Shown here: piece after piece, positions 1 through 64,000 of the stretch
Numbering within the stretch: the stretch's first letter is position 1
How the letters are laid out: each line of letters starts with the position of its first letter
DNA from: Chitinophaga pinensis
Lineage (GTDB): Bacteria > Bacteroidota > Bacteroidia > Chitinophagales > Chitinophagaceae
Length of the DNA: 64,000 bases
Assembly: GCA_945862385.1 (NCBI GenBank)
Contig: CAMAXV010000001.1
Location: 248,001-312,000 of the forward strand
Direction: 5' to 3'
Notes under the pieces: model-generated
Database searches by the model: none
Told to the model about the DNA's origin: nothing
What the model saw: only the letters and a program-made list of their open reading frames with translations
Made by a program: the position numbers and the translations under genes

Positions 1-1
1 G

Positions 2-1420
2 CAGAAACCAAAACCCAACATCATCTACATCTATGCCGATGACCTTGGTTATGGAGAACTGGGGTCTTACGGACAAACAAAGATCAAAACACCGAATCTT
101 GATAAACTGGCTGCTGAAGGTATGCGGTTTACACAACACTACAGTAGCGCACCCGTTTGCGCACCATCCAGGTGTATGCTGATGACTGGTAAACACGGCG
201 GTCATTCCTATATCCGGGGGAACTATGAACTGGGTGGATTTACAGACAGTACAGAAGGCGGACAAATGCCGCTACACGAAGGAGCCTATACTGTTGCACG
301 GATGTTGAAGGAAAGAGGATACGCTACAGCATTGGTGGGCAAGTGGGGAATGGGGGTTACAGGTACAACGGGTAGTCCGCTTTTACATGGATTCGACTAC
401 TATTATGGATACCTCGATCAAAAACAAGCCCACAACCACTACCCTACGCATCTATGGGAAAATGACCGATGGGATTCGCTGAACAACAAGCCTTTCATGG
501 TTCATGGCAGCATCGATCCGAAAACTGCATCAGATGCTGATTTCAATAAGTTCATTGGCAATGATTACGGTTCTGGTAAAATGACAGAAAAAGCCCTTGG
601 TTTTCTTAACAGGGAAAAAGACAATCCATTCTTTTTGTATCTACCATATACAATTCCTCACTTGGCATTGCAGGCTCCTGAAAAATATGTAGCTCAATAT
701 GCCGGGCTATTTGAGGATCAACCTTATTATGGCGACAAAGGCTACTCACCCAGTAAATATCCGCGGGCTACGTATGCCGCAATGATTTCCTTTCTGGATG
801 AACAGGTTGGAATCATCATGAAAAAAATCAAAGACCTCGGTCTGGATAACAACACCATCATCATGTTCAGCAGCGATAATGGTGCAACGTTTTCAGCTGG
901 CGTTGATACCAAATTTTTCAACAGTGTATCAGGATTACGCGGACTGAAAATGGATGTGTATGAAGGTGGAATCAGGGTTCCGTTTATTGCCCGCTGGCCC
1001 GGTAAAATTCGTCCGGGTTCTGTTACCAATATACCCTCCGTTCAGTATGATCTTTTTCCAACACTTGCAGAACTAACCGGTAAAGAAGTGGGTGGAATGG
1101 ATGGTGTTTCACTTTTACCTACCCTACTTGGTAAGCATGATAAACAAAAAGAACACGAATTTATTTATTTTGAATACCCGGAGAACGGAGGTCAAGTTGC
1201 TGTTAGAATGGGGAAATGGAAAGGTGTGCGGCACAATGTTCGCAAAAACCCAGACAGCCCGTGGGAGCTATTCGACATTGAAACAGACAGAAATGAAACA
1301 AAAGATATTTCAGCACAAAATCCTCTTATCATTGAAGCAATTAAAGTAATTGCAAAAAGGGAGCATATTCACCCTCATGTGCTAGACTGGGAATTCATTG
1401 ACCCTAAAATTAAAAAGTAA
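2..1420 (+). CDS. Sulfatase (arylsulfatase family S1), 5' end cut by window edge
   Basis: Hydrolyses a sulfate ester; such enzymes are usually exported and act on sulfated glycans. The reading frame is open from base 2, so the true start and any signal peptide lie outside the window. Visible at the N-terminus is the metal-binding ADD stretch (bases 35-43) followed by the formylglycine signature C-x-P-S-R, with the modified Cys at 158-160. A late D-N-G metal-binding motif (SSDNGA) and the typical C-terminal segment around ELFDIETD follow. Length fits the family once a short N-terminus is added. It stands alone in view and ends just before a strong terminator. Substrate cannot be told. Family call is very safe. 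Confidence 0.95.
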   Translation, partial: QKPKPNIIYIYADDLGYGELGSYGQTKIKTPNLDKLAAEGMRFTQHYSSAPVCAPSRCMLMTGKHGGHSYIRGNYELGGFTDSTEGGQMPLHEGAYTVARMLKERGYATALVGKWGMGVTGTTGSPLLHGFDYYYGYLDQKQAHNHYPTHLWENDRWDSLNNKPFMVHGSIDPKTASDADFNKFIGNDYGSGKMTEKALGFLNREKDNPFFLYLPYTIPHLALQAPEKYVAQYAGLFEDQPYYGDKGYSPSKYPRATYAAMISFLDEQVGIIMKKIKDLGLDNNTIIMFSSDNGATFSAGVDTKFFNSVSGLRGLKMDVYEGGIRVPFIARWPGKIRPGSVTNIPSVQYDLFPTLAELTGKEVGGMDGVSLLPTLLGKHDKQKEHEFIYFEYPENGGQVAVRMGKWKGVRHNVRKNPDSPWELFDIETDRNETKDISAQNPLIIEAIKVIAKREHIHPHVLDWEFIDPKIKK

Positions 1421-1438
1421 AACATCCCTAAAAATAAA

Positions 1439-1476
1439 AGAGGTTGTCTACCAATTCAGGTGACAACCTCTTTTTT
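1439..1476 (+). terminator. Rho-independent terminator after the sulfatase gene
   Basis: A perfect 10-bp stem (AGAGGTTGTC at 1439-1448 pairing with GACAACCTCT at 1462-1471) with a 13-base loop is followed by a run of T. It sits 18 bases after the sulfatase stop codon. Confidence 0.85.
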
Positions 1477-1528
1477 AATTTTGCTAAGCTTTACTATCAC
1501 AAGAAAGCAAGCTAAAATAATGCTATCA

Positions 1529-1936
1529 TCAATTTGCTTTCAGGTAAGACCAACCTGCTGTTTGTTTCCTGATCAATTCTGCTACAGCACTTGGAACCAC
1601 AACAGCATTCGCAGAAACCTCAGATGGTTCAATTTTTAACCGCCTCAAAGAGTTATTACAAACGGCTAGTATAACTCCTTTCTCCTTTGCAGCTTTTACC
1701 CTTTCAACAAAAGCTGTATCAGATTTTAATACTGCATAAATGGCTTTTCCGTGAAAAACCACTTCAATTTCAAGATCAGGTAACTGAGCACGGGCGTTGT
1801 TTATCTGACGAAAAACAGCAGCCTGAATAGTAGTATCACCACTCGATAAATCCCATACTACCCTGGGTTTGGAATCCTGTGCAAAAACTGCTCCTGCAAG
1901 GAACAAACATATCAAACTGACTAAAATCCTTTTCAT
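1529..1936 (-). CDS. Exported DsrE/DsrF-like protein
   Basis: Small DsrE-fold protein of the kind linked to sulfur handling. A signal peptide (MKRILVSLICLFLAGAVFAQ) is followed by a compact alpha/beta domain with a late Cys in VCNNSLRRL, the position where sulfur-carrier relatives keep a reactive Cys. I chose ATG at 1936: the frame can be extended to a TTG at 1954, but that would add six residues before an already complete signal peptide. It lies beside the two YeeE/YedE transporter genes and a Crp-type regulator on the same strand, which supports a role in reduced-sulfur metabolism. Whether it carries persulfide is inference. Confidence 0.75.
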   Translation of the reverse strand: MKRILVSLICLFLAGAVFAQDSKPRVVWDLSSGDTTIQAAVFRQINNARAQLPDLEIEVVFHGKAIYAVLKSDTAFVERVKAAKEKGVILAVCNNSLRRLKIEPSEVSANAVVVPSAVAELIRKQTAGWSYLKAN

Positions 1937-1984
1937 GGCTACTCTTTTGCTCAATTTATTGAATATTTGTTAGGATTATTCAAT

Positions 1985-2485
1985 TTAATGAGGAAGTTTT
2001 TCGCGCAACTTTCCATAAACCCAGGTTCCCACAATAGCCATTACTATTGTAACAGAAACCGCTGCTGCCCCATATCCCAATTGAGCGAAAAGTGGACCAG
2101 GACAAGCGCCGGTCATTGCCCAGCCAAAACCAAAAATCAATCCTCCGAAAATTTGACCCTTATTAAATGTTTTATTGGGTAAATGTATCTTCTCGCCATT
2201 GACAGTTTTGATATTAAACTTTTTAATCAACATTATGGAAATTGCACCAACAACTGCAGCTGATCCCATAATACCATACATATGAAAACTCTGAAGTCTG
2301 AACATTTCCTGAATTCTGAACCAGGAAACAGCTTCAGATTTAATCATCACAATTCCAAACAGTATTCCAAATATCAAATATTTTAGATTATGCCATCCGG
2401 GTGTTTGAATATCCTCTTCATTAACGCACATGGCATCCAGTGAACGTACCTCAAAATCTGTATTATTTTCTTTTACTGTACTCAT
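1985..2485 (-). CDS. YeeE/YedE-type membrane protein, second half-transporter (DUF6691-like)
   Basis: Predicted half of a thiosulfate/sulfur-compound permease of the YeeE/YedE family. About four membrane helices are visible, and the signature G-A-C-P-G-P (in AMTGACPGPLFAQ) carries the conserved Cys thought to relay sulfur in this family. A roughly 35-residue soluble N-terminus precedes the first helix. The partner half is the next upstream gene, 20 bases away and in the same direction, so the two are almost certainly co-transcribed and work as a pair. The exact substrate is not shown by sequence. Confidence 0.85.
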   Translation of the reverse strand: MSTVKENNTDFEVRSLDAMCVNEEDIQTPGWHNLKYLIFGILFGIVMIKSEAVSWFRIQEMFRLQSFHMYGIMGSAAVVGAISIMLIKKFNIKTVNGEKIHLPNKTFNKGQIFGGLIFGFGWAMTGACPGPLFAQLGYGAAAVSVTIVMAIVGTWVYGKLREKLPH

Positions 2486-2505
2486 TTTACTAAATTTTTT
2501 AGTTT

Positions 2506-3075
2506 TTATAAAGAAAGGATAAATGGCAGGATGAGGTTTGCCATGATATAACCACCCACCATAAAGGATATACTTGCAATTAATGAAGGTAGTTGAAGAT
2601 TAGATAAACCCATTATCGCATGGCCGGATGTACATCCACCCGCATATCTTGTTCCAAAACCTACCAGGAAACCTCCAAGAATCATCAACACCAAACCTCT
2701 TACTGTTTTCAGGGAGTCCCAGCTGAATAATTCTGCAGGAATCAAACTTGAAGTATCATTTATACCATAACCAGCAAGCTCATTTACCAAATCCTGGTTA
2801 AGGATAATTGCTGACTCATTTTTTAAAAACATGGCAGCTAGTATGCCACCCAGGAAAATACCAAATACAAAAAACAGATTCCAGATTTCTTTTTTCCAAT
2901 CATAACTGAAAAAAGGAATTTTTGCTGGCACACATGCGGCGCAAACATGTCTTAATGAGGAAGAAATTCCAAATGTCTTGTTACCAAAAATCAATAAGGT
3001 TGGCACCATCAATCCAATCAATGGTCCGGCTACATACCAGGGCCAGGGCTGTTTGATCAATTCAATCACTGTCAT
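2506..3075 (-). CDS. YeeE/YedE thiosulfate-transporter family protein, first half
   Basis: Integral membrane protein of the YeeE/YedE family with several hydrophobic segments and the hallmark motif G-G-C-T-S-G-H ([19 protein letters not shown]), whose Cys is essential in studied thiosulfate importers. Two further Cys near residues 44-48 ([10 protein letters not shown]) are notable and could face the periplasm. It is the upstream member of a split pair; in single-chain relatives both halves are fused. The gene starts 84 bases from the Crp-type regulator on the same strand. Role as importer or exporter of reduced sulfur is inferred from family. Confidence 0.88.
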
Positions 3076-3159
3076 GTTTATTTTTTTTAAGTAAACAAAT
3101 ATGATTCCTTTTAACCGTCTTTATTGTGATTTTTGTCACATCTGCCAGTGTAAGTAAAA

Positions 3160-3795
3160 CTATCCGTTCCAGCGAATGCTGTTTCTTTCCATTGTAATGC
3201 GGCCGGTTTTCTCCATTTTCTTTAATAACCTTGAAACCACTTCTCTTGAAGAATTGATATCATTGGCGATCTGCTGATGGGTAAGCATCAGGTTTCTTCC
3301 AAGTGTTTCAGACTGTCTCTTAAGATACCAGTCCAGTCTTTCATCCATATTTTTAAAAGCAATCTGATCAACAACTGTTAAAAGCTCCTCAAAGCGGCTT
3401 CGGTATGTTTCAATTACAAAATGATACCAGGTGCTATAATTCCTCATCAGGGAATCCATGTACTGCATGGGGATCATGATTACTTCTGTTTCTTCAAGTG
3501 CAATTGCCATTACTGTGCTACTCTGGCTTTTGGCCATACACATCATACTCAACGCACAGGCACTTCCGGGCTCCAGAAAATACATGAAATACTCTTCTCC
3601 TTCTTCACCCTCCCTGTATAATTTAACCCTGCCATCAACAATTAGCATGGCATATTTGAAGAACTGTCCGGGTTTCATCAAAACTGCTCCTGGTTCAAAA
3701 ACCTTACTTTCACCATGCTCATGTATAAATTCTGCAAGTGCCGTATCAAAAAGCGGGAATTGTTGCTGGATTTCGTTGGAGGAAAGGTCTGTCAT
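3160..3795 (-). CDS. Crp/Fnr-family transcriptional regulator
   Basis: DNA-binding regulator with an N-terminal cyclic-nucleotide-binding-like beta barrel (about residues 15-125) and a C-terminal winged helix (about 150-205; the recognition segment is in QQIANDINSSREVVSRLL). The Cys set that would bind an Fe-S cluster in FNR is absent, so this is Crp-like rather than an oxygen sensor; the effector is unknown. It is the first gene of the group reading into the two sulfur transporter halves and the DsrE-like gene, so control of sulfur transport is a sensible guess. It begins 18 bases after the end of mnmG, which reads the same way. Confidence 0.88.
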   Translation of the reverse strand: MTDLSSNEIQQQFPLFDTALAEFIHEHGESKVFEPGAVLMKPGQFFKYAMLIVDGRVKLYREGEEGEEYFMYFLEPGSACALSMMCMAKSQSSTVMAIALEETEVIMIPMQYMDSLMRNYSTWYHFVIETYRSRFEELLTVVDQIAFKNMDERLDWYLKRQSETLGRNLMLTHQQIANDINSSREVVSRLLKKMEKTGRITMERNSIRWNG

Positions 3796-3813
3796 CTTAC
3801 ATACAATTTACAA

Positions 3814-5682
3814 CTACCTGCCCATATAAACCATGAGTATCTGAATATCACTTGGGTTAATTCCTGAAATCCTGGATGCTTGTCCGAGCGTCCCGGGCTG
3901 AATCCTTTTAAACTTTTCTCTTGCCTCATTACTGATGGCCTGTACTTTCATATAATCAAAGTTTGATGGTATTTCCAGCTCTTCCATCTGAGCCATTCTG
4001 CCAACCATTTCTTTCTCTTTCTCGATGTAAACATCGTATTTCATCTGTATCTCAGCCTGCTCTAGGTCAATTGGACTGTATACAGCAAACACTTCCTTCA
4101 AATCTGGTATTGCATTAATCAACTCCTTTGCACCAACACCTGGTCTCAATACCAATTGAGATAGTTTTTGTTTTTGTGTCATTGGTGCGGAACCTATAGT
4201 CTCAAAATAAGGGTTCATCAAATCCGGACTTACAGATATTGATCGGAATTGAGCAGTTATTTCTTCAACAGCAGCCTTTTTTTGAACTATTTTCTGATAG
4301 CGTTCCTCAGATGCCAACCCAAGCTTATACCCCACTTCAGTCAAGCGCCAATCTGCATTATCCTGACGCAAGAGTGTACGATACTCCGCTCTGGATGTAA
4401 ACATCCTGTATGGTTCTTCTGTTCCCTTTGTTATCAGGTCGTCAATCAATACACCAATATACGCCTCACTCCGCTTCAGTATCAATGGTTCCTTATCATG
4501 AGCAAGGTTATGGGCATTTATTCCCGCCATCAAACCCTGGCAGGCTGCCTCTTCGTAACCAGTTGTACCATTAATTTGTCCGGCAAAGAATAATCCACCC
4601 AACAACTTGGTTTCCAATGAATACTGTAACTGATGTGGTGGGAAATAATCGTATTCTATGGCATACCCAGGCCTGAACATGCGCACATTTTCAAAACCGG
4701 GAATTTGTATAAGAGATTTATACTGGACCTCCTCAGGAAGGGAAGTTGAGAAACCGTTGAGATAAATCTCAACCGTATTCCATCCCTCAGGCTCCACAAA
4801 CAACTGATGTCTGTCTCGATCTCCAAACCTGTTAATCTTATCTTCTATACTCGGACAATAACGAGGTCCGGTACCTTCAATCCTACCTGCATACATCGGA
4901 CTCTTATCAAATCCAGTCTTTAAGGTATCGTGTACTACCTGATTGGTATACGCAATCCAGCAACTTCTCTGCTGTTCCGGCCTTATCCGCTCAACGGGCA
5001 TGTAAGAAAAACCCACAAGATCATCATCGCCTTTCTGCTCTTCCATCTTGCTGTAGTCAAGACTTCTTCCATCAATCCTGGGTGGTGTGCCCGTTTTTAA
5101 ACGATCACTCTCCAATCCCAAAGAAACCAACTGTTCAGTAATACCTGTTGCAGCCTTCTCTGCCATCCTTCCACCACCAAAGTGCTTTTCACCTATATGG
5201 ATAATGCCATTTAAAAAGGTTCCATTAGTCAGGACAACCGTTTTTGACCTTATTTCATTACCCATTCCTGTTATTACTCCCTGAACTCTTCCATCCTTTA
5301 CCAATAAACCACTTACCATATCCTGATAAAAGTCAAGATTGGGTGTTTGTTCCAGTAACTCCCTCCACTTCTGGGAAAACAACATACGGTCACTTTGCGC
5401 ACGTGGACTCCACATGGCCGGACCTTTGGAACGATTCAACATACGGAACTGAATCATACTCATATCCGTCACAATACCAGAATATCCGCCAAGTGCATCA
5501 ACCTCCCGCACAATCTGCCCCTTTGCTATTCCTCCCATTGCCGGATTACAACTCATTTGTGCAATCGTCTGCAAATTCATGGTTACCAACAAGGTTTTAC
5601 TACCCATATTAGCTGCTGCAGCTGCAGCTTCGCAACCGGCATGACCGGCTCCAACTACTATAACATCATACAATGGAAACAT
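3814..5682 (-). CDS. mnmG: tRNA uridine-5-carboxymethylaminomethyl(34) synthesis enzyme MnmG (GidA)
   Basis: Together with MnmE, installs the carboxymethylaminomethyl group on wobble U34 of tRNAs, using FAD, NADH and methylene-THF. The N-terminus has the dinucleotide-binding GAGHAG loop at residues 11-16 and the GidA signature with the SCNPAMGGIAKG stretch; the tail has the family motif around IPSNFDYMKVQAISNEAREK. At 622 residues it is full length. The start at 5682 matches the family N-terminus exactly. Upstream lies a gene-poor stretch with two parS palindromes; gidA next to partition sites is a classic origin-proximal arrangement. Very confident. Confidence 0.98.
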   Translation of the reverse strand: MFPLYDVIVVGAGHAGCEAAAAAANMGSKTLLVTMNLQTIAQMSCNPAMGGIAKGQIVREVDALGGYSGIVTDMSMIQFRMLNRSKGPAMWSPRAQSDRMLFSQKWRELLEQTPNLDFYQDMVSGLLVKDGRVQGVITGMGNEIRSKTVVLTNGTFLNGIIHIGEKHFGGGRMAEKAATGITEQLVSLGLESDRLKTGTPPRIDGRSLDYSKMEEQKGDDDLVGFSYMPVERIRPEQQRSCWIAYTNQVVHDTLKTGFDKSPMYAGRIEGTGPRYCPSIEDKINRFGDRDRHQLFVEPEGWNTVEIYLNGFSTSLPEEVQYKSLIQIPGFENVRMFRPGYAIEYDYFPPHQLQYSLETKLLGGLFFAGQINGTTGYEEAACQGLMAGINAHNLAHDKEPLILKRSEAYIGVLIDDLITKGTEEPYRMFTSRAEYRTLLRQDNADWRLTEVGYKLGLASEERYQKIVQKKAAVEEITAQFRSISVSPDLMNPYFETIGSAPMTQKQKLSQLVLRPGVGAKELINAIPDLKEVFAVYSPIDLEQAEIQMKYDVYIEKEKEMVGRMAQMEELEIPSNFDYMKVQAISNEAREKFKRIQPGTLGQASRISGINPSDIQILMVYMGR

Positions 5683-5760
5683 GATACAAAGTTAATAAAA
5701 AGGAATAAAGCATAGTCCCGATCAGCCATTCGAAAGGAAAACCTAAGCATGCTGCGACAA

Positions 5761-5776
5761 TGTTCCACGTGGAACA
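5761..5776. other. parS-type chromosome partition site 1
   Basis: Perfect 16-bp palindrome TGTTCCACGTGGAACA, matching the ParB-binding parS consensus known across many phyla (TGTTnCACGTGnAACA). It lies 78 bp upstream of the mnmG start in non-coding DNA. Confidence 0.85.
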
Positions 5777-5958
5777 TCCAAACAACATTGCAATGACAGC
5801 ATAAACACCCATAATTAAGCAGGAAGACAAACAAGACAAACTCACGCATGAAGCAGGATGACAAATATTAAAACTGAAATTCAGACAAAGCACGAAAGCA
5901 ATTGAAACAATAAGTGTTCGGAAGAAAAAAGAAAGCAGAATTGGGCGAAACCAAATAA

Positions 5959-5974
5959 TGTTCCACGTGGAACA
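5959..5974. other. parS-type chromosome partition site 2
   Basis: A second perfect copy of TGTTCCACGTGGAACA, directly abutting the stop codon of the CAP-domain gene (stop occupies 5975-5977). It is 198 bp from site 1. Confidence 0.85.
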
Positions 5975-6643
5975 CTAATTACATCCAAGATTCTGAACCA
6001 AAACAACTTGAGTTGTGTTGGGAATAGGGGCAATTACAACCGACATGGACTTATAGGCAGTATTGAGAAGGTTAATTCGGTGTCCAGGTGGATCTAAACC
6101 AAGATCCAATAGCAGCATAAGTAAGGCAAGTAAACCATCATTCTTACCTGTGTATAGGTTTTCAGCTGCACAGCCGGTAATACCAGCCGATTTCACTCTT
6201 TGGGAGAAGGAAAAACCCATCCTAGAGTTGTGTGTGAGTTTGCCTTTCCTGTAAACAAGGTCTTTGGCGTGATCTCGAGATAGGCTAGTCAGTGCTGAAC
6301 TTAATCGCAACATGTCTAATCCATCTGCATTAGATAGGTCGGTTAATAAGGATTGAGACTCAACTCCTTCAACTTCTGGAAACTGCGAGATGAAGGGAAT
6401 CAAGATAAAATCCCTAAAAGAGATTGGGTTCTTTCTAACAAAGTTAACCCAATAAAAAAAGCTTGATTCTTCAGGTGTTAGTCCCCTACCCCTGGATTCG
6501 GCTTTTATCCAGTCGTTAATACTGGTGTCTGGGGGGCAAGCATGGTGAAATGGTTTGTCGGTCAGCTTAAAATACGCCTGCGAAAAACCAAAAACAGGGA
6601 AAAGAAAGATGAATAAGAGACACAAATGTTTCACGTGGAACAT
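5975..6643 (-). CDS. Exported CAP-domain (SCP/PR-1/YkwD-like) protein
   Basis: Signal peptide at residues 1-22, ending near GFSQ, then a region typical of bacterial CAP proteins: conserved SRDHAKDL and H-x-S helix region, CAAENLYTG, and the closing motif with PPGHRINLLN, where the His and Asn are family hallmarks. No catalytic function is established for most bacterial members. 222 residues is usual. The start codon and first six codons lie in a parS palindrome, so the n-region MFHVKH is dictated by the partition site. The gene is flanked by parS sites 2 and 3. ybeY follows upstream on the same strand, 11 bases away. Confidence 0.82.
   Translation of the reverse strand: MFHVKHLCLLFIFLFPVFGFSQAYFKLTDKPFHHACPPDTSINDWIKAESRGRGLTPEESSFFYWVNFVRKNPISFRDFILIPFISQFPEVEGVESQSLLTDLSNADGLDMLRLSSALTSLSRDHAKDLVYRKGKLTHNSRMGFSFSQRVKSAGITGCAAENLYTGKNDGLLALLMLLLDLGLDPPGHRINLLNTAYKSMSVVIAPIPNTTQVVLVQNLGCN
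6627..6642. other. parS-type chromosome partition site 3, overlapping a start codon
   Basis: TGTTTCACGTGGAACA, one base away from perfect palindromy and within the parS consensus. It covers the first codons of the CAP-domain gene on the minus strand, so the site encodes the residues FHVKH. Position may be off by one base. Confidence 0.8.
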
Positions 6644-6654
6644 TATAAATATAC

Positions 6655-7095
6655 TTAGGTGGTGTGAAACTGTTCATAATGCAGAAGAAACTCATCCTCC
6701 ATGGCACGCATTAGAGTCTGGTCAGACTTTTTCTTGTCTTTAAATCCAAGCAAGTGTAAAAATCCATGAAAGATTACACGGTGAAGTTCTGTTTTATAAG
6801 ACACACCATGTTGGCTTGCGTTATCCTTTACACGATCCAAACTGATATAGATCTCTCCCTGTATTGCTTCAGATTCTTTGACACCAAGATCAAAGGTTAT
6901 AATATCGGTGTAGTAATCATGAGAGAGAAAGTCCTGGTTAATTTTAAGGAGGTATTCATCACTGCAAAAAATTATGTGCAACCCAGATATGGGTCTTCCA
7001 TAAAGATTAGACTTGTAAAGAAGATAGTTTTTAAGCTTCTTTTTTTGAGTCAAAACGGATGTCTGCTGGAGGTAAAAAAAATGAATACTGCCCAT
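6655..7095 (-). CDS. ybeY: Endoribonuclease YbeY (16S rRNA maturation)
   Basis: Metal-dependent RNase involved in 16S rRNA 3'-end maturation and ribosome quality control. The zinc-binding motif is read as HGFLHLLGFKD: the two His are in place and the third ligand position, His in most bacteria, is an Asp here. The preceding signature DIITFDLG and GEIYIS are both clear. 146 residues is family length. The gene reads away from feoA, with a short shared promoter region. Confident. Confidence 0.93.
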   Translation of the reverse strand: MGSIHFFYLQQTSVLTQKKKLKNYLLYKSNLYGRPISGLHIIFCSDEYLLKINQDFLSHDYYTDIITFDLGVKESEAIQGEIYISLDRVKDNASQHGVSYKTELHRVIFHGFLHLLGFKDKKKSDQTLMRAMEDEFLLHYEQFHTT

Positions 7096-7135
7096 AGATT
7101 AAGAATAAAAATAAACTAATTCCGATTAAGGGAAG

Positions 7136-7143
7136 TAGATTTG
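7136..7143 (+). promoter_or_regulatory. Likely -7 element of the feoA promoter
   Basis: TAGATTTG matches the Bacteroidetes sigma-A -7 consensus TAnnTTTG. Transcription would start near 7150, downstream of the possible GTG start at 7143 but upstream of the ATG at 7167, which supports the ATG. No good -33 TTG was found. Confidence 0.4.
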
Positions 7144-7166
7144 TGGCTAGAAAAGAATACCATAAT

Positions 7167-7388
7167 ATGAAGAAACTTTCTGATCTGGGCGTAGGACAAA
7201 AAGGTATCATATCAGCAATACACGACGATGAGCTGATACTTAAATTAATGGAAATGGGGTTTCTACCCGGAGAGGTTGTTGTTGTAGAACAAATAGCACC
7301 CTTAGGAGACCCGATATCTGTTATGGTTGCTGGGTATCAGGTTAGCCTTAGAATCAGTGAAGCTGAGGCTATATCAATTGAAGAATAA
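7167..7388 (+). CDS. feoA: Ferrous iron transport protein A (FeoA)
   Basis: Small SH3-like cytosolic protein that assists FeoB in ferrous iron uptake. The core reads LKLMEMGFLPGEVVVVEQIAPLGDPISV, with the typical L-x-x-M-G-x-x-P-G and D-P-I elements. I chose ATG at 7167 (73 residues, normal size); the frame also allows GTG at 7143, but that would overlap the promoter -7 element. FeoB is not adjacent: it is encoded 12.6 kb downstream at 19996, so the usual feoAB operon is split here. nadD follows 26 bases later on the same strand. Confidence 0.92.
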   Translation: MKKLSDLGVGQKGIISAIHDDELILKLMEMGFLPGEVVVVEQIAPLGDPISVMVAGYQVSLRISEAEAISIEE

Positions 7389-7414
7389 ATCAAAATGTTG
7401 GTTACCAATACATT

Positions 7415-7984
7415 ATGAAAATTGGGCTTTTCTTTGGGTCTTTCAACCCTATACATGTTGGCCACCTCATAATTGGAAAATACATCTTGAACAATACCGA
7501 ACTGGATCAGGTATGGTATGTTGTTTCACCACAGAATCCATTTAAAAGCCAGTCAGGCTTACTCAACGAATACCACAGATTACATCTTGTAAATATTGCC
7601 ATTGAAGGAGAACCCGGTTTAAAAGTATGTAACATAGAATTCGGATTGCCAAAACCATCCTACACGATAGATACACTTACTTACCTTGAAGAAAGATATC
7701 CAGGAATAAACTTTGCAATTATTATGGGTGAAGACAGTTTTTCGAACCTTGACAAATGGAAAAGCGGAAACCTAATAAAAGAGCGTTATGAATTATATGT
7801 ATATAAGCGCAATGGTTCAGATGCTAATTCAAAAGAAAACAGCAGAACACATATAATTGATGCGCCTGTACTGAATATATCATCCTCTTATGTACGCGCG
7901 CAGATTAGAGCAGGAAAATCAATCCGGTATTTGGTAACAGATCCGGTTTACAATGAAATTATGCAAGCCGGATATTACCGCTAA
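7415..7984 (+). CDS. nadD: Nicotinate-nucleotide adenylyltransferase NadD
   Basis: Joins nicotinate mononucleotide and ATP to give deamido-NAD in NAD synthesis. The nucleotidyltransferase signature G-S-F-N-P-x-H-x-G-H is at residues 8-17, and the closing ISSSYVRAQIRAGKSIRYLV matches the family ISSTxIR motif. 189 residues is full length. Its last four bases overlap the end of the convergent chrA gene. Another NAD gene, nadA, lies at 22728-23663. Confidence 0.95.
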   Translation: MKIGLFFGSFNPIHVGHLIIGKYILNNTELDQVWYVVSPQNPFKSQSGLLNEYHRLHLVNIAIEGEPGLKVCNIEFGLPKPSYTIDTLTYLEERYPGINFAIIMGEDSFSNLDKWKSGNLIKERYELYVYKRNGSDANSKENSRTHIIDAPVLNISSSYVRAQIRAGKSIRYLVTDPVYNEIMQAGYYR

Positions 7985-9231
7985 AACAGTTTAATTAGTC
8001 CCAACAATAACACACCTAAAACAATAAAAGGAGGTGGTATGCGGGTGAAGAACAAAAGAAGGAGTGTCGAAGAAAAGACAAAAATATAAGGAATCACATT
8101 TTGCAAATTTCTATCCTTCATTAATATAAAAGAATCTTGAAAAAGATAAAGTGCACCAGCAAACATAATACCCACCACAGCAGCATTTACACCTGATAGG
8201 CAACGCCTGATTGATTCTATATTCTTTAGGTGTTCCCACAATGGGAAAAAGAAAATGCCCAATAAAAAACTGGGTAGAAAAATTGCGGTGGCGCCAATAA
8301 AACAACCAGCAATTTGATAAATAACTGAATGGCCAGACATAGAAATCCCACCAACATAAGCAGCAATAGAAAAAGCAGGTCCGGGGATGGCTCTTACAAC
8401 TCCTGTGGCATTTAAAAATGCTTGTCTGTCTATACTTATAACATCTTTATTAAACTGCTTTATATGTCCACTTTCGGGCCTGATTACATATTGGTTATAC
8501 ATAACTGGAATAAGTACATCTGCACCCCCAAAAACATAACTCCCAAACCTGAACATATTCTCGAAAAGATTATACGGTGTTCGATTTTCCCAATTGCTTT
8601 TTCGGGCCTTTTCAGATAGAAAGCCGGCACTTATAAAAAGGGCGGCGAATAAAAAAAGGGGTAAAAACCTGACACGCAAAAAGGAACGAACATAGGTTGG
8701 TGATTCTTTTTTATTAAAAAGGAAACCCATTGTTGCACCTATAGTTATTACAGCGGGAAATATCCAAGGTGATTGAAAAAAAACAAATACAAGAAGACAA
8801 CTCGTGAAAAATATGAGTCGTGTAAACGTAGTATTGATTAAACCAATTGTTTTAAAACTACCAAAACAAAGAAATGCAAGAGCCATAGGCTGAATGAAAG
8901 TAAGTAGGATAGGTACATGATCTGCATGGGATGTTGTCAGAAAAGAGAAAAGAGACATCAACGTTACGGCAGGTATCGTCCATATAAGGAGTGTGGCGAA
9001 ACCCAAAAAATAACCACCTCTCTTATAACCAAGGAGTGTTATTGTTTGTGTGGCTGTTGCACCCGGCAGCATCTGACAGAAAACATTTACATCAAGAATT
9101 TCTTCAGCTGTAAAAAACTTATTACGATCAGCCATGGATTTTAATAACAAACCAAGCTGACTTTGAGGACCCCCAAAAGCAGATATTGTGTGGAGGAAAA
9201 CCACCCGTAAAAAAGTCAGGTGATTTCTCAT
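7981..9231 (-). CDS. chrA: Chromate efflux transporter ChrA (CHR family)
   Basis: Polytopic inner-membrane protein of the chromate ion transporter family, with the two-CHR-domain (long chain) layout. The first half carries FGGPQSQLGLL and VNVFCQMLPGATATQ; the second half has GGADVLIPVMYNQY and ATGVVRAIPGPAFSIAAYVGG, both diagnostic of CHR domains. About ten hydrophobic segments are seen in 416 residues. Chromate export is the family function; resistance is not proven by sequence. It follows a 2OG oxygenase gene on the same strand by 3 bases. Confidence 0.9.
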   Translation of the reverse strand: MRNHLTFLRVVFLHTISAFGGPQSQLGLLLKSMADRNKFFTAEEILDVNVFCQMLPGATATQTITLLGYKRGGYFLGFATLLIWTIPAVTLMSLFSFLTTSHADHVPILLTFIQPMALAFLCFGSFKTIGLINTTFTRLIFFTSCLLVFVFFQSPWIFPAVITIGATMGFLFNKKESPTYVRSFLRVRFLPLFLFAALFISAGFLSEKARKSNWENRTPYNLFENMFRFGSYVFGGADVLIPVMYNQYVIRPESGHIKQFNKDVISIDRQAFLNATGVVRAIPGPAFSIAAYVGGISMSGHSVIYQIAGCFIGATAIFLPSFLLGIFFFPLWEHLKNIESIRRCLSGVNAAVVGIMFAGALYLFQDSFILMKDRNLQNVIPYIFVFSSTLLLLFFTRIPPPFIVLGVLLLGLIKLF

Positions 9232-9234
9232 GTC

Positions 9235-10176
9235 CTATTTCTTTAATCCTATTTCTATTAAACGCTCATCAAGGTATTGACCGGCTGTATAGTCATCATA
9301 TACTTTAGGTGAATCTTCTGTTATGCAAGAGGGTAAACAAGCCAATGACATGCTACTTTTGGGATGCAAAAAGAATGGTATAGAATATCGCGAAGTAGAC
9401 CAAAGTTCGCGTGGTGGGTTAACAACACGGTGTGTGGTACTTTTAAGTTTATTGTTAGTTAGTCTTTGCAACATATCACCAACATTTACTACAATTGCAC
9501 CGGGACCAGCTTTAACCGGAAGCCATTCATTGTCTTTAGATAGTATTTCCAGTCCATCAGCCGAAGCTCCAACAAGCAGGGTAATTAGGTTAATGTCTTC
9601 ATGTTGTTCAGCGCGGATACTAGAACTTGGCTCTTGTAATATTGGAGGATAATGAATTGCTCTTAAGATGCTGTTGCCCTCATGAATATGAACAGAAAAG
9701 AATGATTGATCAAGTAGTAAATATGTGGCAATAGCTTCTAATAAATGAGAACCAGCAATTTCGAAAGATCTGAATGCAGCGTCAAGGTTTGAATTAAATG
9801 TGTCAATATCGTGAACGAATACATTATCAGGATACTCAGATTTGTCTAATGAAGAAGAACTGGGCTGTCCGTATTGAAAAAATTCTTTTAAATCAGGAGT
9901 AACACTTCCCTTCGCGTGTTCTCTGCCAAAAGAAGTATAACCACGCTGACCAGCGAGATTTGCTATTTCATAAGATTTCTTGGAAGAGTCAGAAAGGGAA
10001 AAAAAAACTTCAACATCTTTGTAAACGTTGTCAATCAGAGTTTGAGAGATACCGTGATTAATGACTGAAACAAAACCAACATTTTCAAAAGCTGAACCGA
10101 GATCTTGTATAAATTGTTCTCTTATGGTATCATCACCTAGAAGATAATTTGAAAGATCAAGTTGGGGAATGTTCAT
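9235..10176 (-). CDS. 2-oxoglutarate/Fe(II)-dependent dioxygenase, isopenicillin N synthase-like
   Basis: Non-haem iron oxygenase of the IPNS/flavanone hydroxylase type. The DIOX_N-like N-terminus (IPQLDLSNY, FENVGFVSVINHGIS) is followed by the double-stranded beta helix with iron ligands His192 and Asp194 (EQHEDINLITLL) and His249 (TTHRVVNP), then the R-x-S motif (SRYSIPFF) that binds 2-oxoglutarate carboxylate. All key residues are present, so an active enzyme is expected. Substrate unknown. Probably co-transcribed with chrA, whose start is 3 bases downstream; the link between them is not obvious. Confidence 0.9.
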   Translation of the reverse strand: MNIPQLDLSNYLLGDDTIREQFIQDLGSAFENVGFVSVINHGISQTLIDNVYKDVEVFFSLSDSSKKSYEIANLAGQRGYTSFGREHAKGSVTPDLKEFFQYGQPSSSSLDKSEYPDNVFVHDIDTFNSNLDAAFRSFEIAGSHLLEAIATYLLLDQSFFSVHIHEGNSILRAIHYPPILQEPSSSIRAEQHEDINLITLLVGASADGLEILSKDNEWLPVKAGPGAIVVNVGDMLQRLTNNKLKSTTHRVVNPPRELWSTSRYSIPFFLHPKSSMSLACLPSCITEDSPKVYDDYTAGQYLDERLIEIGLKK

Positions 10177-10221
10177 GAAAAATATTTAGGTAAAAATAAT
10201 CAATAGAAATTAACAAAAATT

Positions 10222-11253
10222 ATGAAGAGTAAAACAATAGCTATAATTGCTTCAATAATATACTTACACTGTAGTTGTATCAATAAAAATATGCAATCAA
10301 TAACAAAAAGTGAAAATCAATGGATGAACATTGATTATGGGTATATGGTTAATTGGGCGGCTCATCCAAAAAAGAAAGATGAGTCTGATACACTAGCAGT
10401 TGGTGCAAAAATAAAAAGTTCAAAAAACGTAGATGTATTTTTTATACATCCAACAACGTTGACGGGAAAATTAATAGCCGGTCATGAAAATGCAAAAATA
10501 ACAGATGTAATTATAAATAAGAAAACAGATGAATCACCTATAAGGTTTCAGGCAAGTGTCTTCAATGAAGAATGCAACGTATACGCTCCGAGATACAGAC
10601 AAGCACATTTGAAAATGTACGATGAAAAAGATTCGACAAAGTTGTACGAATCTTTTGGGAAAGCCTATGCTGATATTAGAGATGCGTTTATATACTATCT
10701 GGCGAATAACAATCAGGGAAAACCATTTATTATAGCATCACATAGTCAGGGAACAACACACGCTAAAAGATTGATAAAAGAATTGGTTGACAATAAACCA
10801 ATTCAGGAAAAAATGATAATTGCATATTTGGTTGGAATGCCAGTATTAAAAAGAGAATTTGAAAATATACCGCTGTGTATGGACTCCATTCAAACAAATT
10901 GCTTTGTAAGCTGGAGAACATTTCATAAGAATTATCATGATGATTGGGCAAACAGATTAGATACAAATATTGCAGTTGTAAATCCGGTTACCTGGCTTAC
11001 TACAAGTGAGATAGCAGAAAAGGAAAAACATAAAGGAGCAGTATTGTATAATTTACAAAAAAGTTTTCCTGGAATACAAGAAACACAGGCAGAAGGAAGT
11101 GGAGTTTGGATTAGCAGACCACGATTTCCAGGGTCAATTCTATATAATACAAAAAACTACCATGTTGGAGATATCAATTTATTTTACATTGACATTAGAG
11201 AAAACATAAAAACAAGAATAAGTCAATATGAACTAAATCATGAAATTGAATGA
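10222..11253 (+). CDS. DUF3089-family alpha/beta-hydrolase-like protein, exported or lipoprotein
   Basis: Hydrophobic N-terminus ending in a Cys pair (LHCSC) suggests an exported protein, perhaps a lipoprotein, though the lipobox is weak. The body matches the DUF3089 pattern: VFFIHPTTLTG, then a nucleophile elbow S-H-S-Q-G (IIASHSQGTTHA), and FVSWRTFH. The fold and elbow imply a serine hydrolase; substrate unknown. Codon use is strongly A+T rich, with many ata, aaa and gaa codons, as in the next gene. It is divergent from the 2OG oxygenase over a 45-base gap. Confidence 0.8.
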   Translation: MKSKTIAIIASIIYLHCSCINKNMQSITKSENQWMNIDYGYMVNWAAHPKKKDESDTLAVGAKIKSSKNVDVFFIHPTTLTGKLIAGHENAKITDVIINKKTDESPIRFQASVFNEECNVYAPRYRQAHLKMYDEKDSTKLYESFGKAYADIRDAFIYYLANNNQGKPFIIASHSQGTTHAKRLIKELVDNKPIQEKMIIAYLVGMPVLKREFENIPLCMDSIQTNCFVSWRTFHKNYHDDWANRLDTNIAVVNPVTWLTTSEIAEKEKHKGAVLYNLQKSFPGIQETQAEGSGVWISRPRFPGSILYNTKNYHVGDINLFYIDIRENIKTRISQYELNHEIE

Positions 11254-11300
11254 TAGTATTCAGTAGAATGAAAATTGAACTTCTGTAGTTTTAGATAAAA

Positions 11301-12125
11301 ATGGATACCATTCTCGTTCCAGTAAATAACGGAGAAGCATCAAAAAATGCAGTAATATATGCAGCGGAAATAGCTAAGGATCTTGGAAAAAATATATTAC
11401 TAATTAATGCTTATCAGGTACCGGTTAGTTATACAGAAGTACCTCTTGTAACTATAAGCTTAGAACAAATAGAAGAAGCAAGTAAAGAATTGCTAATAAA
11501 ATTTAAAAGTGAAATACAAAAAATAACACCTACTGATTGTAAAATATATATTGAGAGTGTTTATGGCGAAATTGAAAAAGAGATAAAAAAAACAATAGAA
11601 AAAATAGATCCTTATGTGATTATAATTGGCACTGGTGGTAGAAGTGGATTGGGACGATTTTTTCTGGGAAGTACATCATTGAAAATTATCAATGAAACAA
11701 AAACTCCAGTTTTAATAATACCTCCAAATTTAAAGTATAAAAGATTTCTGAACATCGTAGTAACATCCGATTTTGAAGATGTAATCGAGAATACGTCAAC
11801 GAGAATAATTGCTGAATTAGTTCGAAAATATAAGTCGAAAGTGTCAGTATTACATGTAGATTACGAAAGGTATCATTTTACAGCTAGTACCCCAATGGAA
11901 ACAATGAATTTAGACAATATACTAACGGACTTAAACCCCACTTATCATTACATAGAAAATAAAGATACTATAGAAGGTATCATTACTTATGTAAAAGAAA
12001 ATGATGTTGATCTTCTGGTCGTTTACCCAAAGAGGCACAATTGGTTTGAACAAATCTTTGAAAAAAGTAAGACTAGAGAACTTATTCAAAATGCTATAAA
12101 ACCTGTACTATGTTTGAGAAATTAA
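11301..12125 (+). CDS. Universal stress protein with two Usp domains
   Basis: Tandem UspA-like protein. Domain 1 (about residues 1-142) keeps the ATP-binding G-x2-G-x9-G-S/T pattern ([17 protein letters not shown]). Domain 2 (about 148-274) is shorter and degenerate, with no clear nucleotide motif, so only the first half is likely to bind ATP. Tandem Usp proteins of this size are common in Bacteroidetes. Very A+T-rich coding sequence. The last four bases overlap the end of asnS on the opposite strand. Confidence 0.9.
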
Positions 12126-13558
12126 AACTCAGCTGATTTAGGTGTTCTGGGGAAAGGAATAACATCGCGGATATTTGTCATACCAGTAACAAATAATACC
12201 ATCCTTTCAAAACCTAATCCAAAACCAGCATGTGGTACAGTACCAAACTTTCGTGTATCTAAATACCACCATAATTCGTCCGGATTGATATGCATTTCTG
12301 TCATTCTCTTGGTGAGTAAATCAAGTCTTTCTTCACGCTGAGAACCGCCTACAATTTCCCCAATACCCGGAGCAAGTATATCCATAGCAGCAACCGTTTT
12401 CCCATCATCGTTTTGACGCATGTAAAAAGCCTTTATGTCCTTGGGATAATTAGTAACAATAACTGGTTTTTTGAAGTGCTTTTCAACAAGATAACGTTCG
12501 TGTTCACTTTGCATATCAATACCCCATTTTACATCATATTGGAATTTCTTCTTTTTATAAGCCGGTGACTGTAGAAGTATATCAATGGCCTCACTATAAG
12601 TAATACGTTCAAATTTATTGTCTGTTACAAATCTTAACTTTTGTAAAAGCGACAATTCACTTCTTTTATCTGTTGGCAATAGTTTTTCTTCTTCTAAGAG
12701 TCGTTGGTCTAGAAAAGCAAGATCTTCAGCATTATGATTGAGAACATAAGTAATCAGATACTGAATGAACTCCTCTGCGAGATTCATATTATCTTCAAGG
12801 TCATTGAATGCCATTTCTGGTTCAATCATCCAAAATTCAGCAAGGTGACGCGTTGTATTAGAATTTTCTGCTCTGAAAGTTGGTCCAAAAGTATAAATTT
12901 CGCCAAAGGCTGTAGCAGCTAATTCACCTTCCAATTGACCACTAACCGTAAGATTTGTTGGTCTTCCAAAAAAATCTTCAGAAAAATCTATATTACCATT
13001 TTCGTCCCGAGGGGGGTTGTCGAAGGGTAACGTTGATACGCGAAACATTTCGCCAGCTCCTTCTGCATCACTAGAAGTAATTATTGGAGTATGCAGATAT
13101 ATAAAACCCTTGTCATTAAAGAATTTATGAATTGCAAAAGCGAGTGAGTGTCTAATGCGGAAAACAGATCCAAAAGTGTTCGTACGAAATCTAAGGTGGG
13201 CAATTTCACGTAAGAACTCAAGACTATGTTTCTTAGGTTGTAAAGGATACTTTTCAGCATCACTGTCTCCTAAAACTTCAAGTGCTTCACAATTTAATTC
13301 AAGAGACTGACCTTTACCTAAACTAGGAACTAACTTTCCGGAGATCTTTAAAGCAGTACTTGTAACAATACGTCTTAAAATATCGTCGGGTTGGGAACCT
13401 AATACTACTACTATTTGCAGATTTGTATTGGTGGAACCGTCATTGACTGCAATAAACTGATTATTTCTAAAGGTTCTTACCCAACCCATTACCGTAACTG
13501 ATTGATTATCAGCACTAAAAGACAATAAATCCTTTATTTTAGTACGTTTGTTAAACAT
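12122..13558 (-). CDS. asnS: Asparagine-tRNA ligase
   Basis: Charges tRNA-Asn in the cytosol. An OB-fold anticodon-binding domain (residues 10-105, with [11 protein letters not shown]) precedes a class II catalytic core with motif 2 ([21 protein letters not shown]) and motif 3 ([15 protein letters not shown]). The ITYSEAID and [12 protein letters not shown] stretches are typical of AsnRS rather than AspRS. I start at ATG 13558; the frame runs to a TTG at 13579 but that codon lies in the promoter -7 element. 478 residues, complete. Confidence 0.96.
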
Positions 13559-13576
13559 GCAATAAAAATTAGAGTG

Positions 13577-13584
13577 CAAAGGTA
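13577..13584 (-). promoter_or_regulatory. Likely -7 element of the asnS promoter
   Basis: Minus-strand TACCTTTG fits TAnnTTTG and lies 18 bases before the ATG at 13558, making the more distant TTG start very unlikely. Confidence 0.45.
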
Positions 13585-13771
13585 CAAAAATGTAATAGCC
13601 TTAAATAATCAACAAGTAGTGGCTGATTAAATAATTTTTTGAAATGAATAAAATTTGTAATATTGCATTGAAGAAAAAGACATTTTTCGTTGTCTTGCAT
13701 TAATACAATTTCTTCTTACTTCGAATTTACCACTCAAAAGCCAAAAGGGCCTGAATAATCAAAATTTAAGT

Positions 13772-15367
13772 ATGTACGATATTTTGCAGTTAAATGATAT
13801 GCTGTTACCAGAACTTGTGGAAATAGCTGAATCTTTGAAAATTGCTGGATTGAAAAAACTGGATAAGCAAAATCTAATCTATAAAATACTGGATAAGCAA
13901 GCAATATTAAATAGTGCAGTAAAAGAAACTGGCAAAACTAATTTACCTGCTAAAAAGAAGAGAATAGTTAAAACAACAACTGGAATATCAACGGAAGAAG
14001 CAATAGTTGAGAATGAAGGAAATGAAGAAACAGTTGAAGAAATAAAACCAAAAATTGAGAAAAAAAATGGTAAACGTGGCAGACCAGCAATAAATCCACA
14101 AAAAGAAGTAATTGAAGCTGAACAGCAAAAGGAAGAAGAGAAGGTTGTAGAAACAAGTGAAGAAATCCAATCAGCTGAAAATATAATTGTTTCCGAAGAA
14201 CCCCCGGCAAAACAATTATTTATAAAGAAGGAACCTGCTTTTAATGTAGAATTTGATGGTGCCATTCAGGGTGAGGGCGTTCTAGAAATGATGCCAGATG
14301 GCTATGGGTTTTTAAGGAGTAGTGATTATAATTATCTATCATCTCCAGATGATGTATATGTATCACCTTCTCAAATAAAATTGTTTGGTATTAAAACTGG
14401 AGATACTGTTACAGGGTATGTTCGACCACCAAAAGAAGGTGAAAAATATTTTGCATTACTTAAAGTAGATAGTGTAAATGGACGGCTTCCCGATGAAGTT
14501 AGAGACAGGGTACCTTTCGACTATTTGACTCCTCTATTTCCTTATGAAAAATTAAATCTGTATACTAAACAGGATAATTATTCAACGAGGATGATGGATC
14601 TTTTTACGCCACTTGGTAAGGGACAAAGAGGCTTGATCGTTGCACAACCTAAGGTAGGTAAAACTATGCTTCTAAAGGAAGTAGCGAATGCGATAGCAAA
14701 AAATCATCCTGAATGTTACCTGATGGTAGTCTTAATTGATGAAAGACCCGAAGAGGTAACCGACATGGAGCGGAGTGTAAAGGCTGAAGTATTGGCTTCT
14801 ACTTTTGATGAACCTGCCGAAAAACATGTAAAAGTATCAACAATGGCTTTACAAAAAGCAAAAAGACTTGTTGAGTGCGGTCATGATGTTGTTATTTTAC
14901 TTGATTCAATAACCAGGTTAGCAAGGGCTCACAATACTGTAGCACCATCATCAGGTAAAGTATTATCAGGAGGTGTTGAAGCGAATGCGATGCAAAAGCC
15001 AAAACAATTTTTTGGTGCAGCAAGAAAAATTGAGAATGGTGGATCTTTAACAATTCTTGCAACAGCTTTGATTGACACAGGAAGTAAAATGGATGAAGTA
15101 ATCTTTGAAGAATTCAAGGGTACAGGTAATATGGAATTAGCACTAGATAGAAGACTTGCTAATAAGAGAATGTTCCCAGCAATTGACTTAACGGCTTCTT
15201 CAACAAGAAGAGAAGACCTCTTACTTGATAAAGATGTACTGCAAAAAATGTGGATACTGAGGAATCATATAGCCGATATGAATAGTGAAGAAGCTATGAA
15301 TTTGTTGCTGAAACAAATGAAGGGTACACGAGATAATATAGAATTTCTTACCAGTATGAACAAATAG
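13772..15367 (+). CDS. rho: Transcription termination factor Rho with long charged insert
   Basis: RNA-dependent ATPase hexamer that ends transcription. A short N-terminal SAP-like helical part (residues 1-45) is followed by a low-complexity Glu/Lys-rich stretch (about 50-150), then the cold-shock RNA-binding domain ([15 protein letters not shown]) and the ATPase core with P-loop QPKVGKT and [14 protein letters not shown]. The insert makes the protein 531 residues, against about 420 in E. coli. At residues 101-105 the insert has KRGRP, the core of an AT-hook. Such inserts are known in Bacteroidetes Rho. mnmH follows 10 bases later. Confidence 0.96.
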
Positions 15368-15377
15368 TAATTCACTC

Positions 15378-16526
15378 ATGGCTGTAACCAAAATAGCGGT
15401 TGAGGAATTCATTAAAATATCGAAATTATATCCTGTAATTGATGTAAGAAGTGAGAGTGAATTTAAACATGCACATGTTCCTGGAGCATATAATCTATCA
15501 CTCTTTAATGATGAAGAAAGAAAAATTGTTGGTACAATCTACAAACAACAATCCAGAGAGCAGGCAATAAAAAAAGGACTCGAATATTTTGGTCCCAAGA
15601 TGAAAGAAATGATCCTTTTTGCTGAAAGGATTAACAGGACACTTGAAAGTGGTAATAAAACTTTTGTAGTACATTGTTGGCGGGGTGGTATGAGAAGTGC
15701 AGCAGTAGCATGGTTACTGGATATGTATGGATTTAAAGTTTACACATTAGTTGGCGGATATAAAGCATTCCGGAACTGGGTACTGGTTCAATTTACAAAA
15801 CCAAAAAAGATAAATATAGTTGGCGGGTATACTGGCTCTGGTAAAACAATAATTCTGCAAGAACTGGAAAGAAAGGGTGAAGCAATAATAGATCTTGAAG
15901 GAATTGCAGGACATAGGGGATCTGCATTTGGCAGAATAGGCCTACCAGAACAAACAAGTGTAGAAATGTTTGAAAATAAACTTGCACTTGAAATTTCAAA
16001 AATTGAAATTACATATCCAGATAAATCAATATGGATTGAAGATGAAAGTCAGAGAATAGGTGCTGTAAGTATACCACATGCACTATGGGAAAAAATGAGA
16101 AAAAGTATGGTATACTTCATAGATATTCCTTTCGAAAAAAGGCTGTCATATATTGTTGAAACCTATGGTAAACTAAATCAAAATGAACTGGCTGAAGCAA
16201 CTTTAAGAATTCAAAAAAAATTAGGTGGTCTCGAAACTAAAACTGCAATTGATTATTTAAAGAATAATGATTTGGAAAGTTGTTTTGAAATCCTCTTAAA
16301 ATATTATGATAAACTGTATTTAAAATCTCTAAAATCAAGGGAAATTACGAAAAATGAAGGGATTGAAAAAAGTATAGAAACAGAATTAGGTGATAGAGAT
16401 AATCAGATAAAAGAGGATCAAGAAAAATCATATTCAGATAATTACAAAATGGTAATATATTCAGATAGAGTAGACCCGAATACAAATTCACAAAAACTAT
16501 TAACTGCATTTTATGGAAGAAATTAA
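15378..16526 (+). CDS. mnmH: tRNA 2-selenouridine synthase MnmH (SelU/YbbB)
   Basis: Replaces sulfur by selenium on 2-thiouridine at wobble position 34, via a geranylated intermediate, using selenophosphate. The N-terminal rhodanese domain has its active Cys at residue 100 (VVHCWRGGMRS). A P-loop GGYTGSGKT follows at 149-157, with the family stretch DLEGIAGHRGSAFG. 382 residues is normal, though the last 50 are polar and variable. The selD start lies inside its 3' end (14-base overlap), so the selenium donor is made from the same transcript. Confidence 0.94.
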   Translation: MAVTKIAVEEFIKISKLYPVIDVRSESEFKHAHVPGAYNLSLFNDEERKIVGTIYKQQSREQAIKKGLEYFGPKMKEMILFAERINRTLESGNKTFVVHCWRGGMRSAAVAWLLDMYGFKVYTLVGGYKAFRNWVLVQFTKPKKINIVGGYTGSGKTIILQELERKGEAIIDLEGIAGHRGSAFGRIGLPEQTSVEMFENKLALEISKIEITYPDKSIWIEDESQRIGAVSIPHALWEKMRKSMVYFIDIPFEKRLSYIVETYGKLNQNELAEATLRIQKKLGGLETKTAIDYLKNNDLESCFEILLKYYDKLYLKSLKSREITKNEGIEKSIETELGDRDNQIKEDQEKSYSDNYKMVIYSDRVDPNTNSQKLLTAFYGRN

Positions 16527-17565
16527 ACTCACACAATATTCTCACGGTGCAGGATGTGGATGTAAGATATCTCCAAAAATACTAGACCAAATACTTCACA
16601 GTAATTTCACATTACCAGATAATGAAAAACTACTTGTTGGAAATGATGCTAAAGATGATGCAGCTGTATATGAAATAGATAATGGTAAAGCTTTAATATC
16701 TACGACGGATTTCTTTATGCCCATAGTAGATGATCCTTATAACTTTGGCCGTATCGCTTCCGCAAATGCCATCTCAGATGTTTACGCAATGGGGGGAGAT
16801 CCTATAATGGCGATTGCTATATTAGGATGGCCAATTAATACAATTTCACCTGCTGTTGCTAAAAGAGTTATTGAAGGAAGTAAAAGTATTTGTCTTGAGG
16901 CAGGTATACCTTTGGCAGGTGGACATAGTATAGATTCTCCTGAGCCGATTTTTGGTTTAGCTGTAAATGGTATAGTAGATGTAAAAAATCTTAAAAAAAA
17001 TAATACTGCTCAAGAAGGTGATCTTTTATTTCTTACAAAAAAAATTGGCGTTGGTATATTAACAACAGCTGAAAAAAAGGGATTATTACTACCCAATGAA
17101 CTCAATCTTGCTGCTGAACAAATGATGAAGTTGAATAAAATCGGTTCATTGTTGGGTAAACAGTCGTTTGTAAATGCAATGACTGATGTCACCGGTTTTG
17201 GAGTTCTAGGACATCTGGTTGAGATGGCAGAAGGAAGTGGGCTTAGTGCCGAAATATATTTTCTTAAAATAAGACATATAACAGATAATCTGATTAACTA
17301 CATCAGAAAAGGGTCCATTCCTGGAGGAACAATAAGAAACTGGGATAGCTATGGTCACAAAATTTTACTTCAGGAAACTGAAGAAATCGAAATCAAAAAA
17401 ACAGTATTAGCAGATCCACAAACGAGTGGTGGATTACTGATTTCAGTTAAAGCAGAAGCAGAAAAAGAAATACAGACAATCTTTAATGAAAATGATTTAG
17501 CAGAGTTTATAATTCCTATAGGACGGATTATCTCTAAAAAGGAAAATGTTATAGTTGTTAATTAA
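16513..17565 (+). CDS. selD: Selenide, water dikinase SelD (Cys form)
   Basis: Makes selenophosphate from selenide and ATP. Strikingly close to E. coli SelD along its whole length. The catalytic pair is Cys15 and Lys18 in HGAGCGCKISP, so this is the cysteine, not the selenocysteine, form. The AIRS-type ATP-binding elements VGNDAKDDAAVY, ISTTDFFMPIVDDP and AGGHSIDSPEPIFGLAV are intact. It is translationally coupled to mnmH, which points to use of selenium in tRNA. Convergent with the pterin dehydratase gene, overlapping it by 8 bases. Confidence 0.97.
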   Translation: MEEIKLTQYSHGAGCGCKISPKILDQILHSNFTLPDNEKLLVGNDAKDDAAVYEIDNGKALISTTDFFMPIVDDPYNFGRIASANAISDVYAMGGDPIMAIAILGWPINTISPAVAKRVIEGSKSICLEAGIPLAGGHSIDSPEPIFGLAVNGIVDVKNLKKNNTAQEGDLLFLTKKIGVGILTTAEKKGLLLPNELNLAAEQMMKLNKIGSLLGKQSFVNAMTDVTGFGVLGHLVEMAEGSGLSAEIYFLKIRHITDNLINYIRKGSIPGGTIRNWDSYGHKILLQETEEIEIKKTVLADPQTSGGLLISVKAEAEKEIQTIFNENDLAEFIIPIGRIISKKENVIVVN

Positions 17566-17803
17566 ATAATTTATCGATTTCAACGGATAGTAATTCATCT
17601 TTTTCAGTGATGACATTTCCGGAATCATGTGTAGATAACCAAATCTCTACTGTATTCCATGTATTGCTCCAAGTTGGATGATGATCCAATTTCTCGGATA
17701 TTAAAGCTACTCTTGAAATAAAAGCAAAGGCGGTAGAAAAATCAGAAAAGGTGAATTTTCTGTATAACTTATTGTCAGTTATAGTCCAATTAGAAGAAAT
17801 CAT
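17558..17803 (-). CDS. 4a-hydroxytetrahydrobiopterin dehydratase (PCD/PhhB)
   Basis: Recycles the pterin cofactor by dehydrating the 4a-carbinolamine. The signature EKLDHHPTWSNTWNTVEIWL keeps the two active-site His (DHHP), and a third conserved His lies in LSTHDSG. 81 residues is slightly short but complete. Its start overlaps the end of the IPExxxVDY gene by four bases, so the two are likely co-translated. In bacteria without aromatic amino acid hydroxylases the role of this enzyme is often unclear; no hydroxylase is visible here. Confidence 0.92.
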   Translation of the reverse strand: MISSNWTITDNKLYRKFTFSDFSTAFAFISRVALISEKLDHHPTWSNTWNTVEIWLSTHDSGNVITEKDELLSVEIDKLFN

Positions 17804-18231
17804 CGCTGTAAATTATTTTTTGATTTAATTCGTGACTGATCAATGTCAACTACCATTTGTACTCCGGGTATACTTTTTAATAAGGATTGAATTTTCTTGT
17901 AGTTATGTATGTTACCATCAACACCTTTAAATAACCAAATATAATCGAGATGTTGTAATTCAGGTAGAAGAAATTCACCATCATTTTTGTTGGTAAATAA
18001 CTGGTAATGATCCATTGATACCAAATCTCGATATTCGTAAACGGTAAAAGAATAAATTCTTTGATTTTTAACTAGATTAATCTGCATATCTTCAGAAGTC
18101 CCAAAATAAATATTGAGGTGATGCTGGATGTGCCAACAGAATAAATAATTTTTAAGAGTAGAAACAATACCAAGAAGATAAGAACCTTCGAAAAAATCAG
18201 GAGAGGTTGAGTCTTCAAGACGGTATTTCAT
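17800..18231 (-). CDS. IPExxxVDY-family protein (Bacteroidetes-specific)
   Basis: Cytosolic protein of unknown function. The name-giving motif is present as LPELQHLDY near residues 89-97, and the C-terminus VVDIDQSRIKSKNNL matches the family tail. No signal peptide or membrane segment. Overlaps the M28 peptidase gene by one base upstream and the pterin dehydratase gene by four bases downstream, suggesting one transcript for all three. Function is unassigned in the family. Confidence 0.78.
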   Translation of the reverse strand: MKYRLEDSTSPDFFEGSYLLGIVSTLKNYLFCWHIQHHLNIYFGTSEDMQINLVKNQRIYSFTVYEYRDLVSMDHYQLFTNKNDGEFLLPELQHLDYIWLFKGVDGNIHNYKKIQSLLKSIPGVQMVVDIDQSRIKSKNNLQR

Positions 18232-19877
18232 TAAAAAACTATTTCGAATTTGATTTCCTGATCTTTTCTCAAAACAATAACAGTTGCTTGTTCTCCTTTC
18301 TTGAATTTAGATAATGCCTGCATATATGATTCAACAGATGATGTTTTTATATCACCTAGTTGTTTTACAATATCGCCTGCTAATATACCTGCTTTTTTGG
18401 CTGGTCTATTATCAGAAACACCATCAACACGAACACCATTTCCACTGTATGAATAATCAGGCATGATTCCCATTGAAACACTGAAGCGTGTAGATGTGGA
18501 AGTTTGTTGCTCTCTGGTTTTTAAAAAATTAATTCTAGAACCAGATCTATCATTCCGTATAAGAAGCTCAATAAAACGAATAATCTTAAACATTCCTACA
18601 TAGTTTATCTTATCTGCATCATCAGATGGTTTATGATAATCAGTATGCAAGCCAGTAAAAAAGAAAAGTACAGGAATATCTTTTCTGTAAAACGATGTAT
18701 GGTCACTTGGTCCTGATCCACTTGAGTCTGTTTTTATTGAAAAATCAATTTTTTCAATGGAAGAAATCATTTTATTCCAAGAAGTACTTGTACCATAACC
18801 ACCAACTGTAATGGTTTTAGTACTATCGTTCATTCTTCCAACCATATCCATATTGATCATGTAGTTAACTGATTTAAGATCAATTGTAGGATTTTCAACA
18901 AAATATTTTGAACCATTCAAGCCTAATTCTTCAGCTGAAAAAGCAATAAACAAAAAATTATATTGTTTGGATTTACTGTTCTTTAAGATGAAGGCAAGTT
19001 CAATCAAACTTGCTGTTCCACTTGCATTATCGTCTGCGCCGTTATGAATAGTAGGTACACCACCCCTAATCATAGAATTTCCGTCTTCTCCATAACCTAA
19101 ATGATCAAAATGTGCACCTATTACTACTGTTAAAGGAGCTTTGTTGTCAATAAAACCAATAACATTTCTCGCCTTTCTGTATCGTGGTGAAACAGAAATA
19201 TTGAGATCTACAATATACTCTGATTCAGCATCAGGAAAAAAAATTTGTTTGGCCTTAACAGTTAGGTAGAATGCAGGAATTATAGAATTTACAGATCTGT
19301 CTTTTGGATCAAATTGAATATTATCATTCAAAGAAGATGTGTTATAAAAAATGACAAAGGGAACATTGTTATCTTTAGCTGATTTAAGTTTTGATGTAAT
19401 TACATGCTGTATATCAAAGTGAGGATTATCCTTATTATCGTTTAGATCATCTCCGAGATCTATTAACCAAGGCTGACCACTTTCATGAATTGCAGGTGTA
19501 ATATTAGATTTGAAATTGGCTTTTGGACTGTTAGAAAGTGGAAAAATGTCAGTACCAACTGTAGCTTTAATACCGTTAACAGTAAAAGATGAAATACCAT
19601 CAATAAATTTACCCTCATATATATCAAAAGGTTGATAAAAAGTAGAGTTATCAGTAGTTCCTTTGGGTATAAGACCGATTTCCTTGAATTTAGCTGAAAT
19701 GAAATTTGCAGCAAGAATCTCACCTGAATCACCTGCTCGTCTTCCTTTCAAATCGTCTGAAGCAAGATATGAAACCTGGGATTTCAGGTAACTGACAACC
19801 TTTTTGTCCTTATTAGATAGCTTTTGAGCGAATAGGTTAGATGAAATAAATAGAAGAAAAAGAAAAAACCTATACAT
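18231..19877 (-). CDS. Exported M28-family metallopeptidase with C-terminal PDZ domain
   Basis: Zinc aminopeptidase-type enzyme. Signal peptide (residues 1-17, ending FAQ), then a PA-like insert region (about 100-215) and the M28 core with metal ligands in GAHFDHLG, NGADDNASG, FSAEELGLNG and GPSDHTSFY. A PDZ domain (about residues 465-545, GIMPDYSY to the end) follows, as in other Bacteroidetes M28 proteins. It probably acts on peptides in the periplasm. First gene of a three-gene overlapping set on the minus strand; feoB diverges from it. Confidence 0.92.
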   Translation of the reverse strand: MYRFFLFLLFISSNLFAQKLSNKDKKVVSYLKSQVSYLASDDLKGRRAGDSGEILAANFISAKFKEIGLIPKGTTDNSTFYQPFDIYEGKFIDGISSFTVNGIKATVGTDIFPLSNSPKANFKSNITPAIHESGQPWLIDLGDDLNDNKDNPHFDIQHVITSKLKSAKDNNVPFVIFYNTSSLNDNIQFDPKDRSVNSIIPAFYLTVKAKQIFFPDAESEYIVDLNISVSPRYRKARNVIGFIDNKAPLTVVIGAHFDHLGYGEDGNSMIRGGVPTIHNGADDNASGTASLIELAFILKNSKSKQYNFLFIAFSAEELGLNGSKYFVENPTIDLKSVNYMINMDMVGRMNDSTKTITVGGYGTSTSWNKMISSIEKIDFSIKTDSSGSGPSDHTSFYRKDIPVLFFFTGLHTDYHKPSDDADKINYVGMFKIIRFIELLIRNDRSGSRINFLKTREQQTSTSTRFSVSMGIMPDYSYSGNGVRVDGVSDNRPAKKAGILAGDIVKQLGDIKTSSVESYMQALSKFKKGEQATVIVLRKDQEIKFEIVF

Positions 19878-19977
19878 ATTGAAGATTTATACAAAAATAC
19901 ATAGATGTTTTAATATACTTAAAGAGTGGTTATGAACGTTTTTACTTTATTCGTAAAGAAAGAAAAACTTTACAAAG

Positions 19978-19985
19978 TATATTTG
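19978..19985 (+). promoter_or_regulatory. Likely -7 element of the feoB promoter
   Basis: TATATTTG matches TAnnTTTG and lies only 10 bases before the feoB ATG, implying a very short leader. No clear -33 element or Fur-type operator was seen. Confidence 0.4.
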
Positions 19986-19995
19986 TGTATATCAG

Positions 19996-22113
19996 ATGGC
20001 AAAAAACCCACATATAGCGCTGTTAGGAAACCCAAATAGCGGCAAAAGCTCTCTTTTTAATCTATTAACCGGGCTAAATCAAAAAGTTGGAAACTTTCCG
20101 GGGGTAACAGTAGAAAGAAAAATAGGAAAACTTAAGATTCAGCAAAAAACTGAATGTAACGTTATTGATTTACCAGGAACATACAGTTTATATCCAAGAA
20201 GAACTGATGAGTGGGTTGCTTATAAACAGATTATGTCTCCTGAAAATCAGGAAGAAAAAGTGGACATAGCAATAGTAGTTGCAGATGCAAGTAATCTGAG
20301 AAGAAATCTGTTGTATGTTTCTCAGGTAATTGATCTTAAAATTCCAGTTATAGTTGTATTGACTATGATGGATATTGCAAAGAAAAGAGGCGTCAGAATT
20401 GACATAGATACCTTATCCAGGGAAATGCAGGTTCCAATCATAGCTGTTAATGCAAGAACGGGCAAAGGAGTGGATCAACTTAAATCAAGTATAGGAATAC
20501 TTCTACAAACAGATACTGTAGGAAATGATTTTTATAATATTCATGAATTAGCGGAAGATGCAATAGCTGAGGTAAAAAAACTAGATAATACACTCAGTAA
20601 TTATGGAGCTATTCATTATTTAATAAACCATGAGTCTTTTCAATTAAATGAGGAAAAACAGGCTGAAATAGAAAAAATTGAACTTAAGTACCAGTTTAAT
20701 CATACAAAAGTTCAAGCAGAAGATATTCAAAAGAGATATCAGAAGATTAGACTTGTAATGCAGAAATCTGTAGAAGAAAACAGTCCGGAGAAGCAGAAAA
20801 AGTTCTCTGAGAAACTGGATGATTTTTTTCTTCATAATACATGGGGTTATCTGATAATGGGCGTTGTTCTTTTTCTTTTATTCCAATCTGTCTTCTGGAT
20901 TGCTGAATATCCTATGAATGCTATTGAAGAAGGAGTTGGATATGTAGGGGGAAAATTAGGGGAAATTCTCCCTGAAGGATGGGTAACAGATTTATTGATC
21001 AATGGAGTATTAGCTGGATTTGGAGGAATAATTGTTTTTGTTCCCCAAATAATGATCTTATTTGGTTTAATAACCTTGTTAGAAGATACAGGTTATATGG
21101 CCAGGATAAGTTTTTTATCAGACAGGATAATGAGAAAAGTTGGTCTGAATGGAAAGAGTGTAATGCCCATGATAGGTGGTTTTGCATGTGCTGTACCAGC
21201 AATTATGAATGCAAGAAATATTGAAAACAGCAAAGAGCGCCTACTCACAATAATGGTAACACCATTTATGAGTTGTAGTGCACGTTTGCCTGTATTTACA
21301 ATACTCGCATCACTTGTGGTACCAAACGAATATATTTTCGGTGTTTTAAGCTTACAAGGTTTGGTATTGATGGGCCTATATGTTCTGGGAGTAGCAGTAG
21401 CTATGGGCGTTGCATACATACTTAACATATTTATTAAAATAAAAGAGAAAAGTTTTTTTATCCTTGAATTACCCATATACAGACAACCCCGTTGGAAAAA
21501 TATATTGATAACAATGATTGAAAAAGCTAAAGTGTTTGTATTTGATGCTGGAAAAATTATCATGGTTATTTCTCTTGTATTATGGGCTTTAAGTACTTAC
21601 GGACCTGCGGATAGGAGAAAAATAATAGAAGATACATACACAGAACAGGTAAGTAAAAACCCAGCTAATACAGAAGAATACGAACTTTTAAAATCACAGG
21701 CGTTACTTGAAAATTCCTATGCAGGTATACTTGGCAGGGCAATAGAGCCAGTAATAACTCCATTGGGATATGACTGGAAAATAGGTATCGCATTAGTCAC
21801 ATCATTTGCAGCAAGGGAAGTTTTTGTAGGAACAATGGCAACAATATACAGTGTAGGAGGTGATGCAGATGAAAACAGTGAAACTTTGCGCAATAAAATG
21901 GCTTCTGCAAAAAGACCAGATGGAACTCCAGTTTACACAAAAGCTACGGGTTATTCGTTACTCATTTTCTATTTACTAGCCATGCAATGTATGAGCACAT
22001 TGGCAATAGTAAAGCGGGAAACGGGTAGCTGGAAATGGCCTGTTATACAATTGATTTACATGACAGCAATAGCTTACTTCTTAAGTTTTGTGGTATATCA
22101 GTTATTAAGTTAG
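19996..22113 (+). CDS. feoB: Ferrous iron transporter FeoB
   Basis: GTP-gated ferrous iron permease of the inner membrane. G-protein domain at the N-terminus: G1 GNPNSGKS (residues 11-18), the NFPGVTVE switch, and G3 DLPGTYSL; the G4 position reads LTMMD. A helical spacer (about 165-270) leads to the membrane part with GFACAVPAIMNARN and PFMSCSARLPVFTILA, the two Gate motifs with conserved Cys. 705 residues is normal. feoA is 12.6 kb away rather than adjacent. Its end overlaps the HAD phosphatase gene on the other strand by 9 bases. Confidence 0.97.
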   Translation: MAKNPHIALLGNPNSGKSSLFNLLTGLNQKVGNFPGVTVERKIGKLKIQQKTECNVIDLPGTYSLYPRRTDEWVAYKQIMSPENQEEKVDIAIVVADASNLRRNLLYVSQVIDLKIPVIVVLTMMDIAKKRGVRIDIDTLSREMQVPIIAVNARTGKGVDQLKSSIGILLQTDTVGNDFYNIHELAEDAIAEVKKLDNTLSNYGAIHYLINHESFQLNEEKQAEIEKIELKYQFNHTKVQAEDIQKRYQKIRLVMQKSVEENSPEKQKKFSEKLDDFFLHNTWGYLIMGVVLFLLFQSVFWIAEYPMNAIEEGVGYVGGKLGEILPEGWVTDLLINGVLAGFGGIIVFVPQIMILFGLITLLEDTGYMARISFLSDRIMRKVGLNGKSVMPMIGGFACAVPAIMNARNIENSKERLLTIMVTPFMSCSARLPVFTILASLVVPNEYIFGVLSLQGLVLMGLYVLGVAVAMGVAYILNIFIKIKEKSFFILELPIYRQPRWKNILITMIEKAKVFVFDAGKIIMVISLVLWALSTYGPADRRKIIEDTYTEQVSKNPANTEEYELLKSQALLENSYAGILGRAIEPVITPLGYDWKIGIALVTSFAAREVFVGTMATIYSVGGDADENSETLRNKMASAKRPDGTPVYTKATGYSLLIFYLLAMQCMSTLAIVKRETGSWKWPVIQLIYMTAIAYFLSFVVYQLLS

Positions 22114-22719
22114 AAGACCACGAGAAATTAAATTGTTTTCCAGTTCAGATGCAGAAGTAAAATGAATGGATTTTAATCCAAAAATTTCGGCTGCAGTAAT
22201 ATTTCGAAGATTGTCATCAATAAAAATGGCATTCGATTTATCAATAGAAAATTTATTGATTAAAAGTTCATAGAAGTCATAAAAAGGTTTTCTTGTTTTT
22301 TCTTCACCAGAAACAAGTCTGCCATCAAACCAATGCAAAAATTCATACAAATCCAGTGCTTTGGGAAATGTTTCAGCACTCCAATTGGTTAAGGCATAAA
22401 ATTTAAACTTACCTGTTTTTCGTAAATTATTGAAAATAGACACAGTTTCTGAGATTGGTCCTCCCAACATTTCTTCCCAACGATCATAATAGGCCTCTAT
22501 TAGGCTCTTGAAGGCAGGATACTCATTAATTAATATGTTGTTAGCTTCGGATATCAAACGACCGCCATCCTGCTCTTCATTCCATTCAGCGGTACACACA
22601 TTATCGAAAAACCATTTTCTTTCAACAGGATCTGAGATAAGTTTTTTATACAGGTAATCCGGGTTCCAATCAATCAAAACACCACCAAGATCAAAAATTA
22701 TTGTATTTATCTGCGTCAT
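22105..22719 (-). CDS. HAD-superfamily (class IA, YihX-like) hydrolase
   Basis: Probable sugar- or nucleotide-phosphate phosphatase. Motif I is FDLGGVLIDW: the nucleophile Asp is present, and the second acidic residue of the usual DxD is replaced by Gly as in other YihX-type members. Motif II is the Thr-Asn in YALTNWS, motif III a Lys around EKTRKP, and motif IV IFIDDNLRN. Cap region between residues 18 and 95 is helical. Likely acts in the cytosol on a small phosphorylated metabolite. nadA lies 8 bases upstream on the same strand. Confidence 0.88.
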   Translation of the reverse strand: MTQINTIIFDLGGVLIDWNPDYLYKKLISDPVERKWFFDNVCTAEWNEEQDGGRLISEANNILINEYPAFKSLIEAYYDRWEEMLGGPISETVSIFNNLRKTGKFKFYALTNWSAETFPKALDLYEFLHWFDGRLVSGEEKTRKPFYDFYELLINKFSIDKSNAIFIDDNLRNITAAEIFGLKSIHFTSASELENNLISRGLLT

Positions 22720-22727
22720 AAAAGGAT

Positions 22728-23663
22728 TTAAACGAAAGCATTAGCCCTGCTGATATCTAACATTTTTTTTATGGGCACAATGGCTTTTGTAAGTATATCA
22801 ACAGACAATATCAGCTCTGGACTTTCTAATAATAATGCTTGATAGATTTTTTCCAGGGTATTTTTCTTCATATGTGGACAGTCATTACAAGCACAACTGT
22901 TATTAGGAGGTGCAGGAATAAAAATCTTATGAGGTGATGCAAGCATCATTTGATGTAATATTCCTGTTTCAGTAACAACAATAAATTTTTCTGCGGAATC
23001 CTGTTGCGTGTATTTGAGCAATTGTGTTGTAGAACCAATAAAATCTGCATATTCGAGTAATTCTGCCTCGCATTCCGGATGCGCTATAATTTTGGCTTCA
23101 GGAAACTCAACTTTTAAATTGAGTAGTTTTTCTATGCTGAAAATTTCGTGAACCATACATGCACCATTCCATAGTACCATATTCCTTCCTGTTTGCTTGT
23201 TGATATAAGCTCCAAGATTGCGATCGGGCGCAAAGATTAAAGGTTGATCTTCAGGAAAACTATTCACAATAGACATGGCATTACTGCTCGTGCAAATTAC
23301 ATCACTCAGGGCTTTAATTTCAGCAGAACAATTGATGTAGGAAATAACTTTATGATCAGGCAGGCTTTCAGTAAATTGTTTAAAAAGGTCAGGGGGACAA
23401 CTATCACTCAGCGAACAACCTGCATCAAGGTCTGGTATAAGTACTTTTTTATGCGGATTTAGAAGCTTTGCCGTTTCTGCCATAAAATGCACACCAGCAA
23501 AAACAATGATGTCAGCATCAACATTTTCAGCAACCTGAGCCAGTTGAAGGCTGTCACCCAAAAAGTCTGCAATGTCCTGAATGTCTGCTGTCTGATAGTA
23601 ATGTGCCAGGATAATGGCATTTTTTTTCTGCTTTAAATCTAAAATTTTTTCTCTCAGATTCAT
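22728..23663 (-). CDS. nadA: Quinolinate synthase NadA
   Basis: Iron-sulfur enzyme that condenses iminoaspartate with dihydroxyacetone phosphate to quinolinate, the first committed part of de novo NAD synthesis. Expected features are all seen: LAHYYQ near the start, DAGCSLSDSC, NCSAEIKALSD, HPECE, GSTTQLLKY, and a C-terminal CACNDCPHMKKN, giving the three Cys ligands of the 4Fe-4S cluster. 311 residues is full length. Its start codon forms the left border of the candidate replication origin, and a DnaA-box-like sequence touches it. Confidence 0.96.
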   Translation of the reverse strand: MNLREKILDLKQKKNAIILAHYYQTADIQDIADFLGDSLQLAQVAENVDADIIVFAGVHFMAETAKLLNPHKKVLIPDLDAGCSLSDSCPPDLFKQFTESLPDHKVISYINCSAEIKALSDVICTSSNAMSIVNSFPEDQPLIFAPDRNLGAYINKQTGRNMVLWNGACMVHEIFSIEKLLNLKVEFPEAKIIAHPECEAELLEYADFIGSTTQLLKYTQQDSAEKFIVVTETGILHQMMLASPHKIFIPAPPNNSCACNDCPHMKKNTLEKIYQALLLESPELILSVDILTKAIVPIKKMLDISRANAFV

Positions 23664-23773
23664 GTGAACAACTCCTGTATTAATTATATATCTATTCTTT
23701 ATTTATAAAATACCTATTACTATTACGGCTGTGGAAATGTGAACAACTTAAAAATAATCCGCTTTATTAAGAG

Positions 23774-23802
23774 CTATCCACAAATATCCACAATAATTCA
23801 CA
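23774..23802 (+). repeat. Three DnaA-box-like 9-mers in 10-bp phase
   Basis: CTATCCACA, ATATCCACA and TAATTCACA follow one another with their starts at 23774, 23784 and 23794. Same orientation and one helical turn apart, as expected for a DnaA filament nucleation array. Confidence 0.65.
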
Positions 23803-24053
23803 AACTATGTGATTTAATCAACGTCCTGTAAACAGGAAAACAGGGTAATCTAATTAACAATCCAAAAAATCTTTACTTAAACTATCAACATTTAAAATAA
23901 GCCGGAAATCCTGTGGAAATCTTATGAGCAAAATGTGATTAAAAGGATAAATTACAACCAACCCACAAAAAGACAGTAACAAGGTATGCGAAATACACAA
24001 TCACGGAGACTCAAAAAGGGCAGAAATTAACAGGAATTCGGTTTTATCCACAA

Positions 24054-24084
24054 TTTGTTAATAACCATTTTTACCCTATTTTTG
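24054..24084 (+). promoter_or_regulatory. Bacteroidetes-type promoter of the ppiD-like gene
   Basis: TTTG at 24054-24057 and TATTTTTG at 24077-24084, separated by 19 bases, match the -33/-7 consensus TTTG - N19 - TAnnTTTG. The perfect DnaA box at 24044-24052 lies right beside the -33 element, so DnaA binding could affect transcription. Confidence 0.6.
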
Positions 24085-24112
24085 CCACCCACTATATTAA
24101 TATAAGAAGGAT

Positions 24113-26236
24113 ATGTCAATTATTCAACAAATCAGGGACAAAGCAGCAGTTTTACTGACCACGATGATCGCAATAAGCCTTATCGGTTTCCTCGTTCAGG
24201 ATGCCTTTATTGGAAAAAGCGGAAATATGTTTGACGGACAAGCAACTTCTGCAGGAACAATCAATGGTAAAAAGGTAGATATCATTGAATTCAACAATAA
24301 GGTTAACCTGGTTGAGCAAAATTACAGGTCTCAGGGAATGCAGACCAATGAAATGATGACACAAAGCATCATTGAAAATGTATGGAACGGATACATTCAG
24401 GAAGAAATCATCCAATCAGAAGCTGCGAAACTTGGACTTACCGTAACGCCAAAGGAAATGGGAGCGGTTTTGTTTTCTGAAGAAGCACCACAGGAGTTCA
24501 GACAACTCTTTACAGACCCTAAAACTGGTGGTTATGACATCAATGCTGCAAAAAACTGGTTCAACAACCTCAAAAAAAGTGCAAAGGCTGAAGATGTTAC
24601 TAATATTACTGCGCAGTTGATTTATCCGATTGAAATAAACCTCCTTACCCAAAAATATACATCGCTGTTCACTCAGGGTTCATATGTTCCAAAATGGATG
24701 CTTGAGAAGATGAATGCAGACAATGCCTCTTTTGCAACAGTAAGCTATGTTGGTGTACCCTATACAACTGTGGCAGACAGTACCATTAAGGTTACTGATT
24801 CAGAAATAAATGAATATGTTAAGGCACACAAGGATGAATTTAAGCAAGAGCATATAAAAAGTATAGCTTATGTGTCATTCGACGCCAACCCAACTGTTGC
24901 GGATTCACAAGCTGTTGTAAACCAATTGGTTAATCTTAAATCTGCTTTTCAGGAAGCCTCAGATGCCAAGGCCTTTGTAACAAGGAATAACACACAGCTG
25001 CCCTATTTTGATGGCTTTGTACTCAGTTCTAAAATGCAGATGTCTGCAAAAGATGAAATCGTTGCAATGCCTGTAGGTCAGGTTTTTGGTCCATATTTAG
25101 ATGGTGGTGCATTTGTACTGGCCAAAAAACTAGATAGAAAAACTTTACCAGATTCTGTCAAGTGCAGACATATCCTTGTAGGCATTACAGATCCGCAAAC
25201 AGGTCAGCTGCGCAGAACAGACAGTGCTGCCAAGAAAACAATTGACAGCATTTACACGGTTTTGAAAGAAGGGGGTGATTTTGGTACCCTTGCCTTAGCT
25301 TACAGCGACGATCAGGGTAGCAAGTCTAACGGTGGTGAATACAATTTCTCTTCACTTGATATGAATCTTGATCCAGAATTTGCAAATTTCATCTTCAACA
25401 AACCAACAGGCTCAAGAGAGGTTGTAAAAACATCCTTTGGGTATCACATTATTGAAGTGTTGAATCAACGTAATTTTGAAGAAGCTTATAAGGTTGCCTA
25501 CCTTTCTAAATCTATTGTTCCAAGTGAAACAACAGATATTACAGCTTCTACAGCAGCAACACAATTTGCGGCACAGGCAAAAGATATGAAAACATTTGAT
25601 GAAGCTGCTTCCAAAATGAAGCTGAACAGAAATACCGCTGATAATATCAGAGAAATGGATTATTCAGCAGGAAATCTTCAATCTCGTTCACTTGTTAAAT
25701 GGATATTCGAGAATAAGCCAGGTACTGTTTCAGAACCAATAGATCTCAAAGATCAGTATGTAGTGGCCATTGTAACCAATGAAATAAACGAAGGTGTTCA
25801 ACCTGCTACTGTAGCGCGCGTATTGGTAGAACCAACCCTCAGAAACAAAAAGAAAGCAGAACAGCTTGCTGCAAAAGCAGGATCTGAGAAAAACCTCGAC
25901 AAACTGGCTTCCCTTTTTGGTGGAATTTCGGGTAAAGTTGACACACTCAGGTTCTCTGATCCGTTTGTTCAAAATTTAGGTACAGAAACTAAGGTTATTG
26001 GTGCAGCGTTTAATAAAAAGAACTTGTCTAATACATCAGGTGCTATTGACGGACAAAACGGCGTATATTTTATCCGTGTTGATCAGGTTGGCGCACTTCC
26101 TTCAGCTGCTGTAGACCTGAATGGTCAGAAGAAAGCAATGGAGGGTCAAATAAAACAATACGCTGGTTACAGCACCATGGAATCTCTTCGTAAATCAACT
26201 AAAATAGTTGACAAAAGAAGAGAAGCCGGATACTAG
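24113..26236 (+). CDS. PpiD/SurA-like peptidyl-prolyl isomerase, membrane-anchored
   Basis: Envelope folding factor. One N-terminal membrane anchor (about residues 12-30) is followed by a SurA_N-like chaperone region, and a parvulin (PPIC) domain from about residue 347 (VKCRHILVGI) to 450 (SFGYHIIEVLNQ). A second, degenerate parvulin-like region may follow around 555-680. 707 residues resembles PpiD-type proteins of Bacteroidetes. The periplasmic part likely assists outer-membrane protein folding. Single gene with its own promoter and terminator, reading away from the candidate origin. Confidence 0.9.
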   Translation: MSIIQQIRDKAAVLLTTMIAISLIGFLVQDAFIGKSGNMFDGQATSAGTINGKKVDIIEFNNKVNLVEQNYRSQGMQTNEMMTQSIIENVWNGYIQEEIIQSEAAKLGLTVTPKEMGAVLFSEEAPQEFRQLFTDPKTGGYDINAAKNWFNNLKKSAKAEDVTNITAQLIYPIEINLLTQKYTSLFTQGSYVPKWMLEKMNADNASFATVSYVGVPYTTVADSTIKVTDSEINEYVKAHKDEFKQEHIKSIAYVSFDANPTVADSQAVVNQLVNLKSAFQEASDAKAFVTRNNTQLPYFDGFVLSSKMQMSAKDEIVAMPVGQVFGPYLDGGAFVLAKKLDRKTLPDSVKCRHILVGITDPQTGQLRRTDSAAKKTIDSIYTVLKEGGDFGTLALAYSDDQGSKSNGGEYNFSSLDMNLDPEFANFIFNKPTGSREVVKTSFGYHIIEVLNQRNFEEAYKVAYLSKSIVPSETTDITASTAATQFAAQAKDMKTFDEAASKMKLNRNTADNIREMDYSAGNLQSRSLVKWIFENKPGTVSEPIDLKDQYVVAIVTNEINEGVQPATVARVLVEPTLRNKKKAEQLAAKAGSEKNLDKLASLFGGISGKVDTLRFSDPFVQNLGTETKVIGAAFNKKNLSNTSGAIDGQNGVYFIRVDQVGALPSAAVDLNGQKKAMEGQIKQYAGYSTMESLRKSTKIVDKRREAGY

Positions 26237-26265
26237 AAACAGACTGCTCATGAGAAAACAACAGC

Positions 26266-26298
26266 TCAGCCACCTCACAAGGGTGGCTGACGCATTTT
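26266..26298 (+). terminator. Terminator after the ppiD-like gene
   Basis: A 9-bp stem, TCAGCCACC (26266-26274) with GGTGGCTGA (26282-26290), 7-base loop, then CGC and a T-run. Confidence 0.75.
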
Positions 26299-26301
26299 TG
26301 C

Positions 26302-26309
26302 TAACTTTG
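26302..26309 (+). promoter_or_regulatory. Likely -7 element of the DUF2480 gene promoter
   Basis: TAACTTTG fits TAnnTTTG, 4 bases before the ATG at 26314; the transcript would be almost leaderless, so this is tentative. Confidence 0.3.
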
Positions 26310-26313
26310 TAAG

Positions 26314-26817
26314 ATGGATGAGATAAGAAATAAGGTTGCCGAAAGTGGTTTGATTACTCTTGATCCAGAAAAATATTATCCGGTAAAAGAACCACAAACA
26401 TTTGATATAAAAGACTTTCTGTACAGGGAGATGCTGTTACGGGAGAAAGACTTCAGGGAGTCTATGGACCAACATAACTGGGCTCAATATCAGAACGCTC
26501 ATGTTGTAGTGTTTTGTTCTTCGGATGCTATCATTCCTTTATGGGCATACATGCTTGTTTCTTCAAAACTGATGGGTATTGCTGGAAAAGTAACCGTGGG
26601 ATCGGTAGATGAAGCCATAAAAAGCGATTTTCTTGAACAAATTCACAGTATAGACAGACAGGTATTTGCTGATAAACGCGTTATCATCAAAGGTTGTGGG
26701 GAAAAAGAAATTCAGCCTTACGCTTATGAGGCCCTTGCATCACACCTTTTGCCAGTGGTCAAATCCCTGATGTATGGTGAACCCTGCAGCACAGTTCCCA
26801 TTTACAAACGAAAATAA
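26314..26817 (+). CDS. DUF2480-family protein
   Basis: Cytosolic protein of unknown function found mainly in Bacteroidetes. Features seen: LDPEKYYP near the N-terminus, DIKDFLYREMLLREKDFRE, VVVFCSSDAIIPLWAYMLV, and a closing region KGCGEKEIQPYAYE with GEPCSTVPIYK. No signal peptide or clear membrane helix; the hydrophobic part around residues 63-85 looks buried rather than spanning. 167 residues is the family norm. It ends one base before the convergent kdsB gene. Confidence 0.82.
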   Translation: MDEIRNKVAESGLITLDPEKYYPVKEPQTFDIKDFLYREMLLREKDFRESMDQHNWAQYQNAHVVVFCSSDAIIPLWAYMLVSSKLMGIAGKVTVGSVDEAIKSDFLEQIHSIDRQVFADKRVIIKGCGEKEIQPYAYEALASHLLPVVKSLMYGEPCSTVPIYKRK

Positions 26818-27555
26818 TCACCCGCTTTTTCCCGCATAGAAAGCCCGGGCCCTTAAAAGATCATCGGGTGTATCAATACCAATACTGCTGCTCTCTGTTT
26901 CAATCATGCGGATGCCTACACCATTTTCAAGGTAGCGTAATTGTTCGAGCATTTCAGTTTGTTCAAGCTCACCAACAGGCCATTGTGTAAAAGACATTAG
27001 CACTTCTTTTCTGAAGCCATAAACGCCAATATGTTTAAAATAAGGCAACGGTGACGTCTTGTTTCGCCTGAATGGAATCGGAGATCGACTGAAATACAAG
27101 GCGTCGCCGAATTTATTGCAAATAACCTTTACTTGATTGGGGTTTTCCGGTTCATCACCATCTCCAAAGCGTTTCATCAGCGAGGCAACTTTTACAGTTG
27201 TATCTCTAAAGCTATCAATCAGACTGAATAGCGGATTTGCGTCAATAAAAGGTTCATCACCCTGAATATTGATAACCACATCAACATCCATATCCGAAAT
27301 GGCCTCTGCGATTCGGTCGCTGCCACTTTGGTGTTCTTTCAAGCTTCTCTTCACCAGACCGCCTATTCCTGTGATTTCATTTTCAATTTCATCACTGTCT
27401 GTAACTACCCATACGGCATCGAAAAGCCTGGTTGCAAGCGCATTGCTGTAAACCATGCTGATAATGGTCTGGTCACCAATCTTGTGCATGAGTTTACCTG
27501 GAAAGCGGCTGGCCGCGTACCTGGCAGGGATAACTGCGATAGTTTTCAGAATCAT
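26818..27555 (-). CDS. kdsB: 3-deoxy-manno-octulosonate cytidylyltransferase KdsB
   Basis: Activates Kdo as CMP-Kdo for lipid A inner core synthesis in the cytosol. The nucleotide-binding start PARYAASRFPGKL at residues 10-22, plus VVTDSDEI, HQSGSDRIAEA, VINIQGDEPF and SPIPF with the later GVYGFRKE, are all diagnostic of KdsB. 245 residues, full length. It overlaps the start of the upstream sterol-desaturase-like gene by four bases, so both probably share a transcript; both may serve the envelope. Confidence 0.95.
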   Translation of the reverse strand: MILKTIAVIPARYAASRFPGKLMHKIGDQTIISMVYSNALATRLFDAVWVVTDSDEIENEITGIGGLVKRSLKEHQSGSDRIAEAISDMDVDVVINIQGDEPFIDANPLFSLIDSFRDTTVKVASLMKRFGDGDEPENPNQVKVICNKFGDALYFSRSPIPFRRNKTSPLPYFKHIGVYGFRKEVLMSFTQWPVGELEQTEMLEQLRYLENGVGIRMIETESSSIGIDTPDDLLRARAFYAGKSG

Positions 27556-28373
27556 TTCAGTTTTTGAAAGGGTCTTTTCATCAGCGTCAGAAAATCTTCA
27601 TCCTTTTCGTTGGGATAATACTGGTCAAGTCCGTAACGAAGTTCTCTCGGATCGAGTTTCATGAAAGTTCCCAGCAAGCGATCCCAGATAGAAAAAACCG
27701 CACCATAATTACTATCGGTATAAGGTTGCTTCCAGTGATGATGCACTTTATGCATGTTGGGCGAAACCAGGAAAAAACTGAGTCCTCGATCTAGCCAGCC
27801 GGGCAGACTGATATTGGCATGTGTGAATCCGGTGATGAAAACCAACAGCGTCTGGTACATGAGCACAGCAAACATGGGAGCACCGGAAAACAAAACGCCC
27901 AGATAGAAAAAAACTCCCCTCCATACAGACTCCAGCGGATGGTGACGCAGGCCCGTTGTTACATCCACATTGTTATCTGCGTGGTGAATGAGGTGAAAAC
28001 GCCAGAAAAGCGGTACCTGGTGTTCCACGAAATGACAGAGCCAGCCTGCAAAAAAATCAAGCACCAGAAACGCAAGGATGATGACCATAAAACTTCCGCC
28101 ACCCACCCAGTAGATGAGTCCGAAGTTGTTTGACTTTGTCCAGCCCGCAATCAATACTATTCCACCGGCAATCAGGGTATGGATTACAAAATGAATGGCA
28201 GTAAATCCAATGTTTGTTGCAGCGTGCCGCCCCTTGGATTTCTTATAATGGGTATGCACAAGAGGAATGACATTTTCTATCAACCAGAGCAAAACCATTC
28301 CTGCTATAAAAAAACCCGCTCTTTCGAGGGGCCTTTTTTCGAGATCGCTGAAATACGAAATCAACGTATCCAT
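27552..28373 (-). CDS. Sterol desaturase / fatty acid hydroxylase superfamily protein
   Basis: Integral membrane di-iron oxygenase. Four hydrophobic segments and the expected His clusters: HFVEH, HLIHHAD with a nearby HHP, and HKVHHH. These line up with the H-x3-H, H-x2-HH and H-x2-HH motifs that bind iron in this superfamily. It could hydroxylate a lipid acyl chain; the coupled kdsB gene hints at envelope lipids, but substrate is unknown. 273 residues. Confidence 0.88.
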   Translation of the reverse strand: MDTLISYFSDLEKRPLERAGFFIAGMVLLWLIENVIPLVHTHYKKSKGRHAATNIGFTAIHFVIHTLIAGGIVLIAGWTKSNNFGLIYWVGGGSFMVIILAFLVLDFFAGWLCHFVEHQVPLFWRFHLIHHADNNVDVTTGLRHHPLESVWRGVFFYLGVLFSGAPMFAVLMYQTLLVFITGFTHANISLPGWLDRGLSFFLVSPNMHKVHHHWKQPYTDSNYGAVFSIWDRLLGTFMKLDPRELRYGLDQYYPNEKDEDFLTLMKRPFQKLK

Positions 28374-28383
28374 ATAATGTTGT

Positions 28384-29496
28384 TTAATTTGACATGAGTG
28401 GCATAGCCAGCATCAACAGGTCTTCGTTTTCATCCTGCTCTACGGGCTTAATCAGACCGGCCTTTGTTGGTGTGGAAAGTTCCAGGCGAACCTCATCGCT
28501 TGATGTACTGCCCAGCATTTCAATCAGGAAGCGGGCATTGAACGAAATCACGATGTCTTCACCATCATACTGGCAAGACATTCTTTCGTTTCCTTCAAAA
28601 CTGAAATCCACATCCTGCGCCATTAGGTGCAGCGCGCTTCCGGAAATATTGAGGGTAACCAGGTTGGTGCTTTTGTTACTGAAAATACTCACACGACGCA
28701 GGGCAGACTGGAAATCCTGACGGCCTATGGTCATTCTGTATGGGTTTTCGGCCGGGATAACAACCTTGTAATCTGGAAAACGGGCATCCAGCAACCTGCA
28801 GGATAATTCAACCGTGCCATGTGTAACAAACATGTGGTTACTGTTATAGGAAACAGAAATCTCATCTTCATTATCCGGAAGAGAAGATTTCAACAGGTTC
28901 AATGGTTTTTTGGGAACGATAAAATTGTCGGCTTTCGGACAGTTTACTTCCTTAAGTCTGTAACGCACCAGCCTGTGTGCATCAGTTGCTACAACGGTAA
29001 GTCCTGTTTTCTCCAATTCGAAGAAAACGCCCGTCATAGCCGGACGAAGATCGTCGTTGCTTACGGCAAAAATGGATTTATTGATGGCTGTAAGCAGCTG
29101 ATGGCTTGTCATGGTGAAAGCCGAAGTATCATCAGCAGGAGGCTCTTTCGGGAAGTTATCCGGATTCTCACCCATCACCTTGTACTTACCATTATCGCTC
29201 GTAATTTCAATACCGAAGTTTTTGTCAATATCGAAAGTAAGTGGTTGGTTTGGCAGGTTTTTAAGGGAATCCATCAGGATTTTAGCCGGTATACACACCC
29301 TCCCATTGTCTTTCGCCTCAATATCCAGGTGGATCTTCATGACCGTCTCAAGGTCTGTTGCAACCACCGTCAGTTTGTTGTTGTCTATTTCAAAAAGAAA
29401 ATCTTCAAGAATTGGCAGTACGTTATTTGATCCGATTACACCATTAATCTGTTGTAACTGCTTCAATAATGCGGATGATGAGACGATGAATTTCAT
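28384..29496 (-). CDS. dnaN: DNA polymerase III beta sliding clamp DnaN
   Basis: Ring-shaped clamp that tethers polymerase to DNA. The three clamp domains are visible, with typical elements VATDLETVMKIHL, TGVFFELEKTGLTVVATDAHRLVRYR, NFIVPKKPLNLL, CRLLDARFPDYKVVIP and FNARFLIEML, and the C-terminal LAMPLM that closes the peptide-binding pocket. The frame extends to 29583, but family alignment starts at MKFIVSSSALL, so I use ATG 29496 (370 residues). A promoter element precedes it. dnaN 4 kb from a box-rich gap supports an origin nearby. Confidence 0.97.
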   Translation of the reverse strand: MKFIVSSSALLKQLQQINGVIGSNNVLPILEDFLFEIDNNKLTVVATDLETVMKIHLDIEAKDNGRVCIPAKILMDSLKNLPNQPLTFDIDKNFGIEITSDNGKYKVMGENPDNFPKEPPADDTSAFTMTSHQLLTAINKSIFAVSNDDLRPAMTGVFFELEKTGLTVVATDAHRLVRYRLKEVNCPKADNFIVPKKPLNLLKSSLPDNEDEISVSYNSNHMFVTHGTVELSCRLLDARFPDYKVVIPAENPYRMTIGRQDFQSALRRVSIFSNKSTNLVTLNISGSALHLMAQDVDFSFEGNERMSCQYDGEDIVISFNARFLIEMLGSTSSDEVRLELSTPTKAGLIKPVEQDENEDLLMLAMPLMSN

Positions 29497-29519
29497 TTGC
29501 TTTCCGATTTGTATATTGG

Positions 29520-29527
29520 CAAATATA
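29520..29527 (-). promoter_or_regulatory. Likely -7 element of the dnaN promoter
   Basis: Minus-strand TATATTTG fits TAnnTTTG, 23 bases before the ATG at 29496. This favours that ATG over the start at 29583. Confidence 0.45.
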
Positions 29528-29639
29528 ACCCATCGGCGTGATAGGTTTTCATCTGATTTTTTGACATTTTGAGGAAAAAACAATTTAATTATGTTGAAAA
29601 CGGTGTTGTAGCGGTAACATTATCTTTAATTTGCCTTTG

Positions 29640-30164
29640 ATGGATGAAGAGATCAGACAAAGAAGGGTTTTAACGCCGGAACAGGCTTACGTAAAAATCA
29701 GGCATTTTTGTGCTTTCCAGGAGAGGACGCATCTGGAAGTGAAAAGAAAATTATCCGGTTATGGCATCAGCTGGTCTCAGGCTGGTGAGTTGTTGTCTAA
29801 GTTGATTGAAGAGGGCTTCCTGAATGAAGAACGATTTGCCAGGTCTTTTGCAGGAGGTAAATTCAGGATGAAGGGATGGGGAAGAAAAAAGATAGAGATG
29901 GAGCTTAAGATGCGGATGATTTCTGATTACAGCATCAGGGTTGCTATCAGGGAAGAGATTGATCCGGCGGCATATGAAAAAACACTCACAAAACTCGTTG
30001 AAAAGAAATGGAACAGTCTTAAATCTCCCGGGGATACCTTTTATACAAAGCAAGCTAAAACCCGTCAGTACCTTTTGGGCAGGGGTTATGAAAACGACTG
30101 GATCTCAAGAATCATGAAAAAATTTATTGATGGACAAACTAACGATAACAACGATTCAGACTGA
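29640..30164 (+). CDS. recX: RecX-family regulatory protein
   Basis: Helical-repeat protein that modulates RecA filaments. Three tandem three-helix repeats are discernible, with RKLSGYGISWSQAGELLSKLIEEGFLNEERFARSF and GRKKIEMELKMRMIS in the expected places. I start at ATG 29640; a TTG at 29631 is possible but unneeded. The recA gene is not in view. The next gene starts inside its 3' end (35-base overlap), so they are translationally linked, though no functional tie is known. Confidence 0.9.
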   Translation: MDEEIRQRRVLTPEQAYVKIRHFCAFQERTHLEVKRKLSGYGISWSQAGELLSKLIEEGFLNEERFARSFAGGKFRMKGWGRKKIEMELKMRMISDYSIRVAIREEIDPAAYEKTLTKLVEKKWNSLKSPGDTFYTKQAKTRQYLLGRGYENDWISRIMKKFIDGQTNDNNDSD

Positions 30165-30930
30165 GCTCTTCTGGGAAGATAAAGATGCAAACCTGCAGAT
30201 GCTTGAAGCCAAAATCAGACAAATTGCTGAAAAAACACACCTGATTGTTTTACCGGAAATGTTTTCAACAGGTTTCAGCATGCAACCCGAACGTTTTGCG
30301 GAAACGATGGAGGGAGAAACGGTGCAATGGATGCGCAGGTTATCAAAAGTAAAAGGAGCAATTCTTACTGGAAGTCTCATCATCGAGGAAAATGGTGCTT
30401 ATTTCAACAGGCTGATCTGGATGCAACCCAACGGACAACTGGGATACTATGACAAAAGGCATTGCTTTACCCTCGCCGGAGAAGATAAACATTATGCTGC
30501 CGGATCAAAGCGGCTTATCACCTCTGTAGGGGGTTGGCTTATACATGTACAGATTTGTTATGACCTGCGCTTTCCTGTCTGGGCGAGACAGCAAATTCAT
30601 GCTGAAGACGGGGCACCTGCTACCGAATATGATGTGTTGCTCAATGTGGCCAACTGGCCAGCCAAGCGCAGCCACGCCTGGAAAACCCTGCTACAGGCCA
30701 GGGCCATAGAAAACCAGTGTTATGTGATTGGTGTGAATAGGGTTGGAACGGATGGGTTCGGACTGGAATATGCTGGTGATACCACAGTTGCAGATCCGTT
30801 GGGAGAAGTGTTATACAGGCAAATCGGCGTTGAAGAAGTGCATACCATTACATTGGAAAAAGAAAAGCTGGATCAGGTGAGGGAAAAGCTACCTTTCTGG
30901 CGGGATACCGATGAGTTTCAGATTTTTTAA
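30130..30930 (+). CDS. Nitrilase-superfamily omega-amidase (YafV/NIT2-like)
   Basis: Likely hydrolyses 2-oxoglutaramate or 2-oxosuccinamate, a metabolite-repair job. The catalytic triad of the superfamily is complete: Glu43 (LPEMFSTGF), Lys109 (YYDKRHCF) and Cys143 (ICYDLRFPVW). The YDKRHCFTLAGE and LNVANWPAKRSHAW stretches are typical of YafV-type amidases. 266 residues from ATG 30130; the TTG just before it is not needed. Starts within recX. Confidence 0.92.
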   Translation: MDKLTITTIQTELFWEDKDANLQMLEAKIRQIAEKTHLIVLPEMFSTGFSMQPERFAETMEGETVQWMRRLSKVKGAILTGSLIIEENGAYFNRLIWMQPNGQLGYYDKRHCFTLAGEDKHYAAGSKRLITSVGGWLIHVQICYDLRFPVWARQQIHAEDGAPATEYDVLLNVANWPAKRSHAWKTLLQARAIENQCYVIGVNRVGTDGFGLEYAGDTTVADPLGEVLYRQIGVEEVHTITLEKEKLDQVREKLPFWRDTDEFQIF

Positions 30931-30945
30931 TTGCTCTCAACGCTC

Positions 30946-31974
30946 CTACTTTTTAAAAGCATTCCAACCCTGTGCGGTAATGTTGTGTGTGTTGCCGCCT
31001 TTTGTTTGGAACTTTGTGCCCTGCTCAGCTTCGGTAATGTAGCCAATCACGCTTATTTGTTCATTCAGGGTTATTTTTTCATAATCTTCCTGCCTGATGG
31101 TAAACAGCAATTCATAATCTTCCCCTCCACTCAGTGCGCAGGCGGTTGGGTCTATTTCAAACTTATAGGCCGCTTTCCGACTATCCTCAGCTATTGGTAA
31201 TTTTTCTTCGTAGACTACACAACCAACCCCACTTTTTTCACAAATGTGCAGCAGTTCTGAACTGAGTCCGTCGCTGATGTCCATCATTGAAGTGGGCATG
31301 ATGTCTTTATCCCCGAGAAATTCAATGATGTCTTTTCTGGCTCCGGGTTTGAGTAGCCTGCCAATTACATAGGATTCATTTTCGAGGTCGGGTTGTACTT
31401 GCGGACTTTCCAGGAAAATTTTCTTCTCCCTTTCCAAAAAAAGCAAACCGATATAAGCTCCGCCCAGGTCGCCGGAAACACAGATCAGGTCGCCTTTGCG
31501 GGCTGTGGAACGCTGTACTAATTTATCAGCCGTAATTTCTCCCAGCGCAGTCACTGAAATAATGAAACCCTTCTGCGAGGCGGAGGTATCACCCCCAATA
31601 AGGTCGACCCCATGTTCTTCACAGGCGATGTAAACGCCTTCGTAAAACTCTTCAATTGCCTCAACACTGAAACGGCTGCTCAGTCCTACGCTCATGGTGA
31701 TTTGTGTGGGCGTGGCATTCATGGCATAGATATCGCTGAGATTTACGATAACCGACTTGTATCCCAGGTGTTTAAGCGGGGTATAGGAAAGGTCGAAGTG
31801 AACCCCTTCAATCAGCAGGTCGGTAGTAACCACCGTTTGTTTGCCGAAATGATCAATCACAGCAGCGTCATCACCCACTCCTAAAACTGATGAAGCATTG
31901 TGCAGCTCGATATTTTTTGTCAGGTGATGGATTAATCCGAACTCACCGTAATCCTTTATTTCTGTTCTTGACAT
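30946..31974 (-). CDS. thiL: Thiamine-monophosphate kinase ThiL
   Basis: Phosphorylates thiamine monophosphate to the active cofactor thiamine diphosphate. Typical motifs: GDDAAVIDHF near residue 34, TTDLLIEGVHFDL, KSVIVNLSDIYAMNATP, IGGDTSAS, CVSGDLGGAYIGL and a C-terminal MDISDGLSSELLHI with SGGEDYELLF. 342 residues is complete. It lies 5 bases downstream of the inositol monophosphatase gene on the same strand. No other thiamine genes or TPP riboswitch seen nearby. Confidence 0.96.
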   Translation of the reverse strand: MSRTEIKDYGEFGLIHHLTKNIELHNASSVLGVGDDAAVIDHFGKQTVVTTDLLIEGVHFDLSYTPLKHLGYKSVIVNLSDIYAMNATPTQITMSVGLSSRFSVEAIEEFYEGVYIACEEHGVDLIGGDTSASQKGFIISVTALGEITADKLVQRSTARKGDLICVSGDLGGAYIGLLFLEREKKIFLESPQVQPDLENESYVIGRLLKPGARKDIIEFLGDKDIMPTSMMDISDGLSSELLHICEKSGVGCVVYEEKLPIAEDSRKAAYKFEIDPTACALSGGEDYELLFTIRQEDYEKITLNEQISVIGYITEAEQGTKFQTKGGNTHNITAQGWNAFKK

Positions 31975-31979
31975 TTTTC

Positions 31980-32756
31980 TTATTCGTGTGTGTTTGCAAT
32001 CCAGTGCAATAATTCCTGGTGTATTTTTCCGTTTGTAGCTACAATATGGGGTTGATAAGGAGAATAGGCATCGCCAGCGAAATCAGTTACCACGCCCCCG
32101 GCTTCTTCAACCATCAAAAAACCAGCTGCACTGTCCCAGGCATTCAGCTTGTGCTCATAAAAACCATCAAAACGTCCGGCAGCTACCCAACAAAGGTCAA
32201 TAGCTGCTGAACCCAGTCGGCGGACAGGAATACCTTTTCTGATCAGGCGGCTGAACACTTCGAGCGGACCGTTTTCCATATCCAGGTAGGTATAGGGAAA
32301 ACCGGTAACCAGACAAGCATGTTTCACTTGATCCTGCTGGCTCACGCGGATGGAGTTATCGTTTAAAAAAGCTCCTTTACCCTTTTCAGCAAAAAAGAAC
32401 TCATTCATCATCGGATTGTACACTGCTCCCATGATCATGTTGCCTTCGTGTTCTATACCGATGCTGACGCAGCAAAGGGGTATACCGTTGGCAAAATTTA
32501 CCGTACCATCAATTGGGTCGATGATCCATTTCGTGGAAGAATCCATTTTTACTTCCCCGATTTCTTCACTGAGGATGAAATGTCCCGGGAAATCCTGCCG
32601 GATAATGTCCATGATCAGTGCTTCTGATGCTTTGTCGACTTCAGTCACCAGATCATTGGGACCAGCTTTGGTTTCTACTGAAAATTTGCCATTGATACGT
32701 TCCTGTATGAGCGCACCTGCCGCTTGTGCCGCTTTAATTAAAGTGCTTTTGAGCAT
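31980..32756 (-). CDS. Inositol monophosphatase family protein (SuhB-like)
   Basis: Mg-dependent phosphatase acting on inositol phosphate or related sugar phosphates. Metal-binding signature at residues 63-67 (SEEIG) and D80-x-x-D83-G84 in IIDPIDGTVNF, with the second motif AWDSAAGFLMVEEAGG near the C-terminus. 258 residues, full length. Usual names are SuhB or CysQ-like; the sequence fits SuhB better. Lies between thiL and the GMC genes on the same strand and may be either housekeeping or linked to the sugar locus. Confidence 0.93.
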   Translation of the reverse strand: MLKSTLIKAAQAAGALIQERINGKFSVETKAGPNDLVTEVDKASEALIMDIIRQDFPGHFILSEEIGEVKMDSSTKWIIDPIDGTVNFANGIPLCCVSIGIEHEGNMIMGAVYNPMMNEFFFAEKGKGAFLNDNSIRVSQQDQVKHACLVTGFPYTYLDMENGPLEVFSRLIRKGIPVRRLGSAAIDLCWVAAGRFDGFYEHKLNAWDSAAGFLMVEEAGGVVTDFAGDAYSPYQPHIVATNGKIHQELLHWIANTHE

Positions 32757-32770
32757 AATACAAAGATAAA

Positions 32771-34441
32771 CTAAATATTCCCCTTTTTCATTTCCCTAAG
32801 GGCGTAATCCACTGCACGTGCTGTGAGGGCCATGTAGGTGAGTGAGGGGTTGATGCAGTTACTCGAGGCCATGCTGGAGCCGTCTGTAATAAAGAGGTTT
32901 TTAACAGCATGGAGCTGGTTCCATTTATTCAGCACTGAGGTTTTTTCATCGTGCCCCATGCGAGCAGTACCCATTTCGTGGTTTGCGTTACCTGGGGCCG
33001 ACATTTTTCCGCTCACTTTTACATTTTTCAGTCCTATATCGTTCAGCATCTGCTGAATGGTATCTCCTGCATCTTTGAAGATGGCCTTTTCATTCTCTTT
33101 GAAGGAGCAATCTATCGACATACCCGGTCTGCCGAAGATGTCTTTGATATCTGTATTGAGGGTCATCCGGTTTTCTGCATAGGGAAGCGTTTCACCGTAG
33201 TATGATAGCCTTAATTTCCATTTGCCTGGTTCGGTCATGGCTGCTTTCAGTCCGGCCCCAATTTCATCAGATCCGCTGTTATTTTCGCGGTAGCCGTTGC
33301 CCTGGTAGTAGTAGCCTCTGATGAAATCCTTTTCCTGGGTGTAGATATTCTTGAAACGCGGGATATAAACCCCGCCCGGCCTGCGGCCGAATGTGTATTT
33401 GTCTTTCATGCCCTCAATGTTTGCCGTGATGGAAAGACCTTTGTGGTGGTCCATCAGGTGCCTGCCCACAATGTCGAAATCGTTCCCCATTCCGTTGGGA
33501 AAACGACTGCTGGTGGAGTTCAGCAGGATATAGGCTGTGGCCAGTGTGGAAGCATTAAGGAAAATGATATCAGCAGTGTACACGTATGTTTTCAGGGTTT
33601 CGCGGTCGATTACTTCTACCCCTGAAGCCTTTCCTGATTTTTCATCATAGAGAATCTTGTTGACCACGGCTCCTGTGCGGATGGTGAGGTTTCCGGTTTT
33701 GGCTGCAGCAGGCAGGGTGGATGACTGTGTGCTGAAGTAGGCGCCAAACGGACAACCCCGGTGGCAGAGGTTGCGGTGTTGACAGGCAGAGCGACCATCC
33801 AGCGGAGCGGAAAGATTTGCAGTGCGCGTTGTAATCAACCGAATATGACTGTATTGGCTTTCCAGCCTTTTTTTTACTTCTTTTTCAGCACAGTTCATCT
33901 CGAATCCAGGCTGAAACTGACCGTCTGGAAGAATTTCCAGTCCCTCTTTCGTCCCGTTCACACCGATGAATTTCTCTACATAGTCATACCAGGGTGCAAT
34001 GTCTTTGTAACGGATAGGCCAGTCTACCCCATGTCCGTCTTTCAGGTTGGCACCGAAGTCAATGTCGTTCCACCTGACCGAAATTCGTCCCCACAAAAGC
34101 GACCTTCCTCCGAAAACATCGGCCCTTACCCAGTCGTACCGCTGCTTTTCTTCATATGGATGATCGATATCGCGGACGTAGTATTGTTTGTTGTCTTCGC
34201 CAATGGAGTAGTGACGAGATTGTACATAATAGATTTTTTTCTCTTCTTCCGTTAGCCTGTTGCGGTGCGCGAGTTCCCAGGGGTCTTTGGTGGCGTGGGT
34301 ATAATCTTTGATGTGTTCCACCATGGTACCCCGTTCCAGGACGATTGTTTTCAGTCCCTTTTCACAAAGTTCCTTGGCGGCCCATCCACCCGAGATACCC
34401 GAGCCTATGACAATGGCGTCGAAATGGTAGTTTTCCTTCAT
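32771..34441 (-). CDS. GMC-family FAD-dependent dehydrogenase, copy 2
   Basis: Oxidises a sugar or other alcohol. FAD-binding [14 protein letters not shown] lies near residue 11; a Cys triad C220-x5-C226-x3-C230 (followed by [10 protein letters not shown]) resembles the one that holds a 3Fe-4S cluster in bacterial FAD-glucose dehydrogenase; HEMGTARMG and [15 protein letters not shown] close the GMC C-terminal domain. I start at ATG 34441 (556 residues), since the 68 codons before it run through a terminator-like hairpin and lack family similarity. Clear tandem paralogue of the next gene. No signal peptide, so export, if any, needs a partner subunit. Likely a glycoside 3-dehydrogenase by context. 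Confidence 0.92.
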
Positions 34442-34444
34442 CAC

Positions 34445-34486
34445 AAAAAAACCGACCGGTAACAGGTCTGACCTGCACCGACCGGT
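34445..34486 (-). terminator. Terminator-like hairpin between the two GMC genes
   Basis: On the minus strand, ACCGGT (34481-34486) can pair with ACCGGT (34455-34460), and inner arms at 34471-34475 and 34463-34467 extend the structure; a run of seven T (34445-34451) follows. It ends just 3 bases before the ATG of the downstream gene. It may partly stop transcription of copy 2 or simply separate the genes. Confidence 0.5.
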
Positions 34487-34503
34487 TAAAGCTAAAGTTA
34501 ATA

Positions 34504-36186
34504 TTATAAATTTCCTTTCTTCAGTTCGTTTACAGCGAAATCTACCGCTCGGGCTGTAAGGGCCATGTAGGTCAGCGATGGGTTCACACAGGCTGCTGAG
34601 CTCATGCAGGCACCATCCGTAACGAATACATTTTTCGCATCCCAAACCTGGTTGTTTTTGTTCAACACCGAGTTCTTGGGATCCGTGCCCATCCTGGCAG
34701 TACCCATTTCGTGGATACCCCTTCCTGGTGTGCCATCGCCATCCTTTCCGGTAACACCCTTCACACCTGCGGCTTCCAGCATTTCGATGCCGTCGTTGAG
34801 CATATCCTTGCGCATTTTCAGCTCATTGTCTTTCAGTTCGCAGTCTATTGCCAGTACGTTGAGACCCCATTTGTCTTTTTTCTCCTTGTCCAGGGTCACT
34901 TTGTTTTCGTGGTAAGGGAGTATTTCGCCGAAGCCACCCATACCTACTTGCCAGGACCCTGGTTCCAGGAGTGATTCCTTCAATTCGGCACCGATATTGA
35001 ATTCGGCCACGTTGCGGCTCCAGTTTTCACGGTTGCCTTGACCCTGATAGCCGAAACCACGCAGGTAGTCGCGTTTATCGCCGTTGACATTGCGGAATCG
35101 CGGGATGTAGAAACCATTTGGCCGGCGACCGAAATAGTATTTGTCTTCATAACCTTCTACTTTACCAGAGATGCGCACACCCAGGTGGTGGTCCATCAGG
35201 TTATGCCCCAGCTGATCGCTCGTGCTGCCCAGTCCGCCCGGGAACAGTTCCGTTGCCGAGTTCATCAGGATCCAGGTGCTGTTTAGGGTAGAGGCGTTCA
35301 GGAAGACGATTTTCGCTTTGTATTCGTAGGTTTGGTTGGTTTCAGCATCCAGCACTTCCACACCTGTGGCACGTTGGGTGTCTTTATCGTACAGCACTTT
35401 GGTGACGATGGAGAAAGGCCTCAGTGTGAGGTTGCCGGTTTTCATGGCAGCAGGCAGGGTTGAAGATTGCGTGCTGAAGTAGGCACCGAATGGACAGCCC
35501 AGAGAGCATTTGTTCCTGAACTGACAGTTGGTTCGGCCGGGAAGCGGTTTGGTAATATTGGCAGTACGGCCTATAATCAGGTGGCGCAGACCTTTATAAT
35601 GTTCTTTGATACGCGCAGCCACGTCTTTTTCTACACAGGTCAGGTCCATTGCCGGCAGGAATTGTCCGTCTGGCAGCACTTCCAGTCCCTCTTTAGAACC
35701 GCTGATACCTGCGAAGGTTTCAACATAGTCGTACCACGGAGAGATGTCTTTGTAGCGGATTGGCCAGTCTGTACCGATACCTTCCTTAGCGTTGGCTTCG
35801 AAGTCGATATCGCTCCAACGGTAGCTTTGACGCCCCCACATCAGGGAGCGGCCACCCACATGGTAACCCCTGAACCAGTCGAATCGTTTGATTTCGGTAT
35901 ATGGACATTCCCAGTCTTTCACCCAGTAGTTCAGGTTTGTTTCGCTCAAGGGATAGTCGCGTTTCAAAACCGGGTATTTTTCAATCATCTCCTGCGTGCG
36001 CCCGCCTCTGTGTGGAAATTCCCAGGGGTCTTTGGTGGCGTTGACGTAATCTTTAACGTGTTCGATATTTTCTCCACGTTCCAGCATGATTACTTTCAGG
36101 CCTTTTTCGGTGAGTTCCTTGGCGGCCCATCCCCCGCTGATACCTGAACCGACCACGATGGCGTCAAAAACATTTGCTTCCGGCAT
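34504..36186 (-). CDS. GMC-family FAD-dependent dehydrogenase, copy 1
   Basis: Paralogue of the downstream gene with the same layout: FAD loop [14 protein letters not shown] near residue 11, Cys triad C221, C227, C231, HEMGTARMG and [15 protein letters not shown]. 560 residues, start at 36186 matching the paralogue. The Cys triad suggests an iron-sulfur relay towards a cytochrome c. In characterised relatives a small Tat-exported subunit (gluconate dehydrogenase subunit 3 type) accompanies this chain; none is encoded next to it here. Context of ThuA, DUF1080 and cytochrome c genes points to oxidation of glycosides at C3. Confidence 0.93.
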   Translation of the reverse strand: MPEANVFDAIVVGSGISGGWAAKELTEKGLKVIMLERGENIEHVKDYVNATKDPWEFPHRGGRTQEMIEKYPVLKRDYPLSETNLNYWVKDWECPYTEIKRFDWFRGYHVGGRSLMWGRQSYRWSDIDFEANAKEGIGTDWPIRYKDISPWYDYVETFAGISGSKEGLEVLPDGQFLPAMDLTCVEKDVAARIKEHYKGLRHLIIGRTANITKPLPGRTNCQFRNKCSLGCPFGAYFSTQSSTLPAAMKTGNLTLRPFSIVTKVLYDKDTQRATGVEVLDAETNQTYEYKAKIVFLNASTLNSTWILMNSATELFPGGLGSTSDQLGHNLMDHHLGVRISGKVEGYEDKYYFGRRPNGFYIPRFRNVNGDKRDYLRGFGYQGQGNRENWSRNVAEFNIGAELKESLLEPGSWQVGMGGFGEILPYHENKVTLDKEKKDKWGLNVLAIDCELKDNELKMRKDMLNDGIEMLEAAGVKGVTGKDGDGTPGRGIHEMGTARMGTDPKNSVLNKNNQVWDAKNVFVTDGACMSSAACVNPSLTYMALTARAVDFAVNELKKGNL

Positions 36187-36329
36187 AATGATGATTTATG
36201 GTAACGAATTTAATGAATTAAGAAATACGGGGGAAAAGTTAGGGTTTTTGTTTTTTTGTAACTTCAGGTGAGTCAATCCGGTGTTAAGCAATCAAATTAC
36301 TACAGGCTTTTCACAATAAATAGTTGTAA

Positions 36330-36515
36330 ATGGACAATTTAATTCTAAAGGACGGAGACTTCTGTTGTGTAATTACCGGAACACACAAGGGAAAATCAGG
36401 TTATGTTCACGACATCCATACAAGCAAAACTGGTCAGGTTACCATAACCGTTTTACAAGAGAATGGGGTTAGGTTCAAGACCTTAGCTAAGAATGTAATT
36501 GTTAAAAATCAATAA
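36330..36515 (+). CDS. Small KOW-motif protein
   Basis: 61-residue protein with a KOW-like core: KDGDFCCVITGTHKGKSGYVHDI followed by a beta-rich tail ending LAKNVIVKN. KOW motifs occur in ribosomal protein L24 and NusG and bind RNA; this small protein is too short to be either. Whether it is a regulator or a stand-alone RNA-binding protein is unknown. It sits 54 bases upstream of the HigBA pair on the same strand. Confidence 0.6.
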   Translation: MDNLILKDGDFCCVITGTHKGKSGYVHDIHTSKTGQVTITVLQENGVRFKTLAKNVIVKNQ

Positions 36516-36569
36516 AAAGTTACCAAATTGGGAACTTTTATCTATTTTTAGATAATTATTCTGTAATAG

Positions 36570-36863
36570 ATGAGGGTAATTGTGAAAAAGAGATTGAGGG
36601 ATTTTTGGGAAAAGTATACCGATTCGCAAGAACAGCTTAAGGCATGGTATAAGGAGGTTTCATCTTCTGATTGGAAGACACCGCATGATATCAAAACCGA
36701 CTATCCTACTGCAAATATTTTAAAATCCGGCAGAGTGGTATTTAATATTTGTGGTAACAAGTACAGGTTAATTGTTCAGATCAATTACCTAAGACAGTGG
36801 ATGTTCATAAGATATATTGGCAATCACAAAGACTATGATTTAATTGATGCAGAAACGGTATAA
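36570..36863 (+). CDS. higB: HigB-family type II toxin (mRNA interferase)
   Basis: 97-residue RelE/HigB-fold protein. The family pattern is clear: WYKEVSSSDWKTPHDIK, then NILKSGRVVFNICGNKYRLIVQINY and the end FIRYIGNHKDYDLIDAETV, matching HigB toxins that cut mRNA at the ribosome. Followed after two bases by its antitoxin gene, in the toxin-first order typical of HigBA. Likely autoregulated by the antitoxin; no operator was identified by eye. Confidence 0.88.
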   Translation: MRVIVKKRLRDFWEKYTDSQEQLKAWYKEVSSSDWKTPHDIKTDYPTANILKSGRVVFNICGNKYRLIVQINYLRQWMFIRYIGNHKDYDLIDAETV

Positions 36864-36865
36864 TT

Positions 36866-37222
36866 ATGAAAATGAAATTAATCAAAACAGATCAAGAATA
36901 TAATATAGCATTGAAAAGGTTAGAAAAGATTTTTGATGCACCATCAAACACCCCCCTTGGTGATGAAGCCGAGTTACTGGCATTACTTGTTGAGAAATAT
37001 GAGGAAGAACATTATCCAATTGGTCCGCCAGATCCAATTGAAGCAATAAAATTCAGAATGGAACAACTCGGTTATAAACAAAAAGATTTGGCAGAGGTTA
37101 TTGGATTGAAAAGCAGGGTAAGTGAGGTGTTGAACAGAAAAAGAAAACTCACCCTTGAAATGATCAGAAAGCTTCATCAATTACTGGGAATACCTGCAGA
37201 AGTTCTTGTTAAGGAGTACTAA
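36866..37222 (+). CDS. higA: HigA-family antitoxin
   Basis: 118 residues. An acidic N-terminal part (about 1-55) of the type that neutralises HigB is followed by an HTH_3 DNA-binding domain (about 60-112), with FRMEQLGYKQKDLAEVIGLKSRVSEVLNRKR as the helix-turn-helix. Pairs with the toxin gene upstream. It overlaps nothing; the next gene starts 22 bases later on the same strand. Confidence 0.88.
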   Translation: MKMKLIKTDQEYNIALKRLEKIFDAPSNTPLGDEAELLALLVEKYEEEHYPIGPPDPIEAIKFRMEQLGYKQKDLAEVIGLKSRVSEVLNRKRKLTLEMIRKLHQLLGIPAEVLVKEY

Positions 37223-37244
37223 TATCAGCTTTAAAATTTATTCG

Positions 37245-37703
37245 ATGAAAAAAGTTCAATTCACAATATCAATTTCTGCACCGGTTGACAAAGTGTGTGA
37301 TACCATGTTGGGAATCACTGATAAATCCACTTATGAGCAATGGACAGCCCTGTTCAACCCAACGTCTACTTATGAAGGCAGTTGGGAAAAAGGTCAAAAG
37401 ATGCTGTTTGTGGGGGTGGATGAAAACGGAGAAAAGGGCGGAATGGTTTCAAGGATTGCCGATTATGTTCCCAACCAGTTTGTTTCCATTCAGCATTACG
37501 GACTCGTAAAAGGGAGTGAGGAAATTACAACTGGTCCGGAAGTTGAAAAATGGGCCAATGGATTGGAAAATTACACCTTTGAAGAAAGCAATGGAGTAAC
37601 AACCGTTACAATTGACCTCGATACTGCAGATGAGTTCGAGGATTACATGAATGAGGCTTATCCCAAAGCACTTCAAAAACTGAAAGAGCTTTGTGAGCAA
37701 TGA
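37245..37703 (+). CDS. SRPBCC-domain (START-like) protein
   Basis: 152-residue protein of the SRPBCC/Bet v1-like fold: begins MKKVQFTISISAPVDKVCDTML, has a beta sheet core with YEQWTALFNPTSTYEGSW, and closes with a long helix (EDYMNEAYPKALQKLKELC). Such proteins bind hydrophobic ligands; function unknown here. I start at ATG 37245; the upstream in-frame codons overlap the antitoxin gene and do not match the family. It may be read with the HigBA genes. Confidence 0.82.
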   Translation: MKKVQFTISISAPVDKVCDTMLGITDKSTYEQWTALFNPTSTYEGSWEKGQKMLFVGVDENGEKGGMVSRIADYVPNQFVSIQHYGLVKGSEEITTGPEVEKWANGLENYTFEESNGVTTVTIDLDTADEFEDYMNEAYPKALQKLKELCEQ

Positions 37704-37760
37704 TCAGTATCAGCTCACAAAGCTCCTGCTTATTTAAATTATACCATTACATAACAAGGG

Positions 37761-38624
37761 TTAAACATCACAAATCATCACGCCCTGTTTAAGTGCAGCC
37801 ATCTTATCTGGCCAGGTGGGAATGAATTCCTGGGCCACAAAGCCTTTGTAACCTGTCGCTACAATGGCTTTCATGATGGCTGGATAATTCAACTCCTGTG
37901 TTTCATTGATTTCATTCCTGCCTGGAACACCGCCAGTATGGTAATGGGCATAAAATAGGTGATTCTTGCGGATGGTGCTGATGACGTCTCCTTCATCAAT
38001 CTGCATGTGGTAGATATCGTATAACAGTTTGAAGTTTTCAGAACCCACGCGCTTGCACAACTCTACACCCCACTTGCTGTTATCGCACTGATAATCCTTG
38101 TGGTTCACCTTCGAATTCAACAGCTCCATCACCAGCGTAACACCATGTTTTTCTGCGATGCCGGTGAGTTGTTTTAATCCGTCTGTACAGTTTTTCAATC
38201 CGGTTTCATCATCCTTACCCCTTTTGTTGCCCGAGAAACAAATCAGGTTTTTGTAACCCGCTTTTGCCACCAATGGAATCATCTCTGTATAGTTCTGGAT
38301 CAGCTTTGCATGAAATTGCGTTTCGTTGAAACCATCGACCAGACTGATTTCCGAACCATTGCACATGGAAGAATAGAGGCCATATTTTTTCAGTGTCTCC
38401 CAGTCTTTTGGTCCCACCAGATCAATCCCGGTAATGCCGATATCCTTAGCCCCCTGGCAGAATTCTTCCATGGGGATGGTGCTGTAACACCAGCGGCAAA
38501 CAGCGTGGTTGATATTTCCTTTTAATGCAGTAGTACCTGAGGTCTCAGTGGAGAAGGAAGAAAGTGCAGAAGCAGACATGGAACCAAGCATGAGATTTTT
38601 AATGGCAACGCGGCGTGAGTTCAT
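37761..38624 (-). CDS. TIM-barrel hydroxypyruvate isomerase-like protein, exported (Tat-like)
   Basis: Sugar phosphate isomerase/epimerase superfamily (AP endonuclease 2 fold). The N-terminus SRRVAIKNLMLGSMSASALSS looks like a twin-arginine signal, so it acts in the periplasm. Metal-site segments MELLNSK, YDIYHMQ, YAHYHTGG and AQEFIP match Hyi-type enzymes. 287 residues. Reads away from the MFS gene on the other side of a 210-base gap. Likely isomerises or epimerises a keto-sugar; substrate unknown. Confidence 0.88.
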   Translation of the reverse strand: MNSRRVAIKNLMLGSMSASALSSFSTETSGTTALKGNINHAVCRWCYSTIPMEEFCQGAKDIGITGIDLVGPKDWETLKKYGLYSSMCNGSEISLVDGFNETQFHAKLIQNYTEMIPLVAKAGYKNLICFSGNKRGKDDETGLKNCTDGLKQLTGIAEKHGVTLVMELLNSKVNHKDYQCDNSKWGVELCKRVGSENFKLLYDIYHMQIDEGDVISTIRKNHLFYAHYHTGGVPGRNEINETQELNYPAIMKAIVATGYKGFVAQEFIPTWPDKMAALKQGVMICDV

Positions 38625-38691
38625 GAGTCAGTTGAATTAAGGGTCAAAGAATAACCCAATGTACATATTTTTCAGCTCTTCAGAACAAGCT

Positions 38692-38717
38692 ATTCTCTCA
38701 ACTGAATTCTCTCAACT
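38692..38717 (+). repeat. Direct 12-bp repeat upstream of the MFS gene
   Basis: ATTCTCTCAACT occurs at 38692-38703 and again at 38706-38717, 14 bp apart, in the divergent gap between the isomerase and MFS genes. It could be a regulator binding site. Confidence 0.35.
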
Positions 38718-38834
38718 CATTTTTCATTCAAGTTTGTCCGGCTATTAAAAGTTTTGGCGATAAGGCGAACTTTATTTAGCTTTCAAATCCAATTTTCGGC
38801 TTTGCCATAAACCCTTAACCAAACTAATTGAATT

Positions 38835-40043
38835 ATGAATCAGACGATCAATGCCAACCGCCTGTTCTGGGCGAGCTGTTTTGCGCTCATCACCACTGCA
38901 TTTTCCTTCAGTATCCGTGCAGGTATCCTGACACAACTGGGAACAGAGTTAAACCTTGACACCGTTCAGCTGGGTACCATCAACTCCATGTGGTTCCTTG
39001 GCTTCCCCATTTCCATGATCCTGGGTGGTGTGTTTTATGCACAGCTCGGTCCTAAGTTGATCATGCAGGTGGCTTTCGTGGCACACGCCATCGGTATCCT
39101 GACCACCATCTATGCCAGCAGCTACAACGTATTGCTGGTTTCAACGCTGCTGATTGGTATCGGTAACGGTTGTACTGAAGCAGCTTGTAATCCCATGATT
39201 GCTGATTCTTACAGCGGCAACGAATTCCACAGCAAGCTGAACCGCTTCCACATGTGGTTCCCGGGTGGAATCGTTCTCGGATCGTTGATTTCCAAATTCA
39301 TGACCGATGCCAGCCTCCCCTGGCAGGCGCAGATTTGGGTAATTTTGATACCAACTGTTATTTATGCCATTATGTTCTTCGGACAGGCATTTCCTCAGCC
39401 GAAAGCTGAAGCAAGCTCAGCCCTTGCCAACTTCAAGGCGATGCTGAACCCATTATATCTCTTCATGGCAGCCTGTATGGCCCTCACTGCTATTTCCGAG
39501 TTTGGTCCCCAGCAATGGGTTGGCCCCATCCTCGCCAAAGCCGGTGCAAGCCCTATGCTGATACTTGCCTTGGTAACTGGTTTGATGGCTGTTGGACGTT
39601 ATTTTGCCGGACCGTTAGTTGAAAAGCTGAACACTGCCGGTGTATTGCTCGGTTCTGCGATATTCGGACTTGCAGGTATATACATGCTCAGCACAATGAG
39701 TGGAAGTATGCTTTATGTTGCTGCCATTTTCTACGCACTAGGTATCTGTTATTTCTGGCCGAATATGCTTGGTTATGTTGGTCAGCACCTGCCACAGACT
39801 GGCGCCCTGGGTCTTTCTATCCTTGGTGGTATAGGCATGTTCTCCTCTTCCATGTTTCAACCTATTATTGGTGGATGGATTCAGGATAATAAAGTGGTTG
39901 CTGAAGCAAGCGGACTGGCAGGTGATGCAGCAGACCTCGCAGCAGGTCAGGCTACGCTCTCCAATATGCTGATATTTCCCGGCATCCTGATTGTAGCTTT
40001 TGCTGCATTGTATTTCTTCGGAAAGAAGAAGCAGGCAGCCTAA
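38835..40043 (+). CDS. MFS transporter, sugar/nucleoside permease type
   Basis: 402-residue inner-membrane protein with twelve hydrophobic segments. The N-terminal part (WFLGFPISMILGGVFYAQLG, GIGNGCTEAACNPMIADSYSG) resembles the NupG/FucP-like group of proton-coupled sugar permeases, and KLNRFHMWFPGGIVLG is typical. It follows its own terminator and leads into the Gfo/Idh gene, so I infer uptake of the sugar released or oxidised by the locus enzymes. Substrate cannot be read from sequence. Confidence 0.88.
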   Translation: MNQTINANRLFWASCFALITTAFSFSIRAGILTQLGTELNLDTVQLGTINSMWFLGFPISMILGGVFYAQLGPKLIMQVAFVAHAIGILTTIYASSYNVLLVSTLLIGIGNGCTEAACNPMIADSYSGNEFHSKLNRFHMWFPGGIVLGSLISKFMTDASLPWQAQIWVILIPTVIYAIMFFGQAFPQPKAEASSALANFKAMLNPLYLFMAACMALTAISEFGPQQWVGPILAKAGASPMLILALVTGLMAVGRYFAGPLVEKLNTAGVLLGSAIFGLAGIYMLSTMSGSMLYVAAIFYALGICYFWPNMLGYVGQHLPQTGALGLSILGGIGMFSSSMFQPIIGGWIQDNKVVAEASGLAGDAADLAAGQATLSNMLIFPGILIVAFAALYFFGKKKQAA

Positions 40044-40067
40044 TATAGCAAATGATAAAATTTTAAG

Positions 40068-40095
40068 AGAGGGGGCATTTGTCCCCTCTTTTTTT
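40068..40095 (+). terminator. Terminator after the MFS gene
   Basis: AGAGGGG (40068-40074) pairs with CCCCTCT (40083-40089) across an 8-base loop, followed by a T-run. It separates the MFS gene from the Gfo/Idh gene. Confidence 0.8.
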
Positions 40096-40141
40096 GTACT
40101 TTTAAAACCATATTTTCACACAACCTTTTTAATCTCCAGCA

Positions 40142-41308
40142 ATGAACAGAAAATTAAGAATGGGCATGGTGGGTGGAGGCAAGGATGCCTTTATCGGTGC
40201 CATACACCGTCATGCAGCAGGAATAGACGGACTCATAGAACTGGTTTGTGGTGCACTGAGCATCAATCCGGATATCGCAAAGGATTCAGGAAAGTCGCTT
40301 TTTCTCCCCGAAAGCCGCACCTATCTCACGTTTGATGAGATGATCACCAAAGAAAGCCAGCTCCCGGCAGACGAGCGGATGGATTTTGTAACCATCGTTA
40401 CACCCAACTTCGCCCATTTCGCGCCTGCCAAAATGGCCATGGAGCATGGATTTGATGTGGTAATTGAAAAACCCATTGCTTTTACGCTTGATGAAGCCAA
40501 AGAACTCAAAAAGATTCAGGAAGCTACCGGAAGGGTACTTTGCCTGACACATACCTATTCCGGCTATCCCCTCGTAAAACAGGCAAAGCAAATGATTGCT
40601 GCCGGCAAAATCGGTAAGATCAGGAAAGTATGGGTGGAATATCCTCAGGGATGGCTCAGCAAACTCTCAGAGCGCGAAGGCAATGCACAGGCAGCCTGGA
40701 GAACAGACCCCAAGCGCAGCGGCAAAAGCGGTTGCATGGGCGATATCGGAACACATTGCGCTCACTTGGCAGAATACATCAGTGGACTGAAAATATCCCA
40801 TATCTGTGCGGATCTGAATGTGATGGTGGAAGGCAGGATGCTTGATGATGACGGTAACGTATTGTTGAAATTTGAAAACGGAGCAGCAGGTGTGCTCATG
40901 GCATCTCAGGTTGCTGCCGGTGAAGAAAACGGCATCAAGATAAGGGTATACGGAGAGCACGGCGGACTTGAATGGGCTCAGCACGAACCCAACACCATGT
41001 TGGTGAAGTGGCTCGACCAGCCCACACAGATTTACAGGGCTGGTGGCAATTATGGCGACAGGCTATCCAGTTTTGCTACGCATAACTCCCGTACTCCTGG
41101 TGGACACCCCGAAGGATACCTGGAGGCATTTGCCAATATTTACCGCAATTTTGCCCTTACCGTTGGTTGCATCAAAGACGGAACCACACCTACACCGGAA
41201 ATGCTCGATTTCCCCGGCGTGGAAGACGGTATCCGCGGTATGGCATTCATAGACAACGTGGTATTGTCTGCACAGTCTGAACAAAAGTGGACACCCCACA
41301 CCATCTAA
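40142..41308 (+). CDS. Gfo/Idh/MocA-family oxidoreductase
   Basis: NAD(P)-dependent sugar dehydrogenase or reductase. Rossmann loop GMVGGGKDAFIG at residues 8-19, catalytic-type E109-K110-P111 in VVIEKPIAF, and the closing GDIGTHCAHLAEY, where the His/Asp pair in such enzymes acts on the substrate. 388 residues. No signal peptide, so cytosolic. In known ThuAB-like systems a Gfo/Idh partner converts 3-keto sugars; that role is plausible. Followed 11 bases later by a TIM-barrel isomerase. Confidence 0.92.
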   Translation: MNRKLRMGMVGGGKDAFIGAIHRHAAGIDGLIELVCGALSINPDIAKDSGKSLFLPESRTYLTFDEMITKESQLPADERMDFVTIVTPNFAHFAPAKMAMEHGFDVVIEKPIAFTLDEAKELKKIQEATGRVLCLTHTYSGYPLVKQAKQMIAAGKIGKIRKVWVEYPQGWLSKLSEREGNAQAAWRTDPKRSGKSGCMGDIGTHCAHLAEYISGLKISHICADLNVMVEGRMLDDDGNVLLKFENGAAGVLMASQVAAGEENGIKIRVYGEHGGLEWAQHEPNTMLVKWLDQPTQIYRAGGNYGDRLSSFATHNSRTPGGHPEGYLEAFANIYRNFALTVGCIKDGTTPTPEMLDFPGVEDGIRGMAFIDNVVLSAQSEQKWTPHTI

Positions 41309-41319
41309 AAAAAACGAAC

Positions 41320-42372
41320 ATGAAAACAATAAAAGGTCCCGGTATTTTTCTGGCCCAGTTCATGGGAGATACCCATCCTTTCAACGATCTCTCTGCCATA
41401 TGCAAATGGGCAGCAGGACTCGGTTTCGTTGGTGTACAGCTTCCCACCTGGGATCCAAGGTGCATTGACCTGCAAAAAGCTGCTGAAAGCAAAACCTATG
41501 CCGATGAGTTAAAAGGCATTGTGGAAGAAGCCGGTTTGCAGATAACTGAGTTATCGACCCACCTGCAGGGACAGCTCGTAGCTGTTCATCCCGCCTATGA
41601 TGCGCAATTCGACGGATTTGCGCCAGCTAGTGTACATGGCAACAGCAAAGCCAGGACAGCATGGGCCGTGCAGCAGCTGAAATATGCGGCAAAGGCATCA
41701 GCCAACCTCGGACTCAATGCCCATGCTACCTTCAGTGGGGCTTTGCTTTGGCATACTGTTTATCCCTGGCCCCAAAGGCCGGCCGGACTCGTGGACACCG
41801 GATTTACAGAGCTTGCCAACAGGTGGCTCCCCATCCTCAACACCTTCGATGAGCATGGAGTAGACCTTTGTTACGAGATACATCCAGGAGAGGATTTACA
41901 CGACGGTATTTCCTACGAGATGTTCCTCGAGAAAACTGGCAACCATAAAAGAGCCTGTCTCCTTTATGATCCCAGTCATTTTGTACTCCAGTGCCTCGAT
42001 TACCTCAGTTATATCGACCATTACCACGAGCGCATCAAAATGTTCCATGTGAAAGATGCCGAATTCAATCCCAGCGGCAAGCAGGGTGTTTACGGCGGCT
42101 ATCAGAACTGGGTACAGCGTGCCGGACGTTTCCGTTCGCTTGGAGACGGACAGGTAGATTTTTCCGCCATCTTCAGCAAACTCACCGGTTATGATTATGC
42201 CGGATGGGCGGTGATGGAATGGGAATGCGCACTGAAACATCCTGAAGAAGGTGCTAAGGAAGGCGCTGTTTTCATCAAGGATAAAATCATCCGGGTAACA
42301 GAAAAAGCCTTTGATGATTTTGCCGGAACTGGCAGCGACGAGGCATTTAACCGCAGCATTCTGGGAATTTAA
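41320..42372 (+). CDS. TIM-barrel sugar isomerase/epimerase (IolE/IolI-like), cytosolic
   Basis: Xylose isomerase-like barrel. No signal peptide, unlike the two other barrels nearby. Metal-ligand segments: ELSTHLQGQL, CYEIHPGEDLHDG, YDPSHFVLQ, MFHVKDAEF and VMEWECAL, a complete set of acidic and His ligands. 350 residues from ATG 41320 (the frame could extend to 41287, but that overlaps the upstream gene). Probably works on the product of the Gfo/Idh enzyme. Substrate unknown. Confidence 0.88.
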   Translation: MKTIKGPGIFLAQFMGDTHPFNDLSAICKWAAGLGFVGVQLPTWDPRCIDLQKAAESKTYADELKGIVEEAGLQITELSTHLQGQLVAVHPAYDAQFDGFAPASVHGNSKARTAWAVQQLKYAAKASANLGLNAHATFSGALLWHTVYPWPQRPAGLVDTGFTELANRWLPILNTFDEHGVDLCYEIHPGEDLHDGISYEMFLEKTGNHKRACLLYDPSHFVLQCLDYLSYIDHYHERIKMFHVKDAEFNPSGKQGVYGGYQNWVQRAGRFRSLGDGQVDFSAIFSKLTGYDYAGWAVMEWECALKHPEEGAKEGAVFIKDKIIRVTEKAFDDFAGTGSDEAFNRSILGI

Positions 42373-42407
42373 TCATCTAACAGTTTAATCAAAACAACAC
42401 ATACGCA

Positions 42408-42836
42408 ATGAAAAAAGCAATTTTGACCATGGTGATCGCTGCAGGGCTTTACGCCTGCGGTGGTGGAGAAAGCACAGAAACAACTACACAGCCCATCAGC
42501 AACGCCACTACAGAGGAAACAGCACCTGCTGCCACAACTGAAGCCGCTGCTCCGGCAACAGCTGAAGCTGCAGCACCCAAGAAAGACGGACAGGCACTGA
42601 TCAACGGATCCGACTGCCGCACTTGTCATAAAGACGACAGCAAACTTATTGGTCCAGCTTACCAGGATGTAGCCAAGAAGTATGAAAACAATGCTGCCAA
42701 TGTGAAAATGCTCACTGAAAAAATCATCAATGGCGGACAAGGTAACTGGGGAGAGATTCCCATGGCCGGTCATCCCAACCTGAGCCAGGATGACGCTGCA
42801 GCCATGGTGGATTATATCCTTTCAATGAAAAAATAA
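42408..42836 (+). CDS. Cytochrome c lipoprotein
   Basis: Lipobox Cys17 (GLYACGGGE), then an Ala/Thr/Glu-rich linker (about 20-60) and a class I cytochrome c domain with C70-x2-C73-H74 (DCRTCHKDD). The axial Met lies in IPMAGH. A likely electron acceptor for the GMC dehydrogenases, held at a membrane in the periplasm. It is closely related to the cytochrome domain inside the large fusion protein at 43684. Followed 6 bases later by the DUF1080 gene. Confidence 0.92.
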   Translation: MKKAILTMVIAAGLYACGGGESTETTTQPISNATTEETAPAATTEAAAPATAEAAAPKKDGQALINGSDCRTCHKDDSKLIGPAYQDVAKKYENNAANVKMLTEKIINGGQGNWGEIPMAGHPNLSQDDAAAMVDYILSMKK

Positions 42837-42842
42837 CATACA

Positions 42843-43577
42843 ATGAGAACCCTTACAACGATTGCCTGCCTTTTTGGCTTTACCATGCTTACTGCCTTTA
42901 AAAACATTAACGATTCTGACAAACCAGGCAAGCCTGCACCTTCAAAACAGGTGAAGAAAGGCTGGACCAAATTGTTTGATGGCAAAACCCTCAAGGGTTG
43001 GCACATTTACAGGGGCGAGGGAACCGGAGAATCCTGGCAGATAGAAGATGGTGCGCTTGTTTTCAATACAGTTACCAAGGCCGGTGTAAAAACCGGAGGT
43101 GACCTCACCACCGACCTGGAATATGAGAACTACCATTTTAGCGTGGAGTGGAAGATTTCAGAAGGGGGCAATAGCGGTATCATCTTCGGCGTCAAAGAAG
43201 ATTCCAGCTTCAAGAAATCATACCTCACCGGTATGGAAATGCAGGTACTCGACAACGACCGCCATGCAGATGCCAAAATTATCAAGCACCGCGCCGGTGA
43301 TTTGTACGACCTGATTTCCTGCAACGAGGAAACGGTTAAAGCCGTTGGTGAATGGAATAAAGCAGAAATCATCTACAACAAAGGAGAACTGAAATTATTT
43401 CTGAATGGAAAGAATGTAGTGACCTCCATTGTAGGAGATGATAACTGGAACAAAATGGTTGCCGGAAGCAAATTCAAGGGCAATGCTGGTTTTGGCAAAT
43501 ACCCCAAGGGCAGGATTTCCCTGCAGGACCATGGCAACAAGGTCTGGTTCCGGGACATTAAAATAAGGGAACTCTGA
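42843..43577 (+). CDS. DUF1080 (3-keto-disaccharide hydrolase family) protein, exported
   Basis: Signal peptide at the start (MRTLTTIACLFGFTMLTAF), then one DUF1080 domain (about residues 40-240) of the concanavalin-like fold, with WTKLFDGKTLKGWHIYRGEG, FSVEWKISEGGNSGIIFGV, GMEMQVLDNDRHADAK and a closing ISLQDHGNKVWFRDIKIREL. Family members of this type act on 3-keto glycosides by elimination/hydration. It is next to the cytochrome c gene and upstream of the ThuA fusion, the best hint that the locus handles 3-keto sugars. Confidence 0.93.
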   Translation: MRTLTTIACLFGFTMLTAFKNINDSDKPGKPAPSKQVKKGWTKLFDGKTLKGWHIYRGEGTGESWQIEDGALVFNTVTKAGVKTGGDLTTDLEYENYHFSVEWKISEGGNSGIIFGVKEDSSFKKSYLTGMEMQVLDNDRHADAKIIKHRAGDLYDLISCNEETVKAVGEWNKAEIIYNKGELKLFLNGKNVVTSIVGDDNWNKMVAGSKFKGNAGFGKYPKGRISLQDHGNKVWFRDIKIREL

Positions 43578-43596
43578 TATTAAGGAATAAAAAAAC

Positions 43597-43626
43597 CGAA
43601 AACGCCGCGCTTATGCGGCGTTTTTT
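43597..43626 (+). terminator. Terminator after the DUF1080 gene
   Basis: AACGCCGC (43601-43608) pairs with GCGGCGTT (43615-43622), extended by flanking A/T, followed by a T-run. Confidence 0.8.
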
Positions 43627-43683
43627 CAGTTTTAAGGGAATAAATATATAAGCGTGAAACAAGCAACAAAAACTAAAATCAAC

Positions 43684-46600
43684 ATGATCAGATTGGCAGC
43701 ATTGGCAACGATGTGCATGATTACCATCGCATCGGTTGCACAGCAGAAAGTGCTCGTCTTTTCCAAAACGGCAGGGTTCAGACATGGCTCCATACCTGTT
43801 GGAAAGATTGCACTCATGCAGTTGGGAAAGGAAAACGGATTTGCAGTGGATACCACAGAGAATGCAGACGCTTTCAATGAAAAGAACCTGAGTCAGTATA
43901 ACGCCGTTGTGTTTCTCAGTGCAACAGGTGATGTATTGAATCACTATCAGCAGGCAGCCTTTGAAAGGTATATTCAGGCAGGTGGTGGCTATATGGGTAT
44001 CCATGCAGCAACCGACTGCGAGTATACCTGGCCCTGGTACGGTAAATTATCTGGTGCTTATTTTAAGAGCCACCCAAGGAACCAGCAGGCGAAACTTATC
44101 ATCAAAGATAAAACACATCCAAGTACAGCACATTTGCCAGAGGTATGGGAGCGCACAGACGAGTGGTATAATTTCAGAAAAGTACCAGAACATGTTAAGG
44201 TGCTCATCAGTATTGATGAGTCTTCTTACAAAGGCGGTGAGAATGGAGACAATCATCCCATGGCCTGGTACCACGAGTATGATGGTGGAAGGTCTTTTTA
44301 CACCGAACTCGGCCATACCAATGAGTCGTTTGCAGATCCACTCTACCTGAAGCACCTGTTGGGGGGTATCCAGTATGCCATTGGAAAGGGCATGAAACTG
44401 GATTATTCCAAAGCAAAAACACAAAATGTACCTGAAAACGACCGCTTTACAAAGAATGTACTGGCGGGTGGTGTTTTCGATGAACCAACTGAGCTTGCCG
44501 TACTGCCCAACCTGGATATTCTTGTTACCCAGCGGAAAGGTGAAGTGATGTGGTACAACAATACCACCAAAAAAGTAACACAGGTAGCGAAGTTTGACCT
44601 CTATTACCGTTCAGGTGTGCCAGGAGTAAATGCGGAAGAAGGACTGTTGGGAATCACAGCTGATCCGGATTTCGCGAATAATCATTACATCTACATGTAT
44701 TATGCGCCCATAGATACTTCAGTCAACCGTTTGTCGCGTTTCGTTTTCAAAGACGGGAAGCTCGACCTCAAATCAGAGAAGAAGATCTTGGATGTGGCTT
44801 CCACCCGTAAGATTTGTTGCCATACCGGTGGATCACTCACATTCGGTAAGGGAAGAGAGCTGTTTTTATCAACAGGCGACAATGCCACTCCCTTCAATCA
44901 GCCCAATTCAACTTACAAACTCGACGGTTACGGACCCATGGATAACCGCGAAGGCTTTGAGCAATATGATGCCCGCAGGAGTTCAGCCAATACCAATGAC
45001 CTCAGGGGTAAGGTATTGCGGATTAATGTCAACCTTGATGGCACCTATACCATACCCGAAGGGAATTTGTTTGCGCCAGGTACAGCAAAAACCAGACCTG
45101 AAATTTATGTCATGGGTACCCGGAATTCCTACAGGATATCTGTAGATAAAAAGCGTGGATATCTTTACTGGGGCGATGTGGGTCCTGACGCCCAGGAAGA
45201 TAAACCTGATCGCGGATCCAGGGGTTACGATGAGTTCAATCAGGCAAAGAAGCCCGGATTCTTTGGATGGCCGCTTTTCATCGGTAAAAACTATCCGTAC
45301 AAACAATTTGATTACGCAACCGGACAATCCGGAGATTTGTATGATCCCCTTAAACCCCTTAATCTTTCCAAGAATAACACCGGACTTGTTGAGTTACCGC
45401 CTGTAAGTCCTGCCTTTATCTGGTATCCTTACGCTGTTTCTCCTGATTTCCCTGAATTGGGTACAGGTGGAAGGAATGCGATGGCGGGTCCTACCTATTT
45501 TTCTGATATGTATCCAGCAACCACCCGTTTTCCCGCTTATTATGACGGGAAAGTGTTGTTTTACGAGTGGATGCGCGGATGGATGAAGTGGGTTACACTG
45601 GATAAAGATGGAAATTTTGAAAAATTAGAACCCTTTATGGAGGGTACAAAATTTGCTAACACCATGGATTTGGAGATGGGTCCGGATGGCCGCATGTACA
45701 TGATTGAATATGGTACAGGCTGGTTCAGCAAAAATGCCGATGCAGCCTTGTCGCGTATAGATTTCAATGGTGGTAACAGGGCACCCAAAGCAAAAATAAG
45801 TATTGGAAAACGCACTGGTTCTATTCCGTTTACTGTCAAGGCATCTGCAGCAGGAACGGTTGATCCAGACAAGAATGCCCTTACGTATACCTGGCATTTC
45901 GGAGCAGCAACCAAGCCGGGTGGCAGTTCCACTGAATCCAGCTTTACTTTTACCAAACCAGGTGAGTATAATATATATGTAGAAGCAAGAGACAGTAAAG
46001 GCGCAATCACCAAGAGTGAGGTACTGAAGGTTTATGCAGGCAATGAGGAGCCGCAGGTTTCTGTTAAAACAGAAAACAACAGCGATTTTTATTTCCCTGG
46101 TGTGCCCGTGCCATATGCAGTAATTATAAATGACAAGGAAGATGGATCTACTGCAAAAGGCGGCATCGATACCAAGTCTGTTTTTGTAAAAGTAGATTAC
46201 CTGAGCAGTCCGGATAAGGCACAGGTGATAGGACACCAGATCATCACAGCAGCCATGGAAGGTAAAAACCTCGCGGCTACGCTGGATTGTAAGGCCTGTC
46301 ATAAAGAGGCTGAGAAATCTGTAGGACCAGCTTACAAGGATGTGGCTGCGAAGTATGAGAAGGATCCTAAGGCAAGGGCATATCTCACCAACAAGATCAT
46401 CAAAGGTGGCGGAGGTGTATGGGGAGAGGTTGCCATGTCTGCCCACCCCGATCTCAAGCCGTCTGATGCGGATATGATTGTAGAGTGGATTCTTGGTTTG
46501 AATAAAAAAGAAGCACCTTCTTTACCGGCAAAAGGTTCAATTGTTCCAACAGACAAGGATTTGGGTAATGGAAATATGATGTTGATTACCGCAACCTATA

Positions 46601-47061
46601 CGGATAAAGGAGGAGCAGGACTGAGGCCACAAAGTGGTGTAGGTTCCGTGACCTTAAGAAGTCCGGTTATATCCGTGGCAACATCTACCGCAAAACGCGG
46701 CATCAATATTGCAGAGTTCGGCGGAAGGAAACTTGCTGTGGTAGAGAACGGAACTTCTGGTACTTTGGAGTTTGACAAGATGAACCTCAAGAATATCACT
46801 GCATTTGAGGTGAACTATGCCATGCAGAAAGCTCCTGATTTCGGATATACCATCAGCTGGTATGTTGATTCTCCCAATGGCACCAAGCTTGGAGAGCTAA
46901 AAATAGGAAAAGATGCAGACCTCAAAAACACGAAACTGATGGTACCCCTTCAGCAGGTTCCGGACCAGCCATTCAAGCTTGTCATGAAAATGGAGAAGGC
47001 AGACAGTAAAGAGACGCAGTTTGTGGCTGTGACTTCCTTCAGGCTTATTGCCGGAAAATAG
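43684..47061 (+). CDS. ThuA - sorbosone/glucose dehydrogenase - PKD - cytochrome c fusion, exported
   Basis: Very large exported protein. After a signal peptide come: a ThuA-like domain (about residues 22-240, KVLVFSKTAGFRHGS), a GSDH-type beta propeller of PQQ-enzyme kind (about 255-690, with CCHTGGSLTFG and GTRNSYRISV), a PKD domain (about 700-790), a cytochrome c domain with CKACH at about 869-873, and a C-terminal beta domain (about 955-1125) like a CBM6-type module. Numbering is from ATG 43684; a GTG at 43654 would add ten residues. The propeller could oxidise a sugar and pass electrons to the attached haem. Confidence 0.9.
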   Translation: MIRLAALATMCMITIASVAQQKVLVFSKTAGFRHGSIPVGKIALMQLGKENGFAVDTTENADAFNEKNLSQYNAVVFLSATGDVLNHYQQAAFERYIQAGGGYMGIHAATDCEYTWPWYGKLSGAYFKSHPRNQQAKLIIKDKTHPSTAHLPEVWERTDEWYNFRKVPEHVKVLISIDESSYKGGENGDNHPMAWYHEYDGGRSFYTELGHTNESFADPLYLKHLLGGIQYAIGKGMKLDYSKAKTQNVPENDRFTKNVLAGGVFDEPTELAVLPNLDILVTQRKGEVMWYNNTTKKVTQVAKFDLYYRSGVPGVNAEEGLLGITADPDFANNHYIYMYYAPIDTSVNRLSRFVFKDGKLDLKSEKKILDVASTRKICCHTGGSLTFGKGRELFLSTGDNATPFNQPNSTYKLDGYGPMDNREGFEQYDARRSSANTNDLRGKVLRINVNLDGTYTIPEGNLFAPGTAKTRPEIYVMGTRNSYRISVDKKRGYLYWGDVGPDAQEDKPDRGSRGYDEFNQAKKPGFFGWPLFIGKNYPYKQFDYATGQSGDLYDPLKPLNLSKNNTGLVELPPVSPAFIWYPYAVSPDFPELGTGGRNAMAGPTYFSDMYPATTRFPAYYDGKVLFYEWMRGWMKWVTLDKDGNFEKLEPFMEGTKFANTMDLEMGPDGRMYMIEYGTGWFSKNADAALSRIDFNGGNRAPKAKISIGKRTGSIPFTVKASAAGTVDPDKNALTYTWHFGAATKPGGSSTESSFTFTKPGEYNIYVEARDSKGAITKSEVLKVYAGNEEPQVSVKTENNSDFYFPGVPVPYAVIINDKEDGSTAKGGIDTKSVFVKVDYLSSPDKAQVIGHQIITAAMEGKNLAATLDCKACHKEAEKSVGPAYKDVAAKYEKDPKARAYLTNKIIKGGGGVWGEVAMSAHPDLKPSDADMIVEWILGLNKKEAPSLPAKGSIVPTDKDLGNGNMMLITATYTDKGGAGLRPQSGVGSVTLRSPVISVATSTAKRGINIAEFGGRKLAVVENGTSGTLEFDKMNLKNITAFEVNYAMQKAPDFGYTISWYVDSPNGTKLGELKIGKDADLKNTKLMVPLQQVPDQPFKLVMKMEKADSKETQFVAVTSFRLIAGK

Positions 47062-47086
47062 AAGCATGGTTCAATCCATAAAAGAA

Positions 47087-47120
47087 AAAATGGGGGGTCT
47101 CGATCGAGACCCCCCATTTT
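47087..47120. terminator. Perfect palindromic bidirectional terminator
   Basis: A 34-bp perfect palindrome centred on CTCGATCGAG, with AAAATGGGG on one side and its complement on the other, gives a long GC stem with a T-run on both strands. It follows the fusion gene and also lies downstream of the minus-strand TMEM220-like gene, so it can serve both. Confidence 0.85.
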
Positions 47121-47230
47121 GTAATTAAAAATTTAATCGGAACGATAGCTGGATTTTTTGGTTAATTCACAGCAATCTTTGTATTCGAAAACCTGAGATA
47201 ATATCAGGAAGCTGATTATTTCCGTTGACT

Positions 47231-47611
47231 TCAATTTGTGGCCGTCCTGCGTTTTTGGTTTAGCAGGTTGATAATTAAAAAGATAGCGATAATCAACAAT
47301 CCCCCAAACTCCCGTGCATTTTCAATCCAGGGTTTGGTGGCTTTCATACTCTGCACCAGGCTTTCTGCATCATGGTCACTGAACCAGGAAATGACACCGT
47401 CTTTTTTAAAAACCAGCGTGAATCCGTATATGATACAAGCCAATAAGATGCCCAGGTGTGAAATCCTGTCGTGTTTGCCAACAATGTTCATATAAGCCAG
47501 CAAGGCAGCTACGCCATATATGGTAATCCACACGTAAGGATCAGGGTCATTGTATTGCAGGGCAGCGGAGATTACAAATAATCCCCCCATGATATAATTG
47601 AATATCTTCAT
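47231..47611 (-). CDS. TMEM220-like transmembrane protein
   Basis: 126 residues with about four hydrophobic segments and the family-typical N-terminus ALQYNDPDPYVWITIYG. Members are small membrane proteins of unknown function found in bacteria and animals. It begins two bases before the end of the TIM-barrel gene on the same strand, so the two are probably co-transcribed. Confidence 0.8.
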   Translation of the reverse strand: MKIFNYIMGGLFVISAALQYNDPDPYVWITIYGVAALLAYMNIVGKHDRISHLGILLACIIYGFTLVFKKDGVISWFSDHDAESLVQSMKATKPWIENAREFGGLLIIAIFLIINLLNQKRRTATN

Positions 47612-47613
47612 CC

Positions 47614-48504
47614 TCAGAGCTTTTTAACCAGGTTAGACTGAATAAAACCGATGCTTTGTTTGATGCTGTCGAATGGTGAACCCGGACAAACATCCTGTTC
47701 CACGAAGAAATGCTTCATGCCGGAGGTTTTAGCCTGACTGAAAATTGTTCCGAAGTCAATTACACCGTTACCCACTTCAGTGAAATTCTTTTTATCGGTA
47801 TTATCCATGTCTTTGACATGCCAAAGGGCGATTCTACCTTTGTGTTTTTTAAACAGGTCAATTGGATTCTGGTTGGCACGAACAGCCCAGTAGAGATCCA
47901 GTTCAATTTTAACCATGTCCTTATCCGTTTCAGCTGTCAGGATATCAAAGGGAAGTACACCTTGCTGAGCTTCGAATTCGAAGTCGTGGTTGTGGTAACA
48001 TAGCTGGATCCCCGCTTTCTTGCAAGTTTCTGCGGCTTTACTCAGGTTAGCTGCTATTTTCTTGTAAGTATCGGCATCACCCCTTTCTTCAGGCATCAGG
48101 TAGGCAATAACCATGTATTGTTGACCGATTGCTGCAGCATCTTCAACGGCTTTTTCCCAGCCATGCAGCAATGTTCCCGGTATTTGTTTGTTACCGAAAT
48201 TACCATACATATAATGACCTGATGGCGCAGTCATACCCAGATCAGCCAGCACTGATTTGTATTCGGAGGCAGACATACCAAAGAATTTTCCGTTATATCC
48301 GAAATTTTCTACCTCACCAAAACCCATGCTGGCCACTTTTTTCAGTGTACCCAGTGCATCTTTACCTATTTCATTCCTGACAGTATAAAGTTGAACGCCA
48401 ACTTTTTTGTTTTTGACATCAGCTAGGGCAAATGCATCGTTCATGACCAGGGAACCTGCCGATACCCATGCCATTTGTTTGAGGAGGTTTCTTCTCGTTA
48501 TCAT
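47614..48504 (-). CDS. Exported TIM-barrel sugar isomerase/epimerase
   Basis: The N-terminus TRRNLLKQMAWVSAGSLVMN is a good twin-arginine signal, so this is a folded periplasmic protein. The barrel has QLYTVRNEIGKD, YHNHDFEF, IELDLYWAV, WHVKDMDN and FVEQD, the expected ligand set of the AP_endonuc_2 superfamily. 296 residues. It is one of three such barrels in the locus and may act on keto-sugars before uptake; the substrate is not known. Confidence 0.9.
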   Translation of the reverse strand: MITRRNLLKQMAWVSAGSLVMNDAFALADVKNKKVGVQLYTVRNEIGKDALGTLKKVASMGFGEVENFGYNGKFFGMSASEYKSVLADLGMTAPSGHYMYGNFGNKQIPGTLLHGWEKAVEDAAAIGQQYMVIAYLMPEERGDADTYKKIAANLSKAAETCKKAGIQLCYHNHDFEFEAQQGVLPFDILTAETDKDMVKIELDLYWAVRANQNPIDLFKKHKGRIALWHVKDMDNTDKKNFTEVGNGVIDFGTIFSQAKTSGMKHFFVEQDVCPGSPFDSIKQSIGFIQSNLVKKL

Positions 48505-48517
48505 GTTGGTTTAATTT

Positions 48518-49000
48518 TTATTTTCCGCTTATCTTATTCAATATCACAGCAATATCTTTTTCTTCATCGCTGTATATCATCAATTTTCTGTTTTCGTCAA
48601 ACAGGAACATGGATGGATATTTCCGGGGAAGGAATTTTGCAATAAACTGATTGTACTTGTCTGAAAGTATGGTTGTGTTTTTGCGGACAGAGATTTTCGG
48701 ACCATATTTTTTCAGGAAAGGGTCAACCTGAGCTTTAGCGTCTCTGGTTACCAGAACAATATTCAGGTTATTGAGCATTTTTTCCTTGCTGTTGTATTCA
48801 GTGATGGCTTCCATGCAGTGAGAACATTCTGTATCAAAAAAGACGATCAGCGATTTTTGAGCCGGAACAAGGTTGGCAGGCTTAAAATCAGCACCATTAT
48901 CCATTCTAGAGAATGTAAAGTCGGGGATTGATTTAACCTGGCTTTTTAATTCGGAAAAGCTCAATCCCAGCACTGCAAGTGTAATCAGTAGTTTTTTCAT
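48518..49000 (-). CDS. Exported thioredoxin-fold (redoxin/TlpA-like) protein
   Basis: Signal peptide (residues 1-20), then a thioredoxin fold with the redox pair C59-S-H-C62 (FFDTECSHC) and the cis-Pro region RKYPSMFLFD. 160 residues is usual for periplasmic thiol proteins; with a CSHC active site it may reduce disulfides or act in cytochrome maturation. It is the first gene of a short minus-strand set with the TIM-barrel and TMEM220 genes. Confidence 0.88.
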   Translation of the reverse strand: MKKLLITLAVLGLSFSELKSQVKSIPDFTFSRMDNGADFKPANLVPAQKSLIVFFDTECSHCMEAITEYNSKEKMLNNLNIVLVTRDAKAQVDPFLKKYGPKISVRKNTTILSDKYNQFIAKFLPRKYPSMFLFDENRKLMIYSDEEKDIAVILNKISGK

Positions 49001-49327
49001 GATCTGATATTAATATAATCACCTGCATAATAATGATTTTTCCTCAAGCAGACGTAACAATCCCATGATTTGCAATTTTTTTATAAATATTTGCGTGATT
49101 ATGCAGCGTTTCAGGAATTACACTTGTCTTTGCCATGCGGACATTACAGGTTCATTTATATAAAAAGTAGAATTAATATTTAATTTTTTTTCAACAAATT
49201 GTTAAATTTCAAAATCAAAATTATATTTTAGTCCCCCGAATCCTAAATGCACCATCAATTTTTAGTTAAAAACAATACAAAAACTTTCAATAGTCAATTT
49301 CCATTTTTAATCAAAAACAACAAATGC
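49001..49327. other. Gene-free leader region between the redoxin and susC genes
   Basis: 327 bp, A+T rich, no convincing reading frame. It contains the divergent promoter area for the redoxin gene and susC; the susC promoter candidate is at 49199-49229, leaving an untranslated leader of about 90 bases. Confidence 0.6.
49199..49229 (+). promoter_or_regulatory. Candidate susC promoter
   Basis: TTG at 49199-49201 and TATATTTT at 49222-49229, separated by 20 bases, resemble the Bacteroidetes -33/-7 elements (last G of TAnnTTTG replaced by T). Confidence 0.4.
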
Positions 49328-52300
49328 ATGAAACGAATGCTTGCTAATTCGGTAAAGGCTGGTCTCCTGACAGTCTTCTTCGGCCTGTTGGTGACTGCAT
49401 CCTTTGCGCAGCGTAAAGTTACCGGTAAGGTTACCGGCGGCGACACTGGCGGAGGATTATCTGGTGCCACAGTAAAAGTAAAAGGATCATCTACTGCGGT
49501 TACAACCGGAGCAGATGGAACTTATTCCATTTCGGTAGCCAACAACAATGCCACTCTTGAGGTGTCTTTTGTAGGTTATGAAACATCAGACGTAAAGGTT
49601 GGTTCACTTTCCAGCCTCAATGTAATCCTTACTGCTTCTACCAGTGCATTGCAGACGGTAGTTGTAACAGGTTATGGTTCCCAGGAGCGCAGAAGCATTA
49701 CTGGATCAGTTGCTGTGGTTGATACCAAAGAGATGACCAAGTTTGCTGCTTCCAACATTGCCGATCAGCTTCAGGGCAAGGTTCCCGGTGTTCAGATGTC
49801 TACTTCCGGTGATCCCGGTTCAGCGGCATTCGTTCGTATCCGTGGAATTGGTACCATCAATAACAACGAACCTTTGTATGTAATTGATGGAGTTCCTGTT
49901 CAGAACGAATCAAACATCAACTTCCTCAATCCGAATGACATTGAGTCTATTCAGGTCCTGAAAGATGCGGCTTCTGCTTCCATTTACGGATCCAGGGCAG
50001 CAAATGGTGTAATCGTTATTACAACTAAGAAAGGTAAGAGTGGTTCTTCAAAACTCTCTGTAGACATGTTCTATGGTTCACAGGCACCTTCTAAGATTCC
50101 TGAGACACTTAGTCCGCTTGAATTCCTTGAAGTACAGCAGAAGCTTGCTGCTGGTCAGGGCATTCCTTTCACCTCTAACATTTATATCAACCAGGGCGGT
50201 TCCTGGAAACTTCCTGATTATGCAGTTCGTGGCATTGGTGGTTTCCTGGCCGGTGATCCTGCAGTTGATCCAGCTAAGTATTTCCTGAATACAGACCCGG
50301 TTGGTCGTGGTGTAGGTGACTACCTCATCCTCAAAACCAATCCTGCTGGTACAAACTGGTTCAAGGAAGTATTCAAGCCAGCTGCTATGAAGAACTACCA
50401 GGTTTCTGCTTCAGGTGGTTCAGACAAGGGCAACTACTTCTTCTCTGGTAACGTTTATGACCACCAGGGTATCATGATTGGTAATGACTACCGTCGTTAT
50501 CAGGCTCGTGTAAACACAAACTACAACATTGGAAAGCGTATCAGGGTAGGTGAAAACCTCAACGTTGCTTACCAGACCACACGTGCGTCAATAGGAAACC
50601 CCAATGAAGGTTCACCTTTGATTGGTACTTACGGTATGCCACAGCTTGTTCCTGTTTATGACATCCAGGGTAACTATGCTTCACCTGCCAACTTCAACTC
50701 TAACGTAGGCAATCCAGTTTCTCAGCAGATGAGGAGCAGGGACAATAACTTCGGACATAGCTTCCGTGTAACCGGTTCTGCTTTTGCTGAAGTTGACCTG
50801 ACTGATTACCTGACTTGGAAATCATCTTATGGTATCGACTACAACAGTGGTCCTGGCCAGGGTTATGGAACAAGGGCTTATGAGGCTACTGAAGGTAATA
50901 CCAACCCCAACTCACTCAGCAATTCTTATTTCCTGAACAGGAACTGGGTAACTTTCCATACACTCAGCTTCAAAAAGAGCTTTGGTGATCACAGGGTAAG
51001 TGCATTGGGTGGTTATGAGTCAAAACAGACTTATTATGAAGGTTTCAGTGCCCGTGGTTCTGAGCTGGCATTCGACAATTTCAACTATCGTTTGCTCCAG
51101 AATGTAAATCCTGCTACATACAACATCAGCAGCTACCGTGGTGAACACAATGTAGTTTCACAGTTCGTGCAGGGTTCTTATTCTTATAATGACAAATACC
51201 TGCTCTCTGGTACTGTTCGCCGTGACGGTTCTTCCCGTTTTATTGAGAATAAATATGGTATCTTCCCTTCAGGAAGTATCGGCTGGAGAATCTCTAAGGA
51301 AAGCTTCATGGATAATGTAAGCTTCATCAACGACCTGAAACTTCGTGCATCTTATGGTGTACTCGGTAACAATGAGGTAGGTGGTGACTATCCTGGTTAT
51401 TCCAACTTCGGAACTGGTGTTGACGTTTCTAACTATGACCTTAACGGAACTGGTAACAGGACTGTAACAGGTTTTGAACAAAGTTCAACTGGTAACCCAT
51501 TGTTGAAATGGGAGAGCACTGCAGTAACCAACATTGGTTTTGATGCGGTTCTTTCTGGTGGTTGGAACGTAATGCTCGAGTGGTACAAGCGTGATACCCG
51601 CGACATGATCTACAATGTGGAATTGCCATTGGAGCTCGGTGCGGTAGGTCGTCAGGCTCAAAACATCGGACAAATGACCAACACTGGTTTTGATTTCGCA
51701 GTTGGATACAGCAAGCGCGTAAACCGCGACTTCAACTTCAATGTGAATGTAACCGGTTCTACAGTTAAGAACGAGGTTGTTAAGCTTGAAGCCAACAGCA
51801 ATACCTTCATCCGCTCTGGTGGTTCAAGGATTGGTGATATCACTTACACCAAGGCTGGTCTGCCAATCTCACAGTTCTATGGATACGTTCAGGAAGGACT
51901 TTGGAAATCTCAGGCAGATATAGACAAAGTATTGTTTACAGACAAGGGTGATGCTAAAGTTGGTCGTTTCCGTTATGCTGACCTGAATAAGGATGGCAAA
52001 ATCGACAACAACGACGAGACTTACCTTGGAAGCCCGCTTCCAACCTTGATTCTCGGTCTTAACCTGACTGCTAACTACAAGAACTGGGATTTCACTGCCT
52101 ATATCAGTGGAACCTATGGTCAGAAGCTCTTCAACTTCGTGAAGTACTTCACACACTTCAATGCCTTCCAGCGTAGCCGCAGCAAAGACTTCCTTTACGA
52201 GGCAGGAAAAACACTTCCAGTTCTTGACGGTGGTGACAACTACAGCTCTCAAAGGAACAGCTATTATGTTGAAGATGGTTCTTTCACACGTCTGAGAAAT

Positions 52301-52543
52301 CTTCAGGTTGGTTATTCACTGGATGCCAACTCACTGAAGAAACTCGGCCTTGGAAGGTTGAGGGTTTACCTGCAAGCGCAGAACCTTTTCACCATCACCA
52401 AGTACTCCGGATTAGATCCTGATGTAACCATCTCTAACATTACAGAAGGTTTCAACAGCCAGCGTGACCTGTCAATTGGTGTAGACAACGGTCGTTATCC
52501 ATTGCCAAGAACAGTTCTCGTAGGTGTAAATCTTGAGTTCTAA
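49328..52543 (+). CDS. SusC/RagA-family TonB-linked outer membrane transporter
   Basis: Outer-membrane active transporter. Signal peptide ends near FAQ; then a carboxypeptidase-regulatory-like domain (RKVTGKVTGG to VILTAS), a TonB box and plug (VVVTGYGSQERRSITGSV), and a beta barrel with the typical final strand VLVGVNLEF. No N-terminal STN domain, so no FecR-type signalling is expected. I start at ATG 49328 (1071 residues); 27 upstream codons are in frame but the mature signal peptide begins there. Codon choice strongly favours cgt, ggt, gct and aac, suggesting high expression. Confidence 0.95.
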   Translation: MKRMLANSVKAGLLTVFFGLLVTASFAQRKVTGKVTGGDTGGGLSGATVKVKGSSTAVTTGADGTYSISVANNNATLEVSFVGYETSDVKVGSLSSLNVILTASTSALQTVVVTGYGSQERRSITGSVAVVDTKEMTKFAASNIADQLQGKVPGVQMSTSGDPGSAAFVRIRGIGTINNNEPLYVIDGVPVQNESNINFLNPNDIESIQVLKDAASASIYGSRAANGVIVITTKKGKSGSSKLSVDMFYGSQAPSKIPETLSPLEFLEVQQKLAAGQGIPFTSNIYINQGGSWKLPDYAVRGIGGFLAGDPAVDPAKYFLNTDPVGRGVGDYLILKTNPAGTNWFKEVFKPAAMKNYQVSASGGSDKGNYFFSGNVYDHQGIMIGNDYRRYQARVNTNYNIGKRIRVGENLNVAYQTTRASIGNPNEGSPLIGTYGMPQLVPVYDIQGNYASPANFNSNVGNPVSQQMRSRDNNFGHSFRVTGSAFAEVDLTDYLTWKSSYGIDYNSGPGQGYGTRAYEATEGNTNPNSLSNSYFLNRNWVTFHTLSFKKSFGDHRVSALGGYESKQTYYEGFSARGSELAFDNFNYRLLQNVNPATYNISSYRGEHNVVSQFVQGSYSYNDKYLLSGTVRRDGSSRFIENKYGIFPSGSIGWRISKESFMDNVSFINDLKLRASYGVLGNNEVGGDYPGYSNFGTGVDVSNYDLNGTGNRTVTGFEQSSTGNPLLKWESTAVTNIGFDAVLSGGWNVMLEWYKRDTRDMIYNVELPLELGAVGRQAQNIGQMTNTGFDFAVGYSKRVNRDFNFNVNVTGSTVKNEVVKLEANSNTFIRSGGSRIGDITYTKAGLPISQFYGYVQEGLWKSQADIDKVLFTDKGDAKVGRFRYADLNKDGKIDNNDETYLGSPLPTLILGLNLTANYKNWDFTAYISGTYGQKLFNFVKYFTHFNAFQRSRSKDFLYEAGKTLPVLDGGDNYSSQRNSYYVEDGSFTRLRNLQVGYSLDANSLKKLGLGRLRVYLQAQNLFTITKYSGLDPDVTISNITEGFNSQRDLSIGVDNGRYPLPRTVLVGVNLEF

Positions 52544-52642
52544 AAAGATAAAATGCTTAAACAATAATTTGATTCATTGAAAAAGCATTATAATTTCAGT
52601 GTCCGGATTATTTAAAAGCAGAAAAGTTTAAAAACTAATACA

Positions 52643-54355
52643 ATGAGAAAAAATATCATGCAAAAAGTGGCAATGCTCGCCGTTCTGGCCATTGTCGTCT
52701 ACAGTTGCGCAAAAGATTTTCTTGAAACACAGCCATATGGCAGTGTAAACAATGAACTTCTTGCAACTTCAGAGAAGGGTGCAAATGCACTCTTAATCGC
52801 AGCATATTCCAACCTGGATGGATTTTCAGGATGGGATAACGGAACTCCATGGGGAGGCGCAGCTTCCAACTGGACATTCGGTAGCATCGCAGGTGGTGAT
52901 GCCTATAAAGGATCAGAAGCTGGTGACCAGCCAGATATCACGCCACTTGAGCGTCACAGTGTTGATGCGAACAACCCTTACCTGGAAGGAAAATGGAGAA
53001 ACTATTATGACGGTATTTCCCGTTGTAACCAAACCATTGTAGCTTTCACTAAGCTCGAAGGTATCTCTGCCAGCCAAAAAGCTACACGTATTGCAGAAGC
53101 TAAGTTTCTGCGTGCCTGGATGCATTATGACCTCTGGAGGGTATTCCGCAATGTTCCTTTCATTGACGAAACACTCACTGATGTTCGTATTGGTAACAGC
53201 GCAGATATCGTAGCCAAAGTTCAGGCTGACCTTACTGCAGCTATTGCTAATCTTCCTGTTAGCCAGCCAGAAGCTGGTCGCGTTACCAAAGGTGCAGCAC
53301 AGTCTGTACTGGGAATGACCTACATGTGGCAGAAGAAATATGCAGAAGCTAAAACTCAGTTTGACGCTGTAATTAGCTCTGGTCGCTATGCACTCAATGT
53401 TAAATATTCTGATAACTTCAATGCAAGTGTAAGGAATACCAAAGAAGGTATCCTTGAAGTACAGATGGCTGTTAATACAGGTGGCGGTGATGCAGGTAAT
53501 GTAGGTGACGTTCTGAACTTCCCTTACAATGGTGGTCCTGCAGGTTGCTGCGGGTTCCATCAGCCTTCACAGGATCTTGTTAACTCATTCCAGGTTGACG
53601 CCAATGGTCTTCCCCTGTTGGATACCTATAGCAACCAGGATGTTACCAATGATGATGGTCTGAAGTCTGAAGCAGCTTTCACTCCACATGCTGGTCCGCT
53701 TGATCCACGTATCGACAGGACTGTTGGTCGCCGTGGTTTGCCATACCTTGACTGGGGTAAGCATCCAGGTTCTATCTGGATCCGTGACCAGGCCTATGGT
53801 GGTCCATATGCGCCAATTAAGAATGTTCACGCTAAGTCTCAGGTTGCTGAAGTTACACATGCTTCAGGCTGGACTTCAGGTTATAACTCAAACAACCTCA
53901 AGCTTATCCGTTTGTCTGATATCATGCTCCAATTGGCTGAAGCAGAAGTTGAATTAGGTAATTTGGAGCGTGCAAGGGCTCTTGTTAACCAAATCCGCCA
54001 GCGTGCAGCTAATCCGGCTGACTTCGTAATGGACGGGGCTAATCCTGCAGCAAACTACAAGGTTAGTGTTTACTCTGCACCATGGACTGACAAAGCCGTT
54101 GCTACTAAAGCAGTACGTTTTGAGCGTCGCATTGAACTGGGTATGGAAGGACATCGCTTCTTTGACCTGGTAAGATGGGGTGTAGCAGCAGCTACTAAGA
54201 ATGCTTATTTTGCTAAGGAAAAAGCGAAGCGTACTTACCTGAATGGTGCAAGCTTCACTGCCGGTAAGAGTGAAATCTTCCCTCTTCCTGCAAAAGCAAT
54301 CACACAAAGTGCTAAGGACGGTAGCCCTACCCTTAAGCAAAATCCTGGTTACTAA
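52643..54355 (+). CDS. SusD/RagB-family outer membrane lipoprotein
   Basis: Surface lipoprotein partner of SusC, binding ligand and closing the transporter. Lipobox VVYSC (Cys22), then the SusD fold with FLETQPYGSV, AKFLRAWMHYDLWRVF, and the C-terminal RFERRIELGMEGHRFFDLVRWG, characteristic of the family. 570 residues. Follows susC by 99 bases. The protein binds an unknown ligand; no glycoside hydrolase is encoded beside it. Confidence 0.95.
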   Translation: MRKNIMQKVAMLAVLAIVVYSCAKDFLETQPYGSVNNELLATSEKGANALLIAAYSNLDGFSGWDNGTPWGGAASNWTFGSIAGGDAYKGSEAGDQPDITPLERHSVDANNPYLEGKWRNYYDGISRCNQTIVAFTKLEGISASQKATRIAEAKFLRAWMHYDLWRVFRNVPFIDETLTDVRIGNSADIVAKVQADLTAAIANLPVSQPEAGRVTKGAAQSVLGMTYMWQKKYAEAKTQFDAVISSGRYALNVKYSDNFNASVRNTKEGILEVQMAVNTGGGDAGNVGDVLNFPYNGGPAGCCGFHQPSQDLVNSFQVDANGLPLLDTYSNQDVTNDDGLKSEAAFTPHAGPLDPRIDRTVGRRGLPYLDWGKHPGSIWIRDQAYGGPYAPIKNVHAKSQVAEVTHASGWTSGYNSNNLKLIRLSDIMLQLAEAEVELGNLERARALVNQIRQRAANPADFVMDGANPAANYKVSVYSAPWTDKAVATKAVRFERRIELGMEGHRFFDLVRWGVAAATKNAYFAKEKAKRTYLNGASFTAGKSEIFPLPAKAITQSAKDGSPTLKQNPGY

Positions 54356-54375
54356 TCTGATTATGTAATACAACA

Positions 54376-54410
54376 AAAGGCTGCACCAATTTATGGTGCG
54401 GCCTTTTTTT
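54376..54410 (+). terminator. Terminator after susD
   Basis: A hairpin with GCACCA/TGGTGC and flanking AAAGGC/GCCTTT (one mismatched base on each side) and a T-run. Confidence 0.8.
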
Positions 54411-54482
54411 ATAACATGTAGAATCAGCAGAGATTAAAAAAGGTTTAATTTTAAGTTCATCAAGACCATAGTGTTGTTTGTT

Positions 54483-57400
54483 ATGAAGTCATTTCATTTT
54501 TCTATCCTTTCTGTTTTATTTATTTTGGGGTGCGGTCGTGAAAAACATCTTTTTGAACGCATAGCTGCAGAAAAATCAGGGATTACGTTCAATAACAGGA
54601 TCACCATTAACGACAGCATCAACATCCTGGACAATGAATTCACCTACAATGGTGGAGGAGTTGCAGTTGGTGATCTTAATGGAGACGGCTTACAGGACGC
54701 TTATTTTTGCGGCAATCAGGTTGAAAACAAATTTTACCTCAACAGAGGAAACCTGAAATTTGAAGATGTAACCACAAAGGCAGGTGTTCAAAAGTATAAA
54801 GGACAATGGTCATCTGGTGTAACTATCGTGGATATCAATCAGGATGGTTTACAGGATATTTATGTATGTAATACCATGATTGAAGACAGCATCATGTTGC
54901 GCGACAATCTTTTCATCAATCAGGGAAATAACAGTGAAGGTATTCCAACTTTCAGGGAAATGGGGGCAGATTATGGCATTCTTGATGACACACACAATTC
55001 AATTTCAACTTTCTTTGATTACGATAATGATGGTGACCTTGATATATTTGTTGCAGTCAACTTTATCGACATGCAATATCCGAATCAATTTATCACCCGT
55101 TTTCCCGATGGCAAATCACTTACAAGAGATCTGCTTTACAGAAATGATTTTGACTCCGTAAAAGGACATCCTGTTTTCAAAGACGTATCGCTGGAAGCAG
55201 GCATAGTTTGGGGCGGATACAGCCACTCTGCATTGATTCATGATTTCAATCAGGATGGCTATGAGGATATTTTTGTTGCCAATGATTATCTCTCCAACGA
55301 CCTATTATATATCAACAACAAGAACGGTACTTTTACCAATCAGGTTGCAGGTGTATTTAAGCATCAGTCATACTCTTCCATGGGAAGCGACGTTGCAGAT
55401 ATCAACAATGACGGCCACGGAGATTTATTTACAGTGGAAATGCTTCCGCAGGATAATAAGCGGAAGAAGGTGAATATGAATGCCAATAACTACAACCACT
55501 ACCTGTTCACCGAGCAATATAAATATGAGTATCAGTTTGTTCGCAATGCTTTTCAGGTCTATCAGGGTATAAATCCTGAAACGAAGCTACCCCTTTACAG
55601 TGATTTTGCTTTCATGGCTGGTGTAGAGGCAACTGATTGGAGCTGGTCTCCACTTTTTGCTGATTTTGACAATGATGGTTACAGGGATTTGCTTATCACA
55701 AATGGTTTTCCCAAAGATATTATTGACCATGACTTTGGCGCATTCAGGAAAAGTATCAGCAGCAGTCTCATTACCAGAAAGGAATTACTCGATATGATTC
55801 CTGAAGTTAAAATCCCCAATTTTATCTATAAAAACAATGGTAATCTGACTTTTACAGATAAGTCTAAAGAGTGGGGAATCAGTTTGCCGAGTTTCACCAA
55901 TGGAACAGCCTATGCAGATCTTGACAATGACGGAGATCTTGATATCCTTACAAATAATATTGACGATCCGGCTTTTTTATTTGAAAACACATTGTACAAG
56001 CCAAAGCAAAAAGATATAGCCACACATTTTCTGCGTATTAAACTAAACGGTTCCAAGTTAAACCTAAATGGTTTTGGTACACGTGTCACCGTCTGGCATG
56101 CTAACAGTAAGCAGGTTGCTGAAAGCCAATGTGTAAGAGGTTATCTCTCCACTTCTGAACCGTTCCTTCATTTTGGGCTTGGTGCAAATACATTTATTGA
56201 TTCCATCCGGGTTGAATGGCAGGATGGCAGGGTACAGGTTATTGGAAAACAAAATGCAGATCAGACTATCGTTGTTGATTATAATAATTCGAAGCTTGTT
56301 GAGGGTATAACCCAGATGCCAATTTCAACATGGGTAAAGCCGGTTGACCCGTTAACGCTTGGAATTGATTACGTTTATGAAGAAAATGACTTCATTGATT
56401 TCAATTTGCAAAAAACTTTGCCTCATAAATTTTCACAGTATGGTCCGGCCATTGCAGTAGGTGATGTCAATGGTGATCAATTAGATGATGTTGTACTTTC
56501 CAGTTCCAGTCGGTTTCAGGGACCGGTTCTTCTTATCCAGCAAACTGGTGGACGTTTTAAAAAGACGGTATTAAAATTAAAAAATTCAGAACTGCTGAAA
56601 GAGGAGGATATGGGTTTATTACTCTTCGATGCAGATCAGGATGGCGATAATGATTTGTATATCGTGCGCGGCAGTTACCAGCATGATGAAGGTTCATCAC
56701 TCTATAAGGATATTCTTTGTGAGAACGACGGTAAAGGAAACTTTGCCATTGTCACCTCTGCTATTCCTGCCGGAGCAGCATCCGGACAAAATATCAAAGC
56801 TGCTGATTTTGACAGAGACGGAGATCTGGATTTATTTGTAGGTGGCAGGGTTAAACCGAAAGCCTATCCACTGCCTGGTGAATCTTTTTTACTAAGGAAT
56901 GACTCCAAGCCAGGAAAGTTACAGTTTACCGATGTGAGCGAGCAATGGTTAAATGGATTGAAGCATATAGGTATGGTAAGTGATGCGTTATGGACAGATT
57001 TCGATAATGACCAGCAAATTGACCTTATACTTGCCTGTGAATGGAGTCCGCTTATTTTTCTAAAAAATACGGGTAAAAGCTTCCAACGTATTCAATCACC
57101 TGAAATAGATGCTGCTTCAGGTTGGTGGAACAGCTTGGCTGCAGCAGATTTTGATCTAGATGGTGACATGGATTATGTGGCAGGTAATTTCGGACTAAAT
57201 CAGTATTTCAAATGTTCCTCTAATGAACCGCTCCGGATTTACAGCAAGGACTTTGACCAAAATGGTTCTTATGATGCGTTTATATCCTGCTATTTTCCAG
57301 ATTCTTCAGGCAAGAGAAACGAATATTTTTATCATTCTAAAGATGATATGCAGAAACAACTGATTTTGATCAGGAAAAAATTCGAAAATTATGCCGATTT

Positions 57401-58055
57401 TGGTCGCGCTACTGTGAGTGACGTATTTACCAGTGAGGAAATGAAGGGCGTAGAGATAAGAACGAGCAATCATATGAAAAGCAGTTGGATTGAAAATATG
57501 GGTAGCGGACAGTTCCGTCTGCATGATTTACCCATGGAAGCACAGACTGCACCATTGTACGGCATGCAAGCAAGGGATATTAACGGTGACTTGTTACCGG
57601 ATCTTTTATTAGTTGGTAATGATTACGGTATGGAAACCAGTCAGGGCCGGGCAGATGCCATAAATGGCCTAGTACTCGTAAACAATGGTAAAAAGAATTT
57701 TATACATGCTGGATTTGAACAATCGGGTTTCTTTGTTCCCGGTGATGCCAGAGCCCTAACTGTTGCCAGCATCAGCAACAGTCCTTTTCTCATTGCCACC
57801 GAAAACCGAAAACCACTTCGTTTGTTTAGCCTTCCGGTTGAAAAAACCATCATGGTTGTCTTGGCTCCTGGGGAAGCGTATGCGCTGCAGGAACATGCAG
57901 ATAACCATATAGAAAAAATTGAATTCAGCAACGGTAGTACTTTTTTATCTCAGCGCAGCAAGAATTGGTTTTTCAGTACTCAGCTGAAGGAAATTGTTTT
58001 CTATGATTCAAAAGGTAAAAAGACAAGGACGATAAACCCACAGCAAAATCACTAA
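54483..58055 (+). CDS. FG-GAP/VCBS-repeat lipoprotein with UnbV (ASPIC) domain
   Basis: Surface or periplasmic lipoprotein. Lipobox LFILGC (about Cys17). The first half has seven or so Ca-binding-like D-x-N/D-x-D-G repeats (DLNGDGLQD, DYDNDGDLD, DINNDGHGD and so on) of a beta propeller, then an ASPIC/UnbV domain (about residues 530-585) and further repeats of a second propeller (DVNGDQLDD, DFDRDGDLD, DFDLDGDMD). I start at ATG 54483; a GTG lies 12 bases upstream. Such proteins often sit by SusCD. Role: ligand or partner binding, not enzymatic by sight. Confidence 0.9.
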   Translation: MKSFHFSILSVLFILGCGREKHLFERIAAEKSGITFNNRITINDSINILDNEFTYNGGGVAVGDLNGDGLQDAYFCGNQVENKFYLNRGNLKFEDVTTKAGVQKYKGQWSSGVTIVDINQDGLQDIYVCNTMIEDSIMLRDNLFINQGNNSEGIPTFREMGADYGILDDTHNSISTFFDYDNDGDLDIFVAVNFIDMQYPNQFITRFPDGKSLTRDLLYRNDFDSVKGHPVFKDVSLEAGIVWGGYSHSALIHDFNQDGYEDIFVANDYLSNDLLYINNKNGTFTNQVAGVFKHQSYSSMGSDVADINNDGHGDLFTVEMLPQDNKRKKVNMNANNYNHYLFTEQYKYEYQFVRNAFQVYQGINPETKLPLYSDFAFMAGVEATDWSWSPLFADFDNDGYRDLLITNGFPKDIIDHDFGAFRKSISSSLITRKELLDMIPEVKIPNFIYKNNGNLTFTDKSKEWGISLPSFTNGTAYADLDNDGDLDILTNNIDDPAFLFENTLYKPKQKDIATHFLRIKLNGSKLNLNGFGTRVTVWHANSKQVAESQCVRGYLSTSEPFLHFGLGANTFIDSIRVEWQDGRVQVIGKQNADQTIVVDYNNSKLVEGITQMPISTWVKPVDPLTLGIDYVYEENDFIDFNLQKTLPHKFSQYGPAIAVGDVNGDQLDDVVLSSSSRFQGPVLLIQQTGGRFKKTVLKLKNSELLKEEDMGLLLFDADQDGDNDLYIVRGSYQHDEGSSLYKDILCENDGKGNFAIVTSAIPAGAASGQNIKAADFDRDGDLDLFVGGRVKPKAYPLPGESFLLRNDSKPGKLQFTDVSEQWLNGLKHIGMVSDALWTDFDNDQQIDLILACEWSPLIFLKNTGKSFQRIQSPEIDAASGWWNSLAAADFDLDGDMDYVAGNFGLNQYFKCSSNEPLRIYSKDFDQNGSYDAFISCYFPDSSGKRNEYFYHSKDDMQKQLILIRKKFENYADFGRATVSDVFTSEEMKGVEIRTSNHMKSSWIENMGSGQFRLHDLPMEAQTAPLYGMQARDINGDLLPDLLLVGNDYGMETSQGRADAINGLVLVNNGKKNFIHAGFEQSGFFVPGDARALTVASISNSPFLIATENRKPLRLFSLPVEKTIMVVLAPGEAYALQEHADNHIEKIEFSNGSTFLSQRSKNWFFSTQLKEIVFYDSKGKKTRTINPQQNH

Positions 58056-58060
58056 CATTC

Positions 58061-59371
58061 ATGAGACAGATTCTTCAAGCAGTCTTGATAATTGCTTCTA
58101 TCTTCTACAGCAGTTGCCAGCCTAAAACACAAAAGTCAGCTCCCAATGAGGTTCCTCATATTCTCGTAAAAAAGTTAACAGACATCATTGTTGTTGATAT
58201 TTTCACACCCCCTGTTGCCAGCAGAATCTATGCCAACTGTACACTTGCCATGTATGAGGCCATGAGGAATAAAGAGAATGGATATCCGTCAGTAACTGAA
58301 AAACTTAATGGTTTTGATCCGATGCCAACTCCTTTAAATGGTAAAAACTATGATTTTACCATTGCAGGTATACAGGCATTCTGTGAAACTGCTAAGAAAG
58401 TTACATTTTCAGCAGATGAAATTAAACAGTTTCAGGATTCGATGTTAACTGTTTATAAGCAGGATTTGAGTGAAGAGGTTTATGCGAATTCAATCAGTTT
58501 CGGGCAGCAGGTTGCAGATGTCATGGGTAAGAGTCTAGCTACTGATAATTATAAGGAAACGAGGGGGATGGACCGTTTTGAAGTTCAAACAGAGGATAGA
58601 AAGAGATGGGTTCCAACATCACCCGATTATGGGGATGCATTGGAACCTCATTGGTTAAAAATGAAAACACTTGCTTTGAAATCTCCGGATGAAATCAAAG
58701 CAGCTCCCTATGCTGACTATAATGAAGATACTTCTTCAGCTTATTACAAAGAATTGAAGGAAGTGTACGATATATCGAAAAACCTCAGTGAAGAACAAAT
58801 TGATATAGCGATTTTCTGGGATGATAATCCATTTGTTTCAAGGCACAAAGGTCATGTAATGTTTCAGGATAAGAAAATGACTCCTGGCGGCCATTGGATG
58901 GCAATTACAAGAAAGGCATGCAGGGATAAGGGATATGATATGCTGGCATCCGCAAAAGCCTACACCTATACTGCAATAGGCTTATATGATGCATTTATTT
59001 CATGCTGGTTTGAAAAATACAGATCTGTACGCATTAGACCTCAAACAGCCATTCAACGGCTGATTGAAGAACAATGGTTTTCCTATATACAGACACCTCC
59101 ATTTCCCGAATATACATCCGGGCATAGCACAGTTTCAGCTTCAGCAGCAGAGATGCTAACACATATCTTTGGGGATAACCATGCTTTTACTGATTCATCT
59201 GAATTGGAATACAACCTGCCGGTAAGGTCTTTCAGTTCTTTCAGACAGGCGGCGCTGGAGGCTTCAGTCAGCAGGGTATATGGCGGTATTCATTACCGGT
59301 CCGGATGTGAAAATGGAAATTTACAAGGCAGACAGGTGGCAGCTTTGGCAATTGAAAGACTTGAAAAATAG
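58061..59371 (+). CDS. Vanadium haloperoxidase/PAP2-superfamily lipoprotein
   Basis: Lipobox FYSSC (Cys19). The C-terminal half has the phosphatase-haloperoxidase pocket: KYRSVRIRP (Lys and Arg of motif 1), YTSGHST (motif 2, with the His), and SRVYGGIHYRSG (motif 3, Arg and His). All phosphate/vanadate-binding residues are present. It may be a phosphatase or a halide peroxidase; this cannot be told apart by sequence. It starts 5 bases after the VCBS-repeat gene, so they form a unit. 436 residues. Confidence 0.9.
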   Translation: MRQILQAVLIIASIFYSSCQPKTQKSAPNEVPHILVKKLTDIIVVDIFTPPVASRIYANCTLAMYEAMRNKENGYPSVTEKLNGFDPMPTPLNGKNYDFTIAGIQAFCETAKKVTFSADEIKQFQDSMLTVYKQDLSEEVYANSISFGQQVADVMGKSLATDNYKETRGMDRFEVQTEDRKRWVPTSPDYGDALEPHWLKMKTLALKSPDEIKAAPYADYNEDTSSAYYKELKEVYDISKNLSEEQIDIAIFWDDNPFVSRHKGHVMFQDKKMTPGGHWMAITRKACRDKGYDMLASAKAYTYTAIGLYDAFISCWFEKYRSVRIRPQTAIQRLIEEQWFSYIQTPPFPEYTSGHSTVSASAAEMLTHIFGDNHAFTDSSELEYNLPVRSFSSFRQAALEASVSRVYGGIHYRSGCENGNLQGRQVAALAIERLEK

Positions 59372-59372
59372 G

Positions 59373-59762
59373 TTAATGGCTGCAATTATCGGTATGACAT
59401 TCCCCGTCTTTCCTGCAATCGCGGTAGTTTAAATAATGTGCAGTTACAATTAAAATTACAGCAGGGATTAGAAACCACATTTGCTGTGCATGAAGGATTT
59501 GTTTGAGAATCAATAAAGCCATGCCTCCAGAAAATATGATGACGGGTAATTTATTGTGATGGTGTTTTTTAAAACCATGCCGCAGTGAATAAATACCAAT
59601 AAATAATGCAATTAGAATCATCATCAGTTCGAACCAGATGTTGTTGATGATGTTGACACCCAAAATTGGCAGACTGGTCAAAACAAGCGGAAGCAGTGCA
59701 CAGTGAATGGCACAGGCAACTGAGGCAGCGATTCCAAGGGCGTCGTAATTGATTTTAAACAT
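59373..59762 (-). CDS. MerC-domain membrane protein
   Basis: 129 residues with four membrane helices; the first carries a Cys pair (ACAIHCALLP) typical of MerC metal carriers, and the His/Cys-rich ends (KKHHHN; CRKDGECHTDNCSH) could bind metal. Bacteroidetes members often sit next to Fur-family regulators, as here. It shares a divergent promoter with the sco-fur pair. Metal specificity (mercury, zinc or other) is unknown. Confidence 0.88.
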   Translation of the reverse strand: MFKINYDALGIAASVACAIHCALLPLVLTSLPILGVNIINNIWFELMMILIALFIGIYSLRHGFKKHHHNKLPVIIFSGGMALLILKQILHAQQMWFLIPAVILIVTAHYLNYRDCRKDGECHTDNCSH

Positions 59763-59772
59763 AGTCAGCCAA

Positions 59773-59780
59773 CAAATTTA
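59773..59780 (-). promoter_or_regulatory. Likely -7 element of the merC promoter
   Basis: Minus-strand TAAATTTG fits TAnnTTTG, 10 bases before the merC ATG. The inverted repeat at 59788-59802 lies just upstream, where a bound repressor would block the polymerase. Confidence 0.45.
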
Positions 59781-59787
59781 CAACTTT

Positions 59788-59802
59788 TGCAACAAAGTTG
59801 CA
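59788..59802. promoter_or_regulatory. Candidate Fur-family operator
   Basis: TGCAACAAAGTTGCA is a perfect 6-3-6 inverted repeat in the gap between merC and the sco-fur pair. Its place between the two divergent promoters makes it a good binding site for the Fur-family regulator encoded at 60464. Confidence 0.6.
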
Positions 59803-59835
59803 TTCTTGATTTAACTAAAAATAGAACGACCTGCG

Positions 59836-59843
59836 TATTTTTG
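59836..59843 (+). promoter_or_regulatory. Likely -7 element of the sco-fur promoter
   Basis: TATTTTTG matches TAnnTTTG, 9 bases before the ATG at 59853. No -33 element at the ideal distance. Confidence 0.45.
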
Positions 59844-59852
59844 CATTAAATA

Positions 59853-60464
59853 ATGATTATGGGTAAAAAATCTCTGCAGTATCTGGTGTTTTTCGCGATT
59901 CTGGTTGGTGGTTTTTATATTGCCATGGTTAAGTTAACAGATTTTGAAGAGGTTAAATTGCCTGTTCTCAATACGGTCCAGCCTTTTAAGTTTACCCGTC
60001 AGGACAGCCTTCAGGTAACGCAAAAAGATATAGCCGGTAGGGTTTATGTGGCTGAGTATTTCTTTACAACCTGTAAAGGTATCTGTCCGAAAATGAATAA
60101 GAACATGAAAGCTATATATGATCAGTTCAAAACGGATTCCAGCTTTATGATTCTTTCACACACCGTTAATCCTGAAACTGACTCGCTTCCTATACTCAGG
60201 CATTATGCAGATTCACTGGGTGCACAGGTTGAAAACTGGTGGTTTGTAACAGGTAGCAAATCAGATTTATACAAATCGGCACGGGAAAGTTACTTGCTGG
60301 ATGATCCCCAAAACAGCACTAAGAACATTGATGAACAGTTTCTGCATACACAGTTTTTCGCGCTGGTAGACAAGCAAGGACGAGTTAGGGGAATTTATGA
60401 CGGCATCAAGAAAGAAGAAGTTTCTGAATTGATTGAAGACATACAAAAACTGATCAGAGAATAA
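59853..60464 (+). CDS. SCO1/SenC-family protein
   Basis: Membrane-anchored thioredoxin-fold protein used in copper delivery to cytochrome oxidase or as a thiol reductase. One N-terminal membrane helix (residues 8-26), then the metal motif C74-KGI-C78-P and the third ligand His165 (FLHTQFFALVD). 203 residues. The last base of its stop codon is the first base of the fur-family ATG, so both are made from one transcript. Confidence 0.92.
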   Translation: MIMGKKSLQYLVFFAILVGGFYIAMVKLTDFEEVKLPVLNTVQPFKFTRQDSLQVTQKDIAGRVYVAEYFFTTCKGICPKMNKNMKAIYDQFKTDSSFMILSHTVNPETDSLPILRHYADSLGAQVENWWFVTGSKSDLYKSARESYLLDDPQNSTKNIDEQFLHTQFFALVDKQGRVRGIYDGIKKEEVSELIEDIQKLIRE

Positions 60465-60883
60465 TGATCAACAAGAGCACAGAGATATTAAAAAACAGCG
60501 GATTAAGTGTCACTGCAGGCAGGAAGTCTATTCTGGATCTGTTCATTGCATCCGGTAATGCACTGGCTCATCAGGATATTGAGTCTGGCTGTTCAGAACA
60601 ATTTGACAGGGTAACCATTTACCGTACCCTTCAAACATTTCTTGACAAAGGTATTATTCACAGTATACCGGCTACCGACAGCATCATACGGTATGCCCTT
60701 TGCAATGAAACCTGCACCACAACCGGTCATCATCATGATAACCATATTCATTTCAGGTGTGAGCAATGCAGCAAAACCTTGTGTCTGGATGAGGTTTCCA
60801 TTCCCATTGTCAAATTACCTGATGGGTACATGATGCATGAAATCAATATGGTTGTTACAGGTATTTGTAAATCCTGCAGATAA
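60464..60883 (+). CDS. Fur-family transcriptional regulator
   Basis: Metal-responsive repressor with an N-terminal winged helix (residues 8-85, with FDRVTIYRTLQTFLDKGII) and a C-terminal metal-binding domain rich in His/Cys (HHHDNHIHFRCEQCSKTLCL and CKSC). The two CxxC pairs give a structural zinc site. 139 residues. Whether it senses iron, zinc or peroxide is not clear; the neighbouring merC and sco genes suggest zinc or copper. Likely binds the inverted repeat at 59788. Confidence 0.92.
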   Translation: MINKSTEILKNSGLSVTAGRKSILDLFIASGNALAHQDIESGCSEQFDRVTIYRTLQTFLDKGIIHSIPATDSIIRYALCNETCTTTGHHHDNHIHFRCEQCSKTLCLDEVSIPIVKLPDGYMMHEINMVVTGICKSCR

Positions 60884-60910
60884 AAAAAGTCCCGGTGTAA
60901 AAACACCGGG
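60884..60910 (-). terminator. Terminator for the pepF-type gene (minus strand)
   Basis: CCCGGTGT (60891-60898) pairs with ACACCGGG (60903-60910) across a 4-base loop. The T-run lies on the minus strand side (A-run 60882-60888), so it mainly ends minus-strand transcripts. Confidence 0.75.
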
Positions 60911-61000
60911 GCATTCGTTAAGGCTCTGATTAGTAGCACCACAAAGATAAGTTGCCCTATGTCAAATGATTTAAATAGGGTATACCCTAATAGTGGTATA

Positions 61001-62719
61001 TCAGCCTTTATCCAGTTCGTTTTTGACAAAAATCATCAAATCATTGATTGTTGCCGGTGAAAAATCAAATGGAATTCCAGCAGCTTTGTACAATTCTGGC
61101 AGTGTTTTAGTGCCACCCAGGCTTAATGCATACTTATAGTTTTCCAGCGCTGCCTGGGGATTTTCACGGTATTGTTTCCACATGCCAATTGCGCCCAGTT
61201 GTGCAATACCGTATTCAATATAATAAAACGGTACTTCAAAAAGATGCAGTTGCCTTTGCCAGTTGTAACTGCGGAAGTTTTCCAGTCCATCGAAATTGAT
61301 TACAGAAGAAGAGAATTCATTCAGGATAGCCAGCCAGTTTTCTTTTCTTTCATCAAGTGTGTGTCCGGGGTTTTGATAAATCCAGTGTTGAAATTTATCA
61401 ATGGTTGCAATCCATGGGAATATCGTGATAACCCGTTCCAGCTGATGCCGCTTTGCACGTTTCATCTCTTCTTCATTATCGAAAAAGACATCCCAGTGAT
61501 CCATCGTAAACAATTCCATAGACATGCTTGCAACCTCGGCCATTTCAGTTGGATATTCCTTGAAACTTGTCAGTTCCAGGGGATGTGCCAGAAATGAATG
61601 AATGGCATGACCAGCTTCATGAACCATTGTTGTAAGGTCAGACATCTGTGAAGCAGCATTCATGAAAATGAATGGTGCCCCACTCTCAGCCAGTGGCATA
61701 TTATATCCCCCGGGAGCCTTACCCATCCTGCTGTCCAGGTCAAGGTGATTCAGTTCCTGCATTTTTTGAAGGCAGTCGCCAAAGAATGGATCCAGTTTAT
61801 TGAGGCAGCTTATTGTTTTATTGAGCAAATCCTTACCATCAGTAAAAGGTCTGAGGGGTGCTATGCCTGCAGGTTCTGCTTCAGTATCCCATGGACGAAG
61901 TGTGTCAATACCGAGTTTATCCTGCTGATGTCTGTTTATGTCATCAACAAGCGGCATAACATGAAGCCTTACAGCCTCATGAAACTGAAAACAGGAGGCA
62001 GGTGTGTAGTCAAAACGACCCATTTCTGCAAACTTGTAATCGCGGTAGTTGCTGAAACCCGCATTACGGCTTACCTGATCTCTTTTGGCAATTAAATTGC
62101 TGAATAGCTCATTGAGTGTTTCCTTGTCCTCAAGCCTGCGTTCGGCAATTTTCCTGTAAACAGTTTCTCTGATTGACCTGTCTTCACTTTCCAGAAATTT
62201 TGCTGCCTGTTGAAGTGTGAATTCTTTTCCATCCTGCTCAATCGTCATTTTACCGGCTACTGAACCATATTGCTGCTGCAAAACGCTCATTTCAGCTTGA
62301 ATGGGTATATTTTCTTCCCGGAAAAGGTCGATTAATTTTTTTACAGACCTCAGATAGGTGAAATATTTTTCCTGGTCCAGTTCCTGAGTAAATGGACAAT
62401 CAACCAGTTTGCGGTTCAGCAGATCAGCATATGGCTGAATTTTTGGCTGGATCTCCATAAAAAAGAAGTTGAATGCCTCTTCCAGTTCCTTGTTGGTGGT
62501 ATCACAGGTCATCCTGACCTGACGCCAACAGGCATCTTCACTGATGAAGGCTTCCAGTTCACTCATATCCGAGAGCCACTGCTCAAGATCGGCCTTATTT
62601 TCAATTTTTCGCTCACTCAGACGAATGAAATAAGGAGAGATTGTTTCCCAGCTTGACAGATTAAAATCAACAGGTAAAAAGCTGTGTTTCAGCTTTTCGA
62701 TATTCGCGGTATAATTCAT
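61001..62719 (-). CDS. M3-family oligoendopeptidase (PepF-like)
   Basis: Cytosolic zinc metallopeptidase that cuts small peptides. The catalytic signature HEAGH is at residues 367-371 (VHEAGHAIHSFL), followed by the third ligand Glu in the EMAEVASMSMELF stretch. The long helical N-terminal half is as in oligopeptidase F. 572 residues is complete. Followed downstream by a terminator. The DUF5606 gene is 24 bases upstream on the same strand. Confidence 0.95.
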   Translation of the reverse strand: MNYTANIEKLKHSFLPVDFNLSSWETISPYFIRLSERKIENKADLEQWLSDMSELEAFISEDACWRQVRMTCDTTNKELEEAFNFFFMEIQPKIQPYADLLNRKLVDCPFTQELDQEKYFTYLRSVKKLIDLFREENIPIQAEMSVLQQQYGSVAGKMTIEQDGKEFTLQQAAKFLESEDRSIRETVYRKIAERRLEDKETLNELFSNLIAKRDQVSRNAGFSNYRDYKFAEMGRFDYTPASCFQFHEAVRLHVMPLVDDINRHQQDKLGIDTLRPWDTEAEPAGIAPLRPFTDGKDLLNKTISCLNKLDPFFGDCLQKMQELNHLDLDSRMGKAPGGYNMPLAESGAPFIFMNAASQMSDLTTMVHEAGHAIHSFLAHPLELTSFKEYPTEMAEVASMSMELFTMDHWDVFFDNEEEMKRAKRHQLERVITIFPWIATIDKFQHWIYQNPGHTLDERKENWLAILNEFSSSVINFDGLENFRSYNWQRQLHLFEVPFYYIEYGIAQLGAIGMWKQYRENPQAALENYKYALSLGGTKTLPELYKAAGIPFDFSPATINDLMIFVKNELDKG

Positions 62720-62743
62720 TCAGGTTTTTTTCAATGATCAATA

Positions 62744-63160
62744 CTAGGCCTCTGAATCTTCATTGTTTTCAGGTACTTCAGTCAGTTTTAATTCGATCTG
62801 GTGTTTTTTAATCACCCCAAACCAGCGGACCATTTTTTTCATGTCGCTGCTGTAAACCCTGTCGAAATCCATATTTGGATAAACCTGCTCAAAATATGCT
62901 TTTACAGCTTTATTGTCTTTTTCAGCAGGCAATGCTGCTTCAGCTGTATCCATTACTTTAAAGATATCAATCAGGTTTACATTTTCTTCTGTGGTGTAAA
63001 CTTCGATTGTTTCGAGATGAGAAAACTGATGCAATCTGCTGGAAACGAACTTGGTGGTATTGTCTTCCAGAGAACGTACTATCGCCCCGTCTGTTTTGCT
63101 GCTAACCAATTCAAATAGTCCTGAAAATCCTGTAACTGAAATGAGTTTGTTGTATTCCAT
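62744..63160 (-). CDS. DUF5606-family protein
   Basis: Small cytosolic protein of unknown function in Bacteroidetes. Starts MEYNKLISVTGFSGLFELVSSKTDGAIVRSLED; a family-like core with RLHQFSHLETIEVYT and VYSSDMKKMVRWFGVIK; an acidic tail. I start at ATG 63160; a GTG two codons upstream is less likely. No signal peptide or membrane segment. Confidence 0.8.
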   Translation of the reverse strand: MEYNKLISVTGFSGLFELVSSKTDGAIVRSLEDNTTKFVSSRLHQFSHLETIEVYTTEENVNLIDIFKVMDTAEAALPAEKDNKAVKAYFEQVYPNMDFDRVYSSDMKKMVRWFGVIKKHQIELKLTEVPENNEDSEA

Positions 63161-63198
63161 GTCCACATTTTATTGTTTGCAAGTTACAACCAAAAAGG

Positions 63199-63846
63199 CT
63201 AATTGTTTTCAGCAAGGATGTTGCTGATACGTTTTTCAATCGTTGGACCATCGCTGTATCCTCTTGCTATCATATATAGTTTTGATTCTTCCAATTGCAG
63301 GAAAACGCAGGGAAAACCGGATACTCCCAGTTGTTTTACCAAACTAAAGTCATAATGAGCCTTTTCTGTATAGGCTGGGTCTGCAAGTTTGGTATAAAAT
63401 TCGTCAGCATCCATATCATATTTTTCCAGCAGGTGTCTGTAGGCTTCCTTATCTGTCAGGTCTCTGCCTTCACTGTAAAGTGCAGTTTGTAAATCCGATG
63501 CAAAACCAACAGTGGCTGCCGGAAATTTTTCCCTGAAGATTGCCATCGCAACAGCAGGCATTTCTGAATTGGGAAACCAGTCGCTTAGATCCGGATTGTT
63601 AATATGCCAGAGAAAATCTTCTCCGAATTTTACGCCGGCCATATCTTCCACATGCTTGTAGGCTTCTCTGATGTAACCTGCAATGTTGCCGATATGCTTC
63701 GTGGATTCAGCTGGTATCATACCACCGGAAAGTGTTTCAAAATCAAAGGTATTGCCATAACGGGTCCATAAATCTTTGATAACAGGACTAAACCCGAAAC
63801 ACCAGCCGCAATAAGCATCGTAACAATAAATAATTCTTGGTTTCAT
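63199..63846 (-). CDS. DsbA/FrnE-like thiol protein
   Basis: Thioredoxin-fold protein with the redox pair C13-G-W-C16 close to the N-terminus (YCYDAYCGWCFGFS) and a cis-Pro region VSGFPCVFLQ. No signal peptide, so it works in the cytosol; helical insert of the DsbA type between. 215 residues from ATG 63846; the frame runs on upstream but enters the preceding gene. That gene ends one base before this ATG, so they are likely co-transcribed. Confidence 0.88.
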   Translation of the reverse strand: MKPRIIYCYDAYCGWCFGFSPVIKDLWTRYGNTFDFETLSGGMIPAESTKHIGNIAGYIREAYKHVEDMAGVKFGEDFLWHINNPDLSDWFPNSEMPAVAMAIFREKFPAATVGFASDLQTALYSEGRDLTDKEAYRHLLEKYDMDADEFYTKLADPAYTEKAHYDFSLVKQLGVSGFPCVFLQLEESKLYMIARGYSDGPTIEKRISNILAENN

Positions 63847-63847
63847 G

Positions 63848-64000
63848 TCAGTCAATTTTAAAAGCTTCGAGGTTGAACTTCTCTGGGTACTTTCCTGTTT
63901 TTCCCGCATAAAAATTCCTGATTTTCTGCATGTCTTCTTCCTTGTTGCCAGTAAACCAGATCGGATCTCCAAATCCGCCTTCTTTCTTTTTGAAATCAAG
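63848..64000 (-). CDS. 3' end of an unrecognised gene (cut by window edge)
   Basis: A frame open from the window edge ends with TGA at 63848-63850, giving the last 50 residues, with GFGDPIWFTG, a helix EEDMQKIRNFYAG and the end KFNLEAFKID. Not recognised. Its stop codon is one base from the DsbA-like gene's ATG, a sign of an operon. The frame fits coding sequence better than the competing extension of the DsbA-like frame. Confidence 0.6.
   Translation of the reverse strand, partial: LDFKKKEGGFGDPIWFTGNKEEDMQKIRNFYAGKTGKYPEKFNLEAFKID

Follow-up and report, generated by a model that had tools for sequence, protein, structure and literature searches.

The 449-bp intergenic region between nadA and ppiD (23664-24112, 70% A/T) is very probably the chromosomal replication origin (oriC) of this bacterium, a call that we base on its sequence elements, their conservation in relatives, the uniqueness of its core within the genome and the GC skew of complete relatives. 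The region lies in a window (the whole stretch of 64,000 nucleotides that was analyzed, C1:248001-312000) on C1, a 359-kb contig of a 3.07-Mb draft genome in 80 contigs, and judged by NadA, the closest named relatives belong to Chitinophagaceae. No gene-free gap in the window is larger when ORFs of at least 80 aa are counted, and the region is flanked on the left by nadA (quinolinate synthase, 22728-23663, minus strand) and on the right by ppiD (PpiD/SurA-like peptidyl-prolyl isomerase, 24113-26236, plus strand), which diverge and read outward from it. The distance to dnaN is 4.3 kb, and that to three perfect parS sites is 17-18 kb. This setting agrees with the preliminary description, and its proposal of an origin placed by nadA rather than by dnaA is supported by the skew of relatives and by DnaA-box conservation; dnaA is not adjacent to the gap. 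Searches of the window for Rfam families and tRNAs gave no matches.

The core of the region is a putative basal unwinding system (BUS) on the minus strand at 23714-23746, consisting of two tandem DnaA boxes, a GC spacer and DnaA-trios; the preliminary description missed this conserved core. Read on the minus strand from 23746 to 23714, the core is TTGTTCACATTTCCACA-GCCG-TAATAGTAATAG, and it points into the 35-bp run of 91% A/T that comes next. The trio-proximal box (ATTTCCACA, 23730-23738, minus strand) and the second tandem box (TTGTTCACA, 23738-23746, minus strand, 8 bp from the first) carry two mismatches each, and homologues keep TGTGnAT in the former and GnGGA/AnA in the latter. A 4-bp GC spacer (CGGC, 23726-23729) separates the boxes from the trios (23714-23725, minus strand), whose direct reading is 5'-TAATAGTAATAG-3' (3'-GAT AAT GAT AAT-5') and which would form the expected ssDNA-binding and unwinding track. 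Directly beyond the trios, on the nadA side, is the predicted A/T-rich unwinding region (23679-23713), already suggested as an unwinding element in the preliminary description; only 26 35-mers in the window are as A/T-rich.

The published rule for recognizing a BUS allows at most two mismatches in one box and at most four in the second, a spacer of 0-16 bp, and at least three NAN trios (PMC8287927). The window has boxes with two and two mismatches, a 4-bp spacer and four trios; the BUS assignment itself is one of resemblance, by rule and consensus, which we count as a point against the oriC reading. Across 31 homologues, variation in the trio columns has a 3-nt periodicity, two letters of each trio being almost fixed while the third toggles; variation at every third base is what a degenerate trio track predicts. 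The organism's own DnaA protein carries DHTTV, which we count in favor of the oriC reading.

Conservation of the box cluster in related genomes had been proposed as a check on the origin, and the cluster is kept in all 31 relatives with the ppiD/nadA gap, with 137 DnaA boxes over these homologous gaps; shuffles give 9, and the reversed motif gives 19. Aligned among relatives with this arrangement, the gap is mostly variable, with one short nadA-side block that is nearly invariant, and the BUS is present in 31 of 31 gaps, always in the same orientation. Its best score in the window is 27 out of 33, whereas no other 700-bp piece of the contig scores above 22. A 33-nt profile of the BUS block (R1), run on 299 genomes of the family, matches 278 of them (93%), mostly with one match each, and nadA adjoins all of the 30 best R1 loci. 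The sole R1 match in the 3.07-Mb genome itself is at C1:271714-271745 (23714-23745 of the window), and a simple pattern of the block also occurs once, at C1:271715. Six nadA loci that lack a recognized ppiD gap also have the BUS; they belong to Chitinophagaceae or close relatives (L024, L027, L034, L045, L065 and L088).

Counted over the whole gap, the DnaA boxes are as follows: one is perfect, two have one mismatch (23774 and 23784), and eight, including that at 23794, have two. The count of about eight one-mismatch boxes in the preliminary description therefore falls to two. Boxes with at most one mismatch number three, versus 0.15 expected, and none of 100 dinucleotide shuffles reaches three. 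The gap is the densest such cluster on the 359-kb contig, but not in the genome (C27:6682-6904 has more), and the window's boxes are fewer and weaker than those of most relatives, which we count against the oriC reading. The boxes starting at 23774, 23784 and 23794 do share a strand and follow one another in 10-bp steps, as had been noted. Two of them correspond to a conserved tandem pair (ATATCCACA and TAATTCACA, 10 bp apart, 23784-23802, plus strand), which lies ∼38 bp past the BUS on the opposite strand; the extra box at 23774 (CTATCCACA, 23774-23782, plus strand) is in phase with the pair, but falls outside it and is not conserved. A 10-bp-spaced pair occurs 39-41 bp past the BUS on the opposite strand in most of the 31 relatives, and when spacings of 8-15 bp were scanned in these genomes, 10 bp gave the fewest mismatches.

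The perfect box (TTATCCACA, 24044-24052, plus strand), correctly placed in the preliminary description, occupies a conserved position that reads TTTTCCACA or TTATCCACA, then TTTGTT. It touches a probable ppiD promoter, predicted at 24054-24084 on the plus strand, in which TTTG (24054-24057), which we take to be the -33 element of a Bacteroidetes promoter, is followed by a 19-bp gap and TATTTTTG (24077-24084). The latter fits TAnnTTTG, the Bacteroidetes promoter element (PMC10309648), and the promoter-like region before ppiD includes a CTATTTTTGCC block that is conserved among relatives. The position of the conserved box next to the TTTG...TATTTTTGCC block (24054-24084) makes DnaA control of ppiD possible.

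The contact between this box and the promoter-like ppiD element, together with the usual position of the BUS element ∼100 bp upstream of nadA, would fit a nadA or ppiD promoter region that responds to DnaA or NAD and is no origin at all. We regard this explanation of the boxes and the conserved element as very improbable, since the element stays when either gene is absent or distant, and thus serves neither. In one genome of the same genus (G026), no nadA adjoins the element, which lies between ppiD and a HAD-hydrolase gene with the other synteny intact, while in another relative (G142) 28 kb separates ppiD from the element, which still adjoins nadA. In a sister family of the order, a BUS-like match is present in 44 of 120 genomes, and 25 of the 30 best matches (L283-L312) adjoin cox15/ctaA, a context unlike that of a nadA or ppiD promoter. 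Also at odds with a promoter are the nadA loci of most other families, in which no BUS element was found, and the coincidence of the element with the skew switch in G208 and G142.

The cumulative GC skew of the organism's own contig falls over 254 kb and then rises, with one sign switch, inside the window; this single fall and rise places the origin in or near the window. The minimum is at 5845, within 100 bp of parS and 18 kb from the gap. The three perfect parS sites (5761-5776, 5959-5974 and 6627-6642), which are the only ones in the genome, lie by mnmG, and a changepoint fit corrected for gene strand also prefers 4.7-8.6 kb, with a log-likelihood lower by 7.2 at 23.2 kb; its bootstrap 95% range (genes resampled) is 2.8-62.8 kb, which includes the gap. 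Both the minimum and the fit would favor placing the origin in the mnmG-parS gap (5683-5974), at a distance of 18 kb, with the nadA-ppiD boxes as an accessory DnaA site. The mnmG-parS gap has neither a DnaA-box cluster, the contig's only dense one being in the nadA-ppiD gap, nor an R1 match, and G208 and G142 have their skew minimum at the BUS or within 0.5 kb of it, with parS or parS-like sites 9-10 kb off. ParB sites normally lie near oriC and not at it, which also counts against an origin at parS, and we consider that alternative improbable.

The expectation in the preliminary description that the skew minimum should mark the origin holds in three single-contig relatives, where the minimum is at or near the element; on the organism's own contig the minimum is at parS, but the changepoint interval is broad and takes in the gap. 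These relatives' minima come from fully read stretches of 120-400 kb, with coarse samples elsewhere. In G208 the minimum (1,040,381) is inside the element (1,040,376-406), an offset of 5 bp, and in G142 the minimum (640,660) and the element (640,196) are 464 bp apart. In Chitinophaga sp. E66 (CP079103.1), the element is ∼3 kb distant from a local minimum at 5,614,431, and parS (5,620,950-5,621,938) is 7 kb distant from that minimum; skew samples are positive from ∼5.86 Mb through position 1 to 2.8 Mb, and negative at 3.15-5.36 Mb. The skew of G019 is noisier, with a local minimum 33 kb from the BUS, and we count it against the origin call. In relatives with both features on one contig, parS and the gap are 2.5-19 kb apart.

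From parS to the BUS, GC skew is positive both here and in G007, which is the wrong sign for a left arm. Here (7000-24000) the GC content of this segment is 33-38%, versus 43% in the surroundings, and in G007 (C4:1-20000) it is 37-41%, versus 53-60%. A recent private inversion, considered as a cause of the displaced minimum, is not supported, since G298, G007 and G019 share the gene order seen here from parS to nadA. In our judgement, the displacement reflects local compositional noise in an A/T-rich stretch.

Two other places in the genome were weighed as origins. The cluster at C27:6682-6904 has four perfect boxes and one further box in 225 bp, with more perfect boxes than anywhere else in the genome, and one box lies upstream of dnaA itself (C8:29.9k). 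An origin at either place is extremely improbable: neither has an R1 or BUS match, the skew switch is on C1, DNA comparable to the C27 cluster is absent from 60 relatives except for short pieces, and dnaA of CP079103.1 is ∼0.78 Mb from the skew minimum. The C27 boxes (L018) are arranged as two inverted pairs between MBOAT and epimerase genes, in what is likely a surface-polysaccharide region, and could be a DnaA-titrating or regulatory site.

The BUS was worked out in Bacillus subtilis, where it comprises DnaA-box#6/#7 and DnaA-trios, and has been predicted in most bacterial origins (PMC6669920, PMC8287927). The nadA-ppiD region resembles the B. subtilis system in its paired tandem boxes, its short GC spacer, its three or more trios of the 3'-GAT-5' type and its A/T-rich region. 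It differs in that its boxes carry two mismatches each, its neighbors are nadA and ppiD instead of dnaA and dnaN, and a second, opposite-facing 10-bp box pair lies ∼40 bp away. From the B. subtilis work we infer that DnaA binds the gap, that the helicase is loaded there and that the gap acts as an origin, as well as the order in which unwinding proceeds. DnaA would bind the two tandem boxes (23730-23746) and then load onto the adjacent trios (23714-23725) as a filament on one strand, which would open the A/T-rich run (23679-23713), where the helicase would be loaded. The opposite-facing pair (23784/23794) and the 24044 box would hold further DnaA, and the latter may also couple ppiD transcription to DnaA.

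Compared with an oriC next to dnaA-dnaN, the genes that usually indicate origins, the region shares the DnaA-box cluster, the A/T-rich run, a nearby parS and, here, dnaN within 4.3 kb; unlike such an origin, it is separate from dnaA, which is on contig C8 here and, in Chitinophaga sp. E66, ∼0.78 Mb distant from the origin, and its distance from dnaN varies among relatives. The class of evidence, consisting of a skew extreme, DnaA boxes and a trio search, is that used for origins predicted in DoriC and Ori-Finder (PMC6323995, PMC10225481). No description of a Chitinophagaceae origin by nadA was found in the literature searched, which covered few subscription journals; the origin is of a known kind, at a location that is apparently undescribed in this family. 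It gives a large family of soil and environmental bacteria a well-supported origin position that is independent of dnaA, and which could serve as an anchor for chromosome start coordinates and for growth-rate estimates from metagenome coverage. The gap fragment also suggests itself as a basis for replicating plasmids in hosts for which few genetic tools exist.

The persistence of the element in different surroundings lends itself to a broader, tentative interpretation, to which we give somewhat less than even credence: the BUS core may be a self-standing origin module with turnover of its neighbors, which are nadA and ppiD in Chitinophagaceae and cox15 in the sister family, and the opposite 10-bp pair could set up a second helicase. 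If so, the origin would have moved to a new position within one order, and the sequence of the unwinding element would have been preserved. Going by sequence resemblance, the BUS-like element adjoining cox15/ctaA is a candidate for the origin position in the sister family (f19). The genomes with a lost or moved neighbor, together with the cox15 context, would allow a comparative study of what holds origins in place. In other families of the order (L114-L117), weaker, diverged BUS-like matches with the same orientation lie 110-156 bp from nadA, and the link with nadA may be older than Chitinophagaceae.
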